DNA from: Mobilibacterium timonense
Lineage (GTDB): Bacteria > Bacillota > Clostridia > Peptostreptococcales > Anaerovoracaceae
DNA: 61,595 nucleotides
Reading direction: 5' to 3'
Assembly: GCF_900155555.1 (NCBI RefSeq)
Contig: NZ_FUHN01000007.1
Span: 555,055-616,649, forward strand
Shown here piece after piece: positions 1-61,595 of the stretch. The position numbers and the translations under genes were made by a program. How positions within the stretch are numbered: position 1 is the stretch's first letter; each line of letters starts with the position of its first letter. The notes under the pieces are model-generated. The model ran no database searches. It saw only the letters and a program-made list of their open reading frames with translations, and was not told the origin of the DNA.

Positions 1-2
1 CC

Positions 3-751
3 AATCATAACCACCAGTTGAACTGGTGGTTTGTCCTTGCCCTAAAAGGGCCTGTTACTTGCAGGCGTCTTAAGACGCACCGAAATAGACTGCCAACCGC
101 ATCTCTATTTTCCGGCTGCGCCTAAGGGCGCTTTTTATTATGCCTTCGTATTCTTGCTACCCGTGAACGGGTCTATGTACTCCTTCAATGTTAATTGATC
201 ATTTGCGATATCTTCTTGCAGTTGGTTTCGTATGTATTCTGCGATTGCCTTTTTGTTTCTGCCAACTGTATCGACATAATAGCCACGGCACCAGAAATGC
301 CTGTTCCCATACCGATATTTCATATTCGCATGTCTGTCGAATATCATCAGTGAGCTTTTTCCCTTCAGATATCCCATCACTTGCGATACGCTGTATTTTG
401 GCGGAATTGATATCAGCATGTGTACATGATCAGGGCACAACTCCGCTTCTATTATTTCTATGCCTTTCTGATCACACAACTGCCTAAGTATCTTGCCAAT
501 ATCCTCTTTTATTTTTCCGTAGATAATTTGTCTCCTGTACTTCGGCGCAAACACTACGTGATACTGACACCGCCACTTCGAATGTGTTAAACTATTGATG
601 TCGGTTTTGGTAATATTACCCATCGATTTATTCCTCCTTTGTTACATGAGTGCGGTTGGAAGCCTCATTCATGATATCACAGGAGGTTTTTTCTTGAAGC
701 TAAAGCTTCTTACTCCACCGGCTTAGCCGGTGGTTTTTTTACACTAAAGAT
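3..751 (-). mobile_element. IS200-type insertion sequence, copy 1
   Basis: This stretch recurs without any difference I can see at 60847-61595, in the same orientation. It holds one HUH transposase gene and no tnpB, which is the IS200 layout of the IS200/IS605 family. Subterminal hairpins sit near both ends: an inverted repeat at 11-29 (arms CCACCAGTT and AACTGGTGG) and another at 715-733 (arms CCACCGGC and GCCGGTGG, loop TTA). Such hairpins are the single-stranded recognition structures used by this family. There are no terminal inverted repeats or target duplications to fix the ends, so the limits given are those of the shared sequence. Confidence 0.85.
138..623 (-). CDS. tnpA: IS200 family HUH/Y1 transposase TnpA
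   Basis: The 161-residue protein is a Y1 tyrosine transposase that cuts and rejoins single-stranded DNA at the IS ends. The metal-binding HUH motif is His66-Val-His68 within CPDHVHML, and the likely nucleophile is Tyr130 in AEYIRNQ, followed by the expected Gln134. Length matches the family (about 130-160 residues). The ATG at 623 is preceded by a strong AAAGGAGGAATA site. It is the only gene of the element and it is intact, so the element could still be active. An identical gene lies at 60982-61467. Confidence 0.95.
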   Translation of the reverse strand: MGNITKTDINSLTHSKWRCQYHVVFAPKYRRQIIYGKIKEDIGKILRQLCDQKGIEIIEAELCPDHVHMLISIPPKYSVSQVMGYLKGKSSLMIFDRHANMKYRYGNRHFWCRGYYVDTVGRNKKAIAEYIRNQLQEDIANDQLTLKEYIDPFTGSKNTKA

Positions 752-753
752 CA

Positions 754-776
754 CAAAAAAACGGCCGCAGGGCCGT
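754..776 (-). terminator. Intrinsic terminator of the HD-GYP operon
   Basis: On the minus strand arms ACGGCC and GGCCGT enclose a 4-base loop and are followed by seven T residues. It lies 35 bp beyond the stop of the HD-GYP gene and just outside the IS copy. Confidence 0.85.
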
Positions 777-810
777 CGCCGGCTGCCGCCGAATAAGATC
801 TTCTTTTTTT

Positions 811-3411
811 CTAGACGAGGTCTTCCATGTCTCTGTGCACCACGCCCTCGTTGATCAGCTCCACGAATGTCCTGGCGAGATCAGGGTCGAACTGGGAACC
901 GGCATTCCTGAGGATCTCCTGAGCCGCATACTCGATCGGAAGAGGATCCTTGTAGGACCGCCTGGAGATCATGGCGTCGAAGGCGTCCGCGATCGCCAGG
1001 CATCTGGCACCGACCGAGATGTCCGTTCCCGCGAGACCGTTAGGATACCCTCTGCCATCCCATCTCTCATGGTGGCCGACTACCGCAGGGATCAGGTAAT
1101 CCAGGTTCGGCAGGTGGCGGATGATCTCTATGGAGTGGTTCACGTGGGTCTTCATCACGGCGTACTCGTCATCTGTGAGCTTGCCCGGCTTGGTGAGTAT
1201 ACGCTCCGGGATGGCAATTTTCCCTATGTCATGGAGGAGGCCCGCCTCGTAGATCAGCTCCTGATGTTCCCTGGAAACGCCCAGGCGCCTCGCCAGCAGC
1301 GTGGCGCAGATCGCCACGTTCCTGCTGTGGCTGAAGGTGAAGTGGTCCTTTGCGTCGATAGCAGCAGTAAGGGCGTAGATAGTAGGAGCTACCTCCTCGT
1401 ACTCCCTGGTGTAGCCGATCTTGTCGGTCACGGGAGCATCTGCCGCGGTCTCTCTCTCCTCTCCGGTGCTTGCGCTCTTCCTGAGGCTGATCTCCTGGGA
1501 AGGATCTATGTCGCCGGTGTGGTAGGTCATTATGCGGTTTTTCCCGAGGCGCTTTCCGTGGTGGATCTCCATGCTCACGTTGGTCTGGAGTTCCTTCATT
1601 GTGGTTGCGCCGTACGGCATTGAGCAGATGCCAGCCGTGAACGTCACGTTCTTCCGCTTGATGCCGTCGTCATCGAGGCTTGTCCTGTCCATCTGGCTCC
1701 TGATGTTCTCAGCCAGGCGCAAGGCCTCCATCTGACTGCGGTGTGGCATGCAGATGCCGAATTCCTTGTCGGATACCCTGCCGCAGAATACGCCGCGGGG
1801 AATGGTGTTTTTAATAATGCCGGCCAGCCTCGCAAGGACCCTGTCCCCCTCGGCCGTGCCGTATAGTTCGTTGTACAGGCGAAGATCGTCCACATCGATC
1901 ACAAGATATGAAAGCTGGTCACCGCCGGAATTCCTGATCTCCTCTTCCATTTTTCTCAGGAAGGCCGCCCTGTTGAACATGTCAAGCTGAGGATCCAGAT
2001 CTGCGCGCCGCTCAGCCTCTCCGTATAGAATGGCGTTGTTAAGGGCGATGCTTGCAACAGACTGAACGGAACCGATCATGACCATGTCATCGTAAGAGTA
2101 GGCACCGCCGCCGGTCTTTTTTCCTATGAGGAGGATGCCGATGAGCTCATCGTTGTTCCGAAGCGCCGTGATGCACTCTACGCCCAGGGACTCAAGCATG
2201 GTCTTCTCCTCTGACCACATGGACCTGTAGGCCACCGAGCGCTTGAAATCGCTGAACATCAGGCATGTGTCGCCCTTTGCGATGTAGTCGATGTATGGAG
2301 CGTCCCCCTCTATGCAGAGGTCTCTTTTATCCAGTGGATTGGAGGCGTAGTCCAGCACGTATCTGCCGGAGTCCCTGTCCAGGATGAAGAATGAGACCTG
2401 AGAGGCCTTTATGGTATCACGCAGGATCCCGTATGTCTGGTCCATTATCTTCTGGACATCCAGGCTCCTGGAAATGTCCTGGCTGAATTCTCTGAAACGG
2501 TCGTTGCTTGCCTGCTCCTTCCGCAAGGTGATGCGTCTTATGGCGCAGTATGCCGCCAGCGAGACGAGGAATACGATGATCGTGAACACGATGCCAGTGA
2601 CCGCCAGCGATATCCTGTCATCGGGTATGAAATGATCCATCTCGTCCTTGATCGAGCCTACGACGATGGACATTATGACCGTGGACAGGCAGACAGTGCC
2701 GAACATGATCACGGTGGATGAATACAGTGTGGTGAGCCTGAAGGCTCTCCGCTTGGCCAGGGCTGCAAACAGCAGTACTGCATTCACTATCCCGGCCAGG
2801 GTGTCGAACGGGAAAATGTTCCCCGGCATCACCGAAAGGACGTTGCCCAGCACCATCACGACGCAACCTGACAAGATCAGTATTATCTCCGAGGTGTAGT
2901 AATCCCTCTTGTGCCGTTTGCGCTGCTCTCGGAGTGATCTCAGGAGCAGCAGCGTCACATACCCGAGTATCAGCACCGTGACCAACACCGGGATCGCTAT
3001 CCGCCAGTCGGCTTCGTAGTGGAAGATCGTGCGGCCGCCCGGGGTCACCATCTTTTCCGGCACCGCCAGGAATACCTGCCTGAAAGCCAGGATGAGGTAG
3101 ACCACCATGGCACCGTAAATGTATTTTCCGGTCCTGTCCAGTCTTGCACCCAGGTAGTGCGTGACGAAGTCGTAGACGGACCATGGAAGGGCCAGGAGCG
3201 TGAGAAACGAGATCTGGTACCAGAACACATAGCCCGGCCAGAAGCTCAGACGCATGAGAGTCGAGCCTCCGGTCCACATGATGAGAACTATGAGGTACCG
3301 CATGAACGCGCGGATCATGGAGTTCTTTTTTGCAGAACAGAAGGCTATCAGCAGATAGAGGTAAAACAGTACTGCTATGCCGGGGATCCAAATATAAGGA
3401 ACTGCGGTCAT
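811..3411 (-). CDS. Membrane GAF / degenerate GGDEF / HD-GYP protein, probable c-di-GMP phosphodiesterase
   Basis: The 866-residue protein starts with about eight membrane helices (residues 5-290), followed by a GAF-like sensor (about 315-465), a GGDEF-like domain (about 480-630) and an HD-GYP domain (about 670-850). The HD-GYP signature is complete, with HDIGK at 727-731 and HHERWDGRGYP at 780-790, so hydrolysis of cyclic di-GMP to GMP is the likely activity. The GGDEF site reads GRVSDKEF at 544-551, so cyclase activity is doubtful and the domain may instead bind a nucleotide or serve as a dimer module. The ATG has the site AGAGGAGAT. It is the last gene of a three-gene operon, 4 bp after the GH3-family gene. 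Confidence 0.9.
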   Translation of the reverse strand: MTAVPYIWIPGIAVLFYLYLLIAFCSAKKNSMIRAFMRYLIVLIMWTGGSTLMRLSFWPGYVFWYQISFLTLLALPWSVYDFVTHYLGARLDRTGKYIYGAMVVYLILAFRQVFLAVPEKMVTPGGRTIFHYEADWRIAIPVLVTVLILGYVTLLLLRSLREQRKRHKRDYYTSEIILILSGCVVMVLGNVLSVMPGNIFPFDTLAGIVNAVLLFAALAKRRAFRLTTLYSSTVIMFGTVCLSTVIMSIVVGSIKDEMDHFIPDDRISLAVTGIVFTIIVFLVSLAAYCAIRRITLRKEQASNDRFREFSQDISRSLDVQKIMDQTYGILRDTIKASQVSFFILDRDSGRYVLDYASNPLDKRDLCIEGDAPYIDYIAKGDTCLMFSDFKRSVAYRSMWSEEKTMLESLGVECITALRNNDELIGILLIGKKTGGGAYSYDDMVMIGSVQSVASIALNNAILYGEAERRADLDPQLDMFNRAAFLRKMEEEIRNSGGDQLSYLVIDVDDLRLYNELYGTAEGDRVLARLAGIIKNTIPRGVFCGRVSDKEFGICMPHRSQMEALRLAENIRSQMDRTSLDDDGIKRKNVTFTAGICSMPYGATTMKELQTNVSMEIHHGKRLGKNRIMTYHTGDIDPSQEISLRKSASTGEERETAADAPVTDKIGYTREYEEVAPTIYALTAAIDAKDHFTFSHSRNVAICATLLARRLGVSREHQELIYEAGLLHDIGKIAIPERILTKPGKLTDDEYAVMKTHVNHSIEIIRHLPNLDYLIPAVVGHHERWDGRGYPNGLAGTDISVGARCLAIADAFDAMISRRSYKDPLPIEYAAQEILRNAGSQFDPDLARTFVELINEGVVHRDMEDLV

Positions 3412-3415
3412 TTAA

Positions 3416-5056
3416 TTATCTCCTCTGGATCGTTCCGTAGGACATCAGCTTGTTGATAACGTATTTTCCCGGGTTTATCGCCGGTATGTCCTCGCCCAGC
3501 TCCTCCCGGCAGTGCTGGAACGAACCGCACTTCAGCACGGTGATCCTCAGCGGATCTATCCCCAGCATCTTCTCGAGATCGTCATAGTCTGTATCCATGA
3601 ATTTGAAGTAGACCTTCAGGTGTTCCCTGAGGACCTGTACGCTCACGGCAGCCGAATCCACCGACTCCGGGTCTATCTCGAGGTACAGGTGGAGATACGG
3701 CCTTCTCCCCTTTTCCCATTCCTTGGCCGCAGTGCAGCTGGTTATCGGGAGCCTTGAGAGGCGGATCGCATCGTTTATGGAATTTTCCGTTATCCTCGTG
3801 AATCCGGCTATATCGATGACATTGTTTATCCTGTCCACATATTGCACCAGAGGGAGCCCGGTGGTGCTGTCCCCGTTGAGATGGACGCACCTGAACATGT
3901 CCCCCACTCTGTATCTGGCGAAGGCTCCACCCTTCAGGCTGGTTATCACCAGCTCGTAGTCGTGTCCGTCCTGAAGCTCGCTGAGGAGCAGTGTCCTGGG
4001 CTGATACGACGGATCTCTCTGCGAACGCAGGGACTCCTCCTCAGGGATGAATTCAGGGAAGCAGCTGTCCGGGAAAAAAACCATCCCGTCATGCGAATTT
4101 GTCTCGGTGCAGAGCAGTGACATCTCGGTGCCCGCGAAGATCTCGTGGGGCGTTATCCCCCAGGCCTCGCCGAGGAAATCCTTGTAGCATCTCGTATCGG
4201 TACCGGCGCAAACCAGCGTCTTCAGGCTGAACACGTCCCCCGGCACCATATGGCGCCCCTCTTTTTCACAGGTCCTCTTCGCCTTGAGAAATCTGAGAGC
4301 CATGCGCGGAGATACCCTGCGCATCTTACCGGAGCTCGTGCCTTTCTTCTCTCCGGACGCCGAGTTTATGAACTGCTCCGTCATGTACGCGATGACGCTG
4401 GTCATCCCGAAGAATCCGTCGATGCCAGTCTCAAGCCCCATCTTGAATCCCTCCTTATTTCTCTGTCCGAAGCTCATTGCATTAGCCTGGCGGACGGGCG
4501 GAAGGAACCTGAAGTCTATCTCCTTTTCCAGCACGTGGGGAAAAAGCCCCGTGACGTACGGCAGCGGGGCCAGACCGAAAAGCATTCTGTCCCCGTTCCG
4601 CAGCAGGGACTCATTCGGTTCGCTGGATGATGCCAGTGTCACTATGGCCAGCATGTTATTATTGAGCGCCTCGATCATATCCTGGGTGTACGGCGCGGTC
4701 TTCACCGGATGGCGGCCGCCTTCCCATGTGGTCTCCAGCCAGATCACCGGCGGAGCCGGAAGCATGTCCACGCGCCTGTTGAGCAGAACATCCGCATAGT
4801 CTTCATATCTGGTGAGTGGGACCATCTCCCGGAATTCCCGGATGCTGCGTGGCTTCTTGCCCTTGAGTATCCTCTGCCCCAGGCCGCTCTCAGACCAGAC
4901 TCTGATCTGCTCCTCCATGAGGCGTTCCTGTATCCTGTTGAATTTCTCGGGACTCAGGCTGAGGAATCCGCAGTACTCCCCCCACAGATCCAGCTCGTGC
5001 TGGTGCTCCAGCTTGTCCGCGTATCTCATGCGTGAAGATCCAGTTCCCCTCTTCAT
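3416..5056 (-). CDS. GH3-family acyl-acid amido synthetase-like protein
   Basis: This 546-residue protein resembles the GH3 family, adenylate-forming enzymes that in plants join auxin or jasmonate to amino acids. Bacterial members are widespread but their substrates are mostly unknown. Recognisable parts are the N-terminal region with PLTRYEDYADVL, a Ser-rich nucleotide-binding stretch (TLASSSEPNES), and the central GTEMSLLCTETN and YRVGDMFRCV regions that match the family's ATP-binding layout. I chose the ATG at 5056, whose A overlaps the TGA of the upstream gene (TGATG coupling); a GTG at 5059 is possible. The operon partners, a membrane methyltransferase-like protein and an HD-GYP protein, do not identify a substrate. 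Confidence 0.8.
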   Translation of the reverse strand: MKRGTGSSRMRYADKLEHQHELDLWGEYCGFLSLSPEKFNRIQERLMEEQIRVWSESGLGQRILKGKKPRSIREFREMVPLTRYEDYADVLLNRRVDMLPAPPVIWLETTWEGGRHPVKTAPYTQDMIEALNNNMLAIVTLASSSEPNESLLRNGDRMLFGLAPLPYVTGLFPHVLEKEIDFRFLPPVRQANAMSFGQRNKEGFKMGLETGIDGFFGMTSVIAYMTEQFINSASGEKKGTSSGKMRRVSPRMALRFLKAKRTCEKEGRHMVPGDVFSLKTLVCAGTDTRCYKDFLGEAWGITPHEIFAGTEMSLLCTETNSHDGMVFFPDSCFPEFIPEEESLRSQRDPSYQPRTLLLSELQDGHDYELVITSLKGGAFARYRVGDMFRCVHLNGDSTTGLPLVQYVDRINNVIDIAGFTRITENSINDAIRLSRLPITSCTAAKEWEKGRRPYLHLYLEIDPESVDSAAVSVQVLREHLKVYFKFMDTDYDDLEKMLGIDPLRITVLKCGSFQHCREELGEDIPAINPGKYVINKLMSYGTIQRR

Positions 5057-5613
5057 CACTTTCTCCGTATCTTGTCCCGTCCCTTCTTCCCTGCCGGGAT
5101 CAGGAAGCGGACAGAGTTCCTGTAATCCGAATAATCATCGAAGACCTTTGGAAAAATATATTCATCCTGGAACCAGGAGTATCCGATATTGCACAGGGTG
5201 AATATCGTTCCGCCGGTCATGAGGTGCCGGGATCCGAGGAAGAGTGCCAGGAAAAAATATACTCCCGCAAATCCCCATACTCCGGGGTGGCGGCATGCAC
5301 CGTAGACTCCTGTGGTACAAAGCTTCTGGGCCGACCCCTCCACGTATGCTTCGTGGGCGGGAATGGCGAAGAACAGCGAATATATCAGCAGCCACGCCGA
5401 GGCGGCCGCCCCTGCCAGCCACGCTGCCGATGCCGCATGCGGGCCCGGAAAAGCCGCGTCCGAAGCGGCTGTTTTTACCGAGGAAAGAGCGAGGAGCAAG
5501 ATCCCCGCCGGGAAAAGAAGCCTCAGCGCCCTGCGGTTATTCCTTGTCTGATTGATGTCATAAGCCACGAACATCAGGAAGGAAACGCATCCCAGAAAGA
5601 TCCACCTAATCAC
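5056..5613 (-). CDS. ICMT-like integral membrane protein (isoprenylcysteine/phospholipid methyltransferase family)
   Basis: The 185-residue protein has about five hydrophobic helices. Its C-terminal half contains GVYGACRHPGVWGF, the RHP motif with flanking residues found in membrane methyltransferases of the ICMT/PEMT type that use S-adenosylmethionine. The final section (YSWFQDEYIFPKVFDDYSDYRN) follows the usual pattern ending in a Y-x-x-Y helix. The start is a GTG at 5613 with GAGGTG upstream. It heads the operon and is translationally coupled to the GH3-family gene. The methyl acceptor cannot be predicted. Confidence 0.65.
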   Translation of the reverse strand: MIRWIFLGCVSFLMFVAYDINQTRNNRRALRLLFPAGILLLALSSVKTAASDAAFPGPHAASAAWLAGAAASAWLLIYSLFFAIPAHEAYVEGSAQKLCTTGVYGACRHPGVWGFAGVYFFLALFLGSRHLMTGGTIFTLCNIGYSWFQDEYIFPKVFDDYSDYRNSVRFLIPAGKKGRDKIRRK

Positions 5614-5720
5614 CAGTCACCTCATTTAAATGCACGACAATGTATATATTTTAACTTAAATCGCACCCGATGTATAGGATTATAACTTTGCCTGTGTAAA
5701 CAAATGGTACGAGCTACACA

Positions 5721-5760
5721 AAAAACGACGGGGCAAAGTTCATGACTTCGAACCCGTCGT
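5721..5760 (-). terminator. Intrinsic terminator after the NSS transporter gene
   Basis: On the minus strand the arms ACGACGGG and CCCGTCGT pair across a 20-base loop and are followed by TTTTTTG. It ends the leftward transporter/dehydrogenase transcription unit. The rest of 5614-5814 holds only the putative upstream region of the ICMT-like gene. Confidence 0.85.
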
Positions 5761-5814
5761 CTGACCATAATCACCATTTATCAATTTTGCCGCAGTTGTT
5801 GTTGAAGCACTAGT

Positions 5815-7128
5815 TTACAGCAGTCCGAAGAGCGATAGTGAAAATACTACTATGATCAACGGTGCGACAAATTTTATGATAAATCCAAGCGTTTTGACCA
5901 TTCCAGATCCTTTGCTGATTCCAATCGTATCCGCAAAATTATCTATCCCCCATATCCATCCGACAAAGATCGACATAAAGAATGCGCCTGCTGTCAGAAA
6001 AATATTATTCGTGATCATGTCGAAAAAATTGAACAAAGTATCTGAAAGCGTAGCTGGTATTCCAATCACAAGGACGAGCAGGAATGTTGTGAACATCGCT
6101 TTCATTCTTCCAAATCCAAACTGATCCATCAGGAATCCTATTATCGCCTGCCATCCTGCAATACCCGAGGAGAAAGCAGCTATAAAGAAGGCGATATAGA
6201 ACAGAGTCCCCCAGAAGAGACCTCCTGGCAACGCATTGAACACATTCGGCATCACGATAAACGTCAGTCCAGGCCCGGCCTGTACATCCAGACCAAACGC
6301 CGATGTCAATGGGAAGATCATCATTCCCGCAAGGATCGCCACAAAGATCACTGCACAGGAAACTATAGTAGAATTCTTGAGCGCATTCAGGTCTCCCTCT
6401 TTTTGATAACTTCCGAATGTTAAAGCAACAGCCATGGCAATTCCCAGAGAAAAGAATGTCTGTCCGAGTGCAGATAGAATCGACTCACCGCTGAAATTTG
6501 CTGCATCCAGGCTGAACAGGAACTTTAAACCATCCGATGCTCCAGGCAGCCTCAGGCCCATGATCACTATAGCAACCATGATGACCACGAGGGAAGGCAG
6601 CAATACTTTTCCAATTTTCTCAATTCCATCCTGCAGATTATTTTTCACAACAAGCATCGTCAGAACACAGTTCACAAGAATAAGTGCTATGACAAGCGTG
6701 TGATTGCTGCTGAACGTGCCGAAATACTCAGCGATCTGTCCTGAGTTCATTCCCTTGAATACACCCATCGGCGTAGCGTAAATGTAATGAATGACCCATC
6801 CGTAGACCGGCACGGTATACCCTGCTACCATCACGATGCAGAGCATGTTAAACAGTCCTACGATCCCCCACGGCTTTTTTCCCGAAAGCTTCTGATATGC
6901 TTTTACAGGAGTCTGTCTTGATGCCATTCCCAGCGAAACTTCGGCCGTGAAGAGTGGAATTCCTATGACGATCATGAATAGAGCATATGTCAGAAGGTAC
7001 AAACCTCCTCCATATGTTCCGCATACATACGGAAATCTCCACAGTGTCCCTACTCCTACTGAAAACCCTATGGTTGAAACGATAAATCCCAACCTTGACC
7101 CAAAACTGTCTCGCGATTTATCCTCCAT
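5815..7128 (-). CDS. NSS-family sodium-dependent amino acid transporter
   Basis: The 437-residue protein is a neurotransmitter:sodium symporter family member with about 11 membrane helices, the shorter form common in bacteria. The N-terminal signature is clear: GFSVGVGTLWRFPYVC at about 21-36 carries the unwound TM1 segment that binds sodium and the substrate amino group. It should import an amino acid with sodium. It is followed upstream by an amino acid dehydrogenase gene read in the same direction (46-bp gap), which suggests an uptake and oxidative deamination module for a hydrophobic amino acid. The ATG has a strong AAAGGAGGTAGC site. Base composition is more AT-rich than flanking genes. 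Confidence 0.92.
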   Translation of the reverse strand: MEDKSRDSFGSRLGFIVSTIGFSVGVGTLWRFPYVCGTYGGGLYLLTYALFMIVIGIPLFTAEVSLGMASRQTPVKAYQKLSGKKPWGIVGLFNMLCIVMVAGYTVPVYGWVIHYIYATPMGVFKGMNSGQIAEYFGTFSSNHTLVIALILVNCVLTMLVVKNNLQDGIEKIGKVLLPSLVVIMVAIVIMGLRLPGASDGLKFLFSLDAANFSGESILSALGQTFFSLGIAMAVALTFGSYQKEGDLNALKNSTIVSCAVIFVAILAGMMIFPLTSAFGLDVQAGPGLTFIVMPNVFNALPGGLFWGTLFYIAFFIAAFSSGIAGWQAIIGFLMDQFGFGRMKAMFTTFLLVLVIGIPATLSDTLFNFFDMITNNIFLTAGAFFMSIFVGWIWGIDNFADTIGISKGSGMVKTLGFIIKFVAPLIIVVFSLSLFGLL

Positions 7129-7174
7129 AGCGCTACCTCCTTTCTCCTGGAATCACCTTCAAAGGGATGCATCA

Positions 7175-8506
7175 CTATTCTCCATATATTTTCGCTTCAA
7201 CAGACCTGTATGCATTTTCCGTAGGTGTGATACCCAGCTCACTGGCTTCCTTCAGGTTTACACGAGTCATTTCAGCGCACTTTACAGCTACCTTATCCAT
7301 CAGAGCCTGCTTATCTGCTTTGTCTTCGTGCATATGCATCTCTGCTCCGGACATCACTCCGCCAATGTTGTGTACCCAGCACTCTTCGTACAGTATCCCC
7401 CTTGCAGCCAGTTTCTTTGACAGCGCGATCTCCTCCTCTATCGTTTTAGCTGCAAGCTGGTTGTTTGCTGCTCCAAACACCATCTTGACCTTGAGGCCGT
7501 TGATCACATCTTCAGTTAAAAAGCCTCCTATAGCACATGGGCAGAGGATATCGGCTTCAGTGTTGAGAATGTCGTCTGTGAATTCAATATTCGCATCAGG
7601 ATGCGCTGCCTTTAACTTCTCATACCGTTCCGGATCGAGATCATTTACGATCAGATCCGCGCCATCCTCCAGAAGGTATTCTGCCTGCGGATAACCTACG
7701 GCACCAAGTCCCATTACGGCCACTTTTAACCCCCTCAGGTCCGTCTGACCGAATTTCACCTTTACTGCCTCTCTTAATGCATGCTCTACACCCCACGCCG
7801 TTGGCACACCAGATGCACCAAGCGGATTGTTTTTAAGTCCACCATTAATATATCTCGTGTATTCATGAAGGGCATCTGCAAGCTCCACTGGGTAATTCAT
7901 ATCCGGACCAGTGAAAAATCTCACTCTGTTAAGGGCAAATGCTATGAATCCCAGCTCATCTTTGTTATTCAGATCGATTTGTTCAGCATGAACCGCAATT
8001 TTTCCGCCGCCGTAATGCAATCCTGCTGCAATGTGCTTATGAGTCTCTGCTCTGGCGAGATTAAGTCCGTCTATCAGCACATCGATCTCAGCATCCTCTT
8101 TAGGATGTCTCCTGATCCCGCCGGTGTAAATGCACTGTTCAAAGTTTTCCATTCCCATAATATATGTGTGAATGTTTGCAATAAATCTCCAGTCCTTTTG
8201 AGAATTGTACAGACAATCAAGGCCGAAATACCTTCCATTTCTCAGGAGATCCAGCACTTCCTCGAGGTAATCAGAAAGGCCATATTCTGCAAAAAGCTCC
8301 CTGGTTTCCTTATCATTCAGGCGAATGTCATCATCAGTCAGCAGGCTTTCCTGATAAAACTTCCTGTTGTAGTCACTCCATTTGATATCCGGGTCCCATT
8401 CTTTTGCCGCCCACATATAATCCTTTCCCGTTCTCCAGTCATAACGGATCTTGAGGGTGGTCAGGCCTTCTTCCTTAAGAGGTGTGAATAAGCTTCTATC
8501 GTCCAT
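7175..8506 (-). CDS. Glu/Leu/Phe/Val-type amino acid dehydrogenase
   Basis: The protein of 443 residues belongs to the NAD(P)-dependent amino acid dehydrogenases that deaminate an amino acid to its 2-oxo acid and ammonia. HYGGGKIAV corresponds to the family's glycine-rich substrate segment with the catalytic lysine, and VAVMGLGAVGYPQAEYL is the Rossmann nucleotide motif. It is longer than typical leucine dehydrogenase (about 360) because of an N-terminal extension of roughly 90 residues. The chosen ATG at 8506 has a strong CAGGAGGAATATT site; an in-frame codon 27 bases further upstream lacks one. It is probably cotranscribed with the NSS symporter and controlled by the divergent GntR protein. 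Substrate preference cannot be read from sequence. Confidence 0.85.
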   Translation of the reverse strand: MDDRSLFTPLKEEGLTTLKIRYDWRTGKDYMWAAKEWDPDIKWSDYNRKFYQESLLTDDDIRLNDKETRELFAEYGLSDYLEEVLDLLRNGRYFGLDCLYNSQKDWRFIANIHTYIMGMENFEQCIYTGGIRRHPKEDAEIDVLIDGLNLARAETHKHIAAGLHYGGGKIAVHAEQIDLNNKDELGFIAFALNRVRFFTGPDMNYPVELADALHEYTRYINGGLKNNPLGASGVPTAWGVEHALREAVKVKFGQTDLRGLKVAVMGLGAVGYPQAEYLLEDGADLIVNDLDPERYEKLKAAHPDANIEFTDDILNTEADILCPCAIGGFLTEDVINGLKVKMVFGAANNQLAAKTIEEEIALSKKLAARGILYEECWVHNIGGVMSGAEMHMHEDKADKQALMDKVAVKCAEMTRVNLKEASELGITPTENAYRSVEAKIYGE

Positions 8507-8571
8507 AATATTCCTCCTGAAATACATCTTCATCTTTCAGATTTGGCCAACTACGCATTTCATGCATCACG

Positions 8572-8632
8572 TATTACATGTAATATGTTTTGTCGAGTGG
8601 ATATTACCACATATCACATATTACATGCAATA
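8572..8632. promoter_or_regulatory. Twin palindromic operators between the dehydrogenase and GntR genes
   Basis: A perfect 14-bp palindrome TATTACATGTAATA lies at 8572-8585, and a near copy TATTACATGCAATA with one changed base lies at 8619-8632. The centres are 47 bp apart. They sit in the 219-bp gap between the leftward dehydrogenase and the rightward GntR-type regulator, so they are the natural candidates for the regulator's binding sites. The surrounding DNA is AT-rich. No further gene lies in the gap. Confidence 0.65.
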
Positions 8633-8725
8633 CGTATTGTTGATTTATTTTTTTTTCTCTGTTATCATCTCTAAACAATAGATATGTGAATAATCCGTTA
8701 ATCAGAGATAGCGAGGAGATACTAT

Positions 8726-9400
8726 ATGCCCTCTGGCAGAACAAAAGTTGTAAGGAATTCACTGGTAGATCAGATATATGATCTTATAATAGGAAAAATA
8801 CAGAATGGGGAGCTGTCTCCTGGAGACCGATTAAACATCGAAGCCCTTTCTGAAGAGTTTGGAGTAAGCCGAACTCCTATGAGAGAAACTATAAACAGAC
8901 TTGCTCAAAGCGGCTATGTAGAAATGAAATACAACGCTGGCCCGCGCGTTTCCGTTCTGGACCCATCAAAAGTCCGCGAGATCGCAACAGCCAATACTGT
9001 GCTCCTAGAAGGAATGATGGATCTCTTCCTCTCTTCTGAAGACTCTGATGTCGATGCACTTTGTACGGATCTCGACGAAATAATATCCGATCAGATAGCG
9101 ACAGTTTCTGAAGAGGATCATACCAGGTTTTCCCATCTGTCTGTGGAATTTCATAACCGCCTTATTCAGGCCTGTCCAAATGTCACACTACAGAAGTTTG
9201 CAGCAAACACTCAGGTCCAGCTCGATATGTTCGTATCAGCATACCAGAAGGACATCACCTTCAGGCAGAAATCAATATCCGACCACAAGGAACTTGTCAG
9301 CTGCCTCAGGAACAGGAATGCTTGTGAATTCAAGGCAGCTCTAAGGGAACACAACACCAGCCCGATCGCTTACTTCGAGAATATGGCACGATCCGAATAA
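8726..9400 (+). CDS. GntR-family transcriptional regulator (FadR/FCD type)
   Basis: The 224-residue protein has an N-terminal winged helix (about 10-78) with the GntR core LSEEFGVSRTPMRETINRLA and an all-helical C-terminal ligand domain of the FCD type with conserved histidines (His152, His196 region), which often bind a metal and a small acid. It is read divergently from the amino acid dehydrogenase and transporter, with two palindromes between, so it probably controls them in response to the amino acid or its oxo acid. The ATG has GAGGAGATACT upstream. Confidence 0.9.
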   Translation: MPSGRTKVVRNSLVDQIYDLIIGKIQNGELSPGDRLNIEALSEEFGVSRTPMRETINRLAQSGYVEMKYNAGPRVSVLDPSKVREIATANTVLLEGMMDLFLSSEDSDVDALCTDLDEIISDQIATVSEEDHTRFSHLSVEFHNRLIQACPNVTLQKFAANTQVQLDMFVSAYQKDITFRQKSISDHKELVSCLRNRNACEFKAALREHNTSPIAYFENMARSE

Positions 9401-9439
9401 CTTTATTAGACGATTTTCATTTGAAGACGCTATCACACC

Positions 9440-9910
9440 TTAAACGAATATTATCTTTACACCAATATATCTAGCGACCCGCAGTATATCGTCCATGGTG
9501 ATCGACATCGTTTTTGTGTTGATATTTGGATGTACAAGGACTATTTCCCCATCAAGTTCTCTATCGATAAGGAGAACTATGTCGCGTTCTGTGTTGTTGA
9601 TCAGCCCCAAAGGCGTAACAGATCCGGGCGTCAGCCCCATTTTTTCATAGAGGTCTCCTTCACTTGCAAAAGTGAGAGCGCCGCTTCCGATCTTACTACG
9701 CAGGCCCTTAAGGTCTGCCCTTTTGTGTGCGGGAAGACAGTACAGATAATATTTCCCCTTGCCCTTCTTATCCCTGAGGAACAGGTTTTTCACTTCCGTT
9801 CCTGGAAGACCTATGTGGAGTTGCTCCGCCTCGCTTATGGTATAGACAGCTGGATGGACAACTTCCTTATATGAAATATTTAATTCGTCTAACAACTTAT
9901 ATAAGCCCAA
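9440..9910 (-). CDS. YbaK/ProX-type aminoacyl-tRNA deacylase
   Basis: The 156-residue protein resembles the free-standing trans-editing deacylases (ProX, PrdX, YbaK) that hydrolyse mischarged Ala- or Cys-tRNA(Pro). Visible marks are HPAVYTISEAEQL near the N terminus, the segment EVKNLFLRDKKG with the lysine of the editing pocket, and the C-terminal HPNINTKTMSI. A TTG start at 9910 is chosen because AAGGAGATTCC precedes it; no ATG with a site lies nearby. It is transcribed towards the GntR gene, which ends 39 bp away. Confidence 0.85.
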   Translation of the reverse strand: MGLYKLLDELNISYKEVVHPAVYTISEAEQLHIGLPGTEVKNLFLRDKKGKGKYYLYCLPAHKRADLKGLRSKIGSGALTFASEGDLYEKMGLTPGSVTPLGLINNTERDIVLLIDRELDGEIVLVHPNINTKTMSITMDDILRVARYIGVKIIFV

Positions 9911-10033
9911 TGGAATCTCCTTCTCGTCTTTTCAAAAAACTATTTTACGACCATCTTCGGCCGCCAAGTTCATGAAATTATTATACAATATTGCCATTTG
10001 CAAGATACCACGTGAGCATATAAAATAAATGTC

Positions 10034-10051
10034 ACCCGTGTCATCACGGGT
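10034..10051 (+). other. Short perfect hairpin upstream of tex
   Basis: Arms ACCCGTG and CACGGGT pair around a TCAT loop, followed on the plus strand by CTCATTTTAT. It lies between the divergent ProX-like and tex genes. It could be a weak terminator or part of the tex leader. No function is clear, and the rest of 9911-10111 shows nothing definite. Confidence 0.4.
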
Positions 10052-10111
10052 CTCATTTTATCCAATAATGCAAGCGGATCTTCCGCGTGATAACAACGAT
10101 AACGAGGTCAT

Positions 10112-12487
10112 ATGAACAACGATCTGATCAGAGAAATAGCGGCGGAACTCAAGGTTCCCGGGTCATCAGTTGAGAACACACTAGCTCTCCTGGAAGAGGG
10201 CAACACTGTTCCCTTCATCGCAAGATACCGGAAGGAGGCGACTAAGGGCATGGACGAGGAGCAGATCCTCTTCGTGGAAAAGCAGTACAAGTACGGCATC
10301 AGCCTCCAGGAGCGCAAGGATGCGGTGATAGAGATCATCAGCCAGCAGGGAAAGCTCACTCCGGAGATCGAGGCTGATATCAGGGCATGCACGAAGCTGT
10401 CTCAGGTCGAGGATCTGTACAGACCATATAAGGAAAAGAAGAAGACAAGGGCCGGCATGGACATCAAGAAGGGTCTCCAGCCACTGGCACAGTGGCTCCT
10501 GGATCTGTCTGAGAGCAGAGATGGAGATGTCAGGACCAAGGCTGAGGAGTTCATAAGCGACGAGGTCGGGAGCTGGCAGGAAGCTCTCCAGGGAGCCGAG
10601 GACATCATCGCCGAACAGGTATCCGACGACGCCAGGCTTCGATGGAGCTTCAAGGAGCACATCAACAGACATGGCTCCCTGGTCACAGCGAAGAAAAAGG
10701 ATGCCGAAGACCCTAAGAAAACATACGAGATGTACTACGACCGCACGGAGCCTGTGAGATCCCTTGCGGACCACAGGATCATGGCCATCAACAGGGCTGA
10801 AAAGGAAAAGGTCATCACCGCCTCCTTCTCATATGACAGGGATGCCCTGGCGCTGAAGGCATGCGAATCACTTCTCGGAAAGTACACACCTGACGCCCTG
10901 GAGCTCCCTGCCTTCCCGGGAGATGCTGATACCATCTCTTCCGTTGTGGAAATCTCCCGGGCCGCGGCAGACGGCTGCAAGAGATTGCTTTTTCCGAGCA
11001 TAGAGAACGAGATCAGAAGAGACCTTACGGACAGGGCATGCGCCAGCTCCATCGAGGTGTTCTCCTCCAATCTCGAGAGCCTCCTGTCCCAGCCGCCGAT
11101 CAAGGGGCGCGTGGTCCTGGCCTTCGACCCGGGATATGCGAACGGATGCAAACTGGCGGTGCTGGACGAGACCGGCAAGATGCTCACCGTCGACAAGATT
11201 TTCCCGTTCAAGGGCAAGGGCGGCCTGGAGGCAAGCAAGGAAAGGCTGCTCCAGCTCATCAAGAAATATGATGTGAAGATCGTGGCCATCGGAAACGGCA
11301 CCGCCTCCCGGGAGAGCGAGAGCCTGGTAGCTGGTCTGATCAGAGAAAACGACCTCGACCTGAGCTATGCCATCGTCTCCGAGGCTGGTGCTTCCGTGTG
11401 GAGTGCTCAGGAGGACGCCAGAAAAGAGTTTCCTGACATGCCTGTGGAAGAGAGGTCTGCCGTGAGCATCGGGCGACGCCTCCTGGACCCGCTGCCTGAA
11501 CTGATCAAGATCGATCCAAGATCTATAGGCGTCGGACAGTACCAGCACGACCTTCCTGAGAAAGCCCTGACGGAAAGGCTCGATGAGGCCACCATGAAGG
11601 TGGTCAACAGGGTCGGCGCTGATCTGAACACAGCTTCTCCTGCCCTCCTGAAGCATATCTCCGGACTGAACGCCGGGATCGCCCAGGAGATAGTGAACTA
11701 CAGAAACGAAAACGGAGCATTTACCAACAGGAAGCAGCTCCTCAAGGTAAAGAAGCTGGGCCCGAAGGCATTTACCCAGTGTGCCGGCTTCCTCCGTATC
11801 ACCGGCGGCGATGAGCCGCTGGATCAGACTTCAATCCACCCGGAGAGCTACGACGACGCCCGCAAAGTCATGAAGGTCTGCGGTATCGATAGCCTGGGTC
11901 AGGAGGACGCGGTCTTCCCGGAGGACGCAGTGAGCGGACTCGGCATCGACAGCTACACCCTCAAGGACATCGAGGACGCCATCCGCACGCCTCTCAGGGA
12001 CTACAGAGACCAGTTCGACGGTGCACTTCTCAAGAGCGACGTCCTGGAGATCGACGATCTCCAGATCGGTGACGAGCTTTACGGTACCGTGAGGAACGTG
12101 GTGGCCTTCGGCGCCTTCGTGGACATCGGTCTCCATTCTGATGGTCTCGTTCACATCACCCGCATGAGCCGCCAGAGGGTCGATGATCCATCGACGATAC
12201 TGTCCGTGGGGGACGTGATCAAGGTGTGGGTCGTTGAGATCGACAAGGAGAAGGAGCGCGTCGGCCTCAGCCTGCTCTCCCCGGACGAGCTCACTCAGCG
12301 CGACGCCGAGAGGAAAAACAGGTCCAGAGGACAGGGCAGCGGCCAGAACAGGGGCTCCGGAAAAAGGAACAGCGGCGGTCGCGGCAACGGCGGCAACAGC
12401 CGTAGAAATGGAAGATCCGACGAGGGGTCGGCCACCCTTGCCGACGCCAACGCCAAGCTGCTGGCAAAATTCGGAAAGAAACACTAG
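10112..12487 (+). CDS. tex: Tex-family RNA-binding protein
   Basis: The 791-residue protein has the full Tex architecture: a helical N-terminal part, a YqgF-like RNase-H fold (AFDPGYANGCKLAVLD at about 338-353), helix-hairpin-helix segments (SGLNAGIAQEIVNYR) and an S1 domain at about 650-720 (GTVRNVVAFGAFVDIGLHSDGLVHITRMS). Tex proteins bind nucleic acids and affect transcription or RNA processing; their precise role is unsettled. The C terminus is a Gly/Arg/Asn/Ser-rich low-complexity tail of about 50 residues, likely an extra RNA-binding extension. ATG at 10112 follows AACGAGGTCAT. Confidence 0.95.
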   Translation: MNNDLIREIAAELKVPGSSVENTLALLEEGNTVPFIARYRKEATKGMDEEQILFVEKQYKYGISLQERKDAVIEIISQQGKLTPEIEADIRACTKLSQVEDLYRPYKEKKKTRAGMDIKKGLQPLAQWLLDLSESRDGDVRTKAEEFISDEVGSWQEALQGAEDIIAEQVSDDARLRWSFKEHINRHGSLVTAKKKDAEDPKKTYEMYYDRTEPVRSLADHRIMAINRAEKEKVITASFSYDRDALALKACESLLGKYTPDALELPAFPGDADTISSVVEISRAAADGCKRLLFPSIENEIRRDLTDRACASSIEVFSSNLESLLSQPPIKGRVVLAFDPGYANGCKLAVLDETGKMLTVDKIFPFKGKGGLEASKERLLQLIKKYDVKIVAIGNGTASRESESLVAGLIRENDLDLSYAIVSEAGASVWSAQEDARKEFPDMPVEERSAVSIGRRLLDPLPELIKIDPRSIGVGQYQHDLPEKALTERLDEATMKVVNRVGADLNTASPALLKHISGLNAGIAQEIVNYRNENGAFTNRKQLLKVKKLGPKAFTQCAGFLRITGGDEPLDQTSIHPESYDDARKVMKVCGIDSLGQEDAVFPEDAVSGLGIDSYTLKDIEDAIRTPLRDYRDQFDGALLKSDVLEIDDLQIGDELYGTVRNVVAFGAFVDIGLHSDGLVHITRMSRQRVDDPSTILSVGDVIKVWVVEIDKEKERVGLSLLSPDELTQRDAERKNRSRGQGSGQNRGSGKRNSGGRGNGGNSRRNGRSDEGSATLADANAKLLAKFGKKH

Positions 12488-12542
12488 ATGATATATCTGT
12501 ACGATCTGGGAATGATAGTATCGGGGACAGAGATAAAATATT

Positions 12543-12914
12543 ATGAACATCGAAACGATCGAGAAAAACGGTAAAACTGCAGCCGTCATCCGCGGCGGCA
12601 GCGATGAGAGGATGATAACTGATGTCCGGTCGGCGCTGGATCTCATGGTCAGCGTCGACTACCAGTATTCCACAAACCTGGTGGCCATCGCTAAGGAGCT
12701 GATCTGCGATGACTTTTTCGTGCTCAGCACCGGTCTGGCGGGAGAGATACTTCAGAAGCTTATAAACTACGGTTTCAAAATAGCCGTATACGGTGATTTT
12801 TCAAGATACACCAGCAAGCCTCTCCACGACTTTATTTACGAATCCAACAACGGCCATGACCACTTTTTCGTAAAAGACGAAGAAGAGGCCGTATGTCGGC
12901 TGACGGCAGAGTGA
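12543..12914 (+). CDS. DUF4180 domain protein
   Basis: The 123-residue protein matches the DUF4180 pattern, including the conserved segments FFVLSTGLAGEILQKLINYG and KIAVYGDFSRYTSKPLHDF. The family's function is unknown; it has a small alpha/beta fold like STAS or SpoIIAA proteins by appearance only. It follows tex by 55 bp and is directly upstream of the azlC relic, so it may share the tex transcript that ends at the terminator near 13325. Confidence 0.75.
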   Translation: MNIETIEKNGKTAAVIRGGSDERMITDVRSALDLMVSVDYQYSTNLVAIAKELICDDFFVLSTGLAGEILQKLINYGFKIAVYGDFSRYTSKPLHDFIYESNNGHDHFFVKDEEEAVCRLTAE

Positions 12915-12915
12915 C

Positions 12916-13242
12916 ATGCCGATGAACACACGAAGCAATGCACTAAAACATGCTTTTCCACTCACGATACCCGTTATGGCAGGATATGTCTTCCTGGGCA
13001 TCACCTACGGAGTCCTGATGGTCTCCAAGGGTATGCCCTCGTTTTTACCTGTTCTAACGGCGGCTGTGGTCTACACCGGCTCCATGGAGTTCCTTCTGAC
13101 GGGAATACTCATTTCGTCCTTCAACCCCGCTGCGGCCTTTATCACGGCCATTGCCGTAGGATCACGCCACCTGTTCTACGGGCTGTCCATGGCCCTGGGA
13201 ACGGCCCTCTACATGTTCCTGGTCCAGGCGGTGTTCGTCTGA
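12916..13242 (+). pseudogene. azlC-azlD deletion relic (branched-chain amino acid exporter)
   Basis: The 108-residue frame begins as an AzlC protein (AFPLTIPVMAGYVFLGITYG, then AIAVGSRHLFYGLSM) and after about residue 92 changes to ALGTALYMFLVQAVFV, which reads like the end of AzlD. AzlC is normally about 230 residues and AzlD about 100, and together they form a branched-chain amino acid exporter. The simplest reading is one in-frame deletion that removed the last two thirds of azlC and most of azlD. The rest cannot form the transporter. A real small membrane protein is less likely. Confidence 0.7.
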
Positions 13243-13257
13243 ATCTAATATGGTATA

Positions 13258-13285
13258 ACAAAAAAGGGAGCCTCTCACAGCTCCC
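13258..13285 (-). terminator. Intrinsic terminator of the MBL/VOC/GNAT operon
   Basis: On the minus strand GGGAGC and GCTCCC enclose an 8-base loop and are followed by a T run. It overlaps the last codons of the MBL-fold gene. Confidence 0.75.
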
Positions 13286-13985
13286 ACTGCTGCCCTGGAT
13301 GTTCCACATCCAGCAGCTTTTTTTTATTCTCTTCATTTCCTTTACGTTCCATGCGGCTCCTCAGCCTGGCGGGCATCGAGTGGTCCCCGAAGCCGTGTAT
13401 CGGCACCAGCACATCTCCGCTGCAGTGGTCAAGAAAGTCCTCCATTCCCTTCCACCATCCGGTTATCCTCGGATCCACCGGAACGAAGGCGACATCGAAG
13501 TTCTCTCCATCTATCCGCTGCAGCTCGGCCCTGTATCTGGCCTCCAGATCCCTGTCCTCGGGCGTGCCGTCGTCCCACCACCAGTTGTTGAGATCACCTG
13601 CGTGGTAGATCTTCTTTCCCTCGGTCTCGACGATAAAGGCAACGCCCTCGTCGTTGGACTCGAGTGTGCGGATTCTCATGTCTACCCCCGGGATCTCCGG
13701 CCTCACGTCCTCGTGGGGCCCGACGAAGAAACACCGTTCTCTCAAGGCCGGCGGCACCTGGCTTTTGCTGATGTCGTCCGACAGGACGTAATACACGCGG
13801 CTGTAGTCATCGGCAAGCTTGAATATCTTCCTTGAAAAGTGGTCCGGGTGGCGGTGGCTCGCGAATACCACCAGCGGGCGTTCGCGGTCGCGATCCGGGA
13901 GCTCGCCCTGGTAGTAGTCAAACAAGAGATCAACTCTCTCCATCTCCAGGAAAAAGCCGCTATGGTAAATATACGTCAGCTTCAT
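13275..13985 (-). CDS. MBL-fold metallohydrolase (UlaG-like)
   Basis: The 236-residue protein has the metallo-beta-lactamase fold pattern: FASHRHPDHF stands in for the HxHxDH metal motif, KKIYHAGDLNNWW supplies the next metal ligand Asp, and VPIHGFGDHS near residue 200 the last His. It resembles uncharacterised UlaG-like hydrolases; the substrate is unknown. The first motif His and Asp are kept (His-x-His-x-Asp-His form). It is the last gene of a three-gene operon, and its ATG overlaps the stop of the VOC gene (ATGA). Confidence 0.8.
   Translation of the reverse strand: MKLTYIYHSGFFLEMERVDLLFDYYQGELPDRDRERPLVVFASHRHPDHFSRKIFKLADDYSRVYYVLSDDISKSQVPPALRERCFFVGPHEDVRPEIPGVDMRIRTLESNDEGVAFIVETEGKKIYHAGDLNNWWWDDGTPEDRDLEARYRAELQRIDGENFDVAFVPVDPRITGWWKGMEDFLDHCSGDVLVPIHGFGDHSMPARLRSRMERKGNEENKKKLLDVEHPGQQWEL
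13295..13325 (+). terminator. Intrinsic terminator of the tex/DUF4180/azlC unit
   Basis: Arms CTGGATGT and ACATCCAG around a 3-base loop are followed by CAGC and eight T residues. It lies inside the 3-prime end of the convergent MBL-fold gene, so the two convergent units end in overlapping DNA. Confidence 0.8.
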
Positions 13986-14365
13986 TTCGTGTGCTCCGCC
14001 ATGTACTCACCGTCAGGGACTATCTCGATCCAGTACCCGTCCGGGTCCTCGATGAAATAGATGCCCATATCCGGATTCTCGAAGCAGATGCAGCCCATCT
14101 TCTCGTGAAGATCGTGAGCGGCTTCCATGTCATCTGCTGTAAAGGCCAGGTGGTACTCCACCTCTCCGAGGTCATACGCCTCGGTCCTGTCCTTGAGATA
14201 CGTGAGCTCCAGGCGGAAGCCGGTCTTTCCATCACCCAGGAACGTCAGTGTGAAGTCGTCGTTGTCCTTCACCTTCACGGGCTTCAGCCCCAGGGCCTTA
14301 TCGTAGAATTCCAGGCTCTTGTCCAGATCTTTCACATTAAAGTTAAAGTGGTTGAATGCAAACAT
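13982..14365 (-). CDS. VOC-family (glyoxalase I-like) protein
   Basis: The 127-residue protein has two beta-alpha-beta-beta-beta modules of the vicinal oxygen chelate fold: FAFNHFNFNVKDLDKSLEFY at the start, VEYHLAFTADDM in the middle and FIEDPDGYWIEIVPD at the end. His and Glu residues at the expected metal positions (His6 and the Glu in WIEIVP) fit lactoylglutathione lyase-like enzymes, but the true substrate is uncertain in a bacterium that may lack glutathione. I chose the ATG at 14365 because CAGGAGGACTAGAC precedes it. It is 2 bp after the GNAT gene. Confidence 0.85.
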   Translation of the reverse strand: MFAFNHFNFNVKDLDKSLEFYDKALGLKPVKVKDNDDFTLTFLGDGKTGFRLELTYLKDRTEAYDLGEVEYHLAFTADDMEAAHDLHEKMGCICFENPDMGIYFIEDPDGYWIEIVPDGEYMAEHTK

Positions 14366-14367
14366 GT

Positions 14368-14925
14368 CTAGTCCTCCTGCTGTGCCTTTTCCGGATGGAG
14401 CGCCTCCCACTCCTCCTTCAGGATGGCCATGAGCTGCAGGTCGTGGTACTCTCCGTTCTGCTTGCCCGCCTTGACCATGATGCCTTCCTTCCTGAACCCC
14501 AGTTTCGAGTACAGGTGCTCGCCGAGGCTGTCGTCCAGGAAATAATTGAGCGATACACGGTGCATCCCGAACCTGGTGAACGCCAGCTCCAGCACCGCCT
14601 GAATGGCCTCGCTGCCAAGGCCTTTGCCCCTCATTGATTCGTCAGCTATATATATTATGGTGAGATCCATGGAATCGTTGAGCTCATCGATGTCGGTGAT
14701 CCCTACTCTCCCGATGGCCTGCCTGGTGTTCTTGTCCAGGATGGTCAGCCACATTCTGGTCTTGTCGTGGGTGACCTGATGGAACTGGTCTATCACGGTG
14801 TCCAGGTCCCGCTTGCCGTCGATGCAGAAATGCTCGATGACGTTCTCACGGGATTCCCATCTCGCAAAATCATCGCAGTCCGCAAAGGATGCCTTTCTTA
14901 TCTTAAGGTGTTCAGTGGTGATCAT
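14368..14925 (-). CDS. GNAT-family N-acetyltransferase (RimJ/RimL type)
   Basis: The 185-residue protein has the GNAT order: LKIRKASFADCDDFARWE at the N terminus, the central IGRVGITDIDELND strand and DLTIIYIADESMRGKGLGSEAI, whose RGKGLG forms the acetyl-CoA pyrophosphate loop. The C terminus (RVSLNYFLDDSLGEHLYSKLGFRKEG) is typical of RimJ/RimL-like members that acetylate protein N termini or small amines. ATG at 14925 follows ACGGAGGATCAA. It is the first gene of the GNAT-VOC-MBL operon. Confidence 0.88.
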   Translation of the reverse strand: MITTEHLKIRKASFADCDDFARWESRENVIEHFCIDGKRDLDTVIDQFHQVTHDKTRMWLTILDKNTRQAIGRVGITDIDELNDSMDLTIIYIADESMRGKGLGSEAIQAVLELAFTRFGMHRVSLNYFLDDSLGEHLYSKLGFRKEGIMVKAGKQNGEYHDLQLMAILKEEWEALHPEKAQQED

Positions 14926-15012
14926 TTGATCCTCCGTTTTTTGTATAAAAATATATAAAATGCCTATGCCTATTTATGTAATTCTACAGATGCTTCCGTG
15001 GTTTTTCAATTG

Positions 15013-15038
15013 AAAAAAAACAAACACCCTTCAGTGTT
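15013..15038 (-). terminator. Probable intrinsic terminator after the U32 peptidase gene
   Basis: On the minus strand AACAC and GTGTT form a short stem with a six-base loop, followed by TG and a run of eight T residues. The stem is weak but the T run is good. Confidence 0.55.
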
Positions 15039-15065
15039 ACTTCTGCGGCCTCCGTCAGGGATGCC

Positions 15066-17378
15066 CTATCTCAGCGGCGGAACGTATATCCTTGCCACGT
15101 CACATCCGCGTACCTGCAGCTCCTCGAGTTCCGGGAAACCGAGCTCGTCCAGATCCGGGATCATGAGCGTCTGATCGCTGCAGCTCCTGGAGAATATCCT
15201 CAACCTCTCCCCGCCGTGGCCTCCCTTTTCCATAAAGATCCCGTCAGGCCTGTGTTCGAGGGTCATCAGAGGATATGCACCCCAGCTTTTTTCCGCGGAC
15301 TCGAGGCCAGGGGCGATGTCCTCCATGCCGAGTTCTTTAAGCGCTCTGACCGCAGATGAGTTGTATGCGTTCAGGCCGTAGTCCCCATACACGGTCACAC
15401 CTGTGTCTCTAAACACCTGCAGCCAGCCGATGGAACCGATGCACACCCCTGTTTTTCCGCAGAGCTCCAGGATGCCGTCCAGGTGCTCCTCGATGTACTC
15501 GTTTTCCCGACCCCTGGAAACATTGGAAATATACGGGATCACCGTGATGTCTCCGGCAGTTTCACCGTGATTTCTGTAAAATTCCACAAGGGGTACCAGG
15601 CAGCGGACGGGGATCCCGTATTTATTTCCCGATGCTGTCACATGTTCTCTGCCGTCGCGGGAAAATGTCTCCCAGTCCAGGTAATAAAGTTCCAGCACCC
15701 GAGGAGTGCTTTCGTCACAGGAGAGTTCAGGCTCCCTGAGACCTGTATCCATCATCGCCGGCCTGTCCTGAATGAATGTTTCGTCCAGCCTCTCCAGTAC
15801 CTCTCTTCTGAGAGCGTTGAGCCGAGACATGGGGATATCGTAGTTTTCACCGGCCAGCCAGTGGATCTTTCTGATGTTGTATGGGGTGCCTCCGGTCTTG
15901 GAAAAGGCCTTTTCACCCCTTGCCCGCAGATCCGGACCGCCTTTGCGGGAGTTTTCAAAGGGCCCGGCCTCAGCCTCCGCCTGGTTTCCCCTCTGATGCA
16001 CAGCCGTCAGCTTCAGCATACCGCACTTCTCCGTCACGAACAGTTCGACGTCTGCCTTCCGCTGGAATTTTCCTTCCTCCAGAGTCTTTCCGCGGAAGCT
16101 CTCCTCAAGCTCCCTCATCTGGAGGACTGAGGATGTCCTGTACACAGGATCTCCGATCCGGATACTGTTCCTCTTGTCCTTTATATCTCCTATGCGCACC
16201 AGGTCTCCCGCCAGACGGCAGTAGCTTATGATGCCACCCGGAACGGCTCCGTTATCCACGTCTTTATTTTCTCCGTCATGAGAACTGCGAATCTCCACAC
16301 CGTCTCCCGTCGTAAGAGGCCACGTCACCCGTCTGCCGCTACTGCGGCTCCCATTCTGTGCGACCACGTCCATCTCTTTTTTCAGGGAAATATCTACGAG
16401 ATCTCCCTTCCCCCTGCCGGCCACATTTCCGATGAGGATTCCCTGGTTCTTGGGGATCGTGCCGGACATGAGGTCCTTTCCCGAGTCACCCCTGAGATAG
16501 GCGTCTGTGAACCTGCCCCTGTTGAAGATCTGCGACAGATCCATGCGGTCCCGCGAAGAGACCATCCCGTCCCCTCCTGCCAGCACCTGGTCGATGTACT
16601 TTCTGTACACCCTCACCACCTGAGCCACGTACTCAGGAGATTTCATGCGGCCCTCGATCTTGAAGGATGTGACGCCGGCATCGATCAGCTCCGCCATGTG
16701 GTCCACCAGGCACATATCCCTGGGGCTCAGGGGATGGCCCGGCGCGCGATCATCTCTTGTTCCATCCTCAGAAAAAGTCCGGTACCACAGTCTGCACGGC
16801 TGGGCGCAGGTCCCGCGATTGCCGCTCCTGGTGCCGAAGTATCTGCTGAGCTGGCACTGCCCCGAGTAACAGATGCACAGGGCACCGTGGACGAACACCT
16901 CTATCTCCACGTCCTGCCTGCACATCTCACGGATCTCATCAAGGGAAAGCTCCCTGGCCAGCACCACCCTGGAAAAGCCCATGTCCCCGGCAGCCCTCAC
17001 GGTCCTCACGTCGGAGGCCGTGCACTGGGTGGACATGTGAAGTGTCATTCCCGGCAGGTGTTTCCTGAGGAGCCTCACCAGCCCCATGTCCTGGACGATA
17101 AGGGCGTCCACGCCCGCCTCGTACAGTTTCCCCGCATATTTCAGTGCAGGAAGAAGCTCCTCGTCCTTCAGCAAGGTGTTCATGGTCACGTGTATGTCCA
17201 CATCCCTCTTGTGGGCGAAGACCGCTGCCCTCCTGATCTCGTCTATGCTGAAGTTGGACGCGTTCATCCTGGCGTTGAAAAGATCTCCTCCCAGGTACAC
17301 CGCATCCGCCCCGTTCTCCACCGCGGCGATCAGCTGGGGAATGCCCCCGGCCGGTGCAAGAAGTTCCGGTTTTTTCAT
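15066..17378 (-). CDS. U32-family protein (RlhA/YhbU-like, DUF3656)
   Basis: The 770-residue protein starts with the U32 signature ELLAPAGGIPQLIAAVENGADAVYLGG and has the Cys cluster HGALCICYSGQC followed by GNRGTCAQPCRLWY at about 166-196. These cysteines hold the Fe-S cluster in this family. The middle region fits DUF3656, and a further barrel-like part follows. The E. coli relative RlhA hydroxylates a cytidine in 23S rRNA with prephrenate-dependent chemistry, and other members were called collagenases, so the name peptidase is historical. ATG at 17378 follows ACAGGAGAGAA. It is downstream of mltG, a common neighbour in Clostridia. Confidence 0.88.
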   Translation of the reverse strand: MKKPELLAPAGGIPQLIAAVENGADAVYLGGDLFNARMNASNFSIDEIRRAAVFAHKRDVDIHVTMNTLLKDEELLPALKYAGKLYEAGVDALIVQDMGLVRLLRKHLPGMTLHMSTQCTASDVRTVRAAGDMGFSRVVLARELSLDEIREMCRQDVEIEVFVHGALCICYSGQCQLSRYFGTRSGNRGTCAQPCRLWYRTFSEDGTRDDRAPGHPLSPRDMCLVDHMAELIDAGVTSFKIEGRMKSPEYVAQVVRVYRKYIDQVLAGGDGMVSSRDRMDLSQIFNRGRFTDAYLRGDSGKDLMSGTIPKNQGILIGNVAGRGKGDLVDISLKKEMDVVAQNGSRSSGRRVTWPLTTGDGVEIRSSHDGENKDVDNGAVPGGIISYCRLAGDLVRIGDIKDKRNSIRIGDPVYRTSSVLQMRELEESFRGKTLEEGKFQRKADVELFVTEKCGMLKLTAVHQRGNQAEAEAGPFENSRKGGPDLRARGEKAFSKTGGTPYNIRKIHWLAGENYDIPMSRLNALRREVLERLDETFIQDRPAMMDTGLREPELSCDESTPRVLELYYLDWETFSRDGREHVTASGNKYGIPVRCLVPLVEFYRNHGETAGDITVIPYISNVSRGRENEYIEEHLDGILELCGKTGVCIGSIGWLQVFRDTGVTVYGDYGLNAYNSSAVRALKELGMEDIAPGLESAEKSWGAYPLMTLEHRPDGIFMEKGGHGGERLRIFSRSCSDQTLMIPDLDELGFPELEELQVRGCDVARIYVPPLR

Positions 17379-17429
17379 GAAAATTTCTCTCCTGTTATCG
17401 TGCGATCTTCCTTAAAACCGACATCTCAT

Positions 17430-18467
17430 CTAAATGGTTTTCGCTTCCCCGGTCTTCCAGTTGGCCTGGAGCTTTTTCTGTATTGCGAGGTGTTCCTCAT
17501 ACGTAGAAGCGAAGTGCAGCTTTCCGTACTTGTCAGACTGGAAATAATAGTAGTCCGTGTCCTTGTGATCCAGCACCGCGTTGATGCTGTCCATGCCCGG
17601 GCAGCAGATCGGCCCGTAGGGCAGGCCCGGGTTCAGGTAGGTGTTGTACGGGGAATCGTACTGTGTGTCCTCGTATGAGATGATGGTTTTCTTGACTCCC
17701 ATGGCGTACTCAACGGTGACGCAGCTCCCGAGATGTGTCCCCGGTTCTTTCAGCCGGTTCATGAAAACAGATGCTACCTTTTTCCTGTCAGAAGTCGTTG
17801 TGGCTTCGCTCTCCACCATCGATGCAAGGATCACCATCTGATCGAGGGTGAGGCCGCGGGCCTTTGCCTTCTTCCGGATCTTCGCTGTGTTCACCTTCTG
17901 GTCGAAGCGGCTCAGCATGGCGCTGATCACCACATCCGGGTCGGTGTTCTTCGGGAAGTAGTAGGTGTCCGGAAAAAGATAGCCTTCCAGGCCGCTTATC
18001 CGCGAGCTTATCGGCAGTCCCTTCAGGAACGAATAGTCGAAAGTGTGGTTCACACAGGCGTCCAGGAATGCCTCCCTGGTGCATATGCCCTTTTTCTCGA
18101 GGAGCGAGCCTATCTGCTTCGCCTGGTAGCCTTCCGGTATGGTCACCTTGACGCCCTGTGGCTCCGCCGTGGTGAGCTTTTTCACCAGGGAAAAGTAACC
18201 GGATCTGTCGATGGTGTACGTCCCGTACTTCCAGTCGCCGCCGGCGCCCGCTACCGTCGCAAAGGCCTTGAAGCACGTCTCGCTCCTTATTATCCCCTGC
18301 TCCTTCAGGCCGTGAGCCACCGCAACGGTGCCCCATCCCTTTTCCACAGTGAAATTCTCCTTCCTGATCCTCGTTCCCGCGAGCACCAGTGCCAATATGA
18401 GCACTGCGGCAACAATGATCACCACTAGTATCTTTTTGTTTAATTTCTTTCTTTCTGCTGCCTTCAT
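17430..18467 (-). CDS. mltG: Endolytic murein transglycosylase MltG
   Basis: The 345-residue protein has a single N-terminal membrane anchor (about 12-30) and an extracellular YceG domain. A LysM-like part precedes the catalytic domain, where MVESEATTTSDRKKVASVFMNRL holds the catalytic Glu. LPYGPICCPGMDSINAVLDH is the conserved C-terminal motif. The enzyme cuts nascent peptidoglycan and sets glycan strand length. It is followed 52 bp later by the U32 gene. The Shine-Dalgarno site for the ATG at 18467 is weak. Confidence 0.93.
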   Translation of the reverse strand: MKAAERKKLNKKILVVIIVAAVLILALVLAGTRIRKENFTVEKGWGTVAVAHGLKEQGIIRSETCFKAFATVAGAGGDWKYGTYTIDRSGYFSLVKKLTTAEPQGVKVTIPEGYQAKQIGSLLEKKGICTREAFLDACVNHTFDYSFLKGLPISSRISGLEGYLFPDTYYFPKNTDPDVVISAMLSRFDQKVNTAKIRKKAKARGLTLDQMVILASMVESEATTTSDRKKVASVFMNRLKEPGTHLGSCVTVEYAMGVKKTIISYEDTQYDSPYNTYLNPGLPYGPICCPGMDSINAVLDHKDTDYYYFQSDKYGKLHFASTYEEHLAIQKKLQANWKTGEAKTI

Positions 18468-18637
18468 TTGTGTTTCTTATACTTCCTGTTTTATCGTTTT
18501 CTGCTGTACATTGTATCACGTGAAGGGATGTTTTTTCCCGCCATATGTTGTGGTTCTCCGATGCACATCGTGCATTTCCTGTATTTCGTGCATTTTGTCT
18601 TTAGCGTGTATTTTGGTTCCTTTTTAACGATTCGGGG

Positions 18638-18646
18638 TGCTATAAT
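18638..18646 (+). promoter_or_regulatory. Extended -10 promoter for butyrate kinase
   Basis: TGCTATAAT is a full extended -10 element with no convincing -35. Transcription would start near 18653, about 110 bases before the start codon. The preceding stretch from 18468 holds several GTGCAT-type repeats and no gene. Confidence 0.6.
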
Positions 18647-18660
18647 GAGTGACGTGTGAA

Positions 18661-18739
18661 TCAGTCCGCGGATATTTCCCCAGGCCCGGGCACCTTAAAG
18701 AGCCCGCCTGAACCTGCGCCGCGGCGACTGAATTTTTTT
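18661..18739 (+). promoter_or_regulatory. Attenuator-like hairpin in the butyrate kinase leader
   Basis: Between the promoter and the ribosome site, TCAGTC plus CGCGG at 18661-18671 pairs with CCGCG plus GACTGA at 18719-18731, leaving a two-base bulge. Inside it CAGGC and GGGC pair with GCCC and GCCTG. Seven T residues follow at 18733-18739. This has the form of an intrinsic terminator inside a leader, so read-through may be regulated. The ligand or factor is unknown. Confidence 0.55.
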
Positions 18740-18764
18740 CCAAGTGAAAGGAGAAATTCTAAGT

Positions 18765-19823
18765 ATGAGATATCTTATCATCAATCCGGGAGCTACTTCC
18801 ACGAAGATAGCGGTATACGAGGACGACAAGGAAGTATTCCGCACAGGCATCGACCACGACGCCGCAGAGATGGACAAGTACGAGCGTATCCCTGACCAGA
18901 TGCCTTTCCGCCGCGACGTCATCATGAAGACGCTAGAGGAGAACGGCTACAAGCTGGAGGACTTCGACGCCACATGCGGAAGAGGAGGAATGCTGAAGCA
19001 CATCCCTTCCGGAACATATAAGGTAACTGATGCAGTTATCTACGACATCCACCACCCTGTTTTCGGGGAGCACGCCGCGAACCTGGGTTCCTACCTGGCA
19101 AAGGAGCTGGGAGACAAGGTCGGCATCCCTGCATTCTTCGTTGACCCTGTAAGCGTTGACGAGCTGGACGACGTTGCACGCTACTCCGGACTGAAGGGAA
19201 TGGAGAGACAGAGCTTCTTCCACGCCCTGAACCAGAAGGCCGTTGCCCGCAAGGCGGCTCACGACATCGGCAAGCCTTACGAGGAGCTCAACCTCATCGT
19301 AGTTCACCTTGGCGGCGGAGTTTCCGTTGCGGCCCACAAGAAGGGCAAGGTCGTTGACGTGAACAACGTAAAGGACGACGGTGCGATGGGAATGGACAGA
19401 GGCGGAAGCCTGCCAGCAAACGCCCTTGTAAACATGTGCTTCTCCGGAAAGTCCAAGGAGGAAGTGAAGAGGATCATCGGTCACGAGGCCGGAGTGTTCT
19501 CCTACACAGGAACTAAGGACTTCCGTACCGTTGAGCAGAAGGCATTCGACGAGGGAGACAAGGAGTGCCTGGGCGCGTTCAGAGCCATCGCTTACCAGCT
19601 GGCTAAGGACATCGGCGCAATGGCTGCAGTTCTCCACTACGATGTAGATGCCATCGCTTACACAGGCGGAATGGCTTACAGCGAGAGATTCTGCGACGAG
19701 ATCAGCTCCTATGTGAGCAAGATCGCTCCTATCATGAGATACCCTGGCGAGGAGGAGATGGCTGCACTGGCTGCAGGCGTTGACAGAGCCATGAAGAACG
19801 GAGACTACAAGATCTACGAATAA
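18765..19823 (+). CDS. buk: Butyrate kinase
   Basis: The 352-residue protein belongs to the acetate/butyrate kinase (ASKHA) family, which interconverts butyryl phosphate plus ADP and butyrate plus ATP. Marks are the N-terminal phosphate loop YLIINPGATSTKIAVYEDD, VVHLGGGVSVAAHKKGKVVDVN and YTGGMAYSERFCDEISSYV. Length fits butyrate kinase (about 355) rather than acetate kinase (about 400). The ATG at 18765 follows GAAAGGAG; an upstream GTG lies inside that site. No phosphotransbutyrylase gene is adjacent, so the partner lies elsewhere or the enzyme acts on branched or other acyl phosphates. Codon use is strongly biased, as in highly expressed genes. Confidence 0.93.
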   Translation: MRYLIINPGATSTKIAVYEDDKEVFRTGIDHDAAEMDKYERIPDQMPFRRDVIMKTLEENGYKLEDFDATCGRGGMLKHIPSGTYKVTDAVIYDIHHPVFGEHAANLGSYLAKELGDKVGIPAFFVDPVSVDELDDVARYSGLKGMERQSFFHALNQKAVARKAAHDIGKPYEELNLIVVHLGGGVSVAAHKKGKVVDVNNVKDDGAMGMDRGGSLPANALVNMCFSGKSKEEVKRIIGHEAGVFSYTGTKDFRTVEQKAFDEGDKECLGAFRAIAYQLAKDIGAMAAVLHYDVDAIAYTGGMAYSERFCDEISSYVSKIAPIMRYPGEEEMAALAAGVDRAMKNGDYKIYE

Positions 19824-19844
19824 GAAGATCGCTGAGTTCGATGG

Positions 19845-19872
19845 GGAGACGGCAGATGCCGTCTCCTTTTTT
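19845..19872 (+). terminator. Intrinsic terminator of butyrate kinase
   Basis: GGAGACGGC and GCCGTCTCC form a 9-bp stem with an AGAT loop, followed by six T residues. Confidence 0.92.
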
Positions 19873-19896
19873 CTTTCCCTTAAAGCACTCGCCACG

Positions 19897-19940
19897 ACAA
19901 AAATACCGGCAGACATCTCCGATCGAAAATGTCTGCCGGT
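19897..19940 (-). terminator. Intrinsic terminator of the rhodanese gene
   Basis: On the minus strand ACCGGCAGACAT pairs with ATGTCTGCCGGT in a 12-bp stem, followed by ATTTTTG. Confidence 0.85.
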
Positions 19941-20014
19941 CTTCTTCATAGTTCACAGTTCAGAGGACAGCCGGTGATGCCGGTCTCTCTTCATCACTGT
20001 ATTGTCTATGTTCT

Positions 20015-20545
20015 CTATGCTGCAGGGGATGCCTCTGTCTCGTATCCAGCATCCATCCATGCGCCGATACCGCCTGCCTGACGGTAAACCTTCTTGTATC
20101 CCTTCTTTACCAGATACTTTGCTGCATAGTGGGAACGCGGGCACTCAACGAATCCGCAGTAAACCACGATCTTCTTGTTCTTGTTCTTGCCAACTGCCTT
20201 GATCAGGTCCTTCTGCATGTCCTTGGTAACTTCCTTCTGTGTCATAGGGAATGTTACGTTGATGGCACCAGGCTCGTGCTGGCCGGCATAGAAGTCTGCA
20301 GGCATGGTGTCGATGATCACCATCTTGTCGCCGTTGTCGACCCACTTCTTCACGGTAGGTGTGGAAACAGTCTTGTACTTTCCTTCCTTGGCCTGATTCA
20401 TGTAGTCGATGGTGGCCTTCTCTACCTGCAGCTCGTTTCCATCCTGGGATGACCTTGGTGCTGTGGCAGCGAATACACTGCTGAACATGCCCAGCGTGAA
20501 TAGGATCGCTACAACCAGTGCGAGAATTGATGTCTTTCTCTTCAT
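20015..20545 (-). CDS. Exported rhodanese-domain protein
   Basis: The 176-residue protein has a signal peptide (MKRKTS then a hydrophobic stretch to about residue 25, with a VFA-AT cleavage site) and one rhodanese domain. The active loop VVYCGFVECPRSH holds the catalytic Cys and the CxxxxxR-like loop, so it may carry sulfane sulfur outside the membrane. The ATG at 20545 follows AGAAGGAGAACGATC; an upstream in-frame start would bury the signal peptide. It is a single-gene unit with its own promoter and terminator. Confidence 0.87.
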   Translation of the reverse strand: MKRKTSILALVVAILFTLGMFSSVFAATAPRSSQDGNELQVEKATIDYMNQAKEGKYKTVSTPTVKKWVDNGDKMVIIDTMPADFYAGQHEPGAINVTFPMTQKEVTKDMQKDLIKAVGKNKNKKIVVYCGFVECPRSHYAAKYLVKKGYKKVYRQAGGIGAWMDAGYETEASPAA

Positions 20546-20598
20546 GATCGTTCTCCTTCTACTCATCAAAAGAAATCGGTAGTATTTTTGACAAGTTG

Positions 20599-20628
20599 AT
20601 TGTAGCAACTGGCCGCTCCAACCTTCAA
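20599..20628 (-). promoter_or_regulatory. Promoter of the rhodanese gene
   Basis: On the minus strand TTGAAG and an extended -10 TGCTACAAT are spaced by 18 bp. Nothing else is seen in 20546-20762. Confidence 0.5.
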
Positions 20629-20762
20629 CAGGATAGAGCAAGATCGGGAATTGCAATATTTTACTTTGCGGAATTGTATTATTGAAAGTACAAATATCTC
20701 ATTTTTTCTCTTGCCAGCAGCAAGTTTATACTGCCTGCCAGGATCCGCCGAAGTGTCGGATG

Positions 20763-21053
20763 TTACTGTTCATCATCACTAACTTCATCATCATTGATAT
20801 CCCTGTACAGCTCATTGATAGAGGCCTGGGCGTGCTCTGTGACGTGCTTGTCGACCAGGCGGTCTCTGAGATCCGCGATCGCCAGCATCTCATCGGCCAC
20901 GTCCTCCAGCCGGTGCTTTTCGCCGAATACGTAGCTCATCATCCTGTCCGCCGTGAAGTCGGTGTTCATCTCGGAGCAGATCAACCTTGAGAAGTCCTCA
21001 GGATATCCCCGTTCCAGCATCAGCTCGTAAAGCTCATCGGTCCTGCTTTTCAT
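20763..21053 (-). CDS. Small acidic hypothetical protein
   Basis: The 96-residue protein is not recognised. It is acidic and largely helical, with TDELYELMLERGYPEDFSRLIC at the start and a DEVSDDEQ tail. The chosen ATG at 21053 has AGAGGAACTAT before it. It is separated from pyc by a very strong terminator, so it is probably its own unit. Confidence 0.6.
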   Translation of the reverse strand: MKSRTDELYELMLERGYPEDFSRLICSEMNTDFTADRMMSYVFGEKHRLEDVADEMLAIADLRDRLVDKHVTEHAQASINELYRDINDDEVSDDEQ

Positions 21054-21111
21054 ATAGTTCCTCTTTCCGATAAAAGTCTCGCCCGGCGCATCGTCGCAAG
21101 TGTCCGCACAC

Positions 21112-21162
21112 AAAAGGGGCGGCTCCCCGGCGGCGCCTTTCCGCCGCCGGACAGCCTGCCCC
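21112..21162 (-). terminator. Strong intrinsic terminator of pyc
   Basis: On the minus strand GGGGC and GGCT pair with AGCC and GCCCC around an inner 9-bp stem (CCGGCGGCG with CGCCGCCGG), followed by TTTTG. Confidence 0.85.
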
Positions 21163-21216
21163 TCGACTTTTCCAGTTTACACAGCTCCTCAGGCTATGCC
21201 TGCCGGATCCTCCGGA

Positions 21217-24200
21217 CTACTCGTCCTCGTTTTTCAGTATGGCGACCAGCTGACCGGCCTTCACCTGCTCACCGGCCTTGATATAGACCTTCTCGATCTC
21301 TCCGTCCTTAGGGGAGATCACGTTGGTCTCCATCTTCATGGCCTCGATGATCGCCACAGGCTGGCCCTTCTTCACCTTATCTCCTGCCTCTACCAGCACC
21401 TTCAGGATGTTGCCAGGGATGTTGGCTCCGATCTCGTTAGGATCGTCGTCGCTGGCAAAGTGGATGGTGGACCCGGACATCACGGACTTCACCAGGGCCT
21501 GCTTGTCCTTCACGCTTATGACTCTTCTGTTGCCGTTCACGCTGAAGGTCAGGTCTCTGTTTCCTGCCTCGTCAGGCTCGCTGATGTCGACGAGGGATAC
21601 CACAGTGGTCTTTCCAGGCTTCAGGGTGATCTCGGCGGTCTGTCCTACGGAGATGCCGTGGAAGAACACGTCGCTGCCCATTCTTCTGAAGTTGCCCTTC
21701 TCTCTGATGCCCTTTACGTAATCCTCGAACACCTTCGGGTAGATGGCGTAGCTGACCTGCTCCTGCTCTGTGCCCTCCAGGCCCAGCTCTTCAACGAGGT
21801 ACTTCTTGATGGCGTCATAGTCGTCAGGCGGCACGATCTCTCCAGGTCTGCAGGTGATAGGCTTCTTGCCCTTCAGCACCACCTTCTGGAGGTCCTTCGG
21901 GAACCCACCTTCAGGCTGTCCGATCATTCCCTCGAAGTATGAAACTGTGGAATCCGGGAAGTCGAAGTCCTTTCCCTTTTCCACGATGTTCTCCGGAGTC
22001 AGCCCGTTCTGTACCATGAATATCGCCAGGTCTCCGACCACCTTTGATGAAGGAGTCACCTTGATGATGTCGCCCAGCATCTGGTTGACCTTGACGTACA
22101 TCTCCTTGACCTCGTCGAACTTGTGTCCGATGCCGAAGCTCTCCACCTGAGGCTTCAGGTTGGAGTACTGTCCGCCAGGGATCTCCAGCTTGTAGATCTC
22201 CGCGGATGTGGACTTCAGGTCCGACTCGAACTGGCTGTAAACAGGGCGTACGTCCGTCCAGTAGTCGGATATCTTCTGAAGTCCGTCCTCGTCCATGCCG
22301 GTATCTCTGTCGCTGTTTTTGAGAGCAGCCACGATGGAGTTGAGGGCAGGCTGGGATGTGAGTCCGGACATGCTGTTGAATGCGGCATCCGCAATGTCCA
22401 CGCCCGCCTGTGCGGCCATGAGCACCGTCGCCACACCGTTTCCGGACGTGTCGTGGGTGTGGAGATGGATAGGAACTGCGACCTCGTTCTTCAGTGCCTT
22501 AATCAGCTTGTACGCCGCCATAGGCTTCAGAAGGCCTGACATGTCCTTGATGCCAATGATGTGAGTTCCCTCTCTCTCCAGCTCCTTGGCCATCTTCACG
22601 TAGTAGTTCAGATTGTATTTCTCCCTGGTCTCATCCAGGATATCGCCGGTGTAGCACATGCAGGCCTCGGCGATCATTCCCTGGTTCAGGGTCTCGTCAA
22701 GAGCGATCTCCATGCCCTTCACCCAGTTCAGGGAATCGAAGATCCTGAACACGTCAACGCCGGCCTTCGCGGACTCCTTCACGAACTTTCTGATGGTGTT
22801 GTCCGGGTAGTTCTTGTAACCGACGGCATTGGCTCCCCTTATGAGCATCTGGAACAGGACATTCGGGATCTTTTCTCTCAAAGTCTCGAGCCTCTCCCAA
22901 GGATCCTCTCCCAGGAACCTGTAGGCTACGTCGAAGGTAGCGCCTCCCCACATCTCGAAGGAGAAAAAGTCGTTTCCATAGTAGGCCATGGCCGGAGCGA
23001 TCTTCTCCATGTCCTTCGTCCTGACTCTGGTAGCCAGGAGAGACTGGTGGGCATCACGGAGAGATGTGTCTGTGAGCAGCAGTTTTTTCTGGCTCAGCGC
23101 CCAGTCAGCGACCGCCTTCGGGCCCTTTTCGTCGAAAAGCTGCTTTGTTCCTCTCATGGTGCCGATGGCGGACTCGTCTATCTTTGGAACGACAGGGACG
23201 TTGAAGTCTTTTATCTCTCCCTTCGTTTCGTTTACTATCTTGTTGCCCAGGAAGTCCAGCAGCTGCAGCTCTCTGTTTGCCACCTTCCTGATGTTCAGCA
23301 GGTCAGGGTTGTCTGCGATGAATCCGGTGTTGCACTGTCCTACCCTGAAAAGCGGGTGGTTCAGCACATTGAGGAGGAAGCCGATGTTTGTCTTCACGCC
23401 TTCGACCTTCATCTCTCTCAGCGCCCTCATCGCCTTGTTGATGGTGTCATCAAAGGTACGGGCGTATGCGCACACCTTCACCAGCAGACTGTCGTAGTAC
23501 GGTGAGATAACTGATCCCGTGAACCCGTTTCCGCCGTCCAGCCTGATGCCGAATCCACCGGCACTCCTGTACATGGAGATCGTACCGGTGTCAGGAGCGA
23601 AGTTGTTCGCCGGGTCCTCGGTCGTGACACGACACTGTATGGCATATCCGTTCAGTGTGATGTCGCTCTGCTTCTTTATGCCGATCTTGTCGGAATCGAG
23701 AGCATAGCCCTCTGCGATCAGGATGGTGTCCTGAACTATATCGATACCCGTCACCAGCTCCGTAACAGTATGTTCCACCTGAACACGGGTGTTCATCTCG
23801 ATGAAGTAGTGGTTTCCTTCCTTGTCCAGCAGGAACTCTACCGTACCGGCGCTCCTGTAGTTCACCGCTCTGGCTATCTTGAGGGCATCCTGGCAGATGG
23901 CCTCTCTCTGCTCGTCAGTGATGCAGAGGGCAGGTGTGAACTCGATGACCTTCTGGTGTCTCCTCTGAACGGAACAGTCCCTGTCAAAGAGATGTACAAC
24001 GTTGCCGTACTTGTCTCCCAGCACCTGGACCTCTATGTGCTTAGGCTCCTCCAGGTACTTCTCTATGAAGATGGAGTCGTTGCCGAAAGCCTTGGCTGCC
24101 TCGCTCCTGGCGCTCCTGAACTGTGGAAGCAGCTCATCCTCGCTTCTGACGATGCGCATGCCCCTTCCGCCGCCGCCGGCCGCAGCCTTCAGCATCACAG

Positions 24201-24678
24201 GATATCCCGCTTTTCTGGCGAACTCAACGGCCTCGTCCTCCGTGCGAATAGGAGCGTCGACACCTGGAATGGTAGGAACTCCCACGCTCTCTGCCACCAG
24301 CTTGGACTGTATCTTGTCGCCCAGGCTGTTCATCATCTGGTGTGTAGGCCCGATGAACTCTATCCCCGCATTCTCGCAGGCTTCCGCAAAAGCAGGGTTC
24401 TCAGACAGGAAACCGTATCCCGGGTGTATGGCGTCGGCACCCTTTGCCTTGGCCAGCTCTATTATCCCCGGAATGTCCAGGTACGCATCTATCGGGTTCT
24501 TGCCCTTCCCGATCTCGTAGGCCTCGTTGGCCTTCGTGCGGAAAAGAGCATTTTTGTCTTCCTCGGAGTAGATGGCGATAGTGCGTATCCCCAGCTCCCT
24601 GCAGGCTCTGATGATCCTGATGGCGATCTCGCCCCTGTTTGCTATCAGAACCTTTTTAAAAGTTTTGATTCTTCCCAT
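21217..24678 (-). CDS. pyc: Pyruvate carboxylase
   Basis: The 1153-residue protein is the single-chain biotin enzyme that makes oxaloacetate from pyruvate, bicarbonate and ATP. The biotin carboxylase part covers about 1-450 (KVLIANRGEIAIRIIRACRE, then EMNTRVQVEHTVTELVTG). The carboxyltransferase part covers about 525-800 (DTSLRDAHQSLLATR, GATFDVAYRFLGEDPW and the metal-binding HTHDTSGNG). The biotin carrier is at the C terminus with EAMKMETNV. Length is normal. I chose the ATG at 24678 with GGGGTG upstream; a GTG three codons earlier is possible. The gene is intact and stands alone. Confidence 0.97.
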   Translation of the reverse strand: MGRIKTFKKVLIANRGEIAIRIIRACRELGIRTIAIYSEEDKNALFRTKANEAYEIGKGKNPIDAYLDIPGIIELAKAKGADAIHPGYGFLSENPAFAEACENAGIEFIGPTHQMMNSLGDKIQSKLVAESVGVPTIPGVDAPIRTEDEAVEFARKAGYPVMLKAAAGGGGRGMRIVRSEDELLPQFRSARSEAAKAFGNDSIFIEKYLEEPKHIEVQVLGDKYGNVVHLFDRDCSVQRRHQKVIEFTPALCITDEQREAICQDALKIARAVNYRSAGTVEFLLDKEGNHYFIEMNTRVQVEHTVTELVTGIDIVQDTILIAEGYALDSDKIGIKKQSDITLNGYAIQCRVTTEDPANNFAPDTGTISMYRSAGGFGIRLDGGNGFTGSVISPYYDSLLVKVCAYARTFDDTINKAMRALREMKVEGVKTNIGFLLNVLNHPLFRVGQCNTGFIADNPDLLNIRKVANRELQLLDFLGNKIVNETKGEIKDFNVPVVPKIDESAIGTMRGTKQLFDEKGPKAVADWALSQKKLLLTDTSLRDAHQSLLATRVRTKDMEKIAPAMAYYGNDFFSFEMWGGATFDVAYRFLGEDPWERLETLREKIPNVLFQMLIRGANAVGYKNYPDNTIRKFVKESAKAGVDVFRIFDSLNWVKGMEIALDETLNQGMIAEACMCYTGDILDETREKYNLNYYVKMAKELEREGTHIIGIKDMSGLLKPMAAYKLIKALKNEVAVPIHLHTHDTSGNGVATVLMAAQAGVDIADAAFNSMSGLTSQPALNSIVAALKNSDRDTGMDEDGLQKISDYWTDVRPVYSQFESDLKSTSAEIYKLEIPGGQYSNLKPQVESFGIGHKFDEVKEMYVKVNQMLGDIIKVTPSSKVVGDLAIFMVQNGLTPENIVEKGKDFDFPDSTVSYFEGMIGQPEGGFPKDLQKVVLKGKKPITCRPGEIVPPDDYDAIKKYLVEELGLEGTEQEQVSYAIYPKVFEDYVKGIREKGNFRRMGSDVFFHGISVGQTAEITLKPGKTTVVSLVDISEPDEAGNRDLTFSVNGNRRVISVKDKQALVKSVMSGSTIHFASDDDPNEIGANIPGNILKVLVEAGDKVKKGQPVAIIEAMKMETNVISPKDGEIEKVYIKAGEQVKAGQLVAILKNEDE

Positions 24679-24792
24679 TAGTTTCACCCCATAACCAAAA
24701 ATTTTTGCTGTTCTATTATTTCACAATTCTTGTTCTTAGTAAACAAAGAATCGCCTGGGATTTAAATGTTATCTCCAATTTACGAACAATGT

Positions 24793-26667
24793 CTATCTGC
24801 CGGCCCTGCGCCTCTCCAGCTCGTGGAGGAGCTTTTTCCTGAGCCTGATGTCGTCTGGTGTGACCTCCACCAGCTCATCGTCGTTGATGAACTCAAGGGC
24901 CTCCTCAAGGGAGAACACCCTCGGCGGCGTGAGCTTGATGGTATCGTCGCTTCCTGCGGCTCTCATATTACTGACTCTCTTCGCCTTGCACGGATTGACC
25001 ACCATGTCGTCTCCCCTGGAGTTCATTCCCACGATCATACCTTCGTAGACCTTCGTTCCAGGCTCCACGAACATCTGGACCCTCTCCTGGATGTTGAAGA
25101 TGGCATATGGGGTACATACACCCTCCTCCTGGGCGATGGCAACTCCGTTGGTCCTCTGCGGGATCTCACCCTTCCACTCCTCGAATCCTTCGAAGCGGCG
25201 AACCATTGTGCCCTCACCGTGGGTGTCGTTGATGAACTCCGTCCTGTAGCCCATCAGGCCTCTGGTAGGAGCGATGTATTCGATCCTGGTATATCCGTTA
25301 CTCTCGCTCATCATCTGGCGCATCATGCCCTTCCTCATGTTGAGCTTGGAGATGACCGAACCTGAGTACTCGTCCGGAACGCTGATAACGACCTCTTCCA
25401 CAGGCTCCAGCTTCTTTCCGTTCTCGTCTCTCTTTATGACCACCTCAGGCTTGGACACGGCCAGCTCGTAGCCTTCACGCCTCATGTTCTCGATGAGGAT
25501 GGAAAGGTGCAGCTCTCCTCTTCCGCTGACCTTGAAGCAGTCGGTGGAGTCGGTAGGCTCTACGATGAGTCCCACGTTGACCTCCAGCTCCTTCTCCAGA
25601 CGCTCCTTGATATGGCGGCTGGTCACGTATTTCCCGACTCTCCCTGCGAACGGGGAACCGTTTACCATGAAGTTCATGGAAAGAGTAGGCTCTTCGATGT
25701 GGATCTCACCCAGGGACTCCGGGTGGTCAGGCGCACAGATGGTCTCACCTATTGAGATGTCCGGGATGCCGGATACCACGACGATATCTCCGCACTCGGC
25801 CTCGCTCACAGGCATCCTCTGGAGTCCTCTGTAGACGAAGACCTGGTTGATCTTGTTCTTCGAAATGGATCCGTCGGCCTTGCAAACGGAGACCTGCTGA
25901 GCCTCCTTGATGGTTCCTCTGGTGACCCTTCCTATGCCCAGCCTTCCGATATAGTCATCATACGCCAGGGAGCAGATCTGGAGCTGCAAAGGTTCATCTC
26001 TCAGGTCAGGATACGGGTCGCAGTGTTCTACTATGGTCTCGAGGAGCGGCTCTATGTTCAGATCCCCGTAACCCTTCGGGCTCTTCTTGATCTTCTTTTC
26101 ACCGGAATCCACGATGACATCGGCGGCCTCTTCAGGCTCTCTCACAGCGATGCCCTGACGAGCGATTCCGTAAAGGATAGGGAAGTCGAGCTGTTCGTCG
26201 TTGGCCTCCAGGTCCATGAAGAGCTCGTACACCTCGTCTACGACCTCGTCTATGCGGGCATCCTTCTTGTCGATCTTGTTTATGAAAAGGATCGGATTCA
26301 GGCCCTGCTCCAGAGACTTGTTCAGCACGAAGCGTGTCTGAGGCATCGGACCCTCGCTGGAATCCACCAGCAGGATGACCGTGTCCACGGTCTTCATGAT
26401 GCGCTCCACCTCGGAGCTGAAATCCGCGTGGCCAGGGGTGTCCACGATGTTGATCTTGTAGTCCTTGTACATGATGGAGCAGTTCTTGGAATAAATCGTG
26501 ATCCCGCGCTCCCTCTCTATGGCGTCGCTGTCCATCACGCAGTCCACCACCTGCTCGTTCTCCCTGAACACATGGGACTGTGCCAGGAGAGCGTCCACCA
26601 GCGTGGATTTTCCCGCGTCGACGTGGGCGATCACCGCAATGTTGATTATCTTCTGCTTTTCGCTCAT
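24793..26667 (-). CDS. typA: Translational GTPase TypA/BipA
   Basis: The 624-residue protein has a translation factor GTPase domain with AHVDAGKSTL (G1), ERGITI (G2), DTPGHADF (G3) and NKIDKKDAR (G4), followed by EF-G-like domains and the TypA-specific C terminus. TypA binds the ribosome and supports assembly and stress adaptation. ATG at 26667 is preferred over the TTG codon before it because GAGGAAGAGG lies at a suitable distance. Confidence 0.96.
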   Translation of the reverse strand: MSEKQKIINIAVIAHVDAGKSTLVDALLAQSHVFRENEQVVDCVMDSDAIERERGITIYSKNCSIMYKDYKINIVDTPGHADFSSEVERIMKTVDTVILLVDSSEGPMPQTRFVLNKSLEQGLNPILFINKIDKKDARIDEVVDEVYELFMDLEANDEQLDFPILYGIARQGIAVREPEEAADVIVDSGEKKIKKSPKGYGDLNIEPLLETIVEHCDPYPDLRDEPLQLQICSLAYDDYIGRLGIGRVTRGTIKEAQQVSVCKADGSISKNKINQVFVYRGLQRMPVSEAECGDIVVVSGIPDISIGETICAPDHPESLGEIHIEEPTLSMNFMVNGSPFAGRVGKYVTSRHIKERLEKELEVNVGLIVEPTDSTDCFKVSGRGELHLSILIENMRREGYELAVSKPEVVIKRDENGKKLEPVEEVVISVPDEYSGSVISKLNMRKGMMRQMMSESNGYTRIEYIAPTRGLMGYRTEFINDTHGEGTMVRRFEGFEEWKGEIPQRTNGVAIAQEEGVCTPYAIFNIQERVQMFVEPGTKVYEGMIVGMNSRGDDMVVNPCKAKRVSNMRAAGSDDTIKLTPPRVFSLEEALEFINDDELVEVTPDDIRLRKKLLHELERRRAGR

Positions 26668-26767
26668 CAAACCTCTTCCTCTCTGTCTGTTCTTCTGACT
26701 TTTGTCTTGTGTCTTTTCCTCTGCTGTCTCCAGCTGTTTTATATGTTTACCGCCAGATGGCGGATCG

Positions 26768-28603
26768 CTATCTGAACCGTATCCGTCTTTCCCTGTTCAC
26801 CATGCCGTCGTACTCGCTGACTATGGTCCTGGCAAAGGAGATGAGGGAAAAGGCGAATGATACCGTGCCCTTGTTCATCATCTTGTCCGTCTGGGCGTGG
26901 CCCGAAAGATCGAAGCTGTACCAGCTTGGCGGTTTGATGTCCATGTACTGGAACTTCTTCGCCCACTTCTCCATCATGGAAAACTGGAACGCATAAGGCA
27001 GTATCTTGTAGTAGTAATACGGATCCTCCCTCAGGATGTGTGATATCTCCTTCTCGCTGGCGGTGTTTATAAACCTCCTCAGGCCGTCGACCTTGCTGTT
27101 CATCGCCGCATTGCCCCTGGCCCTTGCAGACATCAGCACGGTGAGCCACAGGCAGACGAATGACATGGCCATAATTAGCAGCGGGATGAGCGGAGAGTTC
27201 AGGTCCTGCCACAGCATATACGCACTGTAGGCAGCGACTCCTGCAAAGCACGCCACGGATACGCCCATCCTTATCCTGTACCACAGGGTCTCCAGTTCTT
27301 TCCTGTTGTCGTAAGAATTGCAGACCATGTAGATCGCAGCAATCGACAAAATCGCTACCACGAGAGGAGCGACGAAACGATTATCAGTGTACGCATAGAG
27401 AGTCGACAGGATGACGACGGAACCCGAGCCCAGTCCCAGCATGATCATGGAAATGATCCTGAATACTCTTGAGAGCGTTGTCCGGGACTTCATGTCCTTG
27501 CTGGTGTACCCGCTTTCTATATCGATGCGGATCTCACTGAAAGCCGCGCTGAGCCGCGATCCAAGGTCTTCCATCTCGACTGCCCTGCCCTCGTACACGT
27601 CTCTGAAGATGATGTCGAAGGCGCTTCGAACGTACTTTTCCTCGTGTACCGAAGGCTCCTTGAGCTTGTATATCCTGTACTGCTTAGGGGCGTATTCCTG
27701 TATCCTGATGTACCCTCGTATCCCCATGTATATAAGCAGTGTCACCACGTCTCTGGTCTTGAACCTGCCGTTGTCCAGATAGTTCACTTCCATAGGCATC
27801 ATGCCCTTAGGCGGATATGCGTATCTGCTCTTCTTCATCCTCGGGTCTCTGCCTCCAATGAGCCACAGCAGCAATGTCATGAGCAGGATGACCGCAAACA
27901 CCAGGGCCGAAAGGTTTGCCACCCATCCGTAGTCCAGCGCTCCCTTCCAGTATCCGTTCGGCAGCTGGGCCTTCAGCGTTATGCCGAAGTTCGCCGGCAC
28001 CTTCTGTGCCGTGATGGTCACGGTGTGATCCTGGACCTGGAAGCTGGCCTTGTTGGTGGTGTCCTGCGTGCCGAACTGTCCGGCGAACATCTGCAGATCC
28101 TTTTCAGGGAAGTCAGACGGCAGGTTTACCCTGATGTTCACCTGGGAGATAGGGACCTTCCAGGCAGACGACAGGGCATCGAAGTACAGCCGGTCGTAGC
28201 TGCTGTTGTAATCCTTGAAATAAGCCACCTTGTACCTGAGGTCTATCACGTAGTCCTTACCGGCGGCCGACTTCGGGATGGTGACCCTCACCGCAAAGTC
28301 GTTGTCCTCGGACGTGACTGTGGACTCGCTTCCCTTTACGCGGATATCCGTCACCCTGTAGCTTCCCTTTGCAACATACACTGTTATCGCGGTGGTGTCC
28401 TCCGGGACATTTACGGTCAGCTTCTGGGTCACGTCCAGGCTGTGATCCTTGTGCACATCCGCAGTATAATCGTAGTTCTTGAGCTCATAGCCCTGCTGCG
28501 CTCCGAATGCCCCCGCCGTGCCCAGGCACAGGAAAAGAGCCAGAAGCACTGCAGTGAGCAGGACCGACCTGCCCGTCCTTCTGTTTGTCGAATCTGATGT
28601 CAT
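26768..28603 (-). CDS. DUF2207 membrane protein
   Basis: The protein of about 611 residues has a signal peptide, an extracellular beta-rich domain (about 30-230, VTQKLTVNVPEDTTAITVY) and then a membrane helix near 245, a cytoplasmic stretch, a group of helices near 390-500 and a C-terminal cytoplasmic part. This is the DUF2207 layout, whose function is unknown. The start is uncertain: I use the ATG at 28603, which gives a clean signal peptide; an ATG at 28630 with GGGGGA upstream is an alternative. Confidence 0.8.
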   Translation of the reverse strand: MTSDSTNRRTGRSVLLTAVLLALFLCLGTAGAFGAQQGYELKNYDYTADVHKDHSLDVTQKLTVNVPEDTTAITVYVAKGSYRVTDIRVKGSESTVTSEDNDFAVRVTIPKSAAGKDYVIDLRYKVAYFKDYNSSYDRLYFDALSSAWKVPISQVNIRVNLPSDFPEKDLQMFAGQFGTQDTTNKASFQVQDHTVTITAQKVPANFGITLKAQLPNGYWKGALDYGWVANLSALVFAVILLMTLLLWLIGGRDPRMKKSRYAYPPKGMMPMEVNYLDNGRFKTRDVVTLLIYMGIRGYIRIQEYAPKQYRIYKLKEPSVHEEKYVRSAFDIIFRDVYEGRAVEMEDLGSRLSAAFSEIRIDIESGYTSKDMKSRTTLSRVFRIISMIMLGLGSGSVVILSTLYAYTDNRFVAPLVVAILSIAAIYMVCNSYDNRKELETLWYRIRMGVSVACFAGVAAYSAYMLWQDLNSPLIPLLIMAMSFVCLWLTVLMSARARGNAAMNSKVDGLRRFINTASEKEISHILREDPYYYYKILPYAFQFSMMEKWAKKFQYMDIKPPSWYSFDLSGHAQTDKMMNKGTVSFAFSLISFARTIVSEYDGMVNRERRIRFR

Positions 28604-28913
28604 TTTTCCAAAAAAAACCGAACTTCGCATATAAGCTAGTCCCCCAAAGTAAAGCATCTTATTGATTATACATCAACAGCGATCTAAAAATAAAGCAGGC
28701 GGCGTTTCTGTTTTCTGTACAGGCGTCCACGCGACCTCACATGTCCTTTTTCCCCGGGCCTCTCCGCAGACATCCGTCCGCTTTTCCAAGCCCTTCAAAT
28801 ACAGCCTGTCCGCCTTGAAAAAGGCTACTCTGTATTATAGAATAAATCCAGTTTACATATGTGTGACATTTGCGAAAAGACAACTGATCAAAGGTATCAA
28901 TAGGGGAAAAGCT
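28604..28913. other. 310-bp gap between divergent genes
   Basis: This stretch holds the upstream regions of the leftward DUF2207 gene and the rightward dCMP deaminase gene. The one clear signal is the plus-strand promoter at 28815-28843. I see no coding potential and no RNA gene. Confidence 0.5.
28815..28843 (+). promoter_or_regulatory. Promoter of the dCMP deaminase/dapB unit
   Basis: TTGAAA and TAGAAT are spaced by exactly 17 bp, about 70 bp before the ATG at 28914. Confidence 0.6.
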
Positions 28914-29396
28914 ATGAAAAGAATGGATTATATTTCCTGGGACGAATACTTCATGGGCGTTGCTCTTCTGGCTGCAAAGAGGAGCAAGGATCCGAGCACC
29001 CAGGTCGGCGCATGCATAGTTGACGACCACAACGTCATCCTGTCCACCGGATACAACGGATTTCCAGTGGGCTGCTCCGATGACGAGTTTTCCTGGTCCA
29101 GGATCGGCGAGGACACGAAGTACGCCTACGTGGTCCACGCTGAGCTGAACGCCATTCTGAACTCCGGCGGAAAGTCCCTCCGCGGGGCGAAGCTCTACGT
29201 TGTGCTGTTCCCGTGCAACGAGTGCGCCAAGGCCATCATCCAGTCAGGTATCAAGGAAGTAATATACCTTGATGATAAATATTCCCACGAGAAGGCTACT
29301 CTCGCATCCAAGAGGATGCTTTCGACCGCAGGCGTGAAGACCCGCCGCCTCATCCCGAGGGATGACAGCATCACCCTGAATTTTGAGAGAGAGTAG
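28914..29396 (+). CDS. Deoxycytidylate (dCMP) deaminase family protein
   Basis: The 160-residue protein is a zinc deaminase of the dCMP/ComEB type that turns dCMP into dUMP for thymidylate synthesis. Zinc ligands and the catalytic Glu are visible in VVHAELNAI and FPCNECAKAI, and TGYNGFPVGCSD is the substrate loop. ATG at 28914 follows TAGGGGAAAAGCT. It is followed 23 bp later by dapB. Confidence 0.93.
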   Translation: MKRMDYISWDEYFMGVALLAAKRSKDPSTQVGACIVDDHNVILSTGYNGFPVGCSDDEFSWSRIGEDTKYAYVVHAELNAILNSGGKSLRGAKLYVVLFPCNECAKAIIQSGIKEVIYLDDKYSHEKATLASKRMLSTAGVKTRRLIPRDDSITLNFERE

Positions 29397-29419
29397 AGAA
29401 AAGGATTGGAGGAAGAAAA

Positions 29420-30217
29420 ATGGATCTTTTGATCGTGGCACCAAAGGGCAAGATGGGCCGTCTCATCACTCAGGTGGCTTCTGAAAAGGAAGACATCCGC
29501 ATCGTAGGAGGGCTTGGGCCAGCGGGAAGAGACTACATAGGAAAAGACATAGGCGCCGTTGCCGGGATCGGTAAGGAAGTCGGAGCACCCGTGTTCGACG
29601 ACATCGAAAAGTGCATCGACCTCTGCGACGTGATCATCGACTTCTCCATGGTGGATGTCTCCATGGAGGTCCTCAGGGCGGCAAGAGCGCACAGAAAGGC
29701 ACTGGTCTGCGGCACGACCGGCTTCAGTGACGAGCAGGCAGCCGAATTCCAGGCCGCGGCGGCCGACATCCCGGTGATGAAGGCGGGAAACACCTCCAAG
29801 ATCGTAAATCTCCTGTACAAGCTGGTGGAAATGACAGCCAGGACCATCGGTGACGAGACTGACATAGAGATCCTCGACCTCCACGACCGCAACAAGCTGG
29901 ATTCCCCGAGCGGCACCGCCAAGGAGATCGGCGAGGTCATCGGTGAGGCCATGGGAAAAGATGTTTTCGCTGACGCGGAGTACGGGCGTCAGGGCCGTTG
30001 CCCAAGGAAGGACGGCAACATCGCCTTCCACTCCATCAGGGGCGGAGACATCCCGACTACACATACAGTGTTCTTCATCGGCACAGGAGAGCGCCTGGAG
30101 CTGACCCACAGAGCGGACAACTGGAAGTGCTTTGCCGTGGGTGCCGTGGACGCAGCCAGATTCCTTCTCACGAAGGAGCCTGGAAGTTACTCCATGGCGG
30201 ACTGCCTGGGATTCTAG
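29420..30217 (+). CDS. dapB: 4-hydroxy-tetrahydrodipicolinate reductase
   Basis: The 265-residue protein makes tetrahydrodipicolinate in lysine and diaminopimelate synthesis. The nucleotide motif reads APKGKMGRLI, where Lys replaces the usual small residue before GxMG. The catalytic stretch LHDRNKLDSPSGTA keeps the His and Lys but has HD in place of HH, and FHSIRGGDIPTTHTVFFIG followed by ELTHRA is the C-terminal signature. ATG at 29420 follows TGGAGGAAGAA. No other lysine gene is adjacent. It is read with the dCMP deaminase gene. Confidence 0.9.
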   Translation: MDLLIVAPKGKMGRLITQVASEKEDIRIVGGLGPAGRDYIGKDIGAVAGIGKEVGAPVFDDIEKCIDLCDVIIDFSMVDVSMEVLRAARAHRKALVCGTTGFSDEQAAEFQAAAADIPVMKAGNTSKIVNLLYKLVEMTARTIGDETDIEILDLHDRNKLDSPSGTAKEIGEVIGEAMGKDVFADAEYGRQGRCPRKDGNIAFHSIRGGDIPTTHTVFFIGTGERLELTHRADNWKCFAVGAVDAARFLLTKEPGSYSMADCLGF

Positions 30218-30233
30218 GAGTCGATATTTGAAT

Positions 30234-30288
30234 AAAAATGCTGGTACACATGGGCTGATCGCATATGTCCATGTATACCAGCATTTTT
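30234..30288 (+). terminator. Bidirectional intrinsic terminator after dapB
   Basis: AAAAATGCTGGTA pairs with TACCAGCATTTTT, with ACATGG/CCATGT inside. The A and T runs allow it to act for dapB and for the convergent small gene at 30293-30592. Confidence 0.9.
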
Positions 30289-30292
30289 GATT

Positions 30293-30592
30293 TTAATATT
30301 TTTCTCCGCTCTCATTCTCCGCGGCATCAGACTTCTCATTATAGCCGGTCATCTTCGCGAAAAAGCTGATGCTTTTCCCCGTCCCGATGAACACGGCGGT
30401 CATGAGTCCCGTCATAAGGCCCATCATCAGCTTGTGGTCACTGCGGATACAGCCCCAGATCAGGACGGCCTCACAGATGGCAGCTGCGACTATGAATATC
30501 ACCAGCGCTATCCTGGCGCTTTTTGCGCCTCCCCTGCCGCTGTCCCTCATGTAACGGGGTTCTTTTTTCTTCTTGCTGGATCCTCTGCTCAC
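30293..30592 (-). CDS. Small membrane protein, function unknown
   Basis: The 99-residue protein has a basic N terminus (SSKKKKEPRY), two hydrophobic helices (about 27-48 and 54-75) and an acidic tail. I do not recognise a family. A GTG start is used because AGGAGCACTAGGCC precedes it. That ribosome site lies in the last codons of the interrupted bile-salt hydrolase frame, so the two were presumably cotranscribed. Confidence 0.6.
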   Translation of the reverse strand: MSRGSSKKKKEPRYMRDSGRGGAKSARIALVIFIVAAAICEAVLIWGCIRSDHKLMMGLMTGLMTAVFIGTGKSISFFAKMTGYNEKSDAAENESGEKY

Positions 30593-30595
30593 GGC

Positions 30596-31573
30596 CTAGT
30601 GCTCCTGAAATAATATCTGCTGCTTTTCCACGATCGGGACCTCGATGAGGTCACTGCCGGTCACGTCGTAGTCGCTCATCCTCACGCCCGTGATCTGGTT
30701 GTTGTCATAGGTGGTTTAATAGTAGATCATGTCGTCCATGTTGATGCAGCAGGAGTAGATGGTGTACTCAAAGGCTCCAGGGGCTACCTGGCAGCAGCCC
30801 TTCTGCTGCTCGACGGAATGGAGGATGTGGAAGAACTGCCCGACCGCATCGTTTTCGTCGTCAAATTTCGGGGAGTTCAGCTTGGTAAATGTGCACTTAA
30901 CGAATCTCTCCTCAGAGGACATTCCTCCAGGCATTCCGTCCGTGCCCATTCCCCTGCTGTACTTGTCCAGAGAATATCCGTTGCCGAAGGTGTCCTCCGG
31001 ATCTGCGGCAGACAGCTTGCGGTAGTTGTTCAGGTTGAAAAGCTGCTTGTCGAACGTAGGGTTGTTGGTCATGACACCTACAGGGTTTTCGTAGACCTTC
31101 AGTCCGTCCTTCACGGATTCGAGAACGATGGAGTCACGCCCATCCGACACCATCCAGTGCAGTGTGGATGATGGCATCTCAGGGCTGAAATCGATGTCTG
31201 CAACGTTCATCTTCTTCACCAGGGCCTTCACCTCATCCATGGTGGAGCAGTTGCAGAGGATCCACGGCACCACTTCGAAGGAAGCGATATTATCCTTTCC
31301 CTCCTTGCACTCGTGATAGTATGCGTTGCCAGGAAAGTTCAGGCCTGCCGCACCGATGCCCTTGTCATTAGCCCCCTCGAAATAAAGAGGGAATCCGTCC
31401 ATAACGATGGCCATGCCCATGATAGCCGGATGTTTCTCTATCGTCCCCATCTTCCTGAAACGGAATGGATAGCCGGAAGGCGTGATGACAGGATGCTGAC
31501 CGTAGGCGATCTCAAGGTCGAGGTTACGTCCGAAATAGTTCTTTCCGCTGAAAAAATCGATCGCAGTACACAT
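30596..31573 (-). pseudogene. Choloylglycine (bile-salt) hydrolase with an in-frame nonsense codon
   Basis: The frame begins MCTAIDFFSG with the Ntn nucleophile Cys2, then GRNLDLEIAYGQHP (Arg and Asp of the active site) and GAAGLNFPGNAYYHE, and continues to EYTIYSCCINMDDMIYY. There a TAA codon (30718-30716) interrupts it. The same frame goes on for 39 residues that look like the normal family end (TTYDNNQITGV, then EKQQILFQEH) before a TAG at 30598-30596. Full length would be 325 residues with the TAA as one codon, as expected for the family. The truncated product of 285 residues lacks the last strands. Specificity for bile salts or penicillin V is not certain. Confidence 0.85.
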
Positions 31574-31731
31574 TTTTCTTGCCCTTTCTTTCAACTTCTT
31601 CTGCCGCCGGGGATGCCGCAGGCGTGCGGAGGCCCGGCATTTACCTTTTATATTATTATGCACCTCGTCTTTGTAGATTGTATAAAATCCCGCGACCGAT
31701 CTGCGATTTGTTTCCGCGGGCATCTATTCTG

Positions 31732-31761
31732 TTGCGCCGGCGGGACATCAAAATATATAAT
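31732..31761 (+). promoter_or_regulatory. Promoter upstream of the TIM-barrel gene
   Basis: TTGCGC and TATAAT are spaced by 18 bp. The other part of the gap 31574-31853 shows an inverted repeat (CCCGCG and CGCGGG near 31690 and 31716) but no gene. Confidence 0.45.
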
Positions 31762-31853
31762 ATTCACGCGGTCAGGGGACATTTCATTTCATGACAGACT
31801 CATGCATTGCCGCTGCCTGCCGCAGAACAAAGAAAGAAGGAGTGTGTTTTTTT

Positions 31854-32561
31854 ATGATGCAGCACGAAGAAATAAGCCTGGGCAAGGGCCGGGTCCCGAA
31901 GTACGACGGAGATCTGAGAGCCTTTTCGCTCCGGGTGCCCGAGGTCATCCACAAGGCAAGCGGTATCGTTATTTTCGGGAGGAGGATCAAGTCGCTCGTG
32001 TTCTCCACGGACGTCAGCATCATCCGGAACGTGAACGCTGATGCGGTCCTTGCTGTTTACCCTTTCACACCTCAGCCCATCATCACCCAGTCGATACTCA
32101 TGGCCTCTGAGGCACCTGTTTTTGCCGGTGTAGGCGGAGGACTGACGAAAGGACAGCGCGTGACCAACCTGGCTGTCACCACCGAATCCCAGGGAGCCTT
32201 CGGCCTTGTCCTGAACGCCCCTACGTCGAACGACAGCATCAGGGCCGTCGGAGAGGCGGTGGATCTGCCGATCGTGATCACGGTGGCCAGCGGAGGTGGC
32301 GACTACGGCGCCAGGCTTGAGGCTGGCGCTGACATTTTCAACGTATCCTGTGCAGGAAAAACACCTGAGGTCGTGCGTGAGATCCGCAGCCAGTTCCCCG
32401 ACGTACCGATCATAGCCACGGGAGGCAAGACTGAAGAGTCAATACTGGAGACCATCGATGCGGGAGCCAACGCAATAACATGGATACCGCCGACGAGCGC
32501 AGCGGTGTTCAGGACGATCATGGATGCGTACAGAGAAGACAAGGCACATCCGCACAAATAA
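31854..32561 (+). CDS. TIM-barrel protein of unknown function
   Basis: The 235-residue protein has a phosphate-binding TIM-barrel look: alternating strands, SEAPVFAGVGGGLTKGQRV, ITVASGGGDYGARLEAGADIF and the C-terminal PIIATGGKTEESILETIDAGA phosphate loop. It resembles Firmicutes proteins loosely called hydrolases and is close in form to HisA, thiazole synthase or aldolase barrels, but no catalytic set can be named. The ATG at 31854 is used (a second ATG follows at once) with AAGGAG 11 bases upstream. Confidence 0.7.
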   Translation: MMQHEEISLGKGRVPKYDGDLRAFSLRVPEVIHKASGIVIFGRRIKSLVFSTDVSIIRNVNADAVLAVYPFTPQPIITQSILMASEAPVFAGVGGGLTKGQRVTNLAVTTESQGAFGLVLNAPTSNDSIRAVGEAVDLPIVITVASGGGDYGARLEAGADIFNVSCAGKTPEVVREIRSQFPDVPIIATGGKTEESILETIDAGANAITWIPPTSAAVFRTIMDAYREDKAHPHK

Positions 32562-32573
32562 GCAGGTAAAGCA

Positions 32574-32609
32574 AGAGGAACTGTTCACATCATGGACAGC
32601 TCCTCTTTT
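32574..32609 (+). terminator. Intrinsic terminator after the TIM-barrel gene
   Basis: AGAGGA and CTGT pair with ACAG and TCCTCT around an 11-base loop with one mismatch, followed by TTTT. Confidence 0.7.
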
Positions 32610-32664
32610 GATGTATTCCGTGTAAAGTATTGCCCGGCGCCCGTTCGTCTGCTCCGGGCGCTTC

Positions 32665-34071
32665 CTAAGCTCCGAGGAACGGAAGCAAGATGTAGGCTGC
32701 GGCGGTCATGAGGATGATCACCATGATCGACATCTTCCAGCCCTGGCTGAACATGTACTTAGGACTCAGGCCGTATCCGACAGGGATGGCCCTGATGGAA
32801 GTAGGGAGCATGTAGGACAGGTTCACTCCTATGGATGCCACGTATATGTACGGGATCGGATCCAGTCCCATGCCGTTGCAGATGGATATCACGATCGGCA
32901 TGGCCACTGAAGCGGTCGCGGTGTTCGATGTCACGTCAGACAGCAGCAGCGTAACGGTCACGATGATGAATACCATGAAGAGCGTGTTGCTCAGGTTCAT
33001 CTTTGACACCATCTTTCCGATGTCCTCTGCCGCACCTGAGTCGTTGATGAGTGTTCCGAGTGCAAGGCCTCCGGCGAACACGTACATGAGCCCCCAAACG
33101 ATCTTTCCCTGGATCTTGTTCCAGCGTATGAGGCGAACGCCGTTTTCTTTCACGATCAGGAATGCGATCACAGCACAGATAATGAAAACGTAGGCAGGTG
33201 TCAGCCCAGGAAGCAGATCCTGATAGAACTGTCTTGTGAATGACAGGATCACAGCCACCACAAACAGCCCGAGAGACCACTTTTCCTCCTTGCTCATAGG
33301 AGGCATCTTCTTGAACTCGCCCTGAAGATACTCGCGGGATCCCTCCAGCTTTTCATCCCTTGAGACTCCGTGGAGCATGAATATGATGTTGCTCACCAGG
33401 AGTATGATCATTATCGGCAGGAAGCGCACTACCCAGTCGGAATACGCATATTCCTCCCCGGTCACCTGCTGGATGGCGCTTACAGTCACCAGGTTCATGG
33501 CACCACCGAGAGGTGTGGCCAGACCGCCCATTCCCGCGGCATACGCGATAGTCAGGAGAAGCTTCGATCCTTTTTTGCTGCTCCCGATATCTCCCTCGCC
33601 GATGTAGGAAAGCATCGCCACTGCGATAGGAGTGATCGTGGCGCACACTACAGCATTAGGAAGAACAGCAGACAGCACAGCGGACAGCAGGAACCAGAAT
33701 ATTATCTGCGTCCTGAAATTGTTGCCGACCATGCTCAACACGCCAAGGGCTATCCTCTTGTCAAGCCCTGTCTCCTCCCAGGTCACCGTTAGGATGGATG
33801 CCCCCAGCAGAAGCATTATCGTCTCCGACGCGTAGTTAGCGATGAGGGTGGACATATCCACCATCGGATACAGCGCGTTTACCGCGATCGGTATGAATGC
33901 CGTCACCGCATAGTCCACCGGGCCTGCCACCCACCAGATGGCCATCCAGGCTACTATTCCCAGTGCCATTCTGGACTGGGACGTGGCGAAAACTCCGTGC
34001 GGCAGCAGCAGAAAACATACCATTGCGGCGGCCGGGCCCAGAAGAAGATACAAGACTCTCTTCCTGCTCAT
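32665..34071 (-). CDS. DASS (SLC13) family anion:sodium symporter
   Basis: The 468-residue membrane protein has about 12 helices. The two SNT-like signatures of the family are visible: GMGGLATPLGGAMNLVT in the first half and DVTSNTATASVAMP in the second. Members carry di- or tricarboxylates, or sulfate, with sodium. GGAMN rather than GTPPN in the first signature is unusual, so the substrate is uncertain. ATG at 34071 follows CAGAGGGGAG. It is an isolated gene; 34072-34228 upstream is AT-rich with no clear signal. Confidence 0.88.
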   Translation of the reverse strand: MSRKRVLYLLLGPAAAMVCFLLLPHGVFATSQSRMALGIVAWMAIWWVAGPVDYAVTAFIPIAVNALYPMVDMSTLIANYASETIMLLLGASILTVTWEETGLDKRIALGVLSMVGNNFRTQIIFWFLLSAVLSAVLPNAVVCATITPIAVAMLSYIGEGDIGSSKKGSKLLLTIAYAAGMGGLATPLGGAMNLVTVSAIQQVTGEEYAYSDWVVRFLPIMIILLVSNIIFMLHGVSRDEKLEGSREYLQGEFKKMPPMSKEEKWSLGLFVVAVILSFTRQFYQDLLPGLTPAYVFIICAVIAFLIVKENGVRLIRWNKIQGKIVWGLMYVFAGGLALGTLINDSGAAEDIGKMVSKMNLSNTLFMVFIIVTVTLLLSDVTSNTATASVAMPIVISICNGMGLDPIPYIYVASIGVNLSYMLPTSIRAIPVGYGLSPKYMFSQGWKMSIMVIILMTAAAYILLPFLGA

Positions 34072-34228
34072 AAAAAACTCCCCTCTGATAAATGAATAAA
34101 TACAAAAAGATTAAGATATTCTTAAGACAATACCGGTTTATAGTACAAAAAATTGCGTTCCTTGTCCAAATGCTTTTTTGTAGTTTTCGTAAAAAATCAA
34201 AAAAGCTGAAAATAATACACCGGTGAGA

Positions 34229-35812
34229 TCACTCTCCCGGTGCTCTGAATCTTGAAATTATCTTCTCTGCGGCCTTCAGCCCGTCACAGGCGGCAGACGT
34301 TATCCCTCCTGCATATCCGGCTCCTTCTCCAGCCGGATATATGCCGGAAACGGCGCTTTCCATCTCCCGGTCTCTGAGTATCCTCACGGGCGATGAGCTC
34401 CTCGTCTCCACCGCCGTCACCACGGCATCGTCACGGTCGAAGCCTTTTATCTTTTTCCCGAAGAACGGGACCGCCTCACGGATGGCATCCACCGCGAATC
34501 CCGGAAGCGAGTCCACCACCGGGGCACCTGCCCCATCACCGGTCATGAATTCCTTCATGGATGACCTTGGCGGCCTGTAATCGGAGCCTCCGTTCCTGAA
34601 GCAGAGCTCTTCGTAACGGCGCTGGAACTCTACACCGGCGAGCACATCGTCAGACGGGAAATCCTGGGTCTTCACATCACACAATATGCCGCTGTTGGCG
34701 GTGCCGCTGTCACGTCTGCTGTTGCTCATGCCGTTGACACACAGCCTGCCCGGCTCCGATGCGCAGGGTATCACCTGCCCTCCCGGGCACATGCAGAAGG
34801 AATAGACGCCGCGGCCGTTGCTGGCCTTGTAGCTCAGCTTGTAGTCGGCGGGAGGCAGCCTCTTCTCGTCTCCGTATTGAGCCCTGTCTATCATCTCCTG
34901 AGGGTGCTCCATCCTGACACCTATGGAAAAAGGCTTCTGCTCCATAGGGAGGCCCTTGTCGCGGACCAGCCTGAAGGTATCTCTGGCGCTGTGGCCGATG
35001 GCAAGCACCAGGACAGAAGTCCTTATGTAATACGTCTCGCCATCAGGACCGGTCACTTCCACGCCTGCGAGCTTACCGTCCTCGATATCCAGGTCGGTGA
35101 CTCTTGAATCAAAGCGTATCTCCCCTCCGAGGGACTGGATCTCCTTTCTCAGGTTGACCACCACCCTCCTGAGGACGTCGGTCCCTATGTGCGGTTTGTG
35201 CAGGATGGTTATCTCCGGGTCCGCTCCAGCCCTGGCAAAAGTCTCCAGTACCCTGGAAACGTGACCGTCACTGATGCCGCTGGTGAGCTTTCCGTCCGAG
35301 AACGTCCCTGCCCCTCCCTCGCCAAAGAGGACGTTCGATTCCGGATCCAGCTTTCCATGGGAGTGAAAGGCCGAGACGTCTTTCACCCTCTTTTCCATCG
35401 AGGATCCCCTTTCCAGGACGATGGGCCTGTAGCCCTCCTGAGCGAGCCTCAGGGCACAAAAAATACCGCAGGGCCCGAATCCTGCGATCACGGGCCTGCC
35501 TGTCATCTCATCCTCACCCGGGACCACGGCAGGAAGCTTTTTCTCCTCCAGCGGTCTCAGGCTGTTCTTTCTGCTTTTTCTGACCTGATGCTTAAGCACA
35601 ACGTCCACCGTATACACAATGCGGATGTTTTCCTTCTTCCGGGCATCGATGGACTTTCTTCTGATCTCGTAATACCCGAGCCTTCCGGGAGACTGGATGG
35701 TCCCGAGATCTCCGCGGCGGAATCCCGCCTTTTTCTCGACCCCAGCAGTGATCTCCTCCTGGGAAGCACCTATGTCTGTTCTTATCTCGTTTATCCTGTA
35801 TTTATATGTCAT
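34229..35812 (-). CDS. FAD-dependent dehydrogenase (COG2509 type)
   Basis: The 527-residue flavoprotein has an N-terminal ferredoxin-like lead domain (about 1-95), then the FAD motif VIAGFGPCGIFCALRLAQEG at about 108-127, ESNVLFGEGGAGTFSDGKLTSG and the C-terminal GIYPAGEGAGYAGGITSAACDG. This family is widespread in anaerobic Firmicutes with no settled substrate. The ATG at 35812 is 6 bp after the stop of the HI0933-type flavoprotein and has little ribosome site, so translational coupling is likely. Confidence 0.85.
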   Translation of the reverse strand: MTYKYRINEIRTDIGASQEEITAGVEKKAGFRRGDLGTIQSPGRLGYYEIRRKSIDARKKENIRIVYTVDVVLKHQVRKSRKNSLRPLEEKKLPAVVPGEDEMTGRPVIAGFGPCGIFCALRLAQEGYRPIVLERGSSMEKRVKDVSAFHSHGKLDPESNVLFGEGGAGTFSDGKLTSGISDGHVSRVLETFARAGADPEITILHKPHIGTDVLRRVVVNLRKEIQSLGGEIRFDSRVTDLDIEDGKLAGVEVTGPDGETYYIRTSVLVLAIGHSARDTFRLVRDKGLPMEQKPFSIGVRMEHPQEMIDRAQYGDEKRLPPADYKLSYKASNGRGVYSFCMCPGGQVIPCASEPGRLCVNGMSNSRRDSGTANSGILCDVKTQDFPSDDVLAGVEFQRRYEELCFRNGGSDYRPPRSSMKEFMTGDGAGAPVVDSLPGFAVDAIREAVPFFGKKIKGFDRDDAVVTAVETRSSSPVRILRDREMESAVSGIYPAGEGAGYAGGITSAACDGLKAAEKIISRFRAPGE

Positions 35813-35818
35813 TACGTT

Positions 35819-37081
35819 CTATTCTTCTGATCTCATTACCGCCTTGCCGGCGCTTTCTCCGGCCGCCATGCCGGTGAGCCACGCGAAATTCAGATTGTAC
35901 CCGCCGCATGGTCCATCGTAATCAAGGACCTCTCCTGTGAAGTACACTCCCGGGACGATAAGGGACTGGCATGTCTCGTCGTCCACCTGGAACCTGTCCA
36001 CTCCTCCCGCAGTGCACTGGGCATCCTTCCATCCCTTGAGCTTCTTCGGCTTGAACCTAAGGTCCGTTACCGCTGCGATTATGGCATTACGCTCTGCCTT
36101 GGTGAGCGATGATATCTTCTTGTCTGGATCCACGCCGCTCCTTCCGATGACATAGCGGGCGAGATTCGGCTTCAGCAGAGACCTGAGCATGTCAACGGCC
36201 TTCTGTCCGGAATCGAGATCCTTCGAATGGAACGCAACCGCCTCTATGTAGTCGTCGATGTCGAAATCGCTGCACAGGTTTATGCCTATCCCGAAGTCGC
36301 TCATGCTCTCACCTTCTCCGAAAAGCATGTGCCTCGTCATGTTGAACACGCAGATCCCCGAAAGGCCTGTCCTGGTGAACTGGATCTCTCCAGGCTCCTC
36401 GAAAACCCTTCTGCCCTTTTTATAGAGGATCACGCTGCCTCTGGCCCTGATGCCAGACAGCTGGTCGATATCGTCCTCCACCACTTCGATGGCAGTCAGC
36501 ACAGGCACCTGTCTGATGATGTTGTGTCCCATGGAAGCCGCCAGCTTAGCCCCGTCTCCCTTTGTGCCGAAGGCCGGACCCGCCTTTCCACCGGCGGATA
36601 TGATGAGTTCGTCTGCGCTTACCTGTATGTTGCCAAGATCCTGAGAGACCGCTTCTATGACCTTGCTGCTGCCGGCAGATCCCTCCGGATCATCTCCGCT
36701 GTCATATTCATCGGATATTTTCACGGACGTGACTTCTGTGGACGTCAGGAGCTTCACTCCCAGATCTTCCATCCTCGAGGCCAGAAGTTCCGCAACGTCT
36801 GCGGCAGATTCTGAATAGGGATACACGAGCCCGTTCGGATACTCCCGTATGGCAAGCCCTATATCGCTGAAGAAGCGCAGGGTCTTCAGATACTCTCTGG
36901 CCTTGGTATTAGTCAGGTTACACCGGCCGTTTCCCGTAGCCCGGATCTTTCTCCCAGGGATCCCGTTCTTCTCCAGGACCAGGACTTCTGCCTGCCTGTT
37001 CGCCCTCTTGGCCTGGATCGCCGCTGTCATGCCGGAAGCTCCGGCACCTATGATGCAAATGTCACACTGGAACTTTCTCAT
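35819..37081 (-). CDS. HI0933/YhiN-family flavoprotein
   Basis: The 420-residue protein has the dinucleotide motif DICIIGAGASGMTAAIQAKR at its start, RKIRATGNGRCNLTN typical of the HI0933 family and a C-terminal FTGEVLDYDGPCGGYNLNFAW. It binds FAD; the substrate is unknown. I chose ATG at 37081, with GGATGGAG at a good distance, because it places the FAD motif at the N terminus as in the family. It forms an operon with the next flavoprotein. Confidence 0.9.
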   Translation of the reverse strand: MRKFQCDICIIGAGASGMTAAIQAKRANRQAEVLVLEKNGIPGRKIRATGNGRCNLTNTKAREYLKTLRFFSDIGLAIREYPNGLVYPYSESAADVAELLASRMEDLGVKLLTSTEVTSVKISDEYDSGDDPEGSAGSSKVIEAVSQDLGNIQVSADELIISAGGKAGPAFGTKGDGAKLAASMGHNIIRQVPVLTAIEVVEDDIDQLSGIRARGSVILYKKGRRVFEEPGEIQFTRTGLSGICVFNMTRHMLFGEGESMSDFGIGINLCSDFDIDDYIEAVAFHSKDLDSGQKAVDMLRSLLKPNLARYVIGRSGVDPDKKISSLTKAERNAIIAAVTDLRFKPKKLKGWKDAQCTAGGVDRFQVDDETCQSLIVPGVYFTGEVLDYDGPCGGYNLNFAWLTGMAAGESAGKAVMRSEE

Positions 37082-37187
37082 GCTAAACTCCATCCTGCAT
37101 GTGACCCGCAGACCGCATGCCCGCCGCAATGACACAAATCTGTTTTTCCGAGTCCTAAGTATATCATATCTTCGTACGGCGACACAC

Positions 37188-37222
37188 AAAAAAGCGAAAG
37201 AGCAGCTCCATCGGAACTGCTC
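37188..37222 (-). terminator. Intrinsic terminator of metK
   Basis: On the minus strand GAGCAGTTCC pairs with GGAGCTGCTC (one G-T pair) around a 3-base loop, followed by TTTCGCTTTTTTG. Confidence 0.8.
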
Positions 37223-37264
37223 CTCCGCCGTTAGTCAGCCGTTATAGCGCGATAAATTCATTTT

Positions 37265-38449
37265 TTACAGATGGGCGGCCTTCCTGAGGTTCTCGGCCAT
37301 GTCGGTCTCCTCCCACTTTACGCCCAATGTGGTCCTGCCGAAGTGTCCATATGCGGCAAGCTTCCTGTAGATAGGCTTCCTCAGGTCCAGCTTGTCGATG
37401 ATGGCGGCCGGACGCATGTCGAAGTTGTCTCTTACGATCTTCACGATCTCATCGTCGCTGATCTTTCCTGTACCGAACGAATCAACAAATACAGAAACCG
37501 GCTCTGCGACGCCGATGGCGTATGCCAGCTGGATTTCGCACTTGGAAGCTATCCCGGATGCGACGATGTTCTTTGCGATGTATCTCGCCATGTAGGCGCC
37601 GCTCCTGTCGACCTTCGTCGGGTCTTTTCCGGAAAAGGCTCCGCCGCCGTGACGTGCGTATCCGCCGTAGGTGTCGACGATGATCTTCCTTCCGGTGAGT
37701 CCGGAGTCTCCCTGTGGTCCGCCGATCACGAAACGGCCTGTAGGGTTAACGAAAAATCTCGTGTCGTCGTCGATGAGTTCGGCAGGTACTACAGGTTTGA
37801 TCACGTATTTGATCATGTCTTCTCTGATCTGCTCCAGAGAAACATCGGGGTCGTGCTGTGTGGAAACGACTACGGTGTCGACTCTTACCACCTTGTCGTC
37901 GTCGTACTCAACTGTGACCTGGGTCTTTCCGTCAGGACGGAGATAGCTGAGAGTTCCGTCTTTCCTGACCTCTGCAAGTTTCAGGGCCATCATGTGGGCC
38001 AGAACGATCGGCATCGGCATGAGCTCATCAGTCTCATCGCAGGCGAATCCGAACATCATTCCCTGGTCTCCGGCGCCGATGTCCGCGAACTTGTCGCCTT
38101 CCTTGCCTTCCTTTTTCTCAAGGGCCTCATCTACGCCCATGGCGATATCGCCGGACTGGTTCTCTATGCACACCAGAACGGCACAGGTGTTTCCATCGAA
38201 GCACACGTCGCTGCAGTTGTATCCGATGTCTGTAACGACCTTTCTCACGATGCCCTCGATGTCTGCAGTGCAGGACGTGGATATCTCCCCGAATACCATG
38301 ACATAGCCGGTTTTGGTAGCCGTCTCGCAGGCTACGCGGCAGTCAGGGTCCTCAGCTATAATAGCATCCAGAATCGCGTCTGAGATCTGGTCGCATACCT
38401 TATCAGGATGACCTTCAGTCACCGATTCGGATGTAAATAAATGTCTCAT
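37265..38449 (-). CDS. metK: S-adenosylmethionine synthetase
   Basis: The 394-residue enzyme makes S-adenosylmethionine from methionine and ATP. Signature parts are [21 protein letters not shown] at the N terminus, [16 protein letters not shown] near residue 115 and [22 protein letters not shown] near 260. Length is normal and the chain is intact. ATG at 38449 follows GGAGGACACC. Its leader carries a SAM-I riboswitch, so high SAM should switch it off. Confidence 0.98.
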
Positions 38450-38500
38450 CTATGGTGTCCTCCTTAATTATACCTTCAACGGACCTCACTGAATCAAGCG

Positions 38501-38650
38501 AAAAAAAATCTCCCCATGCAAGATGAAGAGTCGTTGCTTCTCCTCATCTTCCGGAACAGAGTTCCGTGGGAATTGGCACCGGACACCCGTTATCGGTGTG
38601 GTTGCCGCGAGATCGACGGGCCCATTCCCTCCCTCGCTCTAAATAAGGTT
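38501..38650 (-). ncRNA. SAM-I (S-box) riboswitch of metK
   Basis: Read on the minus strand the aptamer contains the invariant GAGGGAGGGAATGGGCCC, GCGGCAACC, GGTGCCAATTCC and AGATGAGG in order. P1 pairs CCTTAT (38648-38643) with ATGAGG. The expression platform is complete: AGATGAGGAG can pair with CTCTTCATCTT as antiterminator, while CTCTTCAT pairs with ATGGGGAG as a terminator followed by eight T residues (38508-38501). These options exclude each other, the classic SAM-off design. Confidence 0.93.
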
Positions 38651-38789
38651 TCGCTAGAAGTTATTATATTCAAGAACAGGCCCATGTCAATATGAATCGT
38701 GGTCAGTTTTTGAAATTTCTGTACTTATTTGGTAGTGTCAGCGTGAAACGGCCGCGGTTGGCATACCGGAGGCATGCCCGGGACACCAT

Positions 38790-38818
38790 AAAAAAACCGG
38801 CGCCCTCTCAAGCGCCGG
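38790..38818 (-). terminator. Intrinsic terminator of the cytidylate-kinase-like gene
   Basis: On the minus strand CCGGCGC pairs with GCGCCGG around an 8-9 base loop, followed by seven T residues. The rest of 38651-38789 shows no feature beyond the presumed metK promoter. Confidence 0.88.
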
Positions 38819-38827
38819 ATGTTCGCC

Positions 38828-39475
38828 CTAGTCAGGCAGGTTGGATTCCTCGTATCCTTCCTCGATAAACGCCTCGATGATCTTCACAGAGCCTCTGATG
38901 CCGGCCCTGCTGGTGTTGATCAGAAGATCGTATGTGTCTCTTGCGCCCCAGCGCATGTCGGTGTAGTACTCGTAGAACCTGCGGCGCTGCTTGTCTCTCT
39001 GCCTGATGGTCTTCTCCATCATGGCCTCCGTGATCTCCTCCTTTGCCTTTTCGTCCAGGAGGGCCATCTTTCTCCTTATCCTGTCTTCCATCGGTGCGAA
39101 CAGGAACACGCTCACGTGTCTCCTGTCCCTCAGGATGTAATCCGCAGCCCTGCCTACGATAACTGCGCTCTCGTTGTCGGCGATATCCTCGATGATCTTT
39201 CTGACCTCGGCCTGGATCTTATCATACGGGGACGGCTGATAATACTCCATGCCGGAGAACAGTGGACCGGCTGCGAACTCAGGAGCCTTCTCATCGTTGC
39301 TGCGGACATAGTCCTCGTGATATCCGGTCTTGGCGACAGCCATCTCCAGCAGCTCTGTATCATAAAATGCAATGCCCAGATCCTTGGCCAGTCTCTTTCC
39401 GATCTCGTGCCCGCCGCTTCCGAACTCACGACCTATGGTCACCACAAATTTTGCATCTTTAGGTTTTGTAGTCAT
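38828..39475 (-). CDS. Cytidylate-kinase-like P-loop protein
   Basis: The 215-residue protein has the sequence TIGREFGSGGHEIGKRLAKDL, the variant P-loop of the cytidylate kinase-like family found widely in Firmicutes, followed by ESAVIVGRAADYIL and an Arg-rich lid (TIRQRDKQRRRFYEYY). It probably phosphorylates a nucleotide or a related small molecule, but the substrate is not established. ATG at 39475 follows GAAAGGGGTGGG. Confidence 0.85.
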   Translation of the reverse strand: MTTKPKDAKFVVTIGREFGSGGHEIGKRLAKDLGIAFYDTELLEMAVAKTGYHEDYVRSNDEKAPEFAAGPLFSGMEYYQPSPYDKIQAEVRKIIEDIADNESAVIVGRAADYILRDRRHVSVFLFAPMEDRIRRKMALLDEKAKEEITEAMMEKTIRQRDKQRRRFYEYYTDMRWGARDTYDLLINTSRAGIRGSVKIIEAFIEEGYEESNLPD

Positions 39476-39645
39476 ATTCCCACCCCTTTCATGAGGTGCC
39501 GCCCGGGTCCAGCCGTGGGCAGCTTCGAATCTTCTTCTATCTTTGTGAGTATTATATCAAAAACAGCCGCTGTATACATGACTTTAGGACATTTATTTAT
39601 CGCGATCGCTTATTTTTACAGCGTCATGACTTTTCTGAAAAAAGG

Positions 39646-40950
39646 TCATATCGCTCCTGCGACAGCGTCCAGAAACCGCTCGATGGACCGCCGGTCAGAG
39701 AAGATCGCCCTGGCGTTGTCTGGCCTTCCGCCGCCGCGGCCTCCGAATTCCTTAGCCATGGACTTCACAAGCTCACCGCAGGCCGGAGCGCCATCTGAAA
39801 AGAGCAGCACCGTCTTTCCCTCCAGGTCCACAAGGGCCGTCAGCGGCGGCAGCTTTTCCCCGCCGTCTTTTCCGCCTTCCTTGTACAGGGCAAACCCCAG
39901 CTTGACGAGATCATCCGCCTCCAGGGCACGAAACTCCGCTGTATACAGCGGTCCGCCATCAGGTGCGAGTCCCCTGCCGCCGGCCGCCATGTCCTCAAGC
40001 ATCCGCTCTTTCTCGCTTTCCATCACCACGTCCCGGAGCGCGGTCACCCGCCTGTGAAGCTCCTTCTCCTTCTCGTCCCTGGTGTCCAGCTTCTTCATGA
40101 TGTCGTTGCTGCCGGTTGAGAACCTGTCCGTGATCTCCCTCAGGAGGCCCATGTCGCCGTCGATCCTCTTCATGGCCATCGATCCGGCATCAAAGAAGAT
40201 CCGGGTCATGCCCTTGTTGGACTCCGCCTTGTAGATCTTCACCAGGCCCACCTGCCCCGTGGAATCCGGGTGCGTGCCGCAGCAGGCACAGCAATCGGCG
40301 GGATCGCTCCTGTCCCCTGCAGTGACCACGGAGATGCGACCCTCCGCGGTAATGGGCTTCCTCACCGGCATCACAGAAGCCGCTTCCCTGTTTTCGAAGT
40401 AATCCACCGACACCGGAAGATCCTTCCAGATCACCCGGTTCACCTCCGCCTCACCGGCCATGAGCTTTTCCTCGGTCTCGGGGCCGTGGGGAACATCCAC
40501 GTCGATGGTCATGTATTCCTCGCCCATGTGGAATCCCTTGTTATTCCAGCCATACAGTCTGTGCAGCGCCCCGGACAGGAGATGCTCACCGAGGTGTCTC
40601 TGCATGTTGGCAAATCTCCTGTCCCAATCCAGCCTCACCACGACCTGGTCGCCTGGATGGAATGTCCCCGCTGGCGCGTCGGTGACGTGGAAAACATCAC
40701 CTTCTAGGGAGTGATCGTACACGTCCATGATGGAAAAAGTCTTTTCATCTTCCCCGGTGTCCCGGCTGCCGGGCAGTGTCACCGTTCCGCGGTCGCACGG
40801 CTGCCCTCCGCCCGTTGGAAAGCACGGAGTCCTGTCCAGCACGAGCACCTCCAGATCCGATTTCATCTGTACCTGTTTTATTTCAGATTTTATCTCTGTT
40901 CTGTATGGGTCATACCTGTAGACCCTCTCTGTCACGTCATCTGTTTTCAC
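39646..40950 (-). CDS. Alanyl-tRNA editing protein AlaX (long form with DHHA1)
   Basis: The 434-residue protein has the AlaX/AlaRS editing domain with the zinc ligands HLGEHLL near residue 126 and CCACCGTHPDSTG near residue 225 (HxxxH plus CxxxH), followed by a coiled coil and a DHHA1 domain at the C terminus (about 330-430). It should hydrolyse Ser-tRNA(Ala) or Gly-tRNA(Ala) in trans. I chose the GTG at 40950 because CGGAGG precedes it; a GTG nine codons earlier lacks a site. Confidence 0.9.
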   Translation of the reverse strand: MKTDDVTERVYRYDPYRTEIKSEIKQVQMKSDLEVLVLDRTPCFPTGGGQPCDRGTVTLPGSRDTGEDEKTFSIMDVYDHSLEGDVFHVTDAPAGTFHPGDQVVVRLDWDRRFANMQRHLGEHLLSGALHRLYGWNNKGFHMGEEYMTIDVDVPHGPETEEKLMAGEAEVNRVIWKDLPVSVDYFENREAASVMPVRKPITAEGRISVVTAGDRSDPADCCACCGTHPDSTGQVGLVKIYKAESNKGMTRIFFDAGSMAMKRIDGDMGLLREITDRFSTGSNDIMKKLDTRDEKEKELHRRVTALRDVVMESEKERMLEDMAAGGRGLAPDGGPLYTAEFRALEADDLVKLGFALYKEGGKDGGEKLPPLTALVDLEGKTVLLFSDGAPACGELVKSMAKEFGGRGGGRPDNARAIFSDRRSIERFLDAVAGAI

Positions 40951-41254
40951 TGCACCTGCCTCCGAAAAAAAGAACACCTAGTCGAAAACCTTATCAAAAA
41001 TATGTGGATAACTTCCCTTGACAACCAGATTCTCAATCGTTCAGCCTTGCAATTACAGGATTACAAGTTTTCCACTTATCCACATGCCAATGTTGATAAA
41101 ATTGTATACGATTTTTGAAAACCCTGTGGAAAAATCCCTCGTTGTTGAAATCATGGGAGATAGAAACTGTTGAAAATTTTTCAATAAAAGTCGAACACTA
41201 GTTGACCGATAAAATATTTTTAATGTATTTTTTTGTATATTGCCAGTGTCCGTT
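40951..41254. other. 304-bp AT-rich gap with a DnaA-box cluster
   Basis: Two perfect DnaA boxes are present, TGTGGATAA at 41003-41011 and TTATCCACA at 41076-41084. Single-mismatch forms lie at 41091-41099 (TGTTGATAA) and 41125-41133 (TGTGGAAAA), and weaker ones at 41068-41076 and near 41170. The DNA is much more AT-rich than its neighbours. No dnaA, dnaN or rpmH gene is near, and gene direction does not flip here, so a true origin is not shown. A DnaA-titrating or DnaA-regulated site is another possibility. Confidence 0.5.
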
Positions 41255-42556
41255 TTATTTGTCGTCAGGCCCCTTATCTCCAGGATCTGCTTCCGGATCT
41301 TCCACGGCTTCAGCGAAAAAAGCCCCGGGTATCTGGGCGAAGGACTGGAAGATCTGGCTGGCGGATTTATATCTTTTAACGAGGTGGATGCTCCCCGCCA
41401 TCACCGAAGACATTATGTCCAGCTCCATCATGGATATGTGGAAGAGCTCCGGACTCATCACCACCAGCTCCCCCTGATGGGTGAACAGATACGCGCCATA
41501 GAGGTCGTCGTTCATCAGATACTTGTAGGAGTCCACATAGCTGTTGTCGTCATTGTATTTCACGTACATGGTGCCATTCGGCATCTGTATCGGTGTCGAT
41601 GCTGACATCATGGAGAATCTGAACTGGTCCAGGTTTTCCACATCTCCGTCTATCCTGAAAAGTGTTATGTACTCGGGGCGGTCCAGCTGCATGCTGGCCT
41701 CCACAGAGGAAATGTGCATTCCCCTCGAGGACTCGCACCTCCAGACCTTCCAGACTCCTCCCTGAAGGACGAGATCGATGCCGATCTCGTAGATGAAATA
41801 TCCACTCCCGGCGTCGGTGAGCGCCTCAGTTGCGACGGAGCAGTAGCGAGCGCCGTTCTCTGGCACGGGGACGTCGTCTGTCTCCGCGTCCCTTGTTTTA
41901 GCCTTTATGAGCATCTTTATCCCGCGCCCCATCAGAGGAGAAGCGAGTAGCTTCTTTTCCTCTATCGTCGAGAGGCTCATGGCGGCGTCCACGTCCCTGT
42001 CCACCATTCGCATGACGAAATAGTTAATGGTCTCCGCTTTTGAGAGCCTGTTCGGAGAAAGCTTCTTCACCACATCCGTCACGGGCCTGTCATTCTGAAT
42101 CTTCCCTGTCTCTTCCAGCGCCTCCAGCATGAGCCTGATCCGGATGCATGCGACCCGGTACTCTTCCCTGTCCACGGGGTCTCCCGCTCCAGGGTCATTT
42201 TTCATCTTATTAATCGAGGCCTGCGCCAGCATGTAGAGATCCGTTGCGTCCAGATCCACCAGCGTGCCGCCGAGAGGCTGTGACATCTCCTTCCAGATGG
42301 CCCACTCGCTGTTGTTCAACCTCCTGGCCCTGTCGGGGATCACCTCGTGGTAACCGTCCGGCCCCAGCTCGGAAAAGTCCAGGTGGATGAACTGGTGTAT
42401 CCTGTACCTGCTGTTCTCCAGGGACTTCCACTCCGCATGAACTGCCACCACACCCATGAGCCTGGTGTTAGTCCCCTTGCAGCTGCACAGCTCAAAGTCT
42501 CTGAAGATGTTGTAATATTCCGACAATCCCCCTTCAACTACCTTAAATGCTGACAT
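41255..42556 (-). CDS. Hypothetical protein of 433 residues
   Basis: I do not recognise this protein. It has no signal peptide or membrane helix. The first 110 residues are beta-rich (GTNTRLMGVVAVHAEWKSLEN), the middle is helical (TDLYMLAQASINKMKN, then a stretch ending in a Ser-Thr-rich turn) and the second half again beta-rich, with an acidic Pro-rich tail (EADPGDKGPDDK). ATG at 42556 follows ACAGGAGTTTC. It is read with the cysteine desulfidase family gene just upstream (13-bp gap). Confidence 0.75.
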   Translation of the reverse strand: MSAFKVVEGGLSEYYNIFRDFELCSCKGTNTRLMGVVAVHAEWKSLENSRYRIHQFIHLDFSELGPDGYHEVIPDRARRLNNSEWAIWKEMSQPLGGTLVDLDATDLYMLAQASINKMKNDPGAGDPVDREEYRVACIRIRLMLEALEETGKIQNDRPVTDVVKKLSPNRLSKAETINYFVMRMVDRDVDAAMSLSTIEEKKLLASPLMGRGIKMLIKAKTRDAETDDVPVPENGARYCSVATEALTDAGSGYFIYEIGIDLVLQGGVWKVWRCESSRGMHISSVEASMQLDRPEYITLFRIDGDVENLDQFRFSMMSASTPIQMPNGTMYVKYNDDNSYVDSYKYLMNDDLYGAYLFTHQGELVVMSPELFHISMMELDIMSSVMAGSIHLVKRYKSASQIFQSFAQIPGAFFAEAVEDPEADPGDKGPDDK

Positions 42557-42569
42557 TCTGAAACTCCTG

Positions 42570-43883
42570 TTACTTGCTCTTCATTATCTCGACGATCGTG
42601 TTCTCGGTCCCGACCATTCCCGGAGAAGCTATGAGCCCCATGTTCCTCATGGTCTCTTCAGGTGACCTTCCGTTTATACCGTGCTGCCATTCCACTGAAG
42701 CACCGTTCATGCCCAGCTCCACCGATCTCCACACGGTCTCGACGGCGGCTACACCCTTCATCACGCATCCGTGGTTGCCACCGTCGCATATCATGCCGGT
42801 GATGCTGCTGGCCATGTTGTTGATCACCTTTTCCATATCCTCTGCATCGCCGCCCCTCATCATGGTGAGGCCACACGCCATCCCGGTCCCGGCTGCTATG
42901 GCGCACCCGCAGAAAGCCGAGAGCTTCCCTGAATACTCCTTTATGTACATGCACACCAGGTAGCTGAGCGCAGTGGCTCTAAGGAGCATCTCCTCCGAAT
43001 ATCCTCTGGTCTTATATGCCCCGTACAGAGGCAGTGTTGCGATGATACCGTGAGCTCCAGAACCCGTGATGCTCATGGCCGGACGATCCAGTCCAAGCAC
43101 CCTGGCCTCTATGGCACCGTTGCAAAGCAGCGAAGCCGTAAGCTCCTCGTCCTCCGAAAAGACTTCTCCTCCGTTCAGCTTCAGCAATTGATGGGCGAAG
43201 ACTGTCCTCGGGCTCTTCAGGCCGTATTCGAACAGCTCCATGTTCACCCTATAGGCTTCCCTGATAAAAGAGATCTCCTCTGGATCCACGTTTTCCGCAT
43301 AGTCTACAAGCTCCTTCAGACGGTACCTGTGGATGAGCGGAGCAGTCTCCTCAGCATGCACGGCGCTCTCATCTTTTTCCTCTTCTTCCCCATCGTACCC
43401 GGGTTTCTGAAAAAGTTTTTTTCCGTTTTTCGTGATGCTCACGATGTTGGTGTGGGAGTCGCGTATCGTTACGGTCGCCTCATCCTGACCTCCGTCGGCA
43501 CCTTCCGCAATGACCTGTGCCTGTATGAAGATGCGGCTGGTCATCCCGCTCATCTCCACGGTCACCGCCCCGGAGGCCACCAGTTCCTCTGCAGCCCTGT
43601 CGTCCTCATGGGTGACTCCGGAAAGTGACTCGAGCTTCTTATCCGGATCTCCCGCAACAGCACCCAGGGCGGCCGAATACATGTTGCCCACGCGGGCACT
43701 GTTCGGAATGCCGCAGGTGTAGCCGTTCTTGTACATCCCGCTGTTCAGGCGCACCTTTATGGAAATGATCTTCCCTGGGGCGTATTTTCTCGCTGTGGCT
43801 ACGGAAAAAGCTATGGCTCCCGGTTCTGTTACTCCCAGCGCCGGCACCATGTCACTGCGGATGAGTTTCGTAAGTTCGTTCAT
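42570..43883 (-). CDS. Cysteine desulfidase / UPF0597 family Fe-S lyase
   Basis: The 437-residue protein belongs to the family of CyuA (L-cysteine desulfidase, UPF0597), related to the alpha subunit of Fe-S serine dehydratase. CGCAIAAGTGMACGL and MICDGGNHGCVMKG hold the cysteines for the [4Fe-4S] cluster, and the N-terminal ALGVTEPGAIAFSVATARKY is the conserved substrate loop. It should release ammonia, pyruvate and sulfide from cysteine, or deaminate serine. ATG at 43883 follows GGGAGGAGAAC. An insert of acidic residues near 175 is unusual. Confidence 0.88.
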   Translation of the reverse strand: MNELTKLIRSDMVPALGVTEPGAIAFSVATARKYAPGKIISIKVRLNSGMYKNGYTCGIPNSARVGNMYSAALGAVAGDPDKKLESLSGVTHEDDRAAEELVASGAVTVEMSGMTSRIFIQAQVIAEGADGGQDEATVTIRDSHTNIVSITKNGKKLFQKPGYDGEEEEKDESAVHAEETAPLIHRYRLKELVDYAENVDPEEISFIREAYRVNMELFEYGLKSPRTVFAHQLLKLNGGEVFSEDEELTASLLCNGAIEARVLGLDRPAMSITGSGAHGIIATLPLYGAYKTRGYSEEMLLRATALSYLVCMYIKEYSGKLSAFCGCAIAAGTGMACGLTMMRGGDAEDMEKVINNMASSITGMICDGGNHGCVMKGVAAVETVWRSVELGMNGASVEWQHGINGRSPEETMRNMGLIASPGMVGTENTIVEIMKSK

Positions 43884-43952
43884 TGTGTTCTCCTCCCTGC
43901 TCTGCTCTTTTCCTGCTGGCTGTCATATTATCACCGGCTTTTACGCCGGGCG

Positions 43953-44657
43953 TTACTTTATTCCCTTCAGATAGTCTATCTCACCGGGATTGAGCTTTCT
44001 GCAGCCTCCGACCGGGAGCCTGCTGTTTATGGTTCCAATGGCCGTCCGCTCAAGGTCTGTCACCGGGTGACCGACCGCCTCCATCATGCGGCGCACCTGA
44101 CGGTTTTTTCCCTCGTGTATGGTGATCTCCACCAGCGTTGAGTTCCTGTCGTGCCTTATGAGCCTGACCTGTGCAGGAGATGTGGTAAACTCCTCCAGCC
44201 TGACGCCCCTCTCAAGGATCTTAGCCTCTTTCATTGTGAGCATCCCTGTGACCCTTGCCACGTAGGTCTTTCCCATCTCGTGGGACGGGTGTGTCAGCCT
44301 GTTTGCCAGGTCTCCGTCGTTCGTGATGATCAGGAGGCCCGAGGTGTTCACGTCAAGCCTTCCCACCGGGAAAAGCCTCTCCTCCACGTCGGGGACCAGC
44401 TCCATCACCGTCGGTCTTCCCTGTGGGTCGCTGACAGTCGTCACGTATCCCACCGGCTTGTTCACCAGATAGTAGAGCTTCCTGGTCTCAGGCCTGATAA
44501 GTGTCCCGTCCACCTGGACCTCGTCCCCGGGCCGGACGTCGTATCCCTTTTCCATGAGGACCTGTCCGTTGACTTTTACCTTGCCTTCGTCTATGAGCTG
44601 ATCGGCTCTGCGCCTGCTGCATATACCCGAGGCGCCGATGTACTTGTTAATTCTCAC
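43953..44657 (-). CDS. rluB: RluB-type 23S rRNA pseudouridine synthase
   Basis: The protein of 234 residues has an N-terminal S4 RNA-binding domain (INKYIGASGICSRRRADQLI) and a pseudouridine synthase domain with GRLDVNTSGLLIITNDG, which contains the catalytic Asp. RluB relatives act on 23S rRNA helix 89 or close positions. The GTG start at 44657 is chosen because GGGGAGG precedes it and the S4 domain starts there; it overlaps the end of scpB by 11 bp. The gene order scpA-scpB-rluB is common in Firmicutes. Confidence 0.92.
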   Translation of the reverse strand: MRINKYIGASGICSRRRADQLIDEGKVKVNGQVLMEKGYDVRPGDEVQVDGTLIRPETRKLYYLVNKPVGYVTTVSDPQGRPTVMELVPDVEERLFPVGRLDVNTSGLLIITNDGDLANRLTHPSHEMGKTYVARVTGMLTMKEAKILERGVRLEEFTTSPAQVRLIRHDRNSTLVEITIHEGKNRQVRRMMEAVGHPVTDLERTAIGTINSRLPVGGCRKLNPGEIDYLKGIK

Positions 44658-45330
44658 CTGGTACCTCCCCGGTCTCCGCCACCGCGTCTCCTTCTGGACC
44701 TTCAGGCTCTTCACCTTCATCCTGTTCTCCATCAAGGCCCTGGTTGAGATCCAGTGATATCTGCTGGTGCAGCTCCGGATCCTCCACCGAAAACCTGGTC
44801 TGGCGATCCTCTTCGAAATCCTGTATATCCGGAAGGTCCTTCAGTGATGAAAAGCCGAACTTCATCAGGAACTCCTGAGTTGTTCCATATGTGTAGGGCC
44901 TGCCGACAGCCTCGGACCTGCCCGTGACCTCTATCATTTTCTTGTTTATCAGATTATCTATGACCCTCTCGCTCTTTATGCCGCGGATCGAATCTATCTC
45001 TCCTCTCGTCACCGGCTGCCTGTAGGCAATTATTGCCAGCACCTCGAGAGCCGCCTGGCTGAGCCGCTTCACCCGCACGGGAGTACAGAGCTTTTCGATG
45101 AAAACATCGTTCTCCCTGGCGGTGACGAACTGGAACGAGTCCTCGATGCGACGGATGCGGATGCCGCCCGCCTTTTCCTCGTACTCATCCTGGAGCTCCG
45201 TCAGGAGCTGGAGAACCTCTTTTTTCTCCCCGTCCAGGGCCTCCGCGGCGCTGCGGACGTCGAGCGGCTCCCCTGTGACGAACATCATGGCCTCCAGGGC
45301 CGACTTGGCCATCTTCTTATTCTGCATCAT
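44647..45330 (-). CDS. scpB: Segregation and condensation protein B
   Basis: The 227-residue protein has the two winged helices of ScpB (SALEAMMFVTGEPLDVRSAAEAL, then LEVLAIIAYRQPVTRGEIDSIRG). It partners ScpA and SMC in chromosome condensation. The C terminus beyond about residue 190 is a long acidic tail rich in Glu and Gly, which lengthens it over typical ScpB (about 190). ATG at 45330 is used, overlapping scpA by 14 bp with AGGTGA upstream. Confidence 0.95.
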   Translation of the reverse strand: MMQNKKMAKSALEAMMFVTGEPLDVRSAAEALDGEKKEVLQLLTELQDEYEEKAGGIRIRRIEDSFQFVTARENDVFIEKLCTPVRVKRLSQAALEVLAIIAYRQPVTRGEIDSIRGIKSERVIDNLINKKMIEVTGRSEAVGRPYTYGTTQEFLMKFGFSSLKDLPDIQDFEEDRQTRFSVEDPELHQQISLDLNQGLDGEQDEGEEPEGPEGDAVAETGEVPGEN

Positions 45331-46093
45331 GATCTTCACCTGCTTTCCTGTTTTCCCCGGCGATCCTGCGGACCGTTATCTCACCGTAGTTTTCCTTCTG
45401 CTCTGCGTCGTACCCCTGTGTCTTCATCATCTCCAGGAGCGAGGAAAAGGAAAGTATCATGTCGTAGCGGTCCGGGTGATCCGGGACCAGGTCTGAGAAG
45501 CTCACTGTTTCCTGAGTCTTCAGCTTTTCCTCCAGCACCGCGCTCATATTCTTTATGCGCTCCTCGATCGACTCCCTCGGGCTCCTCGGCCGCTGATATC
45601 TCGCGCGGACCTCTGTGATCTTCTTCCTCCTGCTGAGGAAGCTGAGAAACGCCTGGACGAACTGGTCAGAGTCCACATTGAGCACCTCCACGGGCGAGTT
45701 CAGGTACTGGGAGACGTCCTCACCCGGCTTGGTGAACACGGACTCCATATACTCCTCCCTCTCCTGGAGCATCTCCGCGATGCGCTTGGTCTTCTTGTAT
45801 TCGATGAGCTTTTCCGCCAGCTCCGCCCGCGGATCCTCATCTATCACCACCTCTCCTTCCTGGTTCATCCTCGGAAGAAGCATCCTGGACTTGAGCCGTA
45901 TCAGCACGGCCGCCAGGACGATGAACTCGCTCCCCACCTCTATGTCCAGGCTCTCCATCTCCTGGAGGTAGTCTATGTACTGCTGGGTTATCTCGGATAT
46001 ATTTATATCGTAGATGTCCATGCGAGCGTTCTCAATGAGGTAGACCATCAGGTCGAAAGGGCCCTCAAAGCTCTGTATCTTGACCTTGTACAA
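45317..46093 (-). CDS. scpA: Segregation and condensation protein A
   Basis: The 258-residue kleisin begins with FEGPFDLMVYLIENARMDIYDINI, the SMC-binding part, and ends with a winged helix (SFSSLLEMMKTQGYDAEQKENYGEITVRRI). It joins SMC heads with ScpB. A TTG start at 46093 follows the mtnA stop directly and has GGGGAGGAAG upstream. It lies within a compact mtnA-scpA-scpB-rluB operon. Confidence 0.95.
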   Translation of the reverse strand: MYKVKIQSFEGPFDLMVYLIENARMDIYDINISEITQQYIDYLQEMESLDIEVGSEFIVLAAVLIRLKSRMLLPRMNQEGEVVIDEDPRAELAEKLIEYKKTKRIAEMLQEREEYMESVFTKPGEDVSQYLNSPVEVLNVDSDQFVQAFLSFLSRRKKITEVRARYQRPRSPRESIEERIKNMSAVLEEKLKTQETVSFSDLVPDHPDRYDMILSFSSLLEMMKTQGYDAEQKENYGEITVRRIAGENRKAGEDHDAE

Positions 46094-47197
46094 CTACTTC
46101 CTCCCCATTATCTCCTTAAGAGAAACATCATACGGAGGGCGGATCACCCCTTTTTCGGTCACCACCGCCGTGATGTATCTGTGGTCGGTCACGTCGAAGG
46201 CCGGGTTGAAGGTCTTCACCCCCTCCGGTGCCATCGGGTGCTCATACCACATCCTGTATATCTCGCTGCCCTCTCTCTCCTCGATGACGATGTCGTCTCC
46301 CGTAGGAGTATCCATGTCGATGGTAGAGGTCGGAACGAACATGTAAAAAGGTATGCCGTATTCCTTCGCGAGTATGGCGACTGCGGAGGTACCGATCTTA
46401 TTGGCCCCGTCTCCGTTGGCCGCCATCCTGTCGCAGCCCACGACGACGGCGTCGATCAGGCCTTTTTTCATCACGAGAGAAGCCATGTTGTCGCAGATAA
46501 GGGTCACGTCCACCCCCGACTTCATGAGCTCCCACGACGTGAGCCTGGCGCCCTGCAGGAGCGGCCTGGTCTCGTCTGCGAACACCTTGAATCCATATCC
46601 GCGCTCCTGTCCGAGGTGGAGTGGTGCGAGGGCCGTACCGTATCCGGCGGTGGCCAGTATCCCGGCGTTGCAATGGGTGAGAATGCCCATGCCGGGCTTC
46701 AGCAGGGAAAGGCCGTTCTCAGCCAGGCTGTAGCAGCTGTCGTAGTCCGCCTTCCTGATATCCTCCGCCTTATCTCCGAGGGCTTTTACTATATCGGCAC
46801 AGGTGATGTTCTTTCCTCCCGCGCTCTCACGGATCTGCCTTGCTGTTCCGGCCATGAGCTCTGTGGCCCACGATAGATTCACCGCGGTAGGCCTGGAGGA
46901 ATCGAGGTAATCCCGCGTCCGGTCTATCTCCTCGAGAAAAGTACCAATGGTATCGGGATCTCCCGCATCTTCAATGCCGTGCTCACAGGCGTAGTCTCTG
47001 GCGTGGATGTACATGCCGTATCCAGCGGCCACGCCTATGGCCGGGGCACCTCTGACCGCAAGCCTCTTTATTGCGTCCCACAGATCTTCAGCGTTTTTCA
47101 CCTCGTAAAAATCATCGTGCTCCGGGAGCTTCGTCTGATCCAGGATGTATAACTTCTCATCCTGAAATCTCACCGGGATTATGTCTTCTATTGCCAT
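46094..47197 (-). CDS. mtnA: S-methyl-5-thioribose-1-phosphate isomerase
   Basis: The 367-residue protein is of the eIF2B-related aldose-ketose isomerase family. LAVRGAPAIGVAAGYGM, THCNAGILATAGYGTALAPL (catalytic Cys) and VVVGCDRMAANGDGANKIGT (catalytic Asp) are the MtnA signatures. It opens methylthioribose 1-phosphate in methylthioadenosine salvage, or acts on 5-deoxyribose 1-phosphate in related shunts. No other mtn gene is nearby. ATG at 47197 follows ACAGGAGAGAAG. Confidence 0.92.
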   Translation of the reverse strand: MAIEDIIPVRFQDEKLYILDQTKLPEHDDFYEVKNAEDLWDAIKRLAVRGAPAIGVAAGYGMYIHARDYACEHGIEDAGDPDTIGTFLEEIDRTRDYLDSSRPTAVNLSWATELMAGTARQIRESAGGKNITCADIVKALGDKAEDIRKADYDSCYSLAENGLSLLKPGMGILTHCNAGILATAGYGTALAPLHLGQERGYGFKVFADETRPLLQGARLTSWELMKSGVDVTLICDNMASLVMKKGLIDAVVVGCDRMAANGDGANKIGTSAVAILAKEYGIPFYMFVPTSTIDMDTPTGDDIVIEEREGSEIYRMWYEHPMAPEGVKTFNPAFDVTDHRYITAVVTEKGVIRPPYDVSLKEIMGRK

Positions 47198-47229
47198 TCT
47201 TCTCTCCTGTCTCTCCTGTATTTCTGTAC

Positions 47230-48075
47230 TTATCTCAGATACTCGTCGAACCTGCTGTCAAAATATATCTCCTTGAGGTAGAGCCCCTGCGGCGGAGCGG
47301 TGAACCCGGCCTGAGCCCTGCTCCTGCTCTCTATCGTATCCTTCAGACTCTCAGGAGTCCTTTTTCCAAGCCCCACCTCTACGAGCGTTCCCGTAATGAT
47401 CCGCACCATGTTATACAAAAAACCGTCTCCCGTGACCTCTATAGCCACGGTCCTGCCTCCGGGCGTAAAAGTCTCGGGGTCGGGAAGAGAGCAGCCCCAC
47501 TGGCGCTCTTCGATGGAAATGCGGCTCACCGTGCGGACGGTGGATTCTCTCGGGATGCCACCCGCGGATTCAAAGCATTTGAAGTCGTGGGTCCCCTGAA
47601 TGAGCTCTGCAGCCTGCCTCATGGCGTCCAGATCCAGCTCCTCGTTGAACAGGAATGCCTGGTTCCTCCGGAAGAGGCTCCCGGTCGAATCTATGAGGTA
47701 CCTGTAGGTCTTTCCCCTGCAGGAAAACCTGGCATGAAAGTCCTCAGGCATCTCCCTGGCCTCGAGGATCTGTATACCACCGTTTCTGTTTGGCCGGCCG
47801 TTTCCCGCAGAACCGAACCTCCTGTTCAGTATCTGGGGGATCTTGTCCACAGGGATGTTTTTGTCCCACTTGAATGAGGCGCACTGCCCCAAGGCGTGCA
47901 CCCCGCTGTCCGTACGGCTGGTCCCGTTGATAGTCACAGGTTCTCCTGCCAGATAGCTCAGGACCTCCTCTATGCTCCCCTGAACGGTGGGAGCATCCGG
48001 CTGGCGCTGCCATCCACAGTAATCCGTGCCGTCGTATTTGATCTTCAACAATATGTTGTGCTCTGTCTCACTCAT
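47230..48075 (-). CDS. truA: tRNA pseudouridine(38-40) synthase TruA
   Basis: The 281-residue protein has ILLKIKYDGTDYCGWQRQ at the start and GTSRTDSGVHALGQ near residue 57, which contains the catalytic Asp. It modifies the tRNA anticodon arm. The ATG at 48075 has almost no ribosome site, but TATAAT lies 7 bases upstream, so the mRNA may be leaderless. It is just downstream of the terminator that closes the hyp operon. Confidence 0.93.
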   Translation of the reverse strand: MSETEHNILLKIKYDGTDYCGWQRQPDAPTVQGSIEEVLSYLAGEPVTINGTSRTDSGVHALGQCASFKWDKNIPVDKIPQILNRRFGSAGNGRPNRNGGIQILEAREMPEDFHARFSCRGKTYRYLIDSTGSLFRRNQAFLFNEELDLDAMRQAAELIQGTHDFKCFESAGGIPRESTVRTVSRISIEERQWGCSLPDPETFTPGGRTVAIEVTGDGFLYNMVRIITGTLVEVGLGKRTPESLKDTIESRSRAQAGFTAPPQGLYLKEIYFDSRFDEYLR

Positions 48076-48092
48076 AGGCCATATTATACATG

Positions 48093-48130
48093 AAAAGCCC
48101 CGGGATTGGAAAATGTCCGGATCCCGGGGC
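48093..48130 (-). terminator. Intrinsic terminator of the nitrogenase-like/hyp operon
   Basis: On the minus strand GCCCCGGGAT pairs with ATCCCGGGGC in a 10-bp stem with a 14-base loop, followed by TTTTC. It lies 25 bp after the hypE stop and marks the end of the leftward operon. Confidence 0.88.
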
Positions 48131-48155
48131 GGCAAATGTCTATTGTGAGCTTGTT

Positions 48156-49160
48156 CTAGCATATCCTCGGAAGGAGCTCTCCTGTAGGCTGAGGCAGTAC
48201 GGTCTCAGTCCCCAGTTCAGTTATGAGAGTTACTACTCCAGAGTGTTCCTCTGTAACTGTACCGATGTCCGCAGCATTCTCTGTGTGCTTACATCCGTGG
48301 AGAATGTCGAGCACTCCCTCTGCGTCCTCTTCAGGGACGAACATCACCAGTCTGCCCTCGCAGGCGAGGTAGAGCGGATCCAGCCCCAGCATGCCGCAGA
48401 CGCCTGCCACCTGCGGATCCACAGGAACTGAGGAGGAATCGAGCCTCACTCCCACTCCGCTCTGGTCAGCGATCTCATACAGGACAGTTCCCACTCCGCC
48501 CCTGGTGGCGTCTCTGATGACGTGGACGCCCGGATAAGTGCTGAGCACCTTGTGAACAGGTTCCCACAGTGGAGCGCAGTCGCTGGTGACATGGGCCTCC
48601 ATGCCGTAGTCGTCCCTCTCAAGAAGGATGGCGGTCCCGTGACGTCCCACGTCTCCCGTGACGATCACCCTGTCTCCCGGCCTGGCATTGGCTCCTGCCG
48701 GCGAAACACCTGGCATCAGCTCCCCCACTCCGGTGGTGGTGATGAAGATGCCATCTACCTGTCCCTTACCTGCCACCTTTGTGTCTCCGGAGACTATGTG
48801 GACTCCTGCCTCTGCGGCGGTCTCCGCCATGGACTTAACTATGAGGTCCAGCTTTTCCACCGGAAAGCCCTCCTCGATGACACAGGCGCAGGAGATGTAA
48901 AGCGGCTTTGCCCCCATGCAGGACAGGTCGTTCACGGTCCCGCAGATGCTCAGTTTCCCTATGTTGCCTCCCGGAAATTCCCTTGGTGAGACGATGAAGC
49001 CGTCAGTGGACATCGCCATGGCCCCCGCCGGAGGAGCGAGCACAGCCGCGTCATCCGCTGTAAGATACGGGCTGTCGAAGTATTTCTTGAAAATGCCGTT
49101 GATCAGCTGAGAAGTCTGCTTTCCTCCGGCTCCATGAGCCATGGTGATGAATTCTTCCAT
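48156..49160 (-). CDS. hypE: Hydrogenase maturation protein HypE
   Basis: The 334-residue protein is the PurM-like enzyme that dehydrates a carbamoyl group on its C-terminal Cys to a thiocyanate, the cyanide donor for Fe(CN)2CO. The sequence ends LLPRIC, so the essential C-terminal Cys is present. MAHGAGGKQTSQLI at the start and SGDTKVAGKGQVDGIFITTTGVG in the middle are family motifs. ATG at 49160 is chosen with GCAGGAGATTCC upstream. It is the last gene of the operon that starts with a NifH-like gene. Confidence 0.96.
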   Translation of the reverse strand: MEEFITMAHGAGGKQTSQLINGIFKKYFDSPYLTADDAAVLAPPAGAMAMSTDGFIVSPREFPGGNIGKLSICGTVNDLSCMGAKPLYISCACVIEEGFPVEKLDLIVKSMAETAAEAGVHIVSGDTKVAGKGQVDGIFITTTGVGELMPGVSPAGANARPGDRVIVTGDVGRHGTAILLERDDYGMEAHVTSDCAPLWEPVHKVLSTYPGVHVIRDATRGGVGTVLYEIADQSGVGVRLDSSSVPVDPQVAGVCGMLGLDPLYLACEGRLVMFVPEEDAEGVLDILHGCKHTENAADIGTVTEEHSGVVTLITELGTETVLPQPTGELLPRIC

Positions 49161-49233
49161 TGGAATCTCCTGCCTTTCTTTCACCTTTTATCGATCTCAT
49201 GGCTGACCTTCCGGCCAGCCACCTTGATCTTCT

Positions 49234-50310
49234 TTATTTCCTGATAAGCTCAAGAGAGCCGTATTTGTAGTATGCTGAGCACGTCCCTTCTCCCGACACC
49301 ATACATGCACCCACCGGGTGCTCCGGCGTGCAGGCCCTGCCGTACAGCGGGCAATCGTACGGCTTGATCTCCCCAAGGAGGATCTCTCCGCACCTGCATC
49401 CCGGGCTTCCCTTCGCGGTCATCTTCGGTATCTGGAATTTCTTTCTCGCGTCGTATCCGCTGAACTCATCGCGGAGCCTCATGCCGGAGTCCGGTATGAC
49501 TCCCAGGCCTCTCCACTCGGCATCGCAGGGCTCCATCACCCTGCCGACGATCTCCCTGGAAGGTCTGCTTCCCTCCTCCGTGACGACCCTCGGATAGCAG
49601 TTCTCTGCGAAAGGCTTCCCTTCCCCCAGCTTTACTATGATAGTAGCAAGGGCGGTGAGTATCTCGCTGGCGGTGAAACCCGTCACGGCGCCGGAGATGC
49701 CGTAGTCCCTGGCAAGCTCCCTGTACACCCCCATGCCGGTCATGGTGCTCACGTGACCCGGATACATGTAGGCGTCAGCACTCGTCCTCAGCTGGATATA
49801 CGCGCTTCTCATGGTCTTGTTGGCCGTTAAAAGGGAAAAGTTTTTTATTTCCTTTTTTGCGGCGTTCTCAACGGCTATGCATGCACCGGGAGTGGTGGTC
49901 TCAAAGCCCACCGCAAGGAAAACGACTTCCCTGTCAGGGTACTTTTCTGCGATCTCCAGCGCGTCCAGCGGGGAATAAACGGTCCTGACCTGTGCTCCCT
50001 TTGCCCTGGCCTGCCACAGGCTCATCTCAGAACCGGGCACCCGGACCAGATCTCCGAAAGTGCATATCACCGCATTCTTTTCCATTGCAAGGTATACCGC
50101 CTCGTCCATAAAGGACATCGGCGTCACGCACACGGGACATCCCGGCCCTGAGATCAGCTGTATGTTCTCCGGTAAAAGCGCTCTTATCCCCAGGCGGAAG
50201 ATCTCGTGGGTATGGGTGCCGCAGACTTCCATGATGCGTATGTCCGGACCGTCGTAGTTCTCGACGATGTCCCTGGCCCTGTCGATCGCACTTTTTCTGT
50301 TCTCTTCCAT
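49234..50310 (-). CDS. hypD: Hydrogenase maturation protein HypD
   Basis: The 358-residue protein is the Fe-S scaffold on which HypC and HypD assemble Fe(CN)2CO. Conserved cysteines are Cys30 in EVCGTHTHE, Cys58 and Cys61 in GPGCPVC, and the [4Fe-4S] set in the C-terminal third (GCRCGEI, DCPLYGRAC and GACMVSGEGTCSAYY). All are present. ATG at 50310 follows AAGAGGAACG. It lies 29 bp after hypC. Confidence 0.97.
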   Translation of the reverse strand: MEENRKSAIDRARDIVENYDGPDIRIMEVCGTHTHEIFRLGIRALLPENIQLISGPGCPVCVTPMSFMDEAVYLAMEKNAVICTFGDLVRVPGSEMSLWQARAKGAQVRTVYSPLDALEIAEKYPDREVVFLAVGFETTTPGACIAVENAAKKEIKNFSLLTANKTMRSAYIQLRTSADAYMYPGHVSTMTGMGVYRELARDYGISGAVTGFTASEILTALATIIVKLGEGKPFAENCYPRVVTEEGSRPSREIVGRVMEPCDAEWRGLGVIPDSGMRLRDEFSGYDARKKFQIPKMTAKGSPGCRCGEILLGEIKPYDCPLYGRACTPEHPVGACMVSGEGTCSAYYKYGSLELIRK

Positions 50311-50339
50311 TGCGTTCCTCTTGTTATCAGTATAGGTTC

Positions 50340-50549
50340 CTAATTCAGACCCGCCATGACCTGCTCGGCCTCGTCACCGTCGTCGGATCCGATCTTCGCG
50401 ATGGCAAGCCCCGCGTGTACCATAACGTAGTCACCCGGGTTCAGGTCCTCCACGAGCTCGGCCGAGATGGTCCTCTTCACTCCAGAAGCGTCTACCACGG
50501 CCATGCCGTCCCTGACTTCAGCGACCTTTGCTGGCAATCCTACGCACAT
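50340..50549 (-). CDS. hypC: Hydrogenase maturation chaperone HypC
   Basis: The 69-residue protein begins MCVGLPAKV, with the invariant Cys2 that carries iron to HypD, and has GDYVMVHAGLAIAKI with the conserved His45. It shuttles the Fe(CN)2CO group between HypD and the target protein. Only one HypC/HybG-type chaperone is seen. ATG at 50549 follows AGGAGGCAGTGAA, and the gene lies 48 bp after hypF. Confidence 0.96.
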   Translation of the reverse strand: MCVGLPAKVAEVRDGMAVVDASGVKRTISAELVEDLNPGDYVMVHAGLAIAKIGSDDGDEAEQVMAGLN

Positions 50550-50597
50550 TTCACTGCCTCCTCTTATTATCTTCTTCCTATTCCCGCATCTATTATA

Positions 50598-53048
50598 TTA
50601 CTTATCCGAAATCCTGTCCTGTTCCTCCAGGCGGTACATGGCGATGGCCGCCTGTCCCAGGGCGATGCCTCCATCGTTCGGCGGCACCTGGGAGTGGAGC
50701 AGCACGCGGAATCCCTCGCTCTTCAAGCCACTGTCCAGCATTTCCACCAGGAGGAGATTCTGCATCACTCCCCCGCTGAGGGCAATGGTGTTCAGGCCTG
50801 TGCTCTCCCTCGCCCGCAGGCATCCATCGATGGTCATTTCGGCGAGGAGCCTGTGGAACACGAAACCCAGACTGCCCTTCATTTCCTCCGCAAGGCCGCC
50901 TGACTGAGACGTCTCGGCAAGGACTTTTTCCCCGATCCACCGGAACAGCGCGTCGGTCCTGAGCTGAAAGAACTCCTGCGGACCTTCCGGCTCATCTGTC
51001 TCTGTGATCCTCAGCAGTCCTCCGGTCTCTTCCAGATACTTACGACACTCCTCCGCCAGCAACGCTGCCTGAGCGGAACTCCGGGCTTTTTCCCCTTGAA
51101 ACTGCAGCGCCATGGATGCCTGTCCCTCAAACGTGGACCTCTGGCATATCCCAAGCACCGCGCTCACGGCGTCGAAGAGCCTGCCGCAGCTGGTGGACTT
51201 TATCGCATTGATATTATTCTTTTTCATCATGGCGATGGCACGTCTGCCCGGCCCGTCTCCCAGGTCCAGGTCCTCGGCCAGGTCCGGTCCCATGGACGCG
51301 GCGATGCGCCAGCCCTCTCTCGAGGCCACATCACCGCCGGCATGGATGAACGGAGTTATGGAACCGATGCGCCTGAATCCGTCAAAGTCGGCGATCATGA
51401 ACTCTCCGCCCCAGATGGTGCCGTCCGTACCATAGCCGGTACCGTCGAATGACACCCCTATGACATTGTCAGTATACTCGTTTTCCGCCATGCAGGAAGC
51501 CACGTGGGCGTAGTGGTGCTGGACCTTCAGGAGCTGCAGGCCTTCGCCCGTCTCGCGAGCCAGCTTTTCACCGACCTCTCCCGTGTGATACCCGGGATGG
51601 AGGTCGCACACGACCGCCTCAGGCTCTATCTCCAGCAGGCGTTTCATTCTCTCCACCGCCGCCTCAAGGGCTCTTATGCTCCGGATGTCCGCCATGTCCC
51701 CGATATAGGGCGACATGTAGTACATGTCTTCCTTTGCCAGACAGAACGTGTTCTTGAGTTCGCCTCCCACGGCCAGCACCGAATGATGGATCTCACTGGG
51801 CATGATCACCGGAAGCGGGGCGTAGCCCCTGGACCGGCGGATCATGTAAGGCCTGCCCACGTAAAAGGACATCACGGTGTCGTCCGCCCTTATCCTTATC
51901 TTTCTGTTGTTTGAAAGGATCTGGTCGCAGAGGGGTGCCAGGAACTTCACGGCCTCCTGGTCGTCCATGGTGATCGGCGCACCTGAAGGATTTCCGCTGG
52001 TCATGATCAGCACATCCGTCATGTCCTCCCCGTCCGGATACTTGAAAAGCAGCATTTGCACGGGTGCGTAAGGAAGCATCACCCCTATGTTCGGATTGCC
52101 CGGTGCAGCGGCAGGAACCACCAGTCCGCCTTTTTTCTTCTCGAGAAGGAGGATCGGCTTCTGCGGTCCGGTTAGAAGGCCCTCCTCTTCCGGCGTGAAC
52201 AGGCACTCTCTGGCCACCGTGTCCAGGTCTCTCATCATCACTGCAAAAGGCTTTGCGTCCCTGTGCTTCAGCCTGCGAAGCCTCTGCACGGCTGCCTCAT
52301 CTCTCGCATCGCAGCAGAGGTGAAAACCTCCGATGCCTTTTACGGCCAGTATTCCTCCCTGTCTGATCACCTGCCGGGCCCTTATAATTGGTTCCCTGTT
52401 CCCCCTGCATAGCTGTTCTCCGTGCTCTCCCAGAATATACAGCTCCGGGCCGCACTCGTTGCAGCATACAGGCTGAGCATGATACCGCCTGGTGGACTGA
52501 TGGGTGTACTCGTAGCTGCAGTCCGGGCACATGGGGAACTCACCCATGCTGGTCCTCTCCCTGTCGTAGGGCATGGAGTCCAATATGGTGAGCCTCGGGC
52601 CGCAGGCGGTACAATTTATAAAAGGATGCAGGTACCGGCGGTCCTTCGGATCGAAAAGCTCACTTTCGCACTGAGGGCATGTGGCGATGTCCGGTGAGAC
52701 GAACACCAGGCCCTGATCCTTGCGGCTTTCGATTATGTGGAACCCCCTGTCCGGATCGCCCGGGTCGATCGGCCCGCAGGATCCCTCAGGGATCTCTTCC
52801 TCATCCATATCACGGGTCTTGAGCTTGAGGATCACCGACCTGTCCGGCGCCTTTTCCCGCAGATCTCCGAGAAAGAGTCCCATGGACTCCTCGTCTCCCA
52901 GAGCCCGGATCTCCACGTAGGAGCCGCGGTTGCACACGGTGCCCCGGATGCCCCTGTCTCTGGCCACGGTGGCCACGAATGGCCGGAACCCCACGCCCTG
53001 TACGATGCCGAATATTTTTATGAGAAGTCTTTTTTCACCGTCTGTCAT
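50598..53048 (-). CDS. hypF: Carbamoyltransferase HypF
   Basis: The 816-residue protein uses carbamoyl phosphate and ATP to carbamoylate HypE. It has an N-terminal acylphosphatase domain (GIVQGVGFRPF, Arg22), two zinc fingers with Cys124/127/146/149 and Cys174/177/196/199, a YrdC-like domain (about 215-390) and a Kae1-like domain with VQHHYAH and VSFDGTGYGTDGT. All parts are intact. Its ATG overlaps the TGA of the NifD/NifK-like fusion gene (ATGA), so the two are translationally coupled, which is the strongest link between the hyp genes and the nitrogenase-like genes. Confidence 0.96.
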   Translation of the reverse strand: MTDGEKRLLIKIFGIVQGVGFRPFVATVARDRGIRGTVCNRGSYVEIRALGDEESMGLFLGDLREKAPDRSVILKLKTRDMDEEEIPEGSCGPIDPGDPDRGFHIIESRKDQGLVFVSPDIATCPQCESELFDPKDRRYLHPFINCTACGPRLTILDSMPYDRERTSMGEFPMCPDCSYEYTHQSTRRYHAQPVCCNECGPELYILGEHGEQLCRGNREPIIRARQVIRQGGILAVKGIGGFHLCCDARDEAAVQRLRRLKHRDAKPFAVMMRDLDTVARECLFTPEEEGLLTGPQKPILLLEKKKGGLVVPAAAPGNPNIGVMLPYAPVQMLLFKYPDGEDMTDVLIMTSGNPSGAPITMDDQEAVKFLAPLCDQILSNNRKIRIRADDTVMSFYVGRPYMIRRSRGYAPLPVIMPSEIHHSVLAVGGELKNTFCLAKEDMYYMSPYIGDMADIRSIRALEAAVERMKRLLEIEPEAVVCDLHPGYHTGEVGEKLARETGEGLQLLKVQHHYAHVASCMAENEYTDNVIGVSFDGTGYGTDGTIWGGEFMIADFDGFRRIGSITPFIHAGGDVASREGWRIAASMGPDLAEDLDLGDGPGRRAIAMMKKNNINAIKSTSCGRLFDAVSAVLGICQRSTFEGQASMALQFQGEKARSSAQAALLAEECRKYLEETGGLLRITETDEPEGPQEFFQLRTDALFRWIGEKVLAETSQSGGLAEEMKGSLGFVFHRLLAEMTIDGCLRARESTGLNTIALSGGVMQNLLLVEMLDSGLKSEGFRVLLHSQVPPNDGGIALGQAAIAMYRLEEQDRISDK

Positions 53049-55588
53049 ATCTCAACACCAGCTCTGCGCCAGAAGTCGTCCTCCGTTTTTATCCCCGCCA
53101 GCTCTCCCGACGCCACGTAGTGTGGAAGCTCCAGGTATCTGCCATTCCATCCCGGGATGGCCCTCTTGTAGACAGGATCTCCCAGGACCACGTCGTACCT
53201 CCCTCCGAAGACCGTCTTCGTAAGGTCGCATTCCTCACGGATAACGTGATCATCTTTTTCCATGAATTCCTTCCTGGCCATGAACCATGTGGCGACGTCC
53301 ACGGAAGCACCCTCTCCGAGCGCCCCACGGACGATCTCCCTCATGGAATTCGCAAAAAACTGCTGGTGGATGATCAGGACGCGGGTGCCCTTAGGGATGG
53401 CCTCCAGCTTCCGGCAGAGTTCCTGCGCTCGCCTCTCCTCGATCGGATATCCCACCGTGATCGGAATTCCGAACCTGTCCTCCAGGTACCTCGCCGGCTT
53501 GAGCCCGGACGGGGACACCACGGCGATGCGGTCCAGCGTGCCGGCCCTTCTCAGGTCTTCAAGGGAGTCCCCCCTGCCAAAGACCACACACTCCCCGCCA
53601 TCCGGGAGAAGGCCCTTTTCCCTGAAAGCGACCTCCAGTGCTTCCGGGCTGTCCAGCGCCGGAATGTCGAGAGGCGTGGCCCCCAGAACGCCCAGGCGGT
53701 GCCTCACTGCGGAGCCATCTTCCTCCAGCTCGTCAGGATCAACGGTGAATGTTTTTATTAGCTGCATGTATGCCTTTTCCTGGCCCTTGTCGTATAGCTC
53801 CAGGCCGTTGGTCTCCACAGGCACCACCGGGATGCCGAAGTCCCTCTCCATGAGCTTCTTGAGTGCCCTGTAATCCGTGGCGATGACCGACGGCACCGGG
53901 GTGCCCGTGAGCGCCACGAACCTGGCGTCTGTCTTCTTAAGTGCCTTGCCCGTCTTCTCTATCAGGAGCTGATCCCGGCCGAGTATGGCGTCGAGATCCC
54001 TCAGCCCGGCGCTGAAAACGTCTGACTGCCGGCCGAGCCACCGCGGCTCATCGTAGCCGCAGACATTTCCCACGCAGCCGCCTGCGTCCATTATTATCTG
54101 AAGGCCACCGTATTCATAGAGGACAGAACTCGCGCCGCTCTGGTCCGGTGTGAACGGCGACATGAAGAGCCTCATGCCCTTCGGCAGCTTTTCCTCCGGG
54201 TCCAGATACGGATCGTATGAAGAAGGAGGGATGTCCTTCCCCTGGAGCTCTTCGTCCCAGATGACGTTGGTCTCTTTCTTCCATTCTCCGGCCAGGGCTC
54301 TTCTTATCTCTCTCGAAAAAGAGATGAATCCCGTGTATCCGAATGGCTGCGCCTCGGAGTCCCAGGGGATGTTAGGCGTGTCGGGGAAGTAGTATACCGC
54401 ATCCCTTCCGATGGTCAGATCCGCCTTCTCTTCCCCACGGTAGTTCACCATGGAGGGATCCAGCGCGGCGTAAAATCTCACGTCCGGATCAAGCTCTCCC
54501 AGCTCTTTGATATAAGGAAAGTCTTCGGCCGCAGGGTTGGCGAACACGCTGCTCACCCTGATACCAAGTCTCGTCAGGGCGAGGGCCATCTCAGCAGGAC
54601 TTCCGTCCACCACCTGCCCGATGGCTATCGACTTCCCTCTGCATGCTTCCTTGAGCTTCTCCGTCTCCTCACTGGCCTGAACCTCCCACTTTTCCAGGTC
54701 CACCTCTGCACCAAGTGCCCTGGCAAGGCCTCTGTACTGTTTTCCTATCCTGTCCGTCTCGTATACCCTGGACATCTCGACGAAGGGCATCCCCAGCCTC
54801 TCCTGAAGACCGGCCGCGGCCTTTCTGCCCTCAGGATGGAGGAGTATGTTGAAGTTTGCTGCGCCCATCTGGAGGAACTCGTCCAGTGTCTCGCAATCCG
54901 AGACCTGCCTGACGTCAGTGATACCCATCTGGCCCAGGACGTCGTACAGCTCGCTGTCCTTGTCCATCGAGGAAAAGAACCCCAGCAGGTTCACCATTCG
55001 CGACTTCACGGGGAGCCTCTCCAGCAGACCGTAGATGCTCTCTCTCACCGCCACCATTGGAGGGTTCTTCCCCTCTCTTGTGAGGGCGTACATATACGTC
55101 GGCACCACCCTGACTCCGGTGGTCTCCTCGGCCTTGCGGCACACTCTCTCCAAGTCCGTCCCGAGAAGAGCGTCAACACAGGTGATACATATCACGACCA
55201 CCTTCGGGTCCTGCCCCCTGGATCGACAGACCTTGAGTATCTCTCTGATGACGGCGGGTATGTCGGTGAGATGGCGGCCTGTGACCAGGTCGTTCTCGTC
55301 CATCTCGAGGAAAAAGGTCCTGTGGCTGTATCCTCCCATGTCTCCCAGGATCGTGGTGTTCCGCCCGCAGCAGGCCGGGGCCACCAGGAGCATCACAGAC
55401 TCAGGTATCACCAGCCCCGCTCTCTTGACTCCGAATCCCTGGGCTCCAGGAGAGTTGTAGGACAGAGTTGCAGGCGAAGAGTAGATGAGCCCCTTTCCGC
55501 TCACCATCTCCTCAGGCATTCCACCCGGCCCAGATCCGGCCAGCTCTCCGGCCGTGATGTAAAACGCTTCTCTAGTTTTTCCAGACAT
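53045..55588 (-). CDS. Nitrogenase component 1-like protein, natural NifD-like/NifK-like fusion
   Basis: The 847-residue protein is two component 1 domains in one chain. Residues 1 to about 465 align without gaps over long stretches with the D-like protein at 57625-58962, and about 472-847 with the K-like protein at 58994-60412. Candidate cluster ligands are Ser46, Cys74 and Cys137 (in ICITCVDALLGTD) in the first half and Cys505 in DAGGCVGN in the second half; Cys73 is an extra. The residue that aligns with Cys234 of the separate D-like protein is Leu. I chose the ATG at 55588 with CGGGAGA upstream. It follows the NifH-like gene by 48 bp and overlaps hypF. Its substrate is unknown, and it is not a nitrogen-fixing NifDK. 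Confidence 0.88.
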   Translation of the reverse strand: MSGKTREAFYITAGELAGSGPGGMPEEMVSGKGLIYSSPATLSYNSPGAQGFGVKRAGLVIPESVMLLVAPACCGRNTTILGDMGGYSHRTFFLEMDENDLVTGRHLTDIPAVIREILKVCRSRGQDPKVVVICITCVDALLGTDLERVCRKAEETTGVRVVPTYMYALTREGKNPPMVAVRESIYGLLERLPVKSRMVNLLGFFSSMDKDSELYDVLGQMGITDVRQVSDCETLDEFLQMGAANFNILLHPEGRKAAAGLQERLGMPFVEMSRVYETDRIGKQYRGLARALGAEVDLEKWEVQASEETEKLKEACRGKSIAIGQVVDGSPAEMALALTRLGIRVSSVFANPAAEDFPYIKELGELDPDVRFYAALDPSMVNYRGEEKADLTIGRDAVYYFPDTPNIPWDSEAQPFGYTGFISFSREIRRALAGEWKKETNVIWDEELQGKDIPPSSYDPYLDPEEKLPKGMRLFMSPFTPDQSGASSVLYEYGGLQIIMDAGGCVGNVCGYDEPRWLGRQSDVFSAGLRDLDAILGRDQLLIEKTGKALKKTDARFVALTGTPVPSVIATDYRALKKLMERDFGIPVVPVETNGLELYDKGQEKAYMQLIKTFTVDPDELEEDGSAVRHRLGVLGATPLDIPALDSPEALEVAFREKGLLPDGGECVVFGRGDSLEDLRRAGTLDRIAVVSPSGLKPARYLEDRFGIPITVGYPIEERRAQELCRKLEAIPKGTRVLIIHQQFFANSMREIVRGALGEGASVDVATWFMARKEFMEKDDHVIREECDLTKTVFGGRYDVVLGDPVYKRAIPGWNGRYLELPHYVASGELAGIKTEDDFWRRAGVEI

Positions 55589-55636
55589 AGGACGATCTCC
55601 CGAAATCATTCAAACCGGCCGCCTTTGCCTGCGGCA

Positions 55637-56404
55637 CTACTCATTCTCCCGACATTCGTGGTCCTTGAGCACCCTGTCGGCCAGGGCGAAGAAGGCGCCT
55701 GCTATCTCCGAGTCCGGAGCGCCCTCCACCACGGTCATGCCCTTATCCTCGAACTCCAGGATCTCCCTGCTCCTCGGTATCTCTCCTACCACGGGAATAC
55801 CTGCGTTCTCCGCGAACTCCAGCACCTTCGCCTCTTCGTTCTCCACGTTCCTGTGGTTGAACACTATTCCCCTCACCTTGGCGTAACCTCTGTCGGCGAA
55901 ATTGTCCACCGCAGTCTTGATGTTGTTTGCGGCATACAGTGCCATCTTCTCTCCCGAAGTGACGATCAGGATGTCCTCTGCGTACCCTTCTCTGATGGGT
56001 GCCGCAAAGCCTCCGCAGACCACGTCACCGAGCACGTCGTAGAGCACTATGTCAGGCTGGAACTTCTCGAAGACCCTCAGGTCGTCCAGCAGGTTGAATG
56101 TGGCGATGATGCCCCTTCCCGCACAGCCGATCCCCGGCGTAGGGCCGCCCGCCTCGACGCAGTAGACACCTCCGAAGCCCTGACGGATGATATCGTCTAT
56201 ACCAGGCTCCTCGTCGTACTCCCTCATGTAGTTCATAACAGGGGTCACCGGATCTCCGTGAAGGAGGTTTATGGTGGAATCAGCCTTAGGGTCGCAGCCT
56301 ATCTGCATGACCTTATATCCCTTGAGGGCAAAGGCCGCGGCCAGATTGCTGGTGACAGTGGATTTGCCTATTCCGCCCTTGCCGTAAACAGCCAGCTTTA
56401 TCAT
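55637..56404 (-). CDS. NifH-like ATP-dependent reductase (copy 1)
   Basis: The 255-residue protein is a P-loop Fe-S ATPase of the NifH/BchL/CfbC family. [10 protein letters not shown] at residues 7-16 is the P-loop; Cys94 (GIGCAGRG) and Cys130 (DVVCGGF) should hold a [4Fe-4S] cluster between two subunits. It passes low-potential electrons to a component 1 partner, here most likely the fusion protein encoded next. The ATG at 56404 follows GAGGAGAGGAAG; an in-frame ATG 51 bases upstream lies inside the leader hairpin and is rejected. It is the first gene of the leftward operon. Confidence 0.93.
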
Positions 56405-56437
56405 GTTCTCTTCCTCTCCTCGCATGCCAGACATATC

Positions 56438-56466
56438 AAAAACGGCGGCTTCCATGGGAAGCCGCC
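56438..56466 (-). terminator. Terminator hairpin in the leader of the leftward operon
   Basis: On the minus strand GGCGGCTTCC and GGAAGCCGCC form a perfect 10-bp stem with a 3-base loop, followed by GTTTTTG, only about 34 bases before the ATG at 56404. No gene lies between it and the divergent promoter, so it looks like an attenuator for the operon. Confidence 0.75.
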
Positions 56467-56613
56467 ATTGTCTCTCGCAACTGATCTATAACTGATTGTT
56501 ACTTTCAACGTCTTCCCGCTTGGATAACCTTACAGTCAGTCTTCATTGTCAGTGAATTCTATCACTGTCGGGAGACTCAAGTCAACGCGGAAAACAGGTA
56601 TTCAGCGACTATA
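56467..56613 (-). other. Structured leader and putative promoter of the leftward operon
   Basis: Read on the minus strand, GTCTCCCG (56576-56569) can pair with CGGGAAGAC (56518-56510) with one bulged base. Within this CAGTGA and TCACTG (arms at 56550-56555 and 56562-56567) form a hairpin with a 6-base loop. A weak promoter (TTGACT at 56633-56628 and TATAGT at 56613-56608, 14-bp spacing) lies before it. The pattern of a closed multi-stem element followed by a terminator suggests a riboswitch-like leader. I could not match it to a known aptamer. Confidence 0.4.
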
Positions 56614-56644
56614 ATATGTGAATACTTAGTCAATTTTCTCTTCG

Positions 56645-56672
56645 TTGACAAAATACGACCTCCTGATAAAAT
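56645..56672 (+). promoter_or_regulatory. Promoter of the rightward nitrogenase-like operon
   Basis: TTGACA and TAAAAT are spaced by 16 bp, so transcription would start near 56679. Confidence 0.7.
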
Positions 56673-56679
56673 AACCCTA

Positions 56680-56797
56680 GCGCAGAAAACTGACAGACGA
56701 TGATCAGCTCAGAGTCGGAAGTGGCCTGTACGAGGCTGCGCCCGAATACTGTTACGCAGAAACGCTGATGCTTCGCCTTGCCGCGAGGCATTTTTTT
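56680..56797 (+). promoter_or_regulatory. Leader with terminator hairpin of the rightward operon
   Basis: The transcript would open with GCGCAG (56680-56685), which can pair with CTGCGC (56736-56741) to close a 50-base loop. The same CTGCG can also pair with CGCAG at 56755-56759, so two folds exclude each other. Then ATGCTTCGC and GCGAGGCAT form a 9-bp stem (one G-T pair, 6-base loop) at 56768-56791 with seven T residues, an intrinsic terminator about 30 bases before the start codon. Attenuation control is likely; no known aptamer is recognised. Confidence 0.6.
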
Positions 56798-56828
56798 ACA
56801 ACCTCTGTACGACAGGAGGATTCAGGAA

Positions 56829-57581
56829 ATGAAAAGGATCGCAATTTACGGAAAGGGCGGCATAGGAAAGTCCACAACGGTCTCAAACATGTCCGCCGCG
56901 CTGGCCTCGAAGGGCCTTACGGTGGTGCAGGTCGGCTGTGACCCCAAGGCCGATTCGACCATCAGCCTCCGCAACGGGCAGGAGCTCCGCCCGGTGCTGG
57001 ACGTGTACAGAGAGAAGGTGAAGTCCATCACCCTTGAGGACATGTACATCCGCGGATATGGCGGTGTCATATGCGTAGAGGCCGGAGGTCCGACCCCGGG
57101 GATAGGCTGTGCCGGCCGCGGCGTGGCCAAGGCTCTCGAACTTCTCAAGGAAAAGGGGGCCGAGGAAAAGCTGAAGCCCGACGTGATGTTCTTCGACGTG
57201 CTGGGGGACGTGGTGTGCGGAGGCTTTTCCATGCCTCTCCGGAGGAACTACACCGATGCCGTGTATGTCATAAGCTCAGGTGAGCAGATGGCCATCCACG
57301 CCGCCATGAACCTGGGCCTTGCCATGGACAACTTCAAGAGGCGCGGCCACAACGGCCTGGAAGGCATAATCGGAAATAAGCGGAACGTCCCTGACGAGGA
57401 CGAAAAGCTGCTCCAGCTCTCTGAGGACCTGGAATGTCCGATCGTCCAGATCCTCGAATACAGCGAGGTAGTCAAGAAGGCCAGCGACCAGGGCCTGACC
57501 GTATGCCAGGCTTTTCCGGGAGACCCGGTGATCGACAGCTACGTCAGTCTCGCCGAGAAGCTCATGGGACAGAAGCTGTAG
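56829..57581 (+). CDS. NifH-like ATP-dependent reductase (copy 2)
   Basis: The 250-residue protein has the same fold and motifs as copy 1: [10 protein letters not shown] at residues 7-16, Cys94 in GIGCAGRG and Cys130 in DVVCGGF. Outside these motifs it is clearly different, so the two are old paralogues with their own partners. It should reduce the D-like/K-like pair encoded next, using ATP. ATG at 56829 follows AGGAGG with a 9-base gap; an upstream in-frame start overlaps the leader. First gene of the rightward operon. Confidence 0.93.
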   Translation: MKRIAIYGKGGIGKSTTVSNMSAALASKGLTVVQVGCDPKADSTISLRNGQELRPVLDVYREKVKSITLEDMYIRGYGGVICVEAGGPTPGIGCAGRGVAKALELLKEKGAEEKLKPDVMFFDVLGDVVCGGFSMPLRRNYTDAVYVISSGEQMAIHAAMNLGLAMDNFKRRGHNGLEGIIGNKRNVPDEDEKLLQLSEDLECPIVQILEYSEVVKKASDQGLTVCQAFPGDPVIDSYVSLAEKLMGQKL

Positions 57582-57624
57582 CTGCTGCATCCGCACCGCT
57601 GTGAAACACTCAAGGAGGAATCAC

Positions 57625-58962
57625 ATGTTAGTAGATCTCCACGATCCGGACCCGTCAGGCGCTGAAGTCCGGGTCAGCGAAATAAATGAAACGGAACCAT
57701 TCAGGGACACCCTTCAGTACACGTGTCCGTCAAGGGGAACCTGGACCATAACCCACACCGCCACCCTGGTACCGGGAGCGCACCAGATATACGTTGGAGC
57801 TTCCGCATGCCTCAGGGGCGTCGTGCTGTCCGCCGCAGAGTTCGAAGGCATGGACAGGTTCTCAATGGTCATGATCGAAGAGCGGGACATCCTCTCAGGA
57901 GACATGGAAGAGCTCTTCATCGAGGGCGTATCGGACATCATCGACAAGCTCCCGAGGCGGCCTTCAGCCGTCATGGGATACACCGGCTGCATACACCACT
58001 TCCTGGCGACCGATATAGACTACATTTACGACACTCTTAGAGAGCGGTATCCCGATATAGACTTCATCAGCTGCTACATGACCCCTACAATGGAAAAGAA
58101 CGAGGTCACTCCGGAGGAGTACATCCGCCAGCAGATCTACGGCGGCCTGCGGCCGGGCGAGAAGGATCCGATGTCGGTAAACATGATCGGCAGCAACGAG
58201 GCCATCACCCCTGAGAGCGACCACATGAGGCTCCTCCAGGACAACGGATACACCGTAAGAGACATCTGCCGGTGCATGACATATCCTGAATACAAAGAAA
58301 TGAACAAGGCATCCCTCAACATCTGTTCCATGAACGTGGCGAAGTTCGGTGCAGAGGATCTGAAAAACCGCCTCGGACAGGACTACATCTACATGCCGTA
58401 CACCTGGGACATGGACGAGATCGACCGGGATATGAAAAGGCTGAGCGAGCGCCTCGGCGTTGCTCTGGATCCGGAGCGCCTGTCGGAAAGGCGCAGGGAG
58501 GCGATGAGCGCCCTGGAGAGTTGCAGGAAAAAGCTGGGCGACACTCCCATAGTGATAGACATGAGCAGCACGACCCGCTTCTTTTCTCTTGCGAAGCTCC
58601 TTCTGGAGAACGGGTTCAACGTCACCAGGATCTACGGAGACGTGGTCCAGCCCGACGACTGGGACGCCCTCCACTGGCTGCAGGATAACTATCCTGACCT
58701 GCCTCTCCGGGCGACCAAGAATTTCAAAAGCCGCTACCTGCCGCGAAACGACGCGGAGAAGAACGGCGGCCGCCTCCTGGCCATCGGCCAGAAGGCCGCG
58801 TATTTTTCCGGCACGACCCATTTCGTGAACATGATCGAAAACAACGGCTGGTACGGATACGAGGCCATCATCCGGCTCTGCGACGAAATGGAGGCTGCGA
58901 TGGACCGGGAGGACGACGTCAAATCCATAATACAGGTCAAGGGATTCGGCTGTTCCGCATAG
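57625..58962 (+). CDS. Nitrogenase component 1-like protein, D-like subunit
   Basis: The 445-residue protein has the NifD/BchN-type order. Cys34 (YTCPSRGTW), Cys62 (ASACLRGVV) and Cys122 (GYTGCIHHFLATD) have spacings of 28 and 60, close to BchN (26, 51, 112) and NifD (62, 88, 154). Cys217 and Cys234 (NICSMN) lie where NifD has its cofactor Cys, but the NifD cofactor His position seems to be Tyr (GWYGYEA). It likely forms a complex with the K-like protein and takes electrons from NifH-like copy 2. ATG at 57625 follows CAAGGAGGA; a GTG upstream precedes that site. Confidence 0.88.
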   Translation: MLVDLHDPDPSGAEVRVSEINETEPFRDTLQYTCPSRGTWTITHTATLVPGAHQIYVGASACLRGVVLSAAEFEGMDRFSMVMIEERDILSGDMEELFIEGVSDIIDKLPRRPSAVMGYTGCIHHFLATDIDYIYDTLRERYPDIDFISCYMTPTMEKNEVTPEEYIRQQIYGGLRPGEKDPMSVNMIGSNEAITPESDHMRLLQDNGYTVRDICRCMTYPEYKEMNKASLNICSMNVAKFGAEDLKNRLGQDYIYMPYTWDMDEIDRDMKRLSERLGVALDPERLSERRREAMSALESCRKKLGDTPIVIDMSSTTRFFSLAKLLLENGFNVTRIYGDVVQPDDWDALHWLQDNYPDLPLRATKNFKSRYLPRNDAEKNGGRLLAIGQKAAYFSGTTHFVNMIENNGWYGYEAIIRLCDEMEAAMDREDDVKSIIQVKGFGCSA

Positions 58963-58993
58963 GGACACGGCACACGAACACGGAGGTAGAGCC

Positions 58994-60412
58994 TTGAAGC
59001 AGGCAGTACGAGTACTTTCAACATATTCAGCCGATCTTTTCGGCATCAATTCCGTCCTCTACGAGCTGGGGGGCATGGTGGTGATGCACGACGCCTCCGG
59101 CTGCAATTCGACATACAACACCCACGACGAGCCCCGCTGGTACACCATGGACAGCATGATCTACATCTCCCACATGATGGAAAACGACGTCATCCTGGGA
59201 AACGACGAGAAGCTCATAACGGACATCTGCGACGCGGCGGCGGAGAAAAAGCCCCGGTTCATCGCGGTGACCGCGGGCCTTATCCCCCTTTTCCTGTCCA
59301 CCGACATGAAGGGGATCGCGAGGGTGATAGAACAGCGGACGGGGATACCGTCATTCGGCTTCACCACCAACGCCATGAGCACCTACGTGCTCGGGGCCAA
59401 CGAGGCCCTGGACCAGCTGGTGAAGAGCTTCGCCGGCCGTTCGGAAAAGTCCTCAGGGACCGGCGACAGAATCCGGATAAACCTTCTGGGCGTGACTCCC
59501 CTCGATTTTTCCGTAGTGGGCAACGTGGAGGCCCTCCGGAAGATCTTCACCGACGCCGGGTTCGAGATCGTATCCACGATGGCAATGGGCACCACCCTCG
59601 AAGACATCTCCCGGGCGGGAGACGCCGACGTGAACGTGGTGGTCTCGTCCATCGCCAGGGATGCGGCCCTCACCATGAAAAAGAAGTTCGGCACTCCGTA
59701 CGTCACCGGCATGCCGATAGGGAGATATGCCGCGGAAAAGATGGTGGCGCTGGTGCGGGATGCTGCCGCCGACGGCCGCTGCCGCAGCCTCGCAGGCGCC
59801 TCGGGATCGGACGAAGATCCTTTTTTCGATTCCCTTCTCTACCCCGACGAGGAATACAAGACCGGCCGCGACCCCCACGGCATACGGCAGGTGGCGAAGT
59901 CAGGCACCTTCGTCATCGGTGAGTCCTTTGCGGCTTCCGCCATGCGCACGTGCCTCGAAAAGGATCTCGGCATGAAGGACGTCCACCTCATCGCCACAAC
60001 TGAGCTGACCTGCGGGCTCCTGAGGGACGGCGACCTCCACTCGAGGGAGGAGGACGACCTGGAAAAGGCTCTTTCCGGCGCATCGACCGTCATCGGAGAT
60101 CCTCTTTTCAGCCGGATCCTCCCGGGGAACCGCGACCACAGGGCTTGGGAGGACAGCAAAGCCGCCCACGACGCCAGGGATAACCGCGACCAGAACATGG
60201 ACACCCTGAAAATGGCAGCCGGCGACGGATTCCGGTTCGTGAACCTGCCCCACGAGGCCTACTCGGGCAGAATGTACCGCAGCCACATTCCGGTGTTCAT
60301 AGGGCCGGATGTCCTGCCGTGGCTGGAGGAGCAGCTTAAGACTCAGCACATCATCTACAGCAACGACATCGAGATGGCCAACCGCCCGTTCGTATCACAA
60401 GCGAAATACTGA
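58994..60412 (+). CDS. Nitrogenase component 1-like protein, K-like subunit
   Basis: The 472-residue protein is the homologue of the second half of the fusion protein; shared segments include NSVLYELGG, GCNSTYNTHDEPRW and the following helical region. Only one of the three NifK cluster cysteines is seen, Cys37, at nearly the same place as Asp36 of BchB. Positions expected for the other two read Ser12 and Leu96. It ends in a basic/aromatic tail. The start is TTG at 58994 with CGGAGGTAG at a good distance. It lies 31 bp after the D-like gene. Confidence 0.86.
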   Translation: MKQAVRVLSTYSADLFGINSVLYELGGMVVMHDASGCNSTYNTHDEPRWYTMDSMIYISHMMENDVILGNDEKLITDICDAAAEKKPRFIAVTAGLIPLFLSTDMKGIARVIEQRTGIPSFGFTTNAMSTYVLGANEALDQLVKSFAGRSEKSSGTGDRIRINLLGVTPLDFSVVGNVEALRKIFTDAGFEIVSTMAMGTTLEDISRAGDADVNVVVSSIARDAALTMKKKFGTPYVTGMPIGRYAAEKMVALVRDAAADGRCRSLAGASGSDEDPFFDSLLYPDEEYKTGRDPHGIRQVAKSGTFVIGESFAASAMRTCLEKDLGMKDVHLIATTELTCGLLRDGDLHSREEDDLEKALSGASTVIGDPLFSRILPGNRDHRAWEDSKAAHDARDNRDQNMDTLKMAAGDGFRFVNLPHEAYSGRMYRSHIPVFIGPDVLPWLEEQLKTQHIIYSNDIEMANRPFVSQAKY

Positions 60413-60575
60413 CGAGCGCCGGCGGAAGTCTGGCCCCTTTATTTTTCCGGTCTCAGGTGATATAAGTAACTTAGCAGTTCAGCAGACTGGATGCACCGCG
60501 ACTCAGGGGCACCGTGCTGCTGGAGAGAAAAGACGGACCTGCAAGTGATTTCTTTAAGAAAAAAGGAGAACTATC
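60413..60575 (+). other. Gap with no clear feature
   Basis: The 163 bp between the K-like gene and the TM1266-like gene contain an inverted repeat (CAGCAG and CTGCTG, near 60480 and 60520) but no T run, so its role is unclear. AAAAAGGAGAACTATC before 60576 is the ribosome site. Confidence 0.3.
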
Positions 60576-60821
60576 ATGGATAACAGAGTTGCAATCATCG
60601 GCATCATCGCGGAGAGCACCGACAGCGCTGAGGAGATCAACGCACTGCTCCACCAGTATTCGCAGTACATTGTCGGAAGAATGGGAATACCTTACAGAGA
60701 GAGGCAGATCAACATCATCTCCGTGATCATGGATGCGCCTCAGGACGAGATCAGTTCCCTGTCCGGAAAGATCGGAAGGCTGGACAACGTGAGCTGCAAG
60801 GTCACATATTCGTCTAATTAG
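60576..60821 (+). CDS. TM1266-type small protein (iron-only hydrogenase system regulator)
   Basis: The 81-residue protein matches the TM1266 family: VAIIGIIAESTDSAEEINALL, then YIVGRMGIPYRERQINIISV and LSGKIGRLDNVSCKV. The fold is ACT/NikR-like. Members usually sit next to HydE, HydF or HydG genes for [FeFe]-hydrogenase assembly and are thought to be regulators, though evidence is thin. Here it follows a nitrogenase-like operon, which is unusual. ATG follows AAAAAGGAGAACTATC. It is 25 bp from IS copy 2. Confidence 0.88.
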   Translation: MDNRVAIIGIIAESTDSAEEINALLHQYSQYIVGRMGIPYRERQINIISVIMDAPQDEISSLSGKIGRLDNVSCKVTYSSN

Positions 60822-60846
60822 AGGCTGGAACACTGCATTTCTACAG

Positions 60847-61595
60847 AATCATAACCACCAGTTGAACTGGTGGTTTGTCCTTGCCCTAAAAGGGCCTGTT
60901 ACTTGCAGGCGTCTTAAGACGCACCGAAATAGACTGCCAACCGCATCTCTATTTTCCGGCTGCGCCTAAGGGCGCTTTTTATTATGCCTTCGTATTCTTG
61001 CTACCCGTGAACGGGTCTATGTACTCCTTCAATGTTAATTGATCATTTGCGATATCTTCTTGCAGTTGGTTTCGTATGTATTCTGCGATTGCCTTTTTGT
61101 TTCTGCCAACTGTATCGACATAATAGCCACGGCACCAGAAATGCCTGTTCCCATACCGATATTTCATATTCGCATGTCTGTCGAATATCATCAGTGAGCT
61201 TTTTCCCTTCAGATATCCCATCACTTGCGATACGCTGTATTTTGGCGGAATTGATATCAGCATGTGTACATGATCAGGGCACAACTCCGCTTCTATTATT
61301 TCTATGCCTTTCTGATCACACAACTGCCTAAGTATCTTGCCAATATCCTCTTTTATTTTTCCGTAGATAATTTGTCTCCTGTACTTCGGCGCAAACACTA
61401 CGTGATACTGACACCGCCACTTCGAATGTGTTAAACTATTGATGTCGGTTTTGGTAATATTACCCATCGATTTATTCCTCCTTTGTTACATGAGTGCGGT
61501 TGGAAGCCTCATTCATGATATCACAGGAGGTTTTTTCTTGAAGCTAAAGCTTCTTACTCCACCGGCTTAGCCGGTGGTTTTTTTACACTAAAGAT
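60847..61595 (-). mobile_element. IS200-type insertion sequence, copy 2
   Basis: This repeats 3-751 without any difference I can see, including hairpins and the transposase gene, and runs to the last base of the window. Its junction lies 25 bp after the TM1266-like gene. Confidence 0.85.
60982..61467 (-). CDS. tnpA: IS200 family HUH/Y1 transposase TnpA
   Basis: This 161-residue protein is identical to the one at 138-623, with the HUH motif His66-Val-His68 and likely nucleophile Tyr130. The identity suggests a recent copying event or ongoing activity. Confidence 0.95.
   Translation of the reverse strand: MGNITKTDINSLTHSKWRCQYHVVFAPKYRRQIIYGKIKEDIGKILRQLCDQKGIEIIEAELCPDHVHMLISIPPKYSVSQVMGYLKGKSSLMIFDRHANMKYRYGNRHFWCRGYYVDTVGRNKKAIAEYIRNQLQEDIANDQLTLKEYIDPFTGSKNTKA

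Follow-up and report, generated by a model that had tools for sequence, protein, structure and literature searches.

HydG is a radical-SAM tyrosine lyase and the normal source of the cyanide and carbon monoxide ligands of the [FeFe]-hydrogenase H-cluster. The iron unit of [NiFe]-hydrogenases is Fe(CN)2CO; per iron, the H-cluster is richer in CO and poorer in CN. A 2022 survey failed to detect hydG in five of eight acetogenic clostridia and also reported HypCDEF without HypA and HypB in five acetogenic clostridia, the missing hydG and the HypA/B-less HypCDEF being left as two separate unexplained puzzles (PMC9431212). HydG was assigned there to C. autoethanogenum, an organism outside the present sample whose hyp genes are given in the survey as CLAU_RS01730-01745, and atypical candidates were proposed in the others (PMC9431212).

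We analyzed a window (the whole stretch of 61,595 nucleotides of Mobilibacterium timonense DNA) in which genes for HypCDEF adjoin those for two nitrogenase-like systems. Based on comparative sequence analysis, we strongly infer, with a probability of roughly 0.78, that this cluster replaces HydG in [FeFe]-hydrogenase maturation, HypCDEF and the two nitrogenase-like reductases making an Fe-CO-CN unit by a predicted chemistry. Such a role would answer both puzzles raised by the survey (PMC9431212).

The cluster shares features with several described systems. As in HydEFG maturation, HydE, HydF, and HydA occur in most genomes that carry the cluster (carriers), and hydE/hydF and a TM1266-family gene are often linked to it, but 57 of 58 carriers lack HydG, with HypCDEF and the two nitrogenase-like systems in its place. 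All four HypCDEF proteins of [NiFe]-hydrogenase maturation are encoded with their key cysteines, whereas hypA and hypB are absent from the window's cluster, 47 of the 58 carrier genomes lack a [NiFe]-hydrogenase, and the HypD proteins form a separate branch. NifEN, the assembly scaffold of FeMo-cofactor, is the best PDB match of the D- and K-like proteins, and its inter-subunit [4Fe-4S] cysteines are aligned in them; in contrast to NifEN, they lack the cofactor cysteine, one of them (DK) is a D-K fusion, and DK scores below the NCBIfam NifE cut-off. Group IV reductases (DPOR BchLNB, CfbCD) similarly combine a NifH-like ATPase with D/K subunits devoid of FeMo-cofactor ligands, but the cluster proteins reach none of the curated cut-offs set for these families.

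Organization of the locus

The following features were identified (coordinates in the window, strand, description):
48097-48130, minus, rho-independent terminator 3' of hypE (fold z -4.2; UUUUC after the hairpin)
48156-49184, minus, hypE (TIGR02124 409 bits, cut-off 251.6; C-terminus LLPRIC)
49234-50310, minus, hypD (TIGR00075 411 bits, cut-off 192.8)
50340-50549 (corrected coordinates), minus, hypC (TIGR00074 64.5 bits, cut-off 48; MC N-terminus)
50598-53048, minus, hypF, carbamoyltransferase (TIGR00143 693 bits, cut-off 466)
53045-55609, minus, DK, fused NifD-like and NifK-like halves, 854 aa (PF00148, Oxidored_nitro, twice)
55637-56404, minus, H1, NifH-like Fe protein (PF00142, Fer4_NifH, 296 bits)
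56441-56585, minus, leader of the H1-hyp operon (promoter-like TTGACT-18-TAGAAT at 56585-56556; terminator-like hairpin at 56469-56441)
56645-56828, plus, leader of the H2 operon (promoter-like TTGACA-16-TAAAAT at 56645-56672; hairpin at 56767-56792 with a T-run)
56829-57581, plus, H2, NifH-like Fe protein (PF00142, Fer4_NifH, 264 bits)
57601-58962, plus, D2, NifD/NifE-like subunit (PF00148 67.9 bits)
58994-60412, plus, K2, NifK-like subunit (PF00148 108.9 bits)
60576-60821, plus, TM1266-family gene, iron-only hydrogenase system putative regulator (TIGR03959 113.7 bits, cut-off 60.8)

A first-pass annotation had described a leftward operon of a NifH-like gene, a NifD/NifK-like fusion, and hypFCDE, with a second NifH-, D-, K-, and TM1266-like set running in the opposite direction. 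Both hold: H1, DK, hypF, hypC, hypD, and hypE form the leftward operon, in which the hyp genes exceed curated cut-offs and H1 and DK match Pfam families, and the divergent H2-D2-K2-TM1266 set is recognized by Pfam matches and TIGR03959. The ATGA overlap that it had read between the fusion stop and the hypF start was located at 53048-53045, and its strong terminator at 48130 folds over 48130-48097 (shuffle z -4.2), the loop exceeding the limit of a simple terminator scan, from which this terminator is missing. H1 probably starts at the ATG at 56404 of an ORF open from 56455, a start picked visually on the basis of a Shine-Dalgarno-like sequence, and H2 probably at the ATG at 56829 (ORF from 56778). 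The layout of the H1-hyp leader is also present in Baileyella (L004). A riboswitch in the control region was considered and dropped, as no Rfam match reached the gathering score.

Key residues and family membership

HypF contains acylphosphatase, zinc finger, YrdC, and Kae1-like domains (Pfam), and all four Hyp proteins, passing the curated scores, are members of the HypCDEF families. The final cysteine of the HypE LLPRIC end, which we take to be the one that carries thiocarboxamide/thiocyanate in known HypE proteins, is conserved as C342 in 63/63 aligned sequences, as are HypC C2 and H45 in 53/53. H1 and H2 have the features of Fe proteins, namely the P-loop GKGGIGKS and two [4Fe-4S] cysteines, C111 and C147, the latter found in 93/93 rows assigned to H1 by best hit (long-ORF numbering) and in 19/19 rows assigned to H2 (numbering of the ORF from 56778). 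Their top-scoring models were CfbC and NifH, with scores under the CfbC cut-off (309.6 for H1 and 271.3 for H2 vs 402) and DPOR models far under cut-off. The TM1266 protein belongs to its regulator family (113.7 vs 60.8 bits). H1 and H2 are the two NifH genes of the window's genome; a further 49-residue NifH-family match (35.9 bits, above the family's low cut-off) is probably another P-loop ATPase.

Conserved cysteines were found in DK (C80, C81, C144, and C512 in 52/52 sequences, C141 in 98%, and C517 in 94%), D2 (C70 and C130 in 61/61), and K2 (C37 in 94% of 54). The best PDB matches of the protein profiles were NifE/NifEN for DK, NifE for D2, and the NifEN system for K2, and in the profile alignments cysteines of these proteins coincide with those of the inter-subunit [4Fe-4S] cluster of NifEN. 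DK and D2K2 thus keep the inter-subunit cysteines but lack the cysteine for FeMo-cofactor or its precursor: at the aligned position of the NifE residue that we presume to hold the cofactor, DK has H (profile N), D2 has M (profile L), and K2 has S. A non-conserved cysteine of D2, Cys242, lies two residues before this position. Curated nitrogenase scores were not reached (nifD, DK 29 vs 654; nifK, K2 22 vs 427), nor was that of NifE (DK 90.6, K2 68.5, and D2 21.9 vs 505.1 bits).

Nitrogen fixation was dropped as a role, given scores far under the cut-offs and no FeMo-cofactor ligand. Tetrapyrrole reduction was dropped given the scores under the CfbC/DPOR cut-offs, with no tetrapyrrole gene spotted by eye among recurrent neighbors, and anti-phage defense because PADLOC gave no match for DK, D2, or K2.

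Conservation and linkage to hydE and hydF

Among the best 80 of 414 relatives, hypF lies directly 3' of DK in 70/80 loci, and HypC, HypD, and HypE are encoded in 44/44 of those loci that span at least 20 kb. The link that the first-pass annotation suggested between nitrogenase-like reductases and proteins of Fe(CN)2CO-type assembly is therefore real and conserved, and the hypF-fusion pairing is not confined to one genome; by their record titles, carriers belong to four phyla. The HypD proteins of the cluster form one branch (95/98), separate from 11 other HypDs; L152, which falls inside the cluster branch, is the cluster's own copy from L030 and is not counted among the 11.

The same 80 loci, the best of the 414 relatives, include 31 with hydF and/or hydE. 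These genes are located between K2 and hypF in L073, L074, and L080, and L035 contains the single run TM1266-hydF-hydE-H-D2-K2-H1-DK-hypFCDE. The first-pass annotation had left two options, a reductase serving the Hyp pathway or one using a Hyp-built iron group. Because DK, D2, and K2 all lack a FeMo-cofactor cysteine where the alignment would place it, there would be room for another group; we nevertheless consider the second option, taken as a new reductase that bears an Fe-CN-CO group and is unrelated to hydrogenase, very unlikely, since it explains neither hydE/hydF inside the cluster nor the loss of HydG with HydE, HydF, and HydA kept. The hydE/hydF neighborhoods, TM1266, and the near-complete exclusion of HydG point to H-cluster maturation as the target.

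HydG, HydE, HydF, and [FeFe]-hydrogenase in carrier genomes

The genomes of 50 of the 80 loci and the carriers of a class sample of 391 genomes were searched; because G392=G355, G394=G318, and G416=G210 are the same genomes in both sets, these comprise 58 distinct carriers, many of them MAGs. The non-carriers in this HydG search were 19 genomes, the first listed without a cluster match (20 listed, G002 left out). HydG exceeded the profile cut-off in 1/58 carriers, HydF was present in 57/58, HydE in 56/58, and the [FeFe] catalytic subunit in 53/58; of the five carriers with no catalytic subunit above the cut-off, G395, G419, G423, and G431 had weaker matches and G432 had none, G432 also being without HydE. 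The window's genome likewise lacks HydG and contains HydE, HydF, and [FeFe]-hydrogenase, its 581-aa HydA being recognized by three motifs that we take to be those of the H-cluster. As nearly all carriers retain HydE and HydF without HydG, the cluster likely builds the Fe-CN-CO unit by a second route.

In the class sample, all 11 carriers had HydF and none had HydG, whereas HydG was detected in 232 of the 250 other HydF-containing genomes at E 1e-90, or in 234 counting two with HydG in pieces (permissive re-search); this exclusion gave a Fisher value of 1.7e-12. It could in principle be an artifact of shared ancestry or incomplete assemblies, given that sequences of one clade are not independent and that some genomes with HydF and without HydG are incomplete and two had HydG in pieces. 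We regard this as highly improbable, because the exclusion repeats within narrow groups and in carriers that their record titles place in four phyla. Six carriers of genus g66 are without HydG, which three non-carriers of that genus (G085, G241, G329) encode. In genus g149, HydG is absent from two carriers and encoded by G336; in family f1, it is absent from two carriers and encoded by four other genomes, a further two encoding neither HydG nor HydF. The genomes named in these groups are 97-100% complete, except G000 (90%).

Several genomes depart from this pattern. C. drakei (G396) carries the cluster together with HydG, and four genomes that encode HydG contain sister H-D-K sets, both of which count against replacement. 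Neither HydG nor the cluster is present in the near-complete, HydF-containing genomes G160, G280, G283, G334, and G368, HydE being under the cut-off in G280 and G368.

Proposed pathway

HypF and HypE would convert carbamoyl phosphate into HypE-bound cyanide, and HypC-HypD would hold the iron that takes it. The NifEN-like DK and D2K2 may receive low-potential electrons from H1 and H2 at the expense of ATP. In the most speculative step, the reductases would reduce CO2 (or a C1 unit) on the HypCD iron to yield the CO ligands, a role suggested by the higher CO and lower CN requirement of the H-cluster, per iron, relative to Fe(CN)2CO. The finished Fe-CO-CN unit would likely be handed to HydE and HydF. 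That cyanide from carbamoyl phosphate on HypC/HypD iron and CO from nitrogenase-like, ATP-driven CO2 reduction yield Fe(CO)2CN, without tyrosine or HydG, is a tentative proposal to which we give somewhat less than even odds.

If true, replacement of HydG would provide a second biological route to H-cluster ligands, with Fe-CO/CN chemistry free of radical tyrosine cleavage; it would join the Hyd, Hyp, and nitrogenase-like metal-cofactor machineries in one pathway and provide an orphan group of nitrogenase-like proteins with a function. Industrial acetogens and gut and rumen bacteria in the sample lack HydG, yet keep HydE, HydF, and [FeFe]-hydrogenase, and replacement is directly testable in genetically tractable acetogens.

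Variant-B genomes bear on the division of labor. All five contain H2-D2-K2 and lack both HydG and HypD (ORFs were listed at four of their loci, L127, L128, L129, and L131), so Hyp cannot be the sole route to cyanide. H2-D2-K2 alone might then replace HydG, with H1-DK-HypCDEF as an accessory that enhances or modifies the supply of ligands and for which an imported iron compound could substitute; variant B has a Fec-type transporter. H2-D2-K2 is common to variants A and B, whose K2 proteins are mixed in one clade (100/100). We nonetheless judge this unlikely in view of the constancy of the other half, with hypF directly after DK in 70/80 loci and HypC, HypD, and HypE in 44/44 loci of at least 20 kb (among the best 80 of 414), and HypD in 58/58 carriers.

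[NiFe]-hydrogenase and other Hyp genes in carriers

A [NiFe]-hydrogenase maturation set could have come to lie next to nitrogenase-like genes by chance. HypCDEF above curated cut-offs would fit this, as would HypB above the cut-off in 24/58 carriers; HypB does not separate the carriers. However, no match to the [NiFe] large subunit (PF00374) was found in 47/58 carriers, the window's genome included, which largely contradicts such a coincidence and shows that an ordinary Hyp-dependent hydrogenase does not accompany every cluster. Among the five carriers with a whole-length large-subunit match, three (G397, G398, G440) have a second HypD outside the cluster branch. We therefore dropped [NiFe]-hydrogenase maturation as the role of the cluster and regard the chance arrangement as barely credible. 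G393 (C. ljungdahlii) and G396 encode the large subunit and have no HypD besides that of the cluster, so Hyp may serve both hydrogenase types there. In the window's genome, hypB and a HypA-like gene (72 bits, under the cut-off of 88) lie about 21 kb outside the window, the HypA-like gene adjoining, together with hypB, a 938-aa GltD-like oxidoreductase.

Gene content and control region of the two divergent operons

The gene organization proposed in the first-pass annotation was borne out. The leftward run comprises H1 (NifH-like), the NifD/NifK-like fusion gene DK, hypF, hypC, hypD, and hypE, with the hypF start lying inside the DK stop (ATGA) and a strong terminator (48130-48097) closing the run; the second, rightward run comprises H2 (NifH-like), D2 (NifD-like), K2 (NifK-like), and a TM1266-family gene. 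DK encodes 854 amino acids, forming a NifD-like and a NifK-like half. HypC, HypD, HypE, HypF, and TM1266 passed curated cut-offs. H1, H2, DK, D2, and K2 matched the general NifH or nitrogenase component 1 families, and none of the five matched the curated nitrogenase, NifEN, DPOR, or CfbCD models at cut-off. Besides H1 and H2, the M. timonense genome contains one NifH-family match (49 residues, 35.9 bits).

Before the first gene of both operons (window 56441-56828), a promoter-like site is followed by a terminator-like hairpin, with leader folds of z -3.9 and -2.2. These leaders matched no Rfam family. The same layout, built from different stem sequences, occurs in a Baileyella locus (L004, 8794-9147), and these shared promoter-and-hairpin leaders suggest transcription attenuation.

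Directly after the TM1266 gene lies an ORF (60982-61467) which, from its sequence, we take to be an IS200-type transposase; two ORFs sharing its 161-amino-acid start are located about 22-23 kb outside the window (4583-5068 and 5336-5821 of L155, a contig stretch of the same genome).

Distribution and gene order

At least 7993 candidates were scored in the DK protein search, at least 3767 of them under E 0.001; the 120 matches listed were proteins 800-891 amino acids long and 44-94% identical to DK. A scan of species genomes yielded 414 places, the best 80 of which were fetched as loci. In these 80, DK with an adjoining H gene was found in 80, HypF in 73, HypC in 67, HypD in 67, HypE in 64, D2 in 59, K2 in 57, and TM1266 in 40, counts lowered by the many contigs that end early. 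Restricting the count to the 44 loci spanning 20 kb or more gave 42 (HypF), 44 each (HypC, HypD, and HypE), 41 (D2), 39 (K2), and 28 (TM1266).

The pairing of hypF with the fusion gene extends well beyond one genome, hypF lying directly 3' of DK in 70 of the 80 loci. Among the ten exceptions, the contig stops at DK in five (L060, L066, L068, L070, L076), hypF is at the opposite end of the cluster in three (L073, L074, L080), and it was not found within the locus in two (L038, L061). Going by record titles, the hosts among the best 80 of the 414 places are Clostridia, Mitsuokella, Atopobiaceae/Coriobacteriaceae, a Desulfovibrio, and a Lentisphaeria, representing Bacillota, Actinomycetota, Thermodesulfobacteriota, and Lentisphaerota, with a single MAG behind each of the last two phyla; L080 is labelled Pseudomonadota, yet groups with Bacillota in the tree. 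In genus g66 (L089-L094), D and K are encoded separately, by frames 432-467 and 313-346 amino acids long; these are natural unfused versions, and the fusion is therefore not required. The coupling of nitrogenase-like genes with a hyp set, as first claimed from the window, is real, conserved, and not ordinary.

Relationship to [NiFe]-hydrogenases

As a target of the cluster, [NiFe]-hydrogenase was rejected: a PF00374 match was absent from 47 of the 58 genomes carrying the DK-Hyp cluster (carriers), covered the whole length in five (G393, G396, G397, G398, G440), and spanned only 67-70 residues of a frame of about 365 amino acids in six more. HypD was present in 58/58 carriers, with a second copy in seven; G429 shows one HypD gene in two pieces. 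For G393 (C. ljungdahlii) and G396, the sole HypD of the genome is that of the cluster, and therefore the Hyp proteins may also serve the [NiFe] enzyme there. In the HypD tree, cluster HypDs group in a single branch (95/98) that excludes 11 HypDs from elsewhere in these or other genomes, a support to be read with care because several branches are long. HypB exceeded the cut-off in 24/58 carriers. The M. timonense genome encodes hypB and a HypA-like gene although it lacks a [NiFe]-hydrogenase; both lie beside a gene for a 938-amino-acid GltD-like iron-sulphur flavoprotein (L155, 6855-10738), about 21 kb outside the window.

Linkage to [FeFe]-hydrogenase maturation genes

Clustering of neighbour proteins returned two recurrent families, recognizable by sequence as HydF and HydE. 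Where these assignments were compared with curated models, they held: HydF of C. ljungdahlii scored 589.6 bits, and in G416, G437, and G438 the matches to the HydE and HydF models share contigs with, and sit next to, HypD matches, as in L035, L073, and L080. By tblastn, hydF and/or hydE occur in 31/80 loci (HydF in 27, HydE in 17). Locus L035 is a single run, TM1266-hydF-hydE-H-D2-K2-H1-DK-hypF-hypC-hypD-hypE, and hydF-hydE is placed between K2 and hypF in L073, L074, and L080. TM1266 itself is an iron-only hydrogenase system family according to its curated model. In M. timonense, hydE, hydF, and hydA are located outside the cluster, elsewhere in the genome; its HydA contains the motifs TSCSPGW, MPCTAKKFE, and CPGGC, and no HydG exceeded the cut-off.

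Near-absence of HydG in carriers

The genome search covered 80 entries: 11 carriers from the class sample, 50 genomes from the fetched loci, and 19 non-carriers, giving 58 distinct carriers. HydG, the maturase normally making the CO and CN of the H-cluster, exceeded the cut-off in one of 58 carriers (C. drakei, G396) versus 15 of 19 non-carriers. HydF did so in 57 carriers (all but G407) and in the same 15 non-carriers. HydE was found in 56 carriers (a piece in G422, none in G432), and the FeFe catalytic subunit exceeded the cut-off in 53, with weaker matches only in G395, G419, G423, and G431 and none in G432. Two non-carriers (G005, G008) have this subunit without HydF and HydG.

An even class sample of 391 genomes contained HydF in 261 and HydG in 239 (both in 232, HydG alone in seven). 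All 11 carriers in it have HydF and lack HydG, whereas HydG was present in 232/250 HydF-containing non-carriers at E 1e-90. A permissive re-search of the 18 negatives recovered HydG pieces in two more (over the cut-off once joined in G302; a 136-residue fragment below it in G074), giving 0/11 versus 234/250 (Fisher 1.7e-12). The 16 genomes remaining comprise five with H2-D2-K2 but no DK (variant B), six at 65-86% completeness, and five at 95-99% (G160, G280, G283, G334, G368). These last five encode HydF and a HydE or HydE-like protein, and may have a further HydG-free solution or represent loss; in G280 and G368, HydE is below cut-off and other, weakly similar nitrogenase-like genes occur.

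The exchange recurs among relatives: six carriers without and three non-carriers with HydG in genus g66, two carriers without HydG versus G336 with it in genus g149, and, in family f1, two carriers without HydG, four others with it, and two more lacking both HydF and HydG. Replacement of HydG by the cluster is thus a well-supported prediction, based on exclusion, linkage, and these repeated swaps. The HydG model matched only HydE in C. ljungdahlii (E 7e-19). C. autoethanogenum is a close relative of this species. An electron-bifurcating [FeFe]-hydrogenase from it was reportedly characterized by Wang in 2013, as cited in two papers (PMC9004356; PMC12905484).

Proposed chemistry and novelty

HypF and HypE convert carbamoyl phosphate into a thiocyanate on the last Cys of HypE, from which CN passes to the iron of HypC-HypD, Fe(CN)2CO being the product in [NiFe] maturation; HydG starts from tyrosine and produces an Fe(CO)2CN unit, on which HydE and HydF draw. 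In the aligned cluster proteins, HypE Cys342 (63/63), HypC Cys2 (53/53), and HypD Cys58 and Cys61 (65/65) are invariant, and by this measure residues needed for the first (CN) half of the Hyp pathway are kept.

The closest solved proteins to DK, D2, and K2 are NifE/NifEN. Like NifEN, they have Cys at the inter-subunit [4Fe-4S] positions (DK C81, C144, C512; D2 C70, C130; K2 C37); unlike NifE, they have H (DK), M (D2), and S (K2) at the cofactor-precursor Cys position in the window, and N, L, and S, respectively, in family profiles. In the window's D2, a Cys that is not conserved lies two residues before that position. Both Fe-protein Cys are kept in H1 and H2. With the cluster Cys kept and the cofactor Cys absent, H1/H2 and DK/D2/K2 resemble ATP-driven systems that inject electrons into a site other than that of a FeMo-cofactor. 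In the simplest reading, the nitrogenase-like reductases would perform a reductive step, which we infer, turning a Hyp-type Fe-CN unit into the CO-rich unit of the H-cluster, with CO most likely derived from CO2. The chemistry of this HydG-replacing route is a prediction.

We know of no described system in which an iron-CO/CN cofactor is served by nitrogenase-like reductases together with Hyp proteins, and a search of titles and abstract starts, with preprints and most subscription papers outside its scope, returned no description of a nitrogenase-like/Hyp/HydG link; we therefore regard the route as new in kind, although it may have been published earlier. The HydE/HydF half belongs to a known type of pathway. 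In a study of eight acetogenic clostridia, hydG could not be located in five; the three reported to have it are C. drakei, C. scatologenes, and, on motif evidence, C. autoethanogenum. HypCDEF occurred without HypA/HypB in five, and the ways out proposed were a HydG that has diverged, radical-SAM candidates of atypical type, or free CO/CN (PMC9431212). The word "nitrogenase" appears in its text once, in a reference title.

Variant B and sister H-D-K sets

The five variant B genomes (G069, G142, G228, G370, G378; loci L127-L131) have HydF, lack HydG, and contained neither DK nor HypD; H2-D2-K2 shares its stretch with TM1266 and/or hydE/hydF. The variant B K2 proteins nest within the K2 clade (100/100) of loci having both DK-HypCDEF and H2-D2-K2 (variant A), mixed with those of variant A, and therefore H2-D2-K2 is the core common to both variants. 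The DK-HypCDEF module would then be an addition to this core, or else a part that variant B has replaced. Parts of a Fec/Btu-type ABC transporter are present in 4/4 variant B loci read, assigned by model in L127 (substrate-binding protein, FecCD permease, ATPase) and by eye in L128, L129, and L131. Five sister H-D-K sets (G072, G141, G148, G179, G269; L095-L099, L156-L158) fall outside the K2 clade, and four of the five come from genomes that contain HydG. Three were read (G141, G269, G072); in each, K is followed by a similar binding protein, accompanied in two by a permease and an ATPase (by eye).
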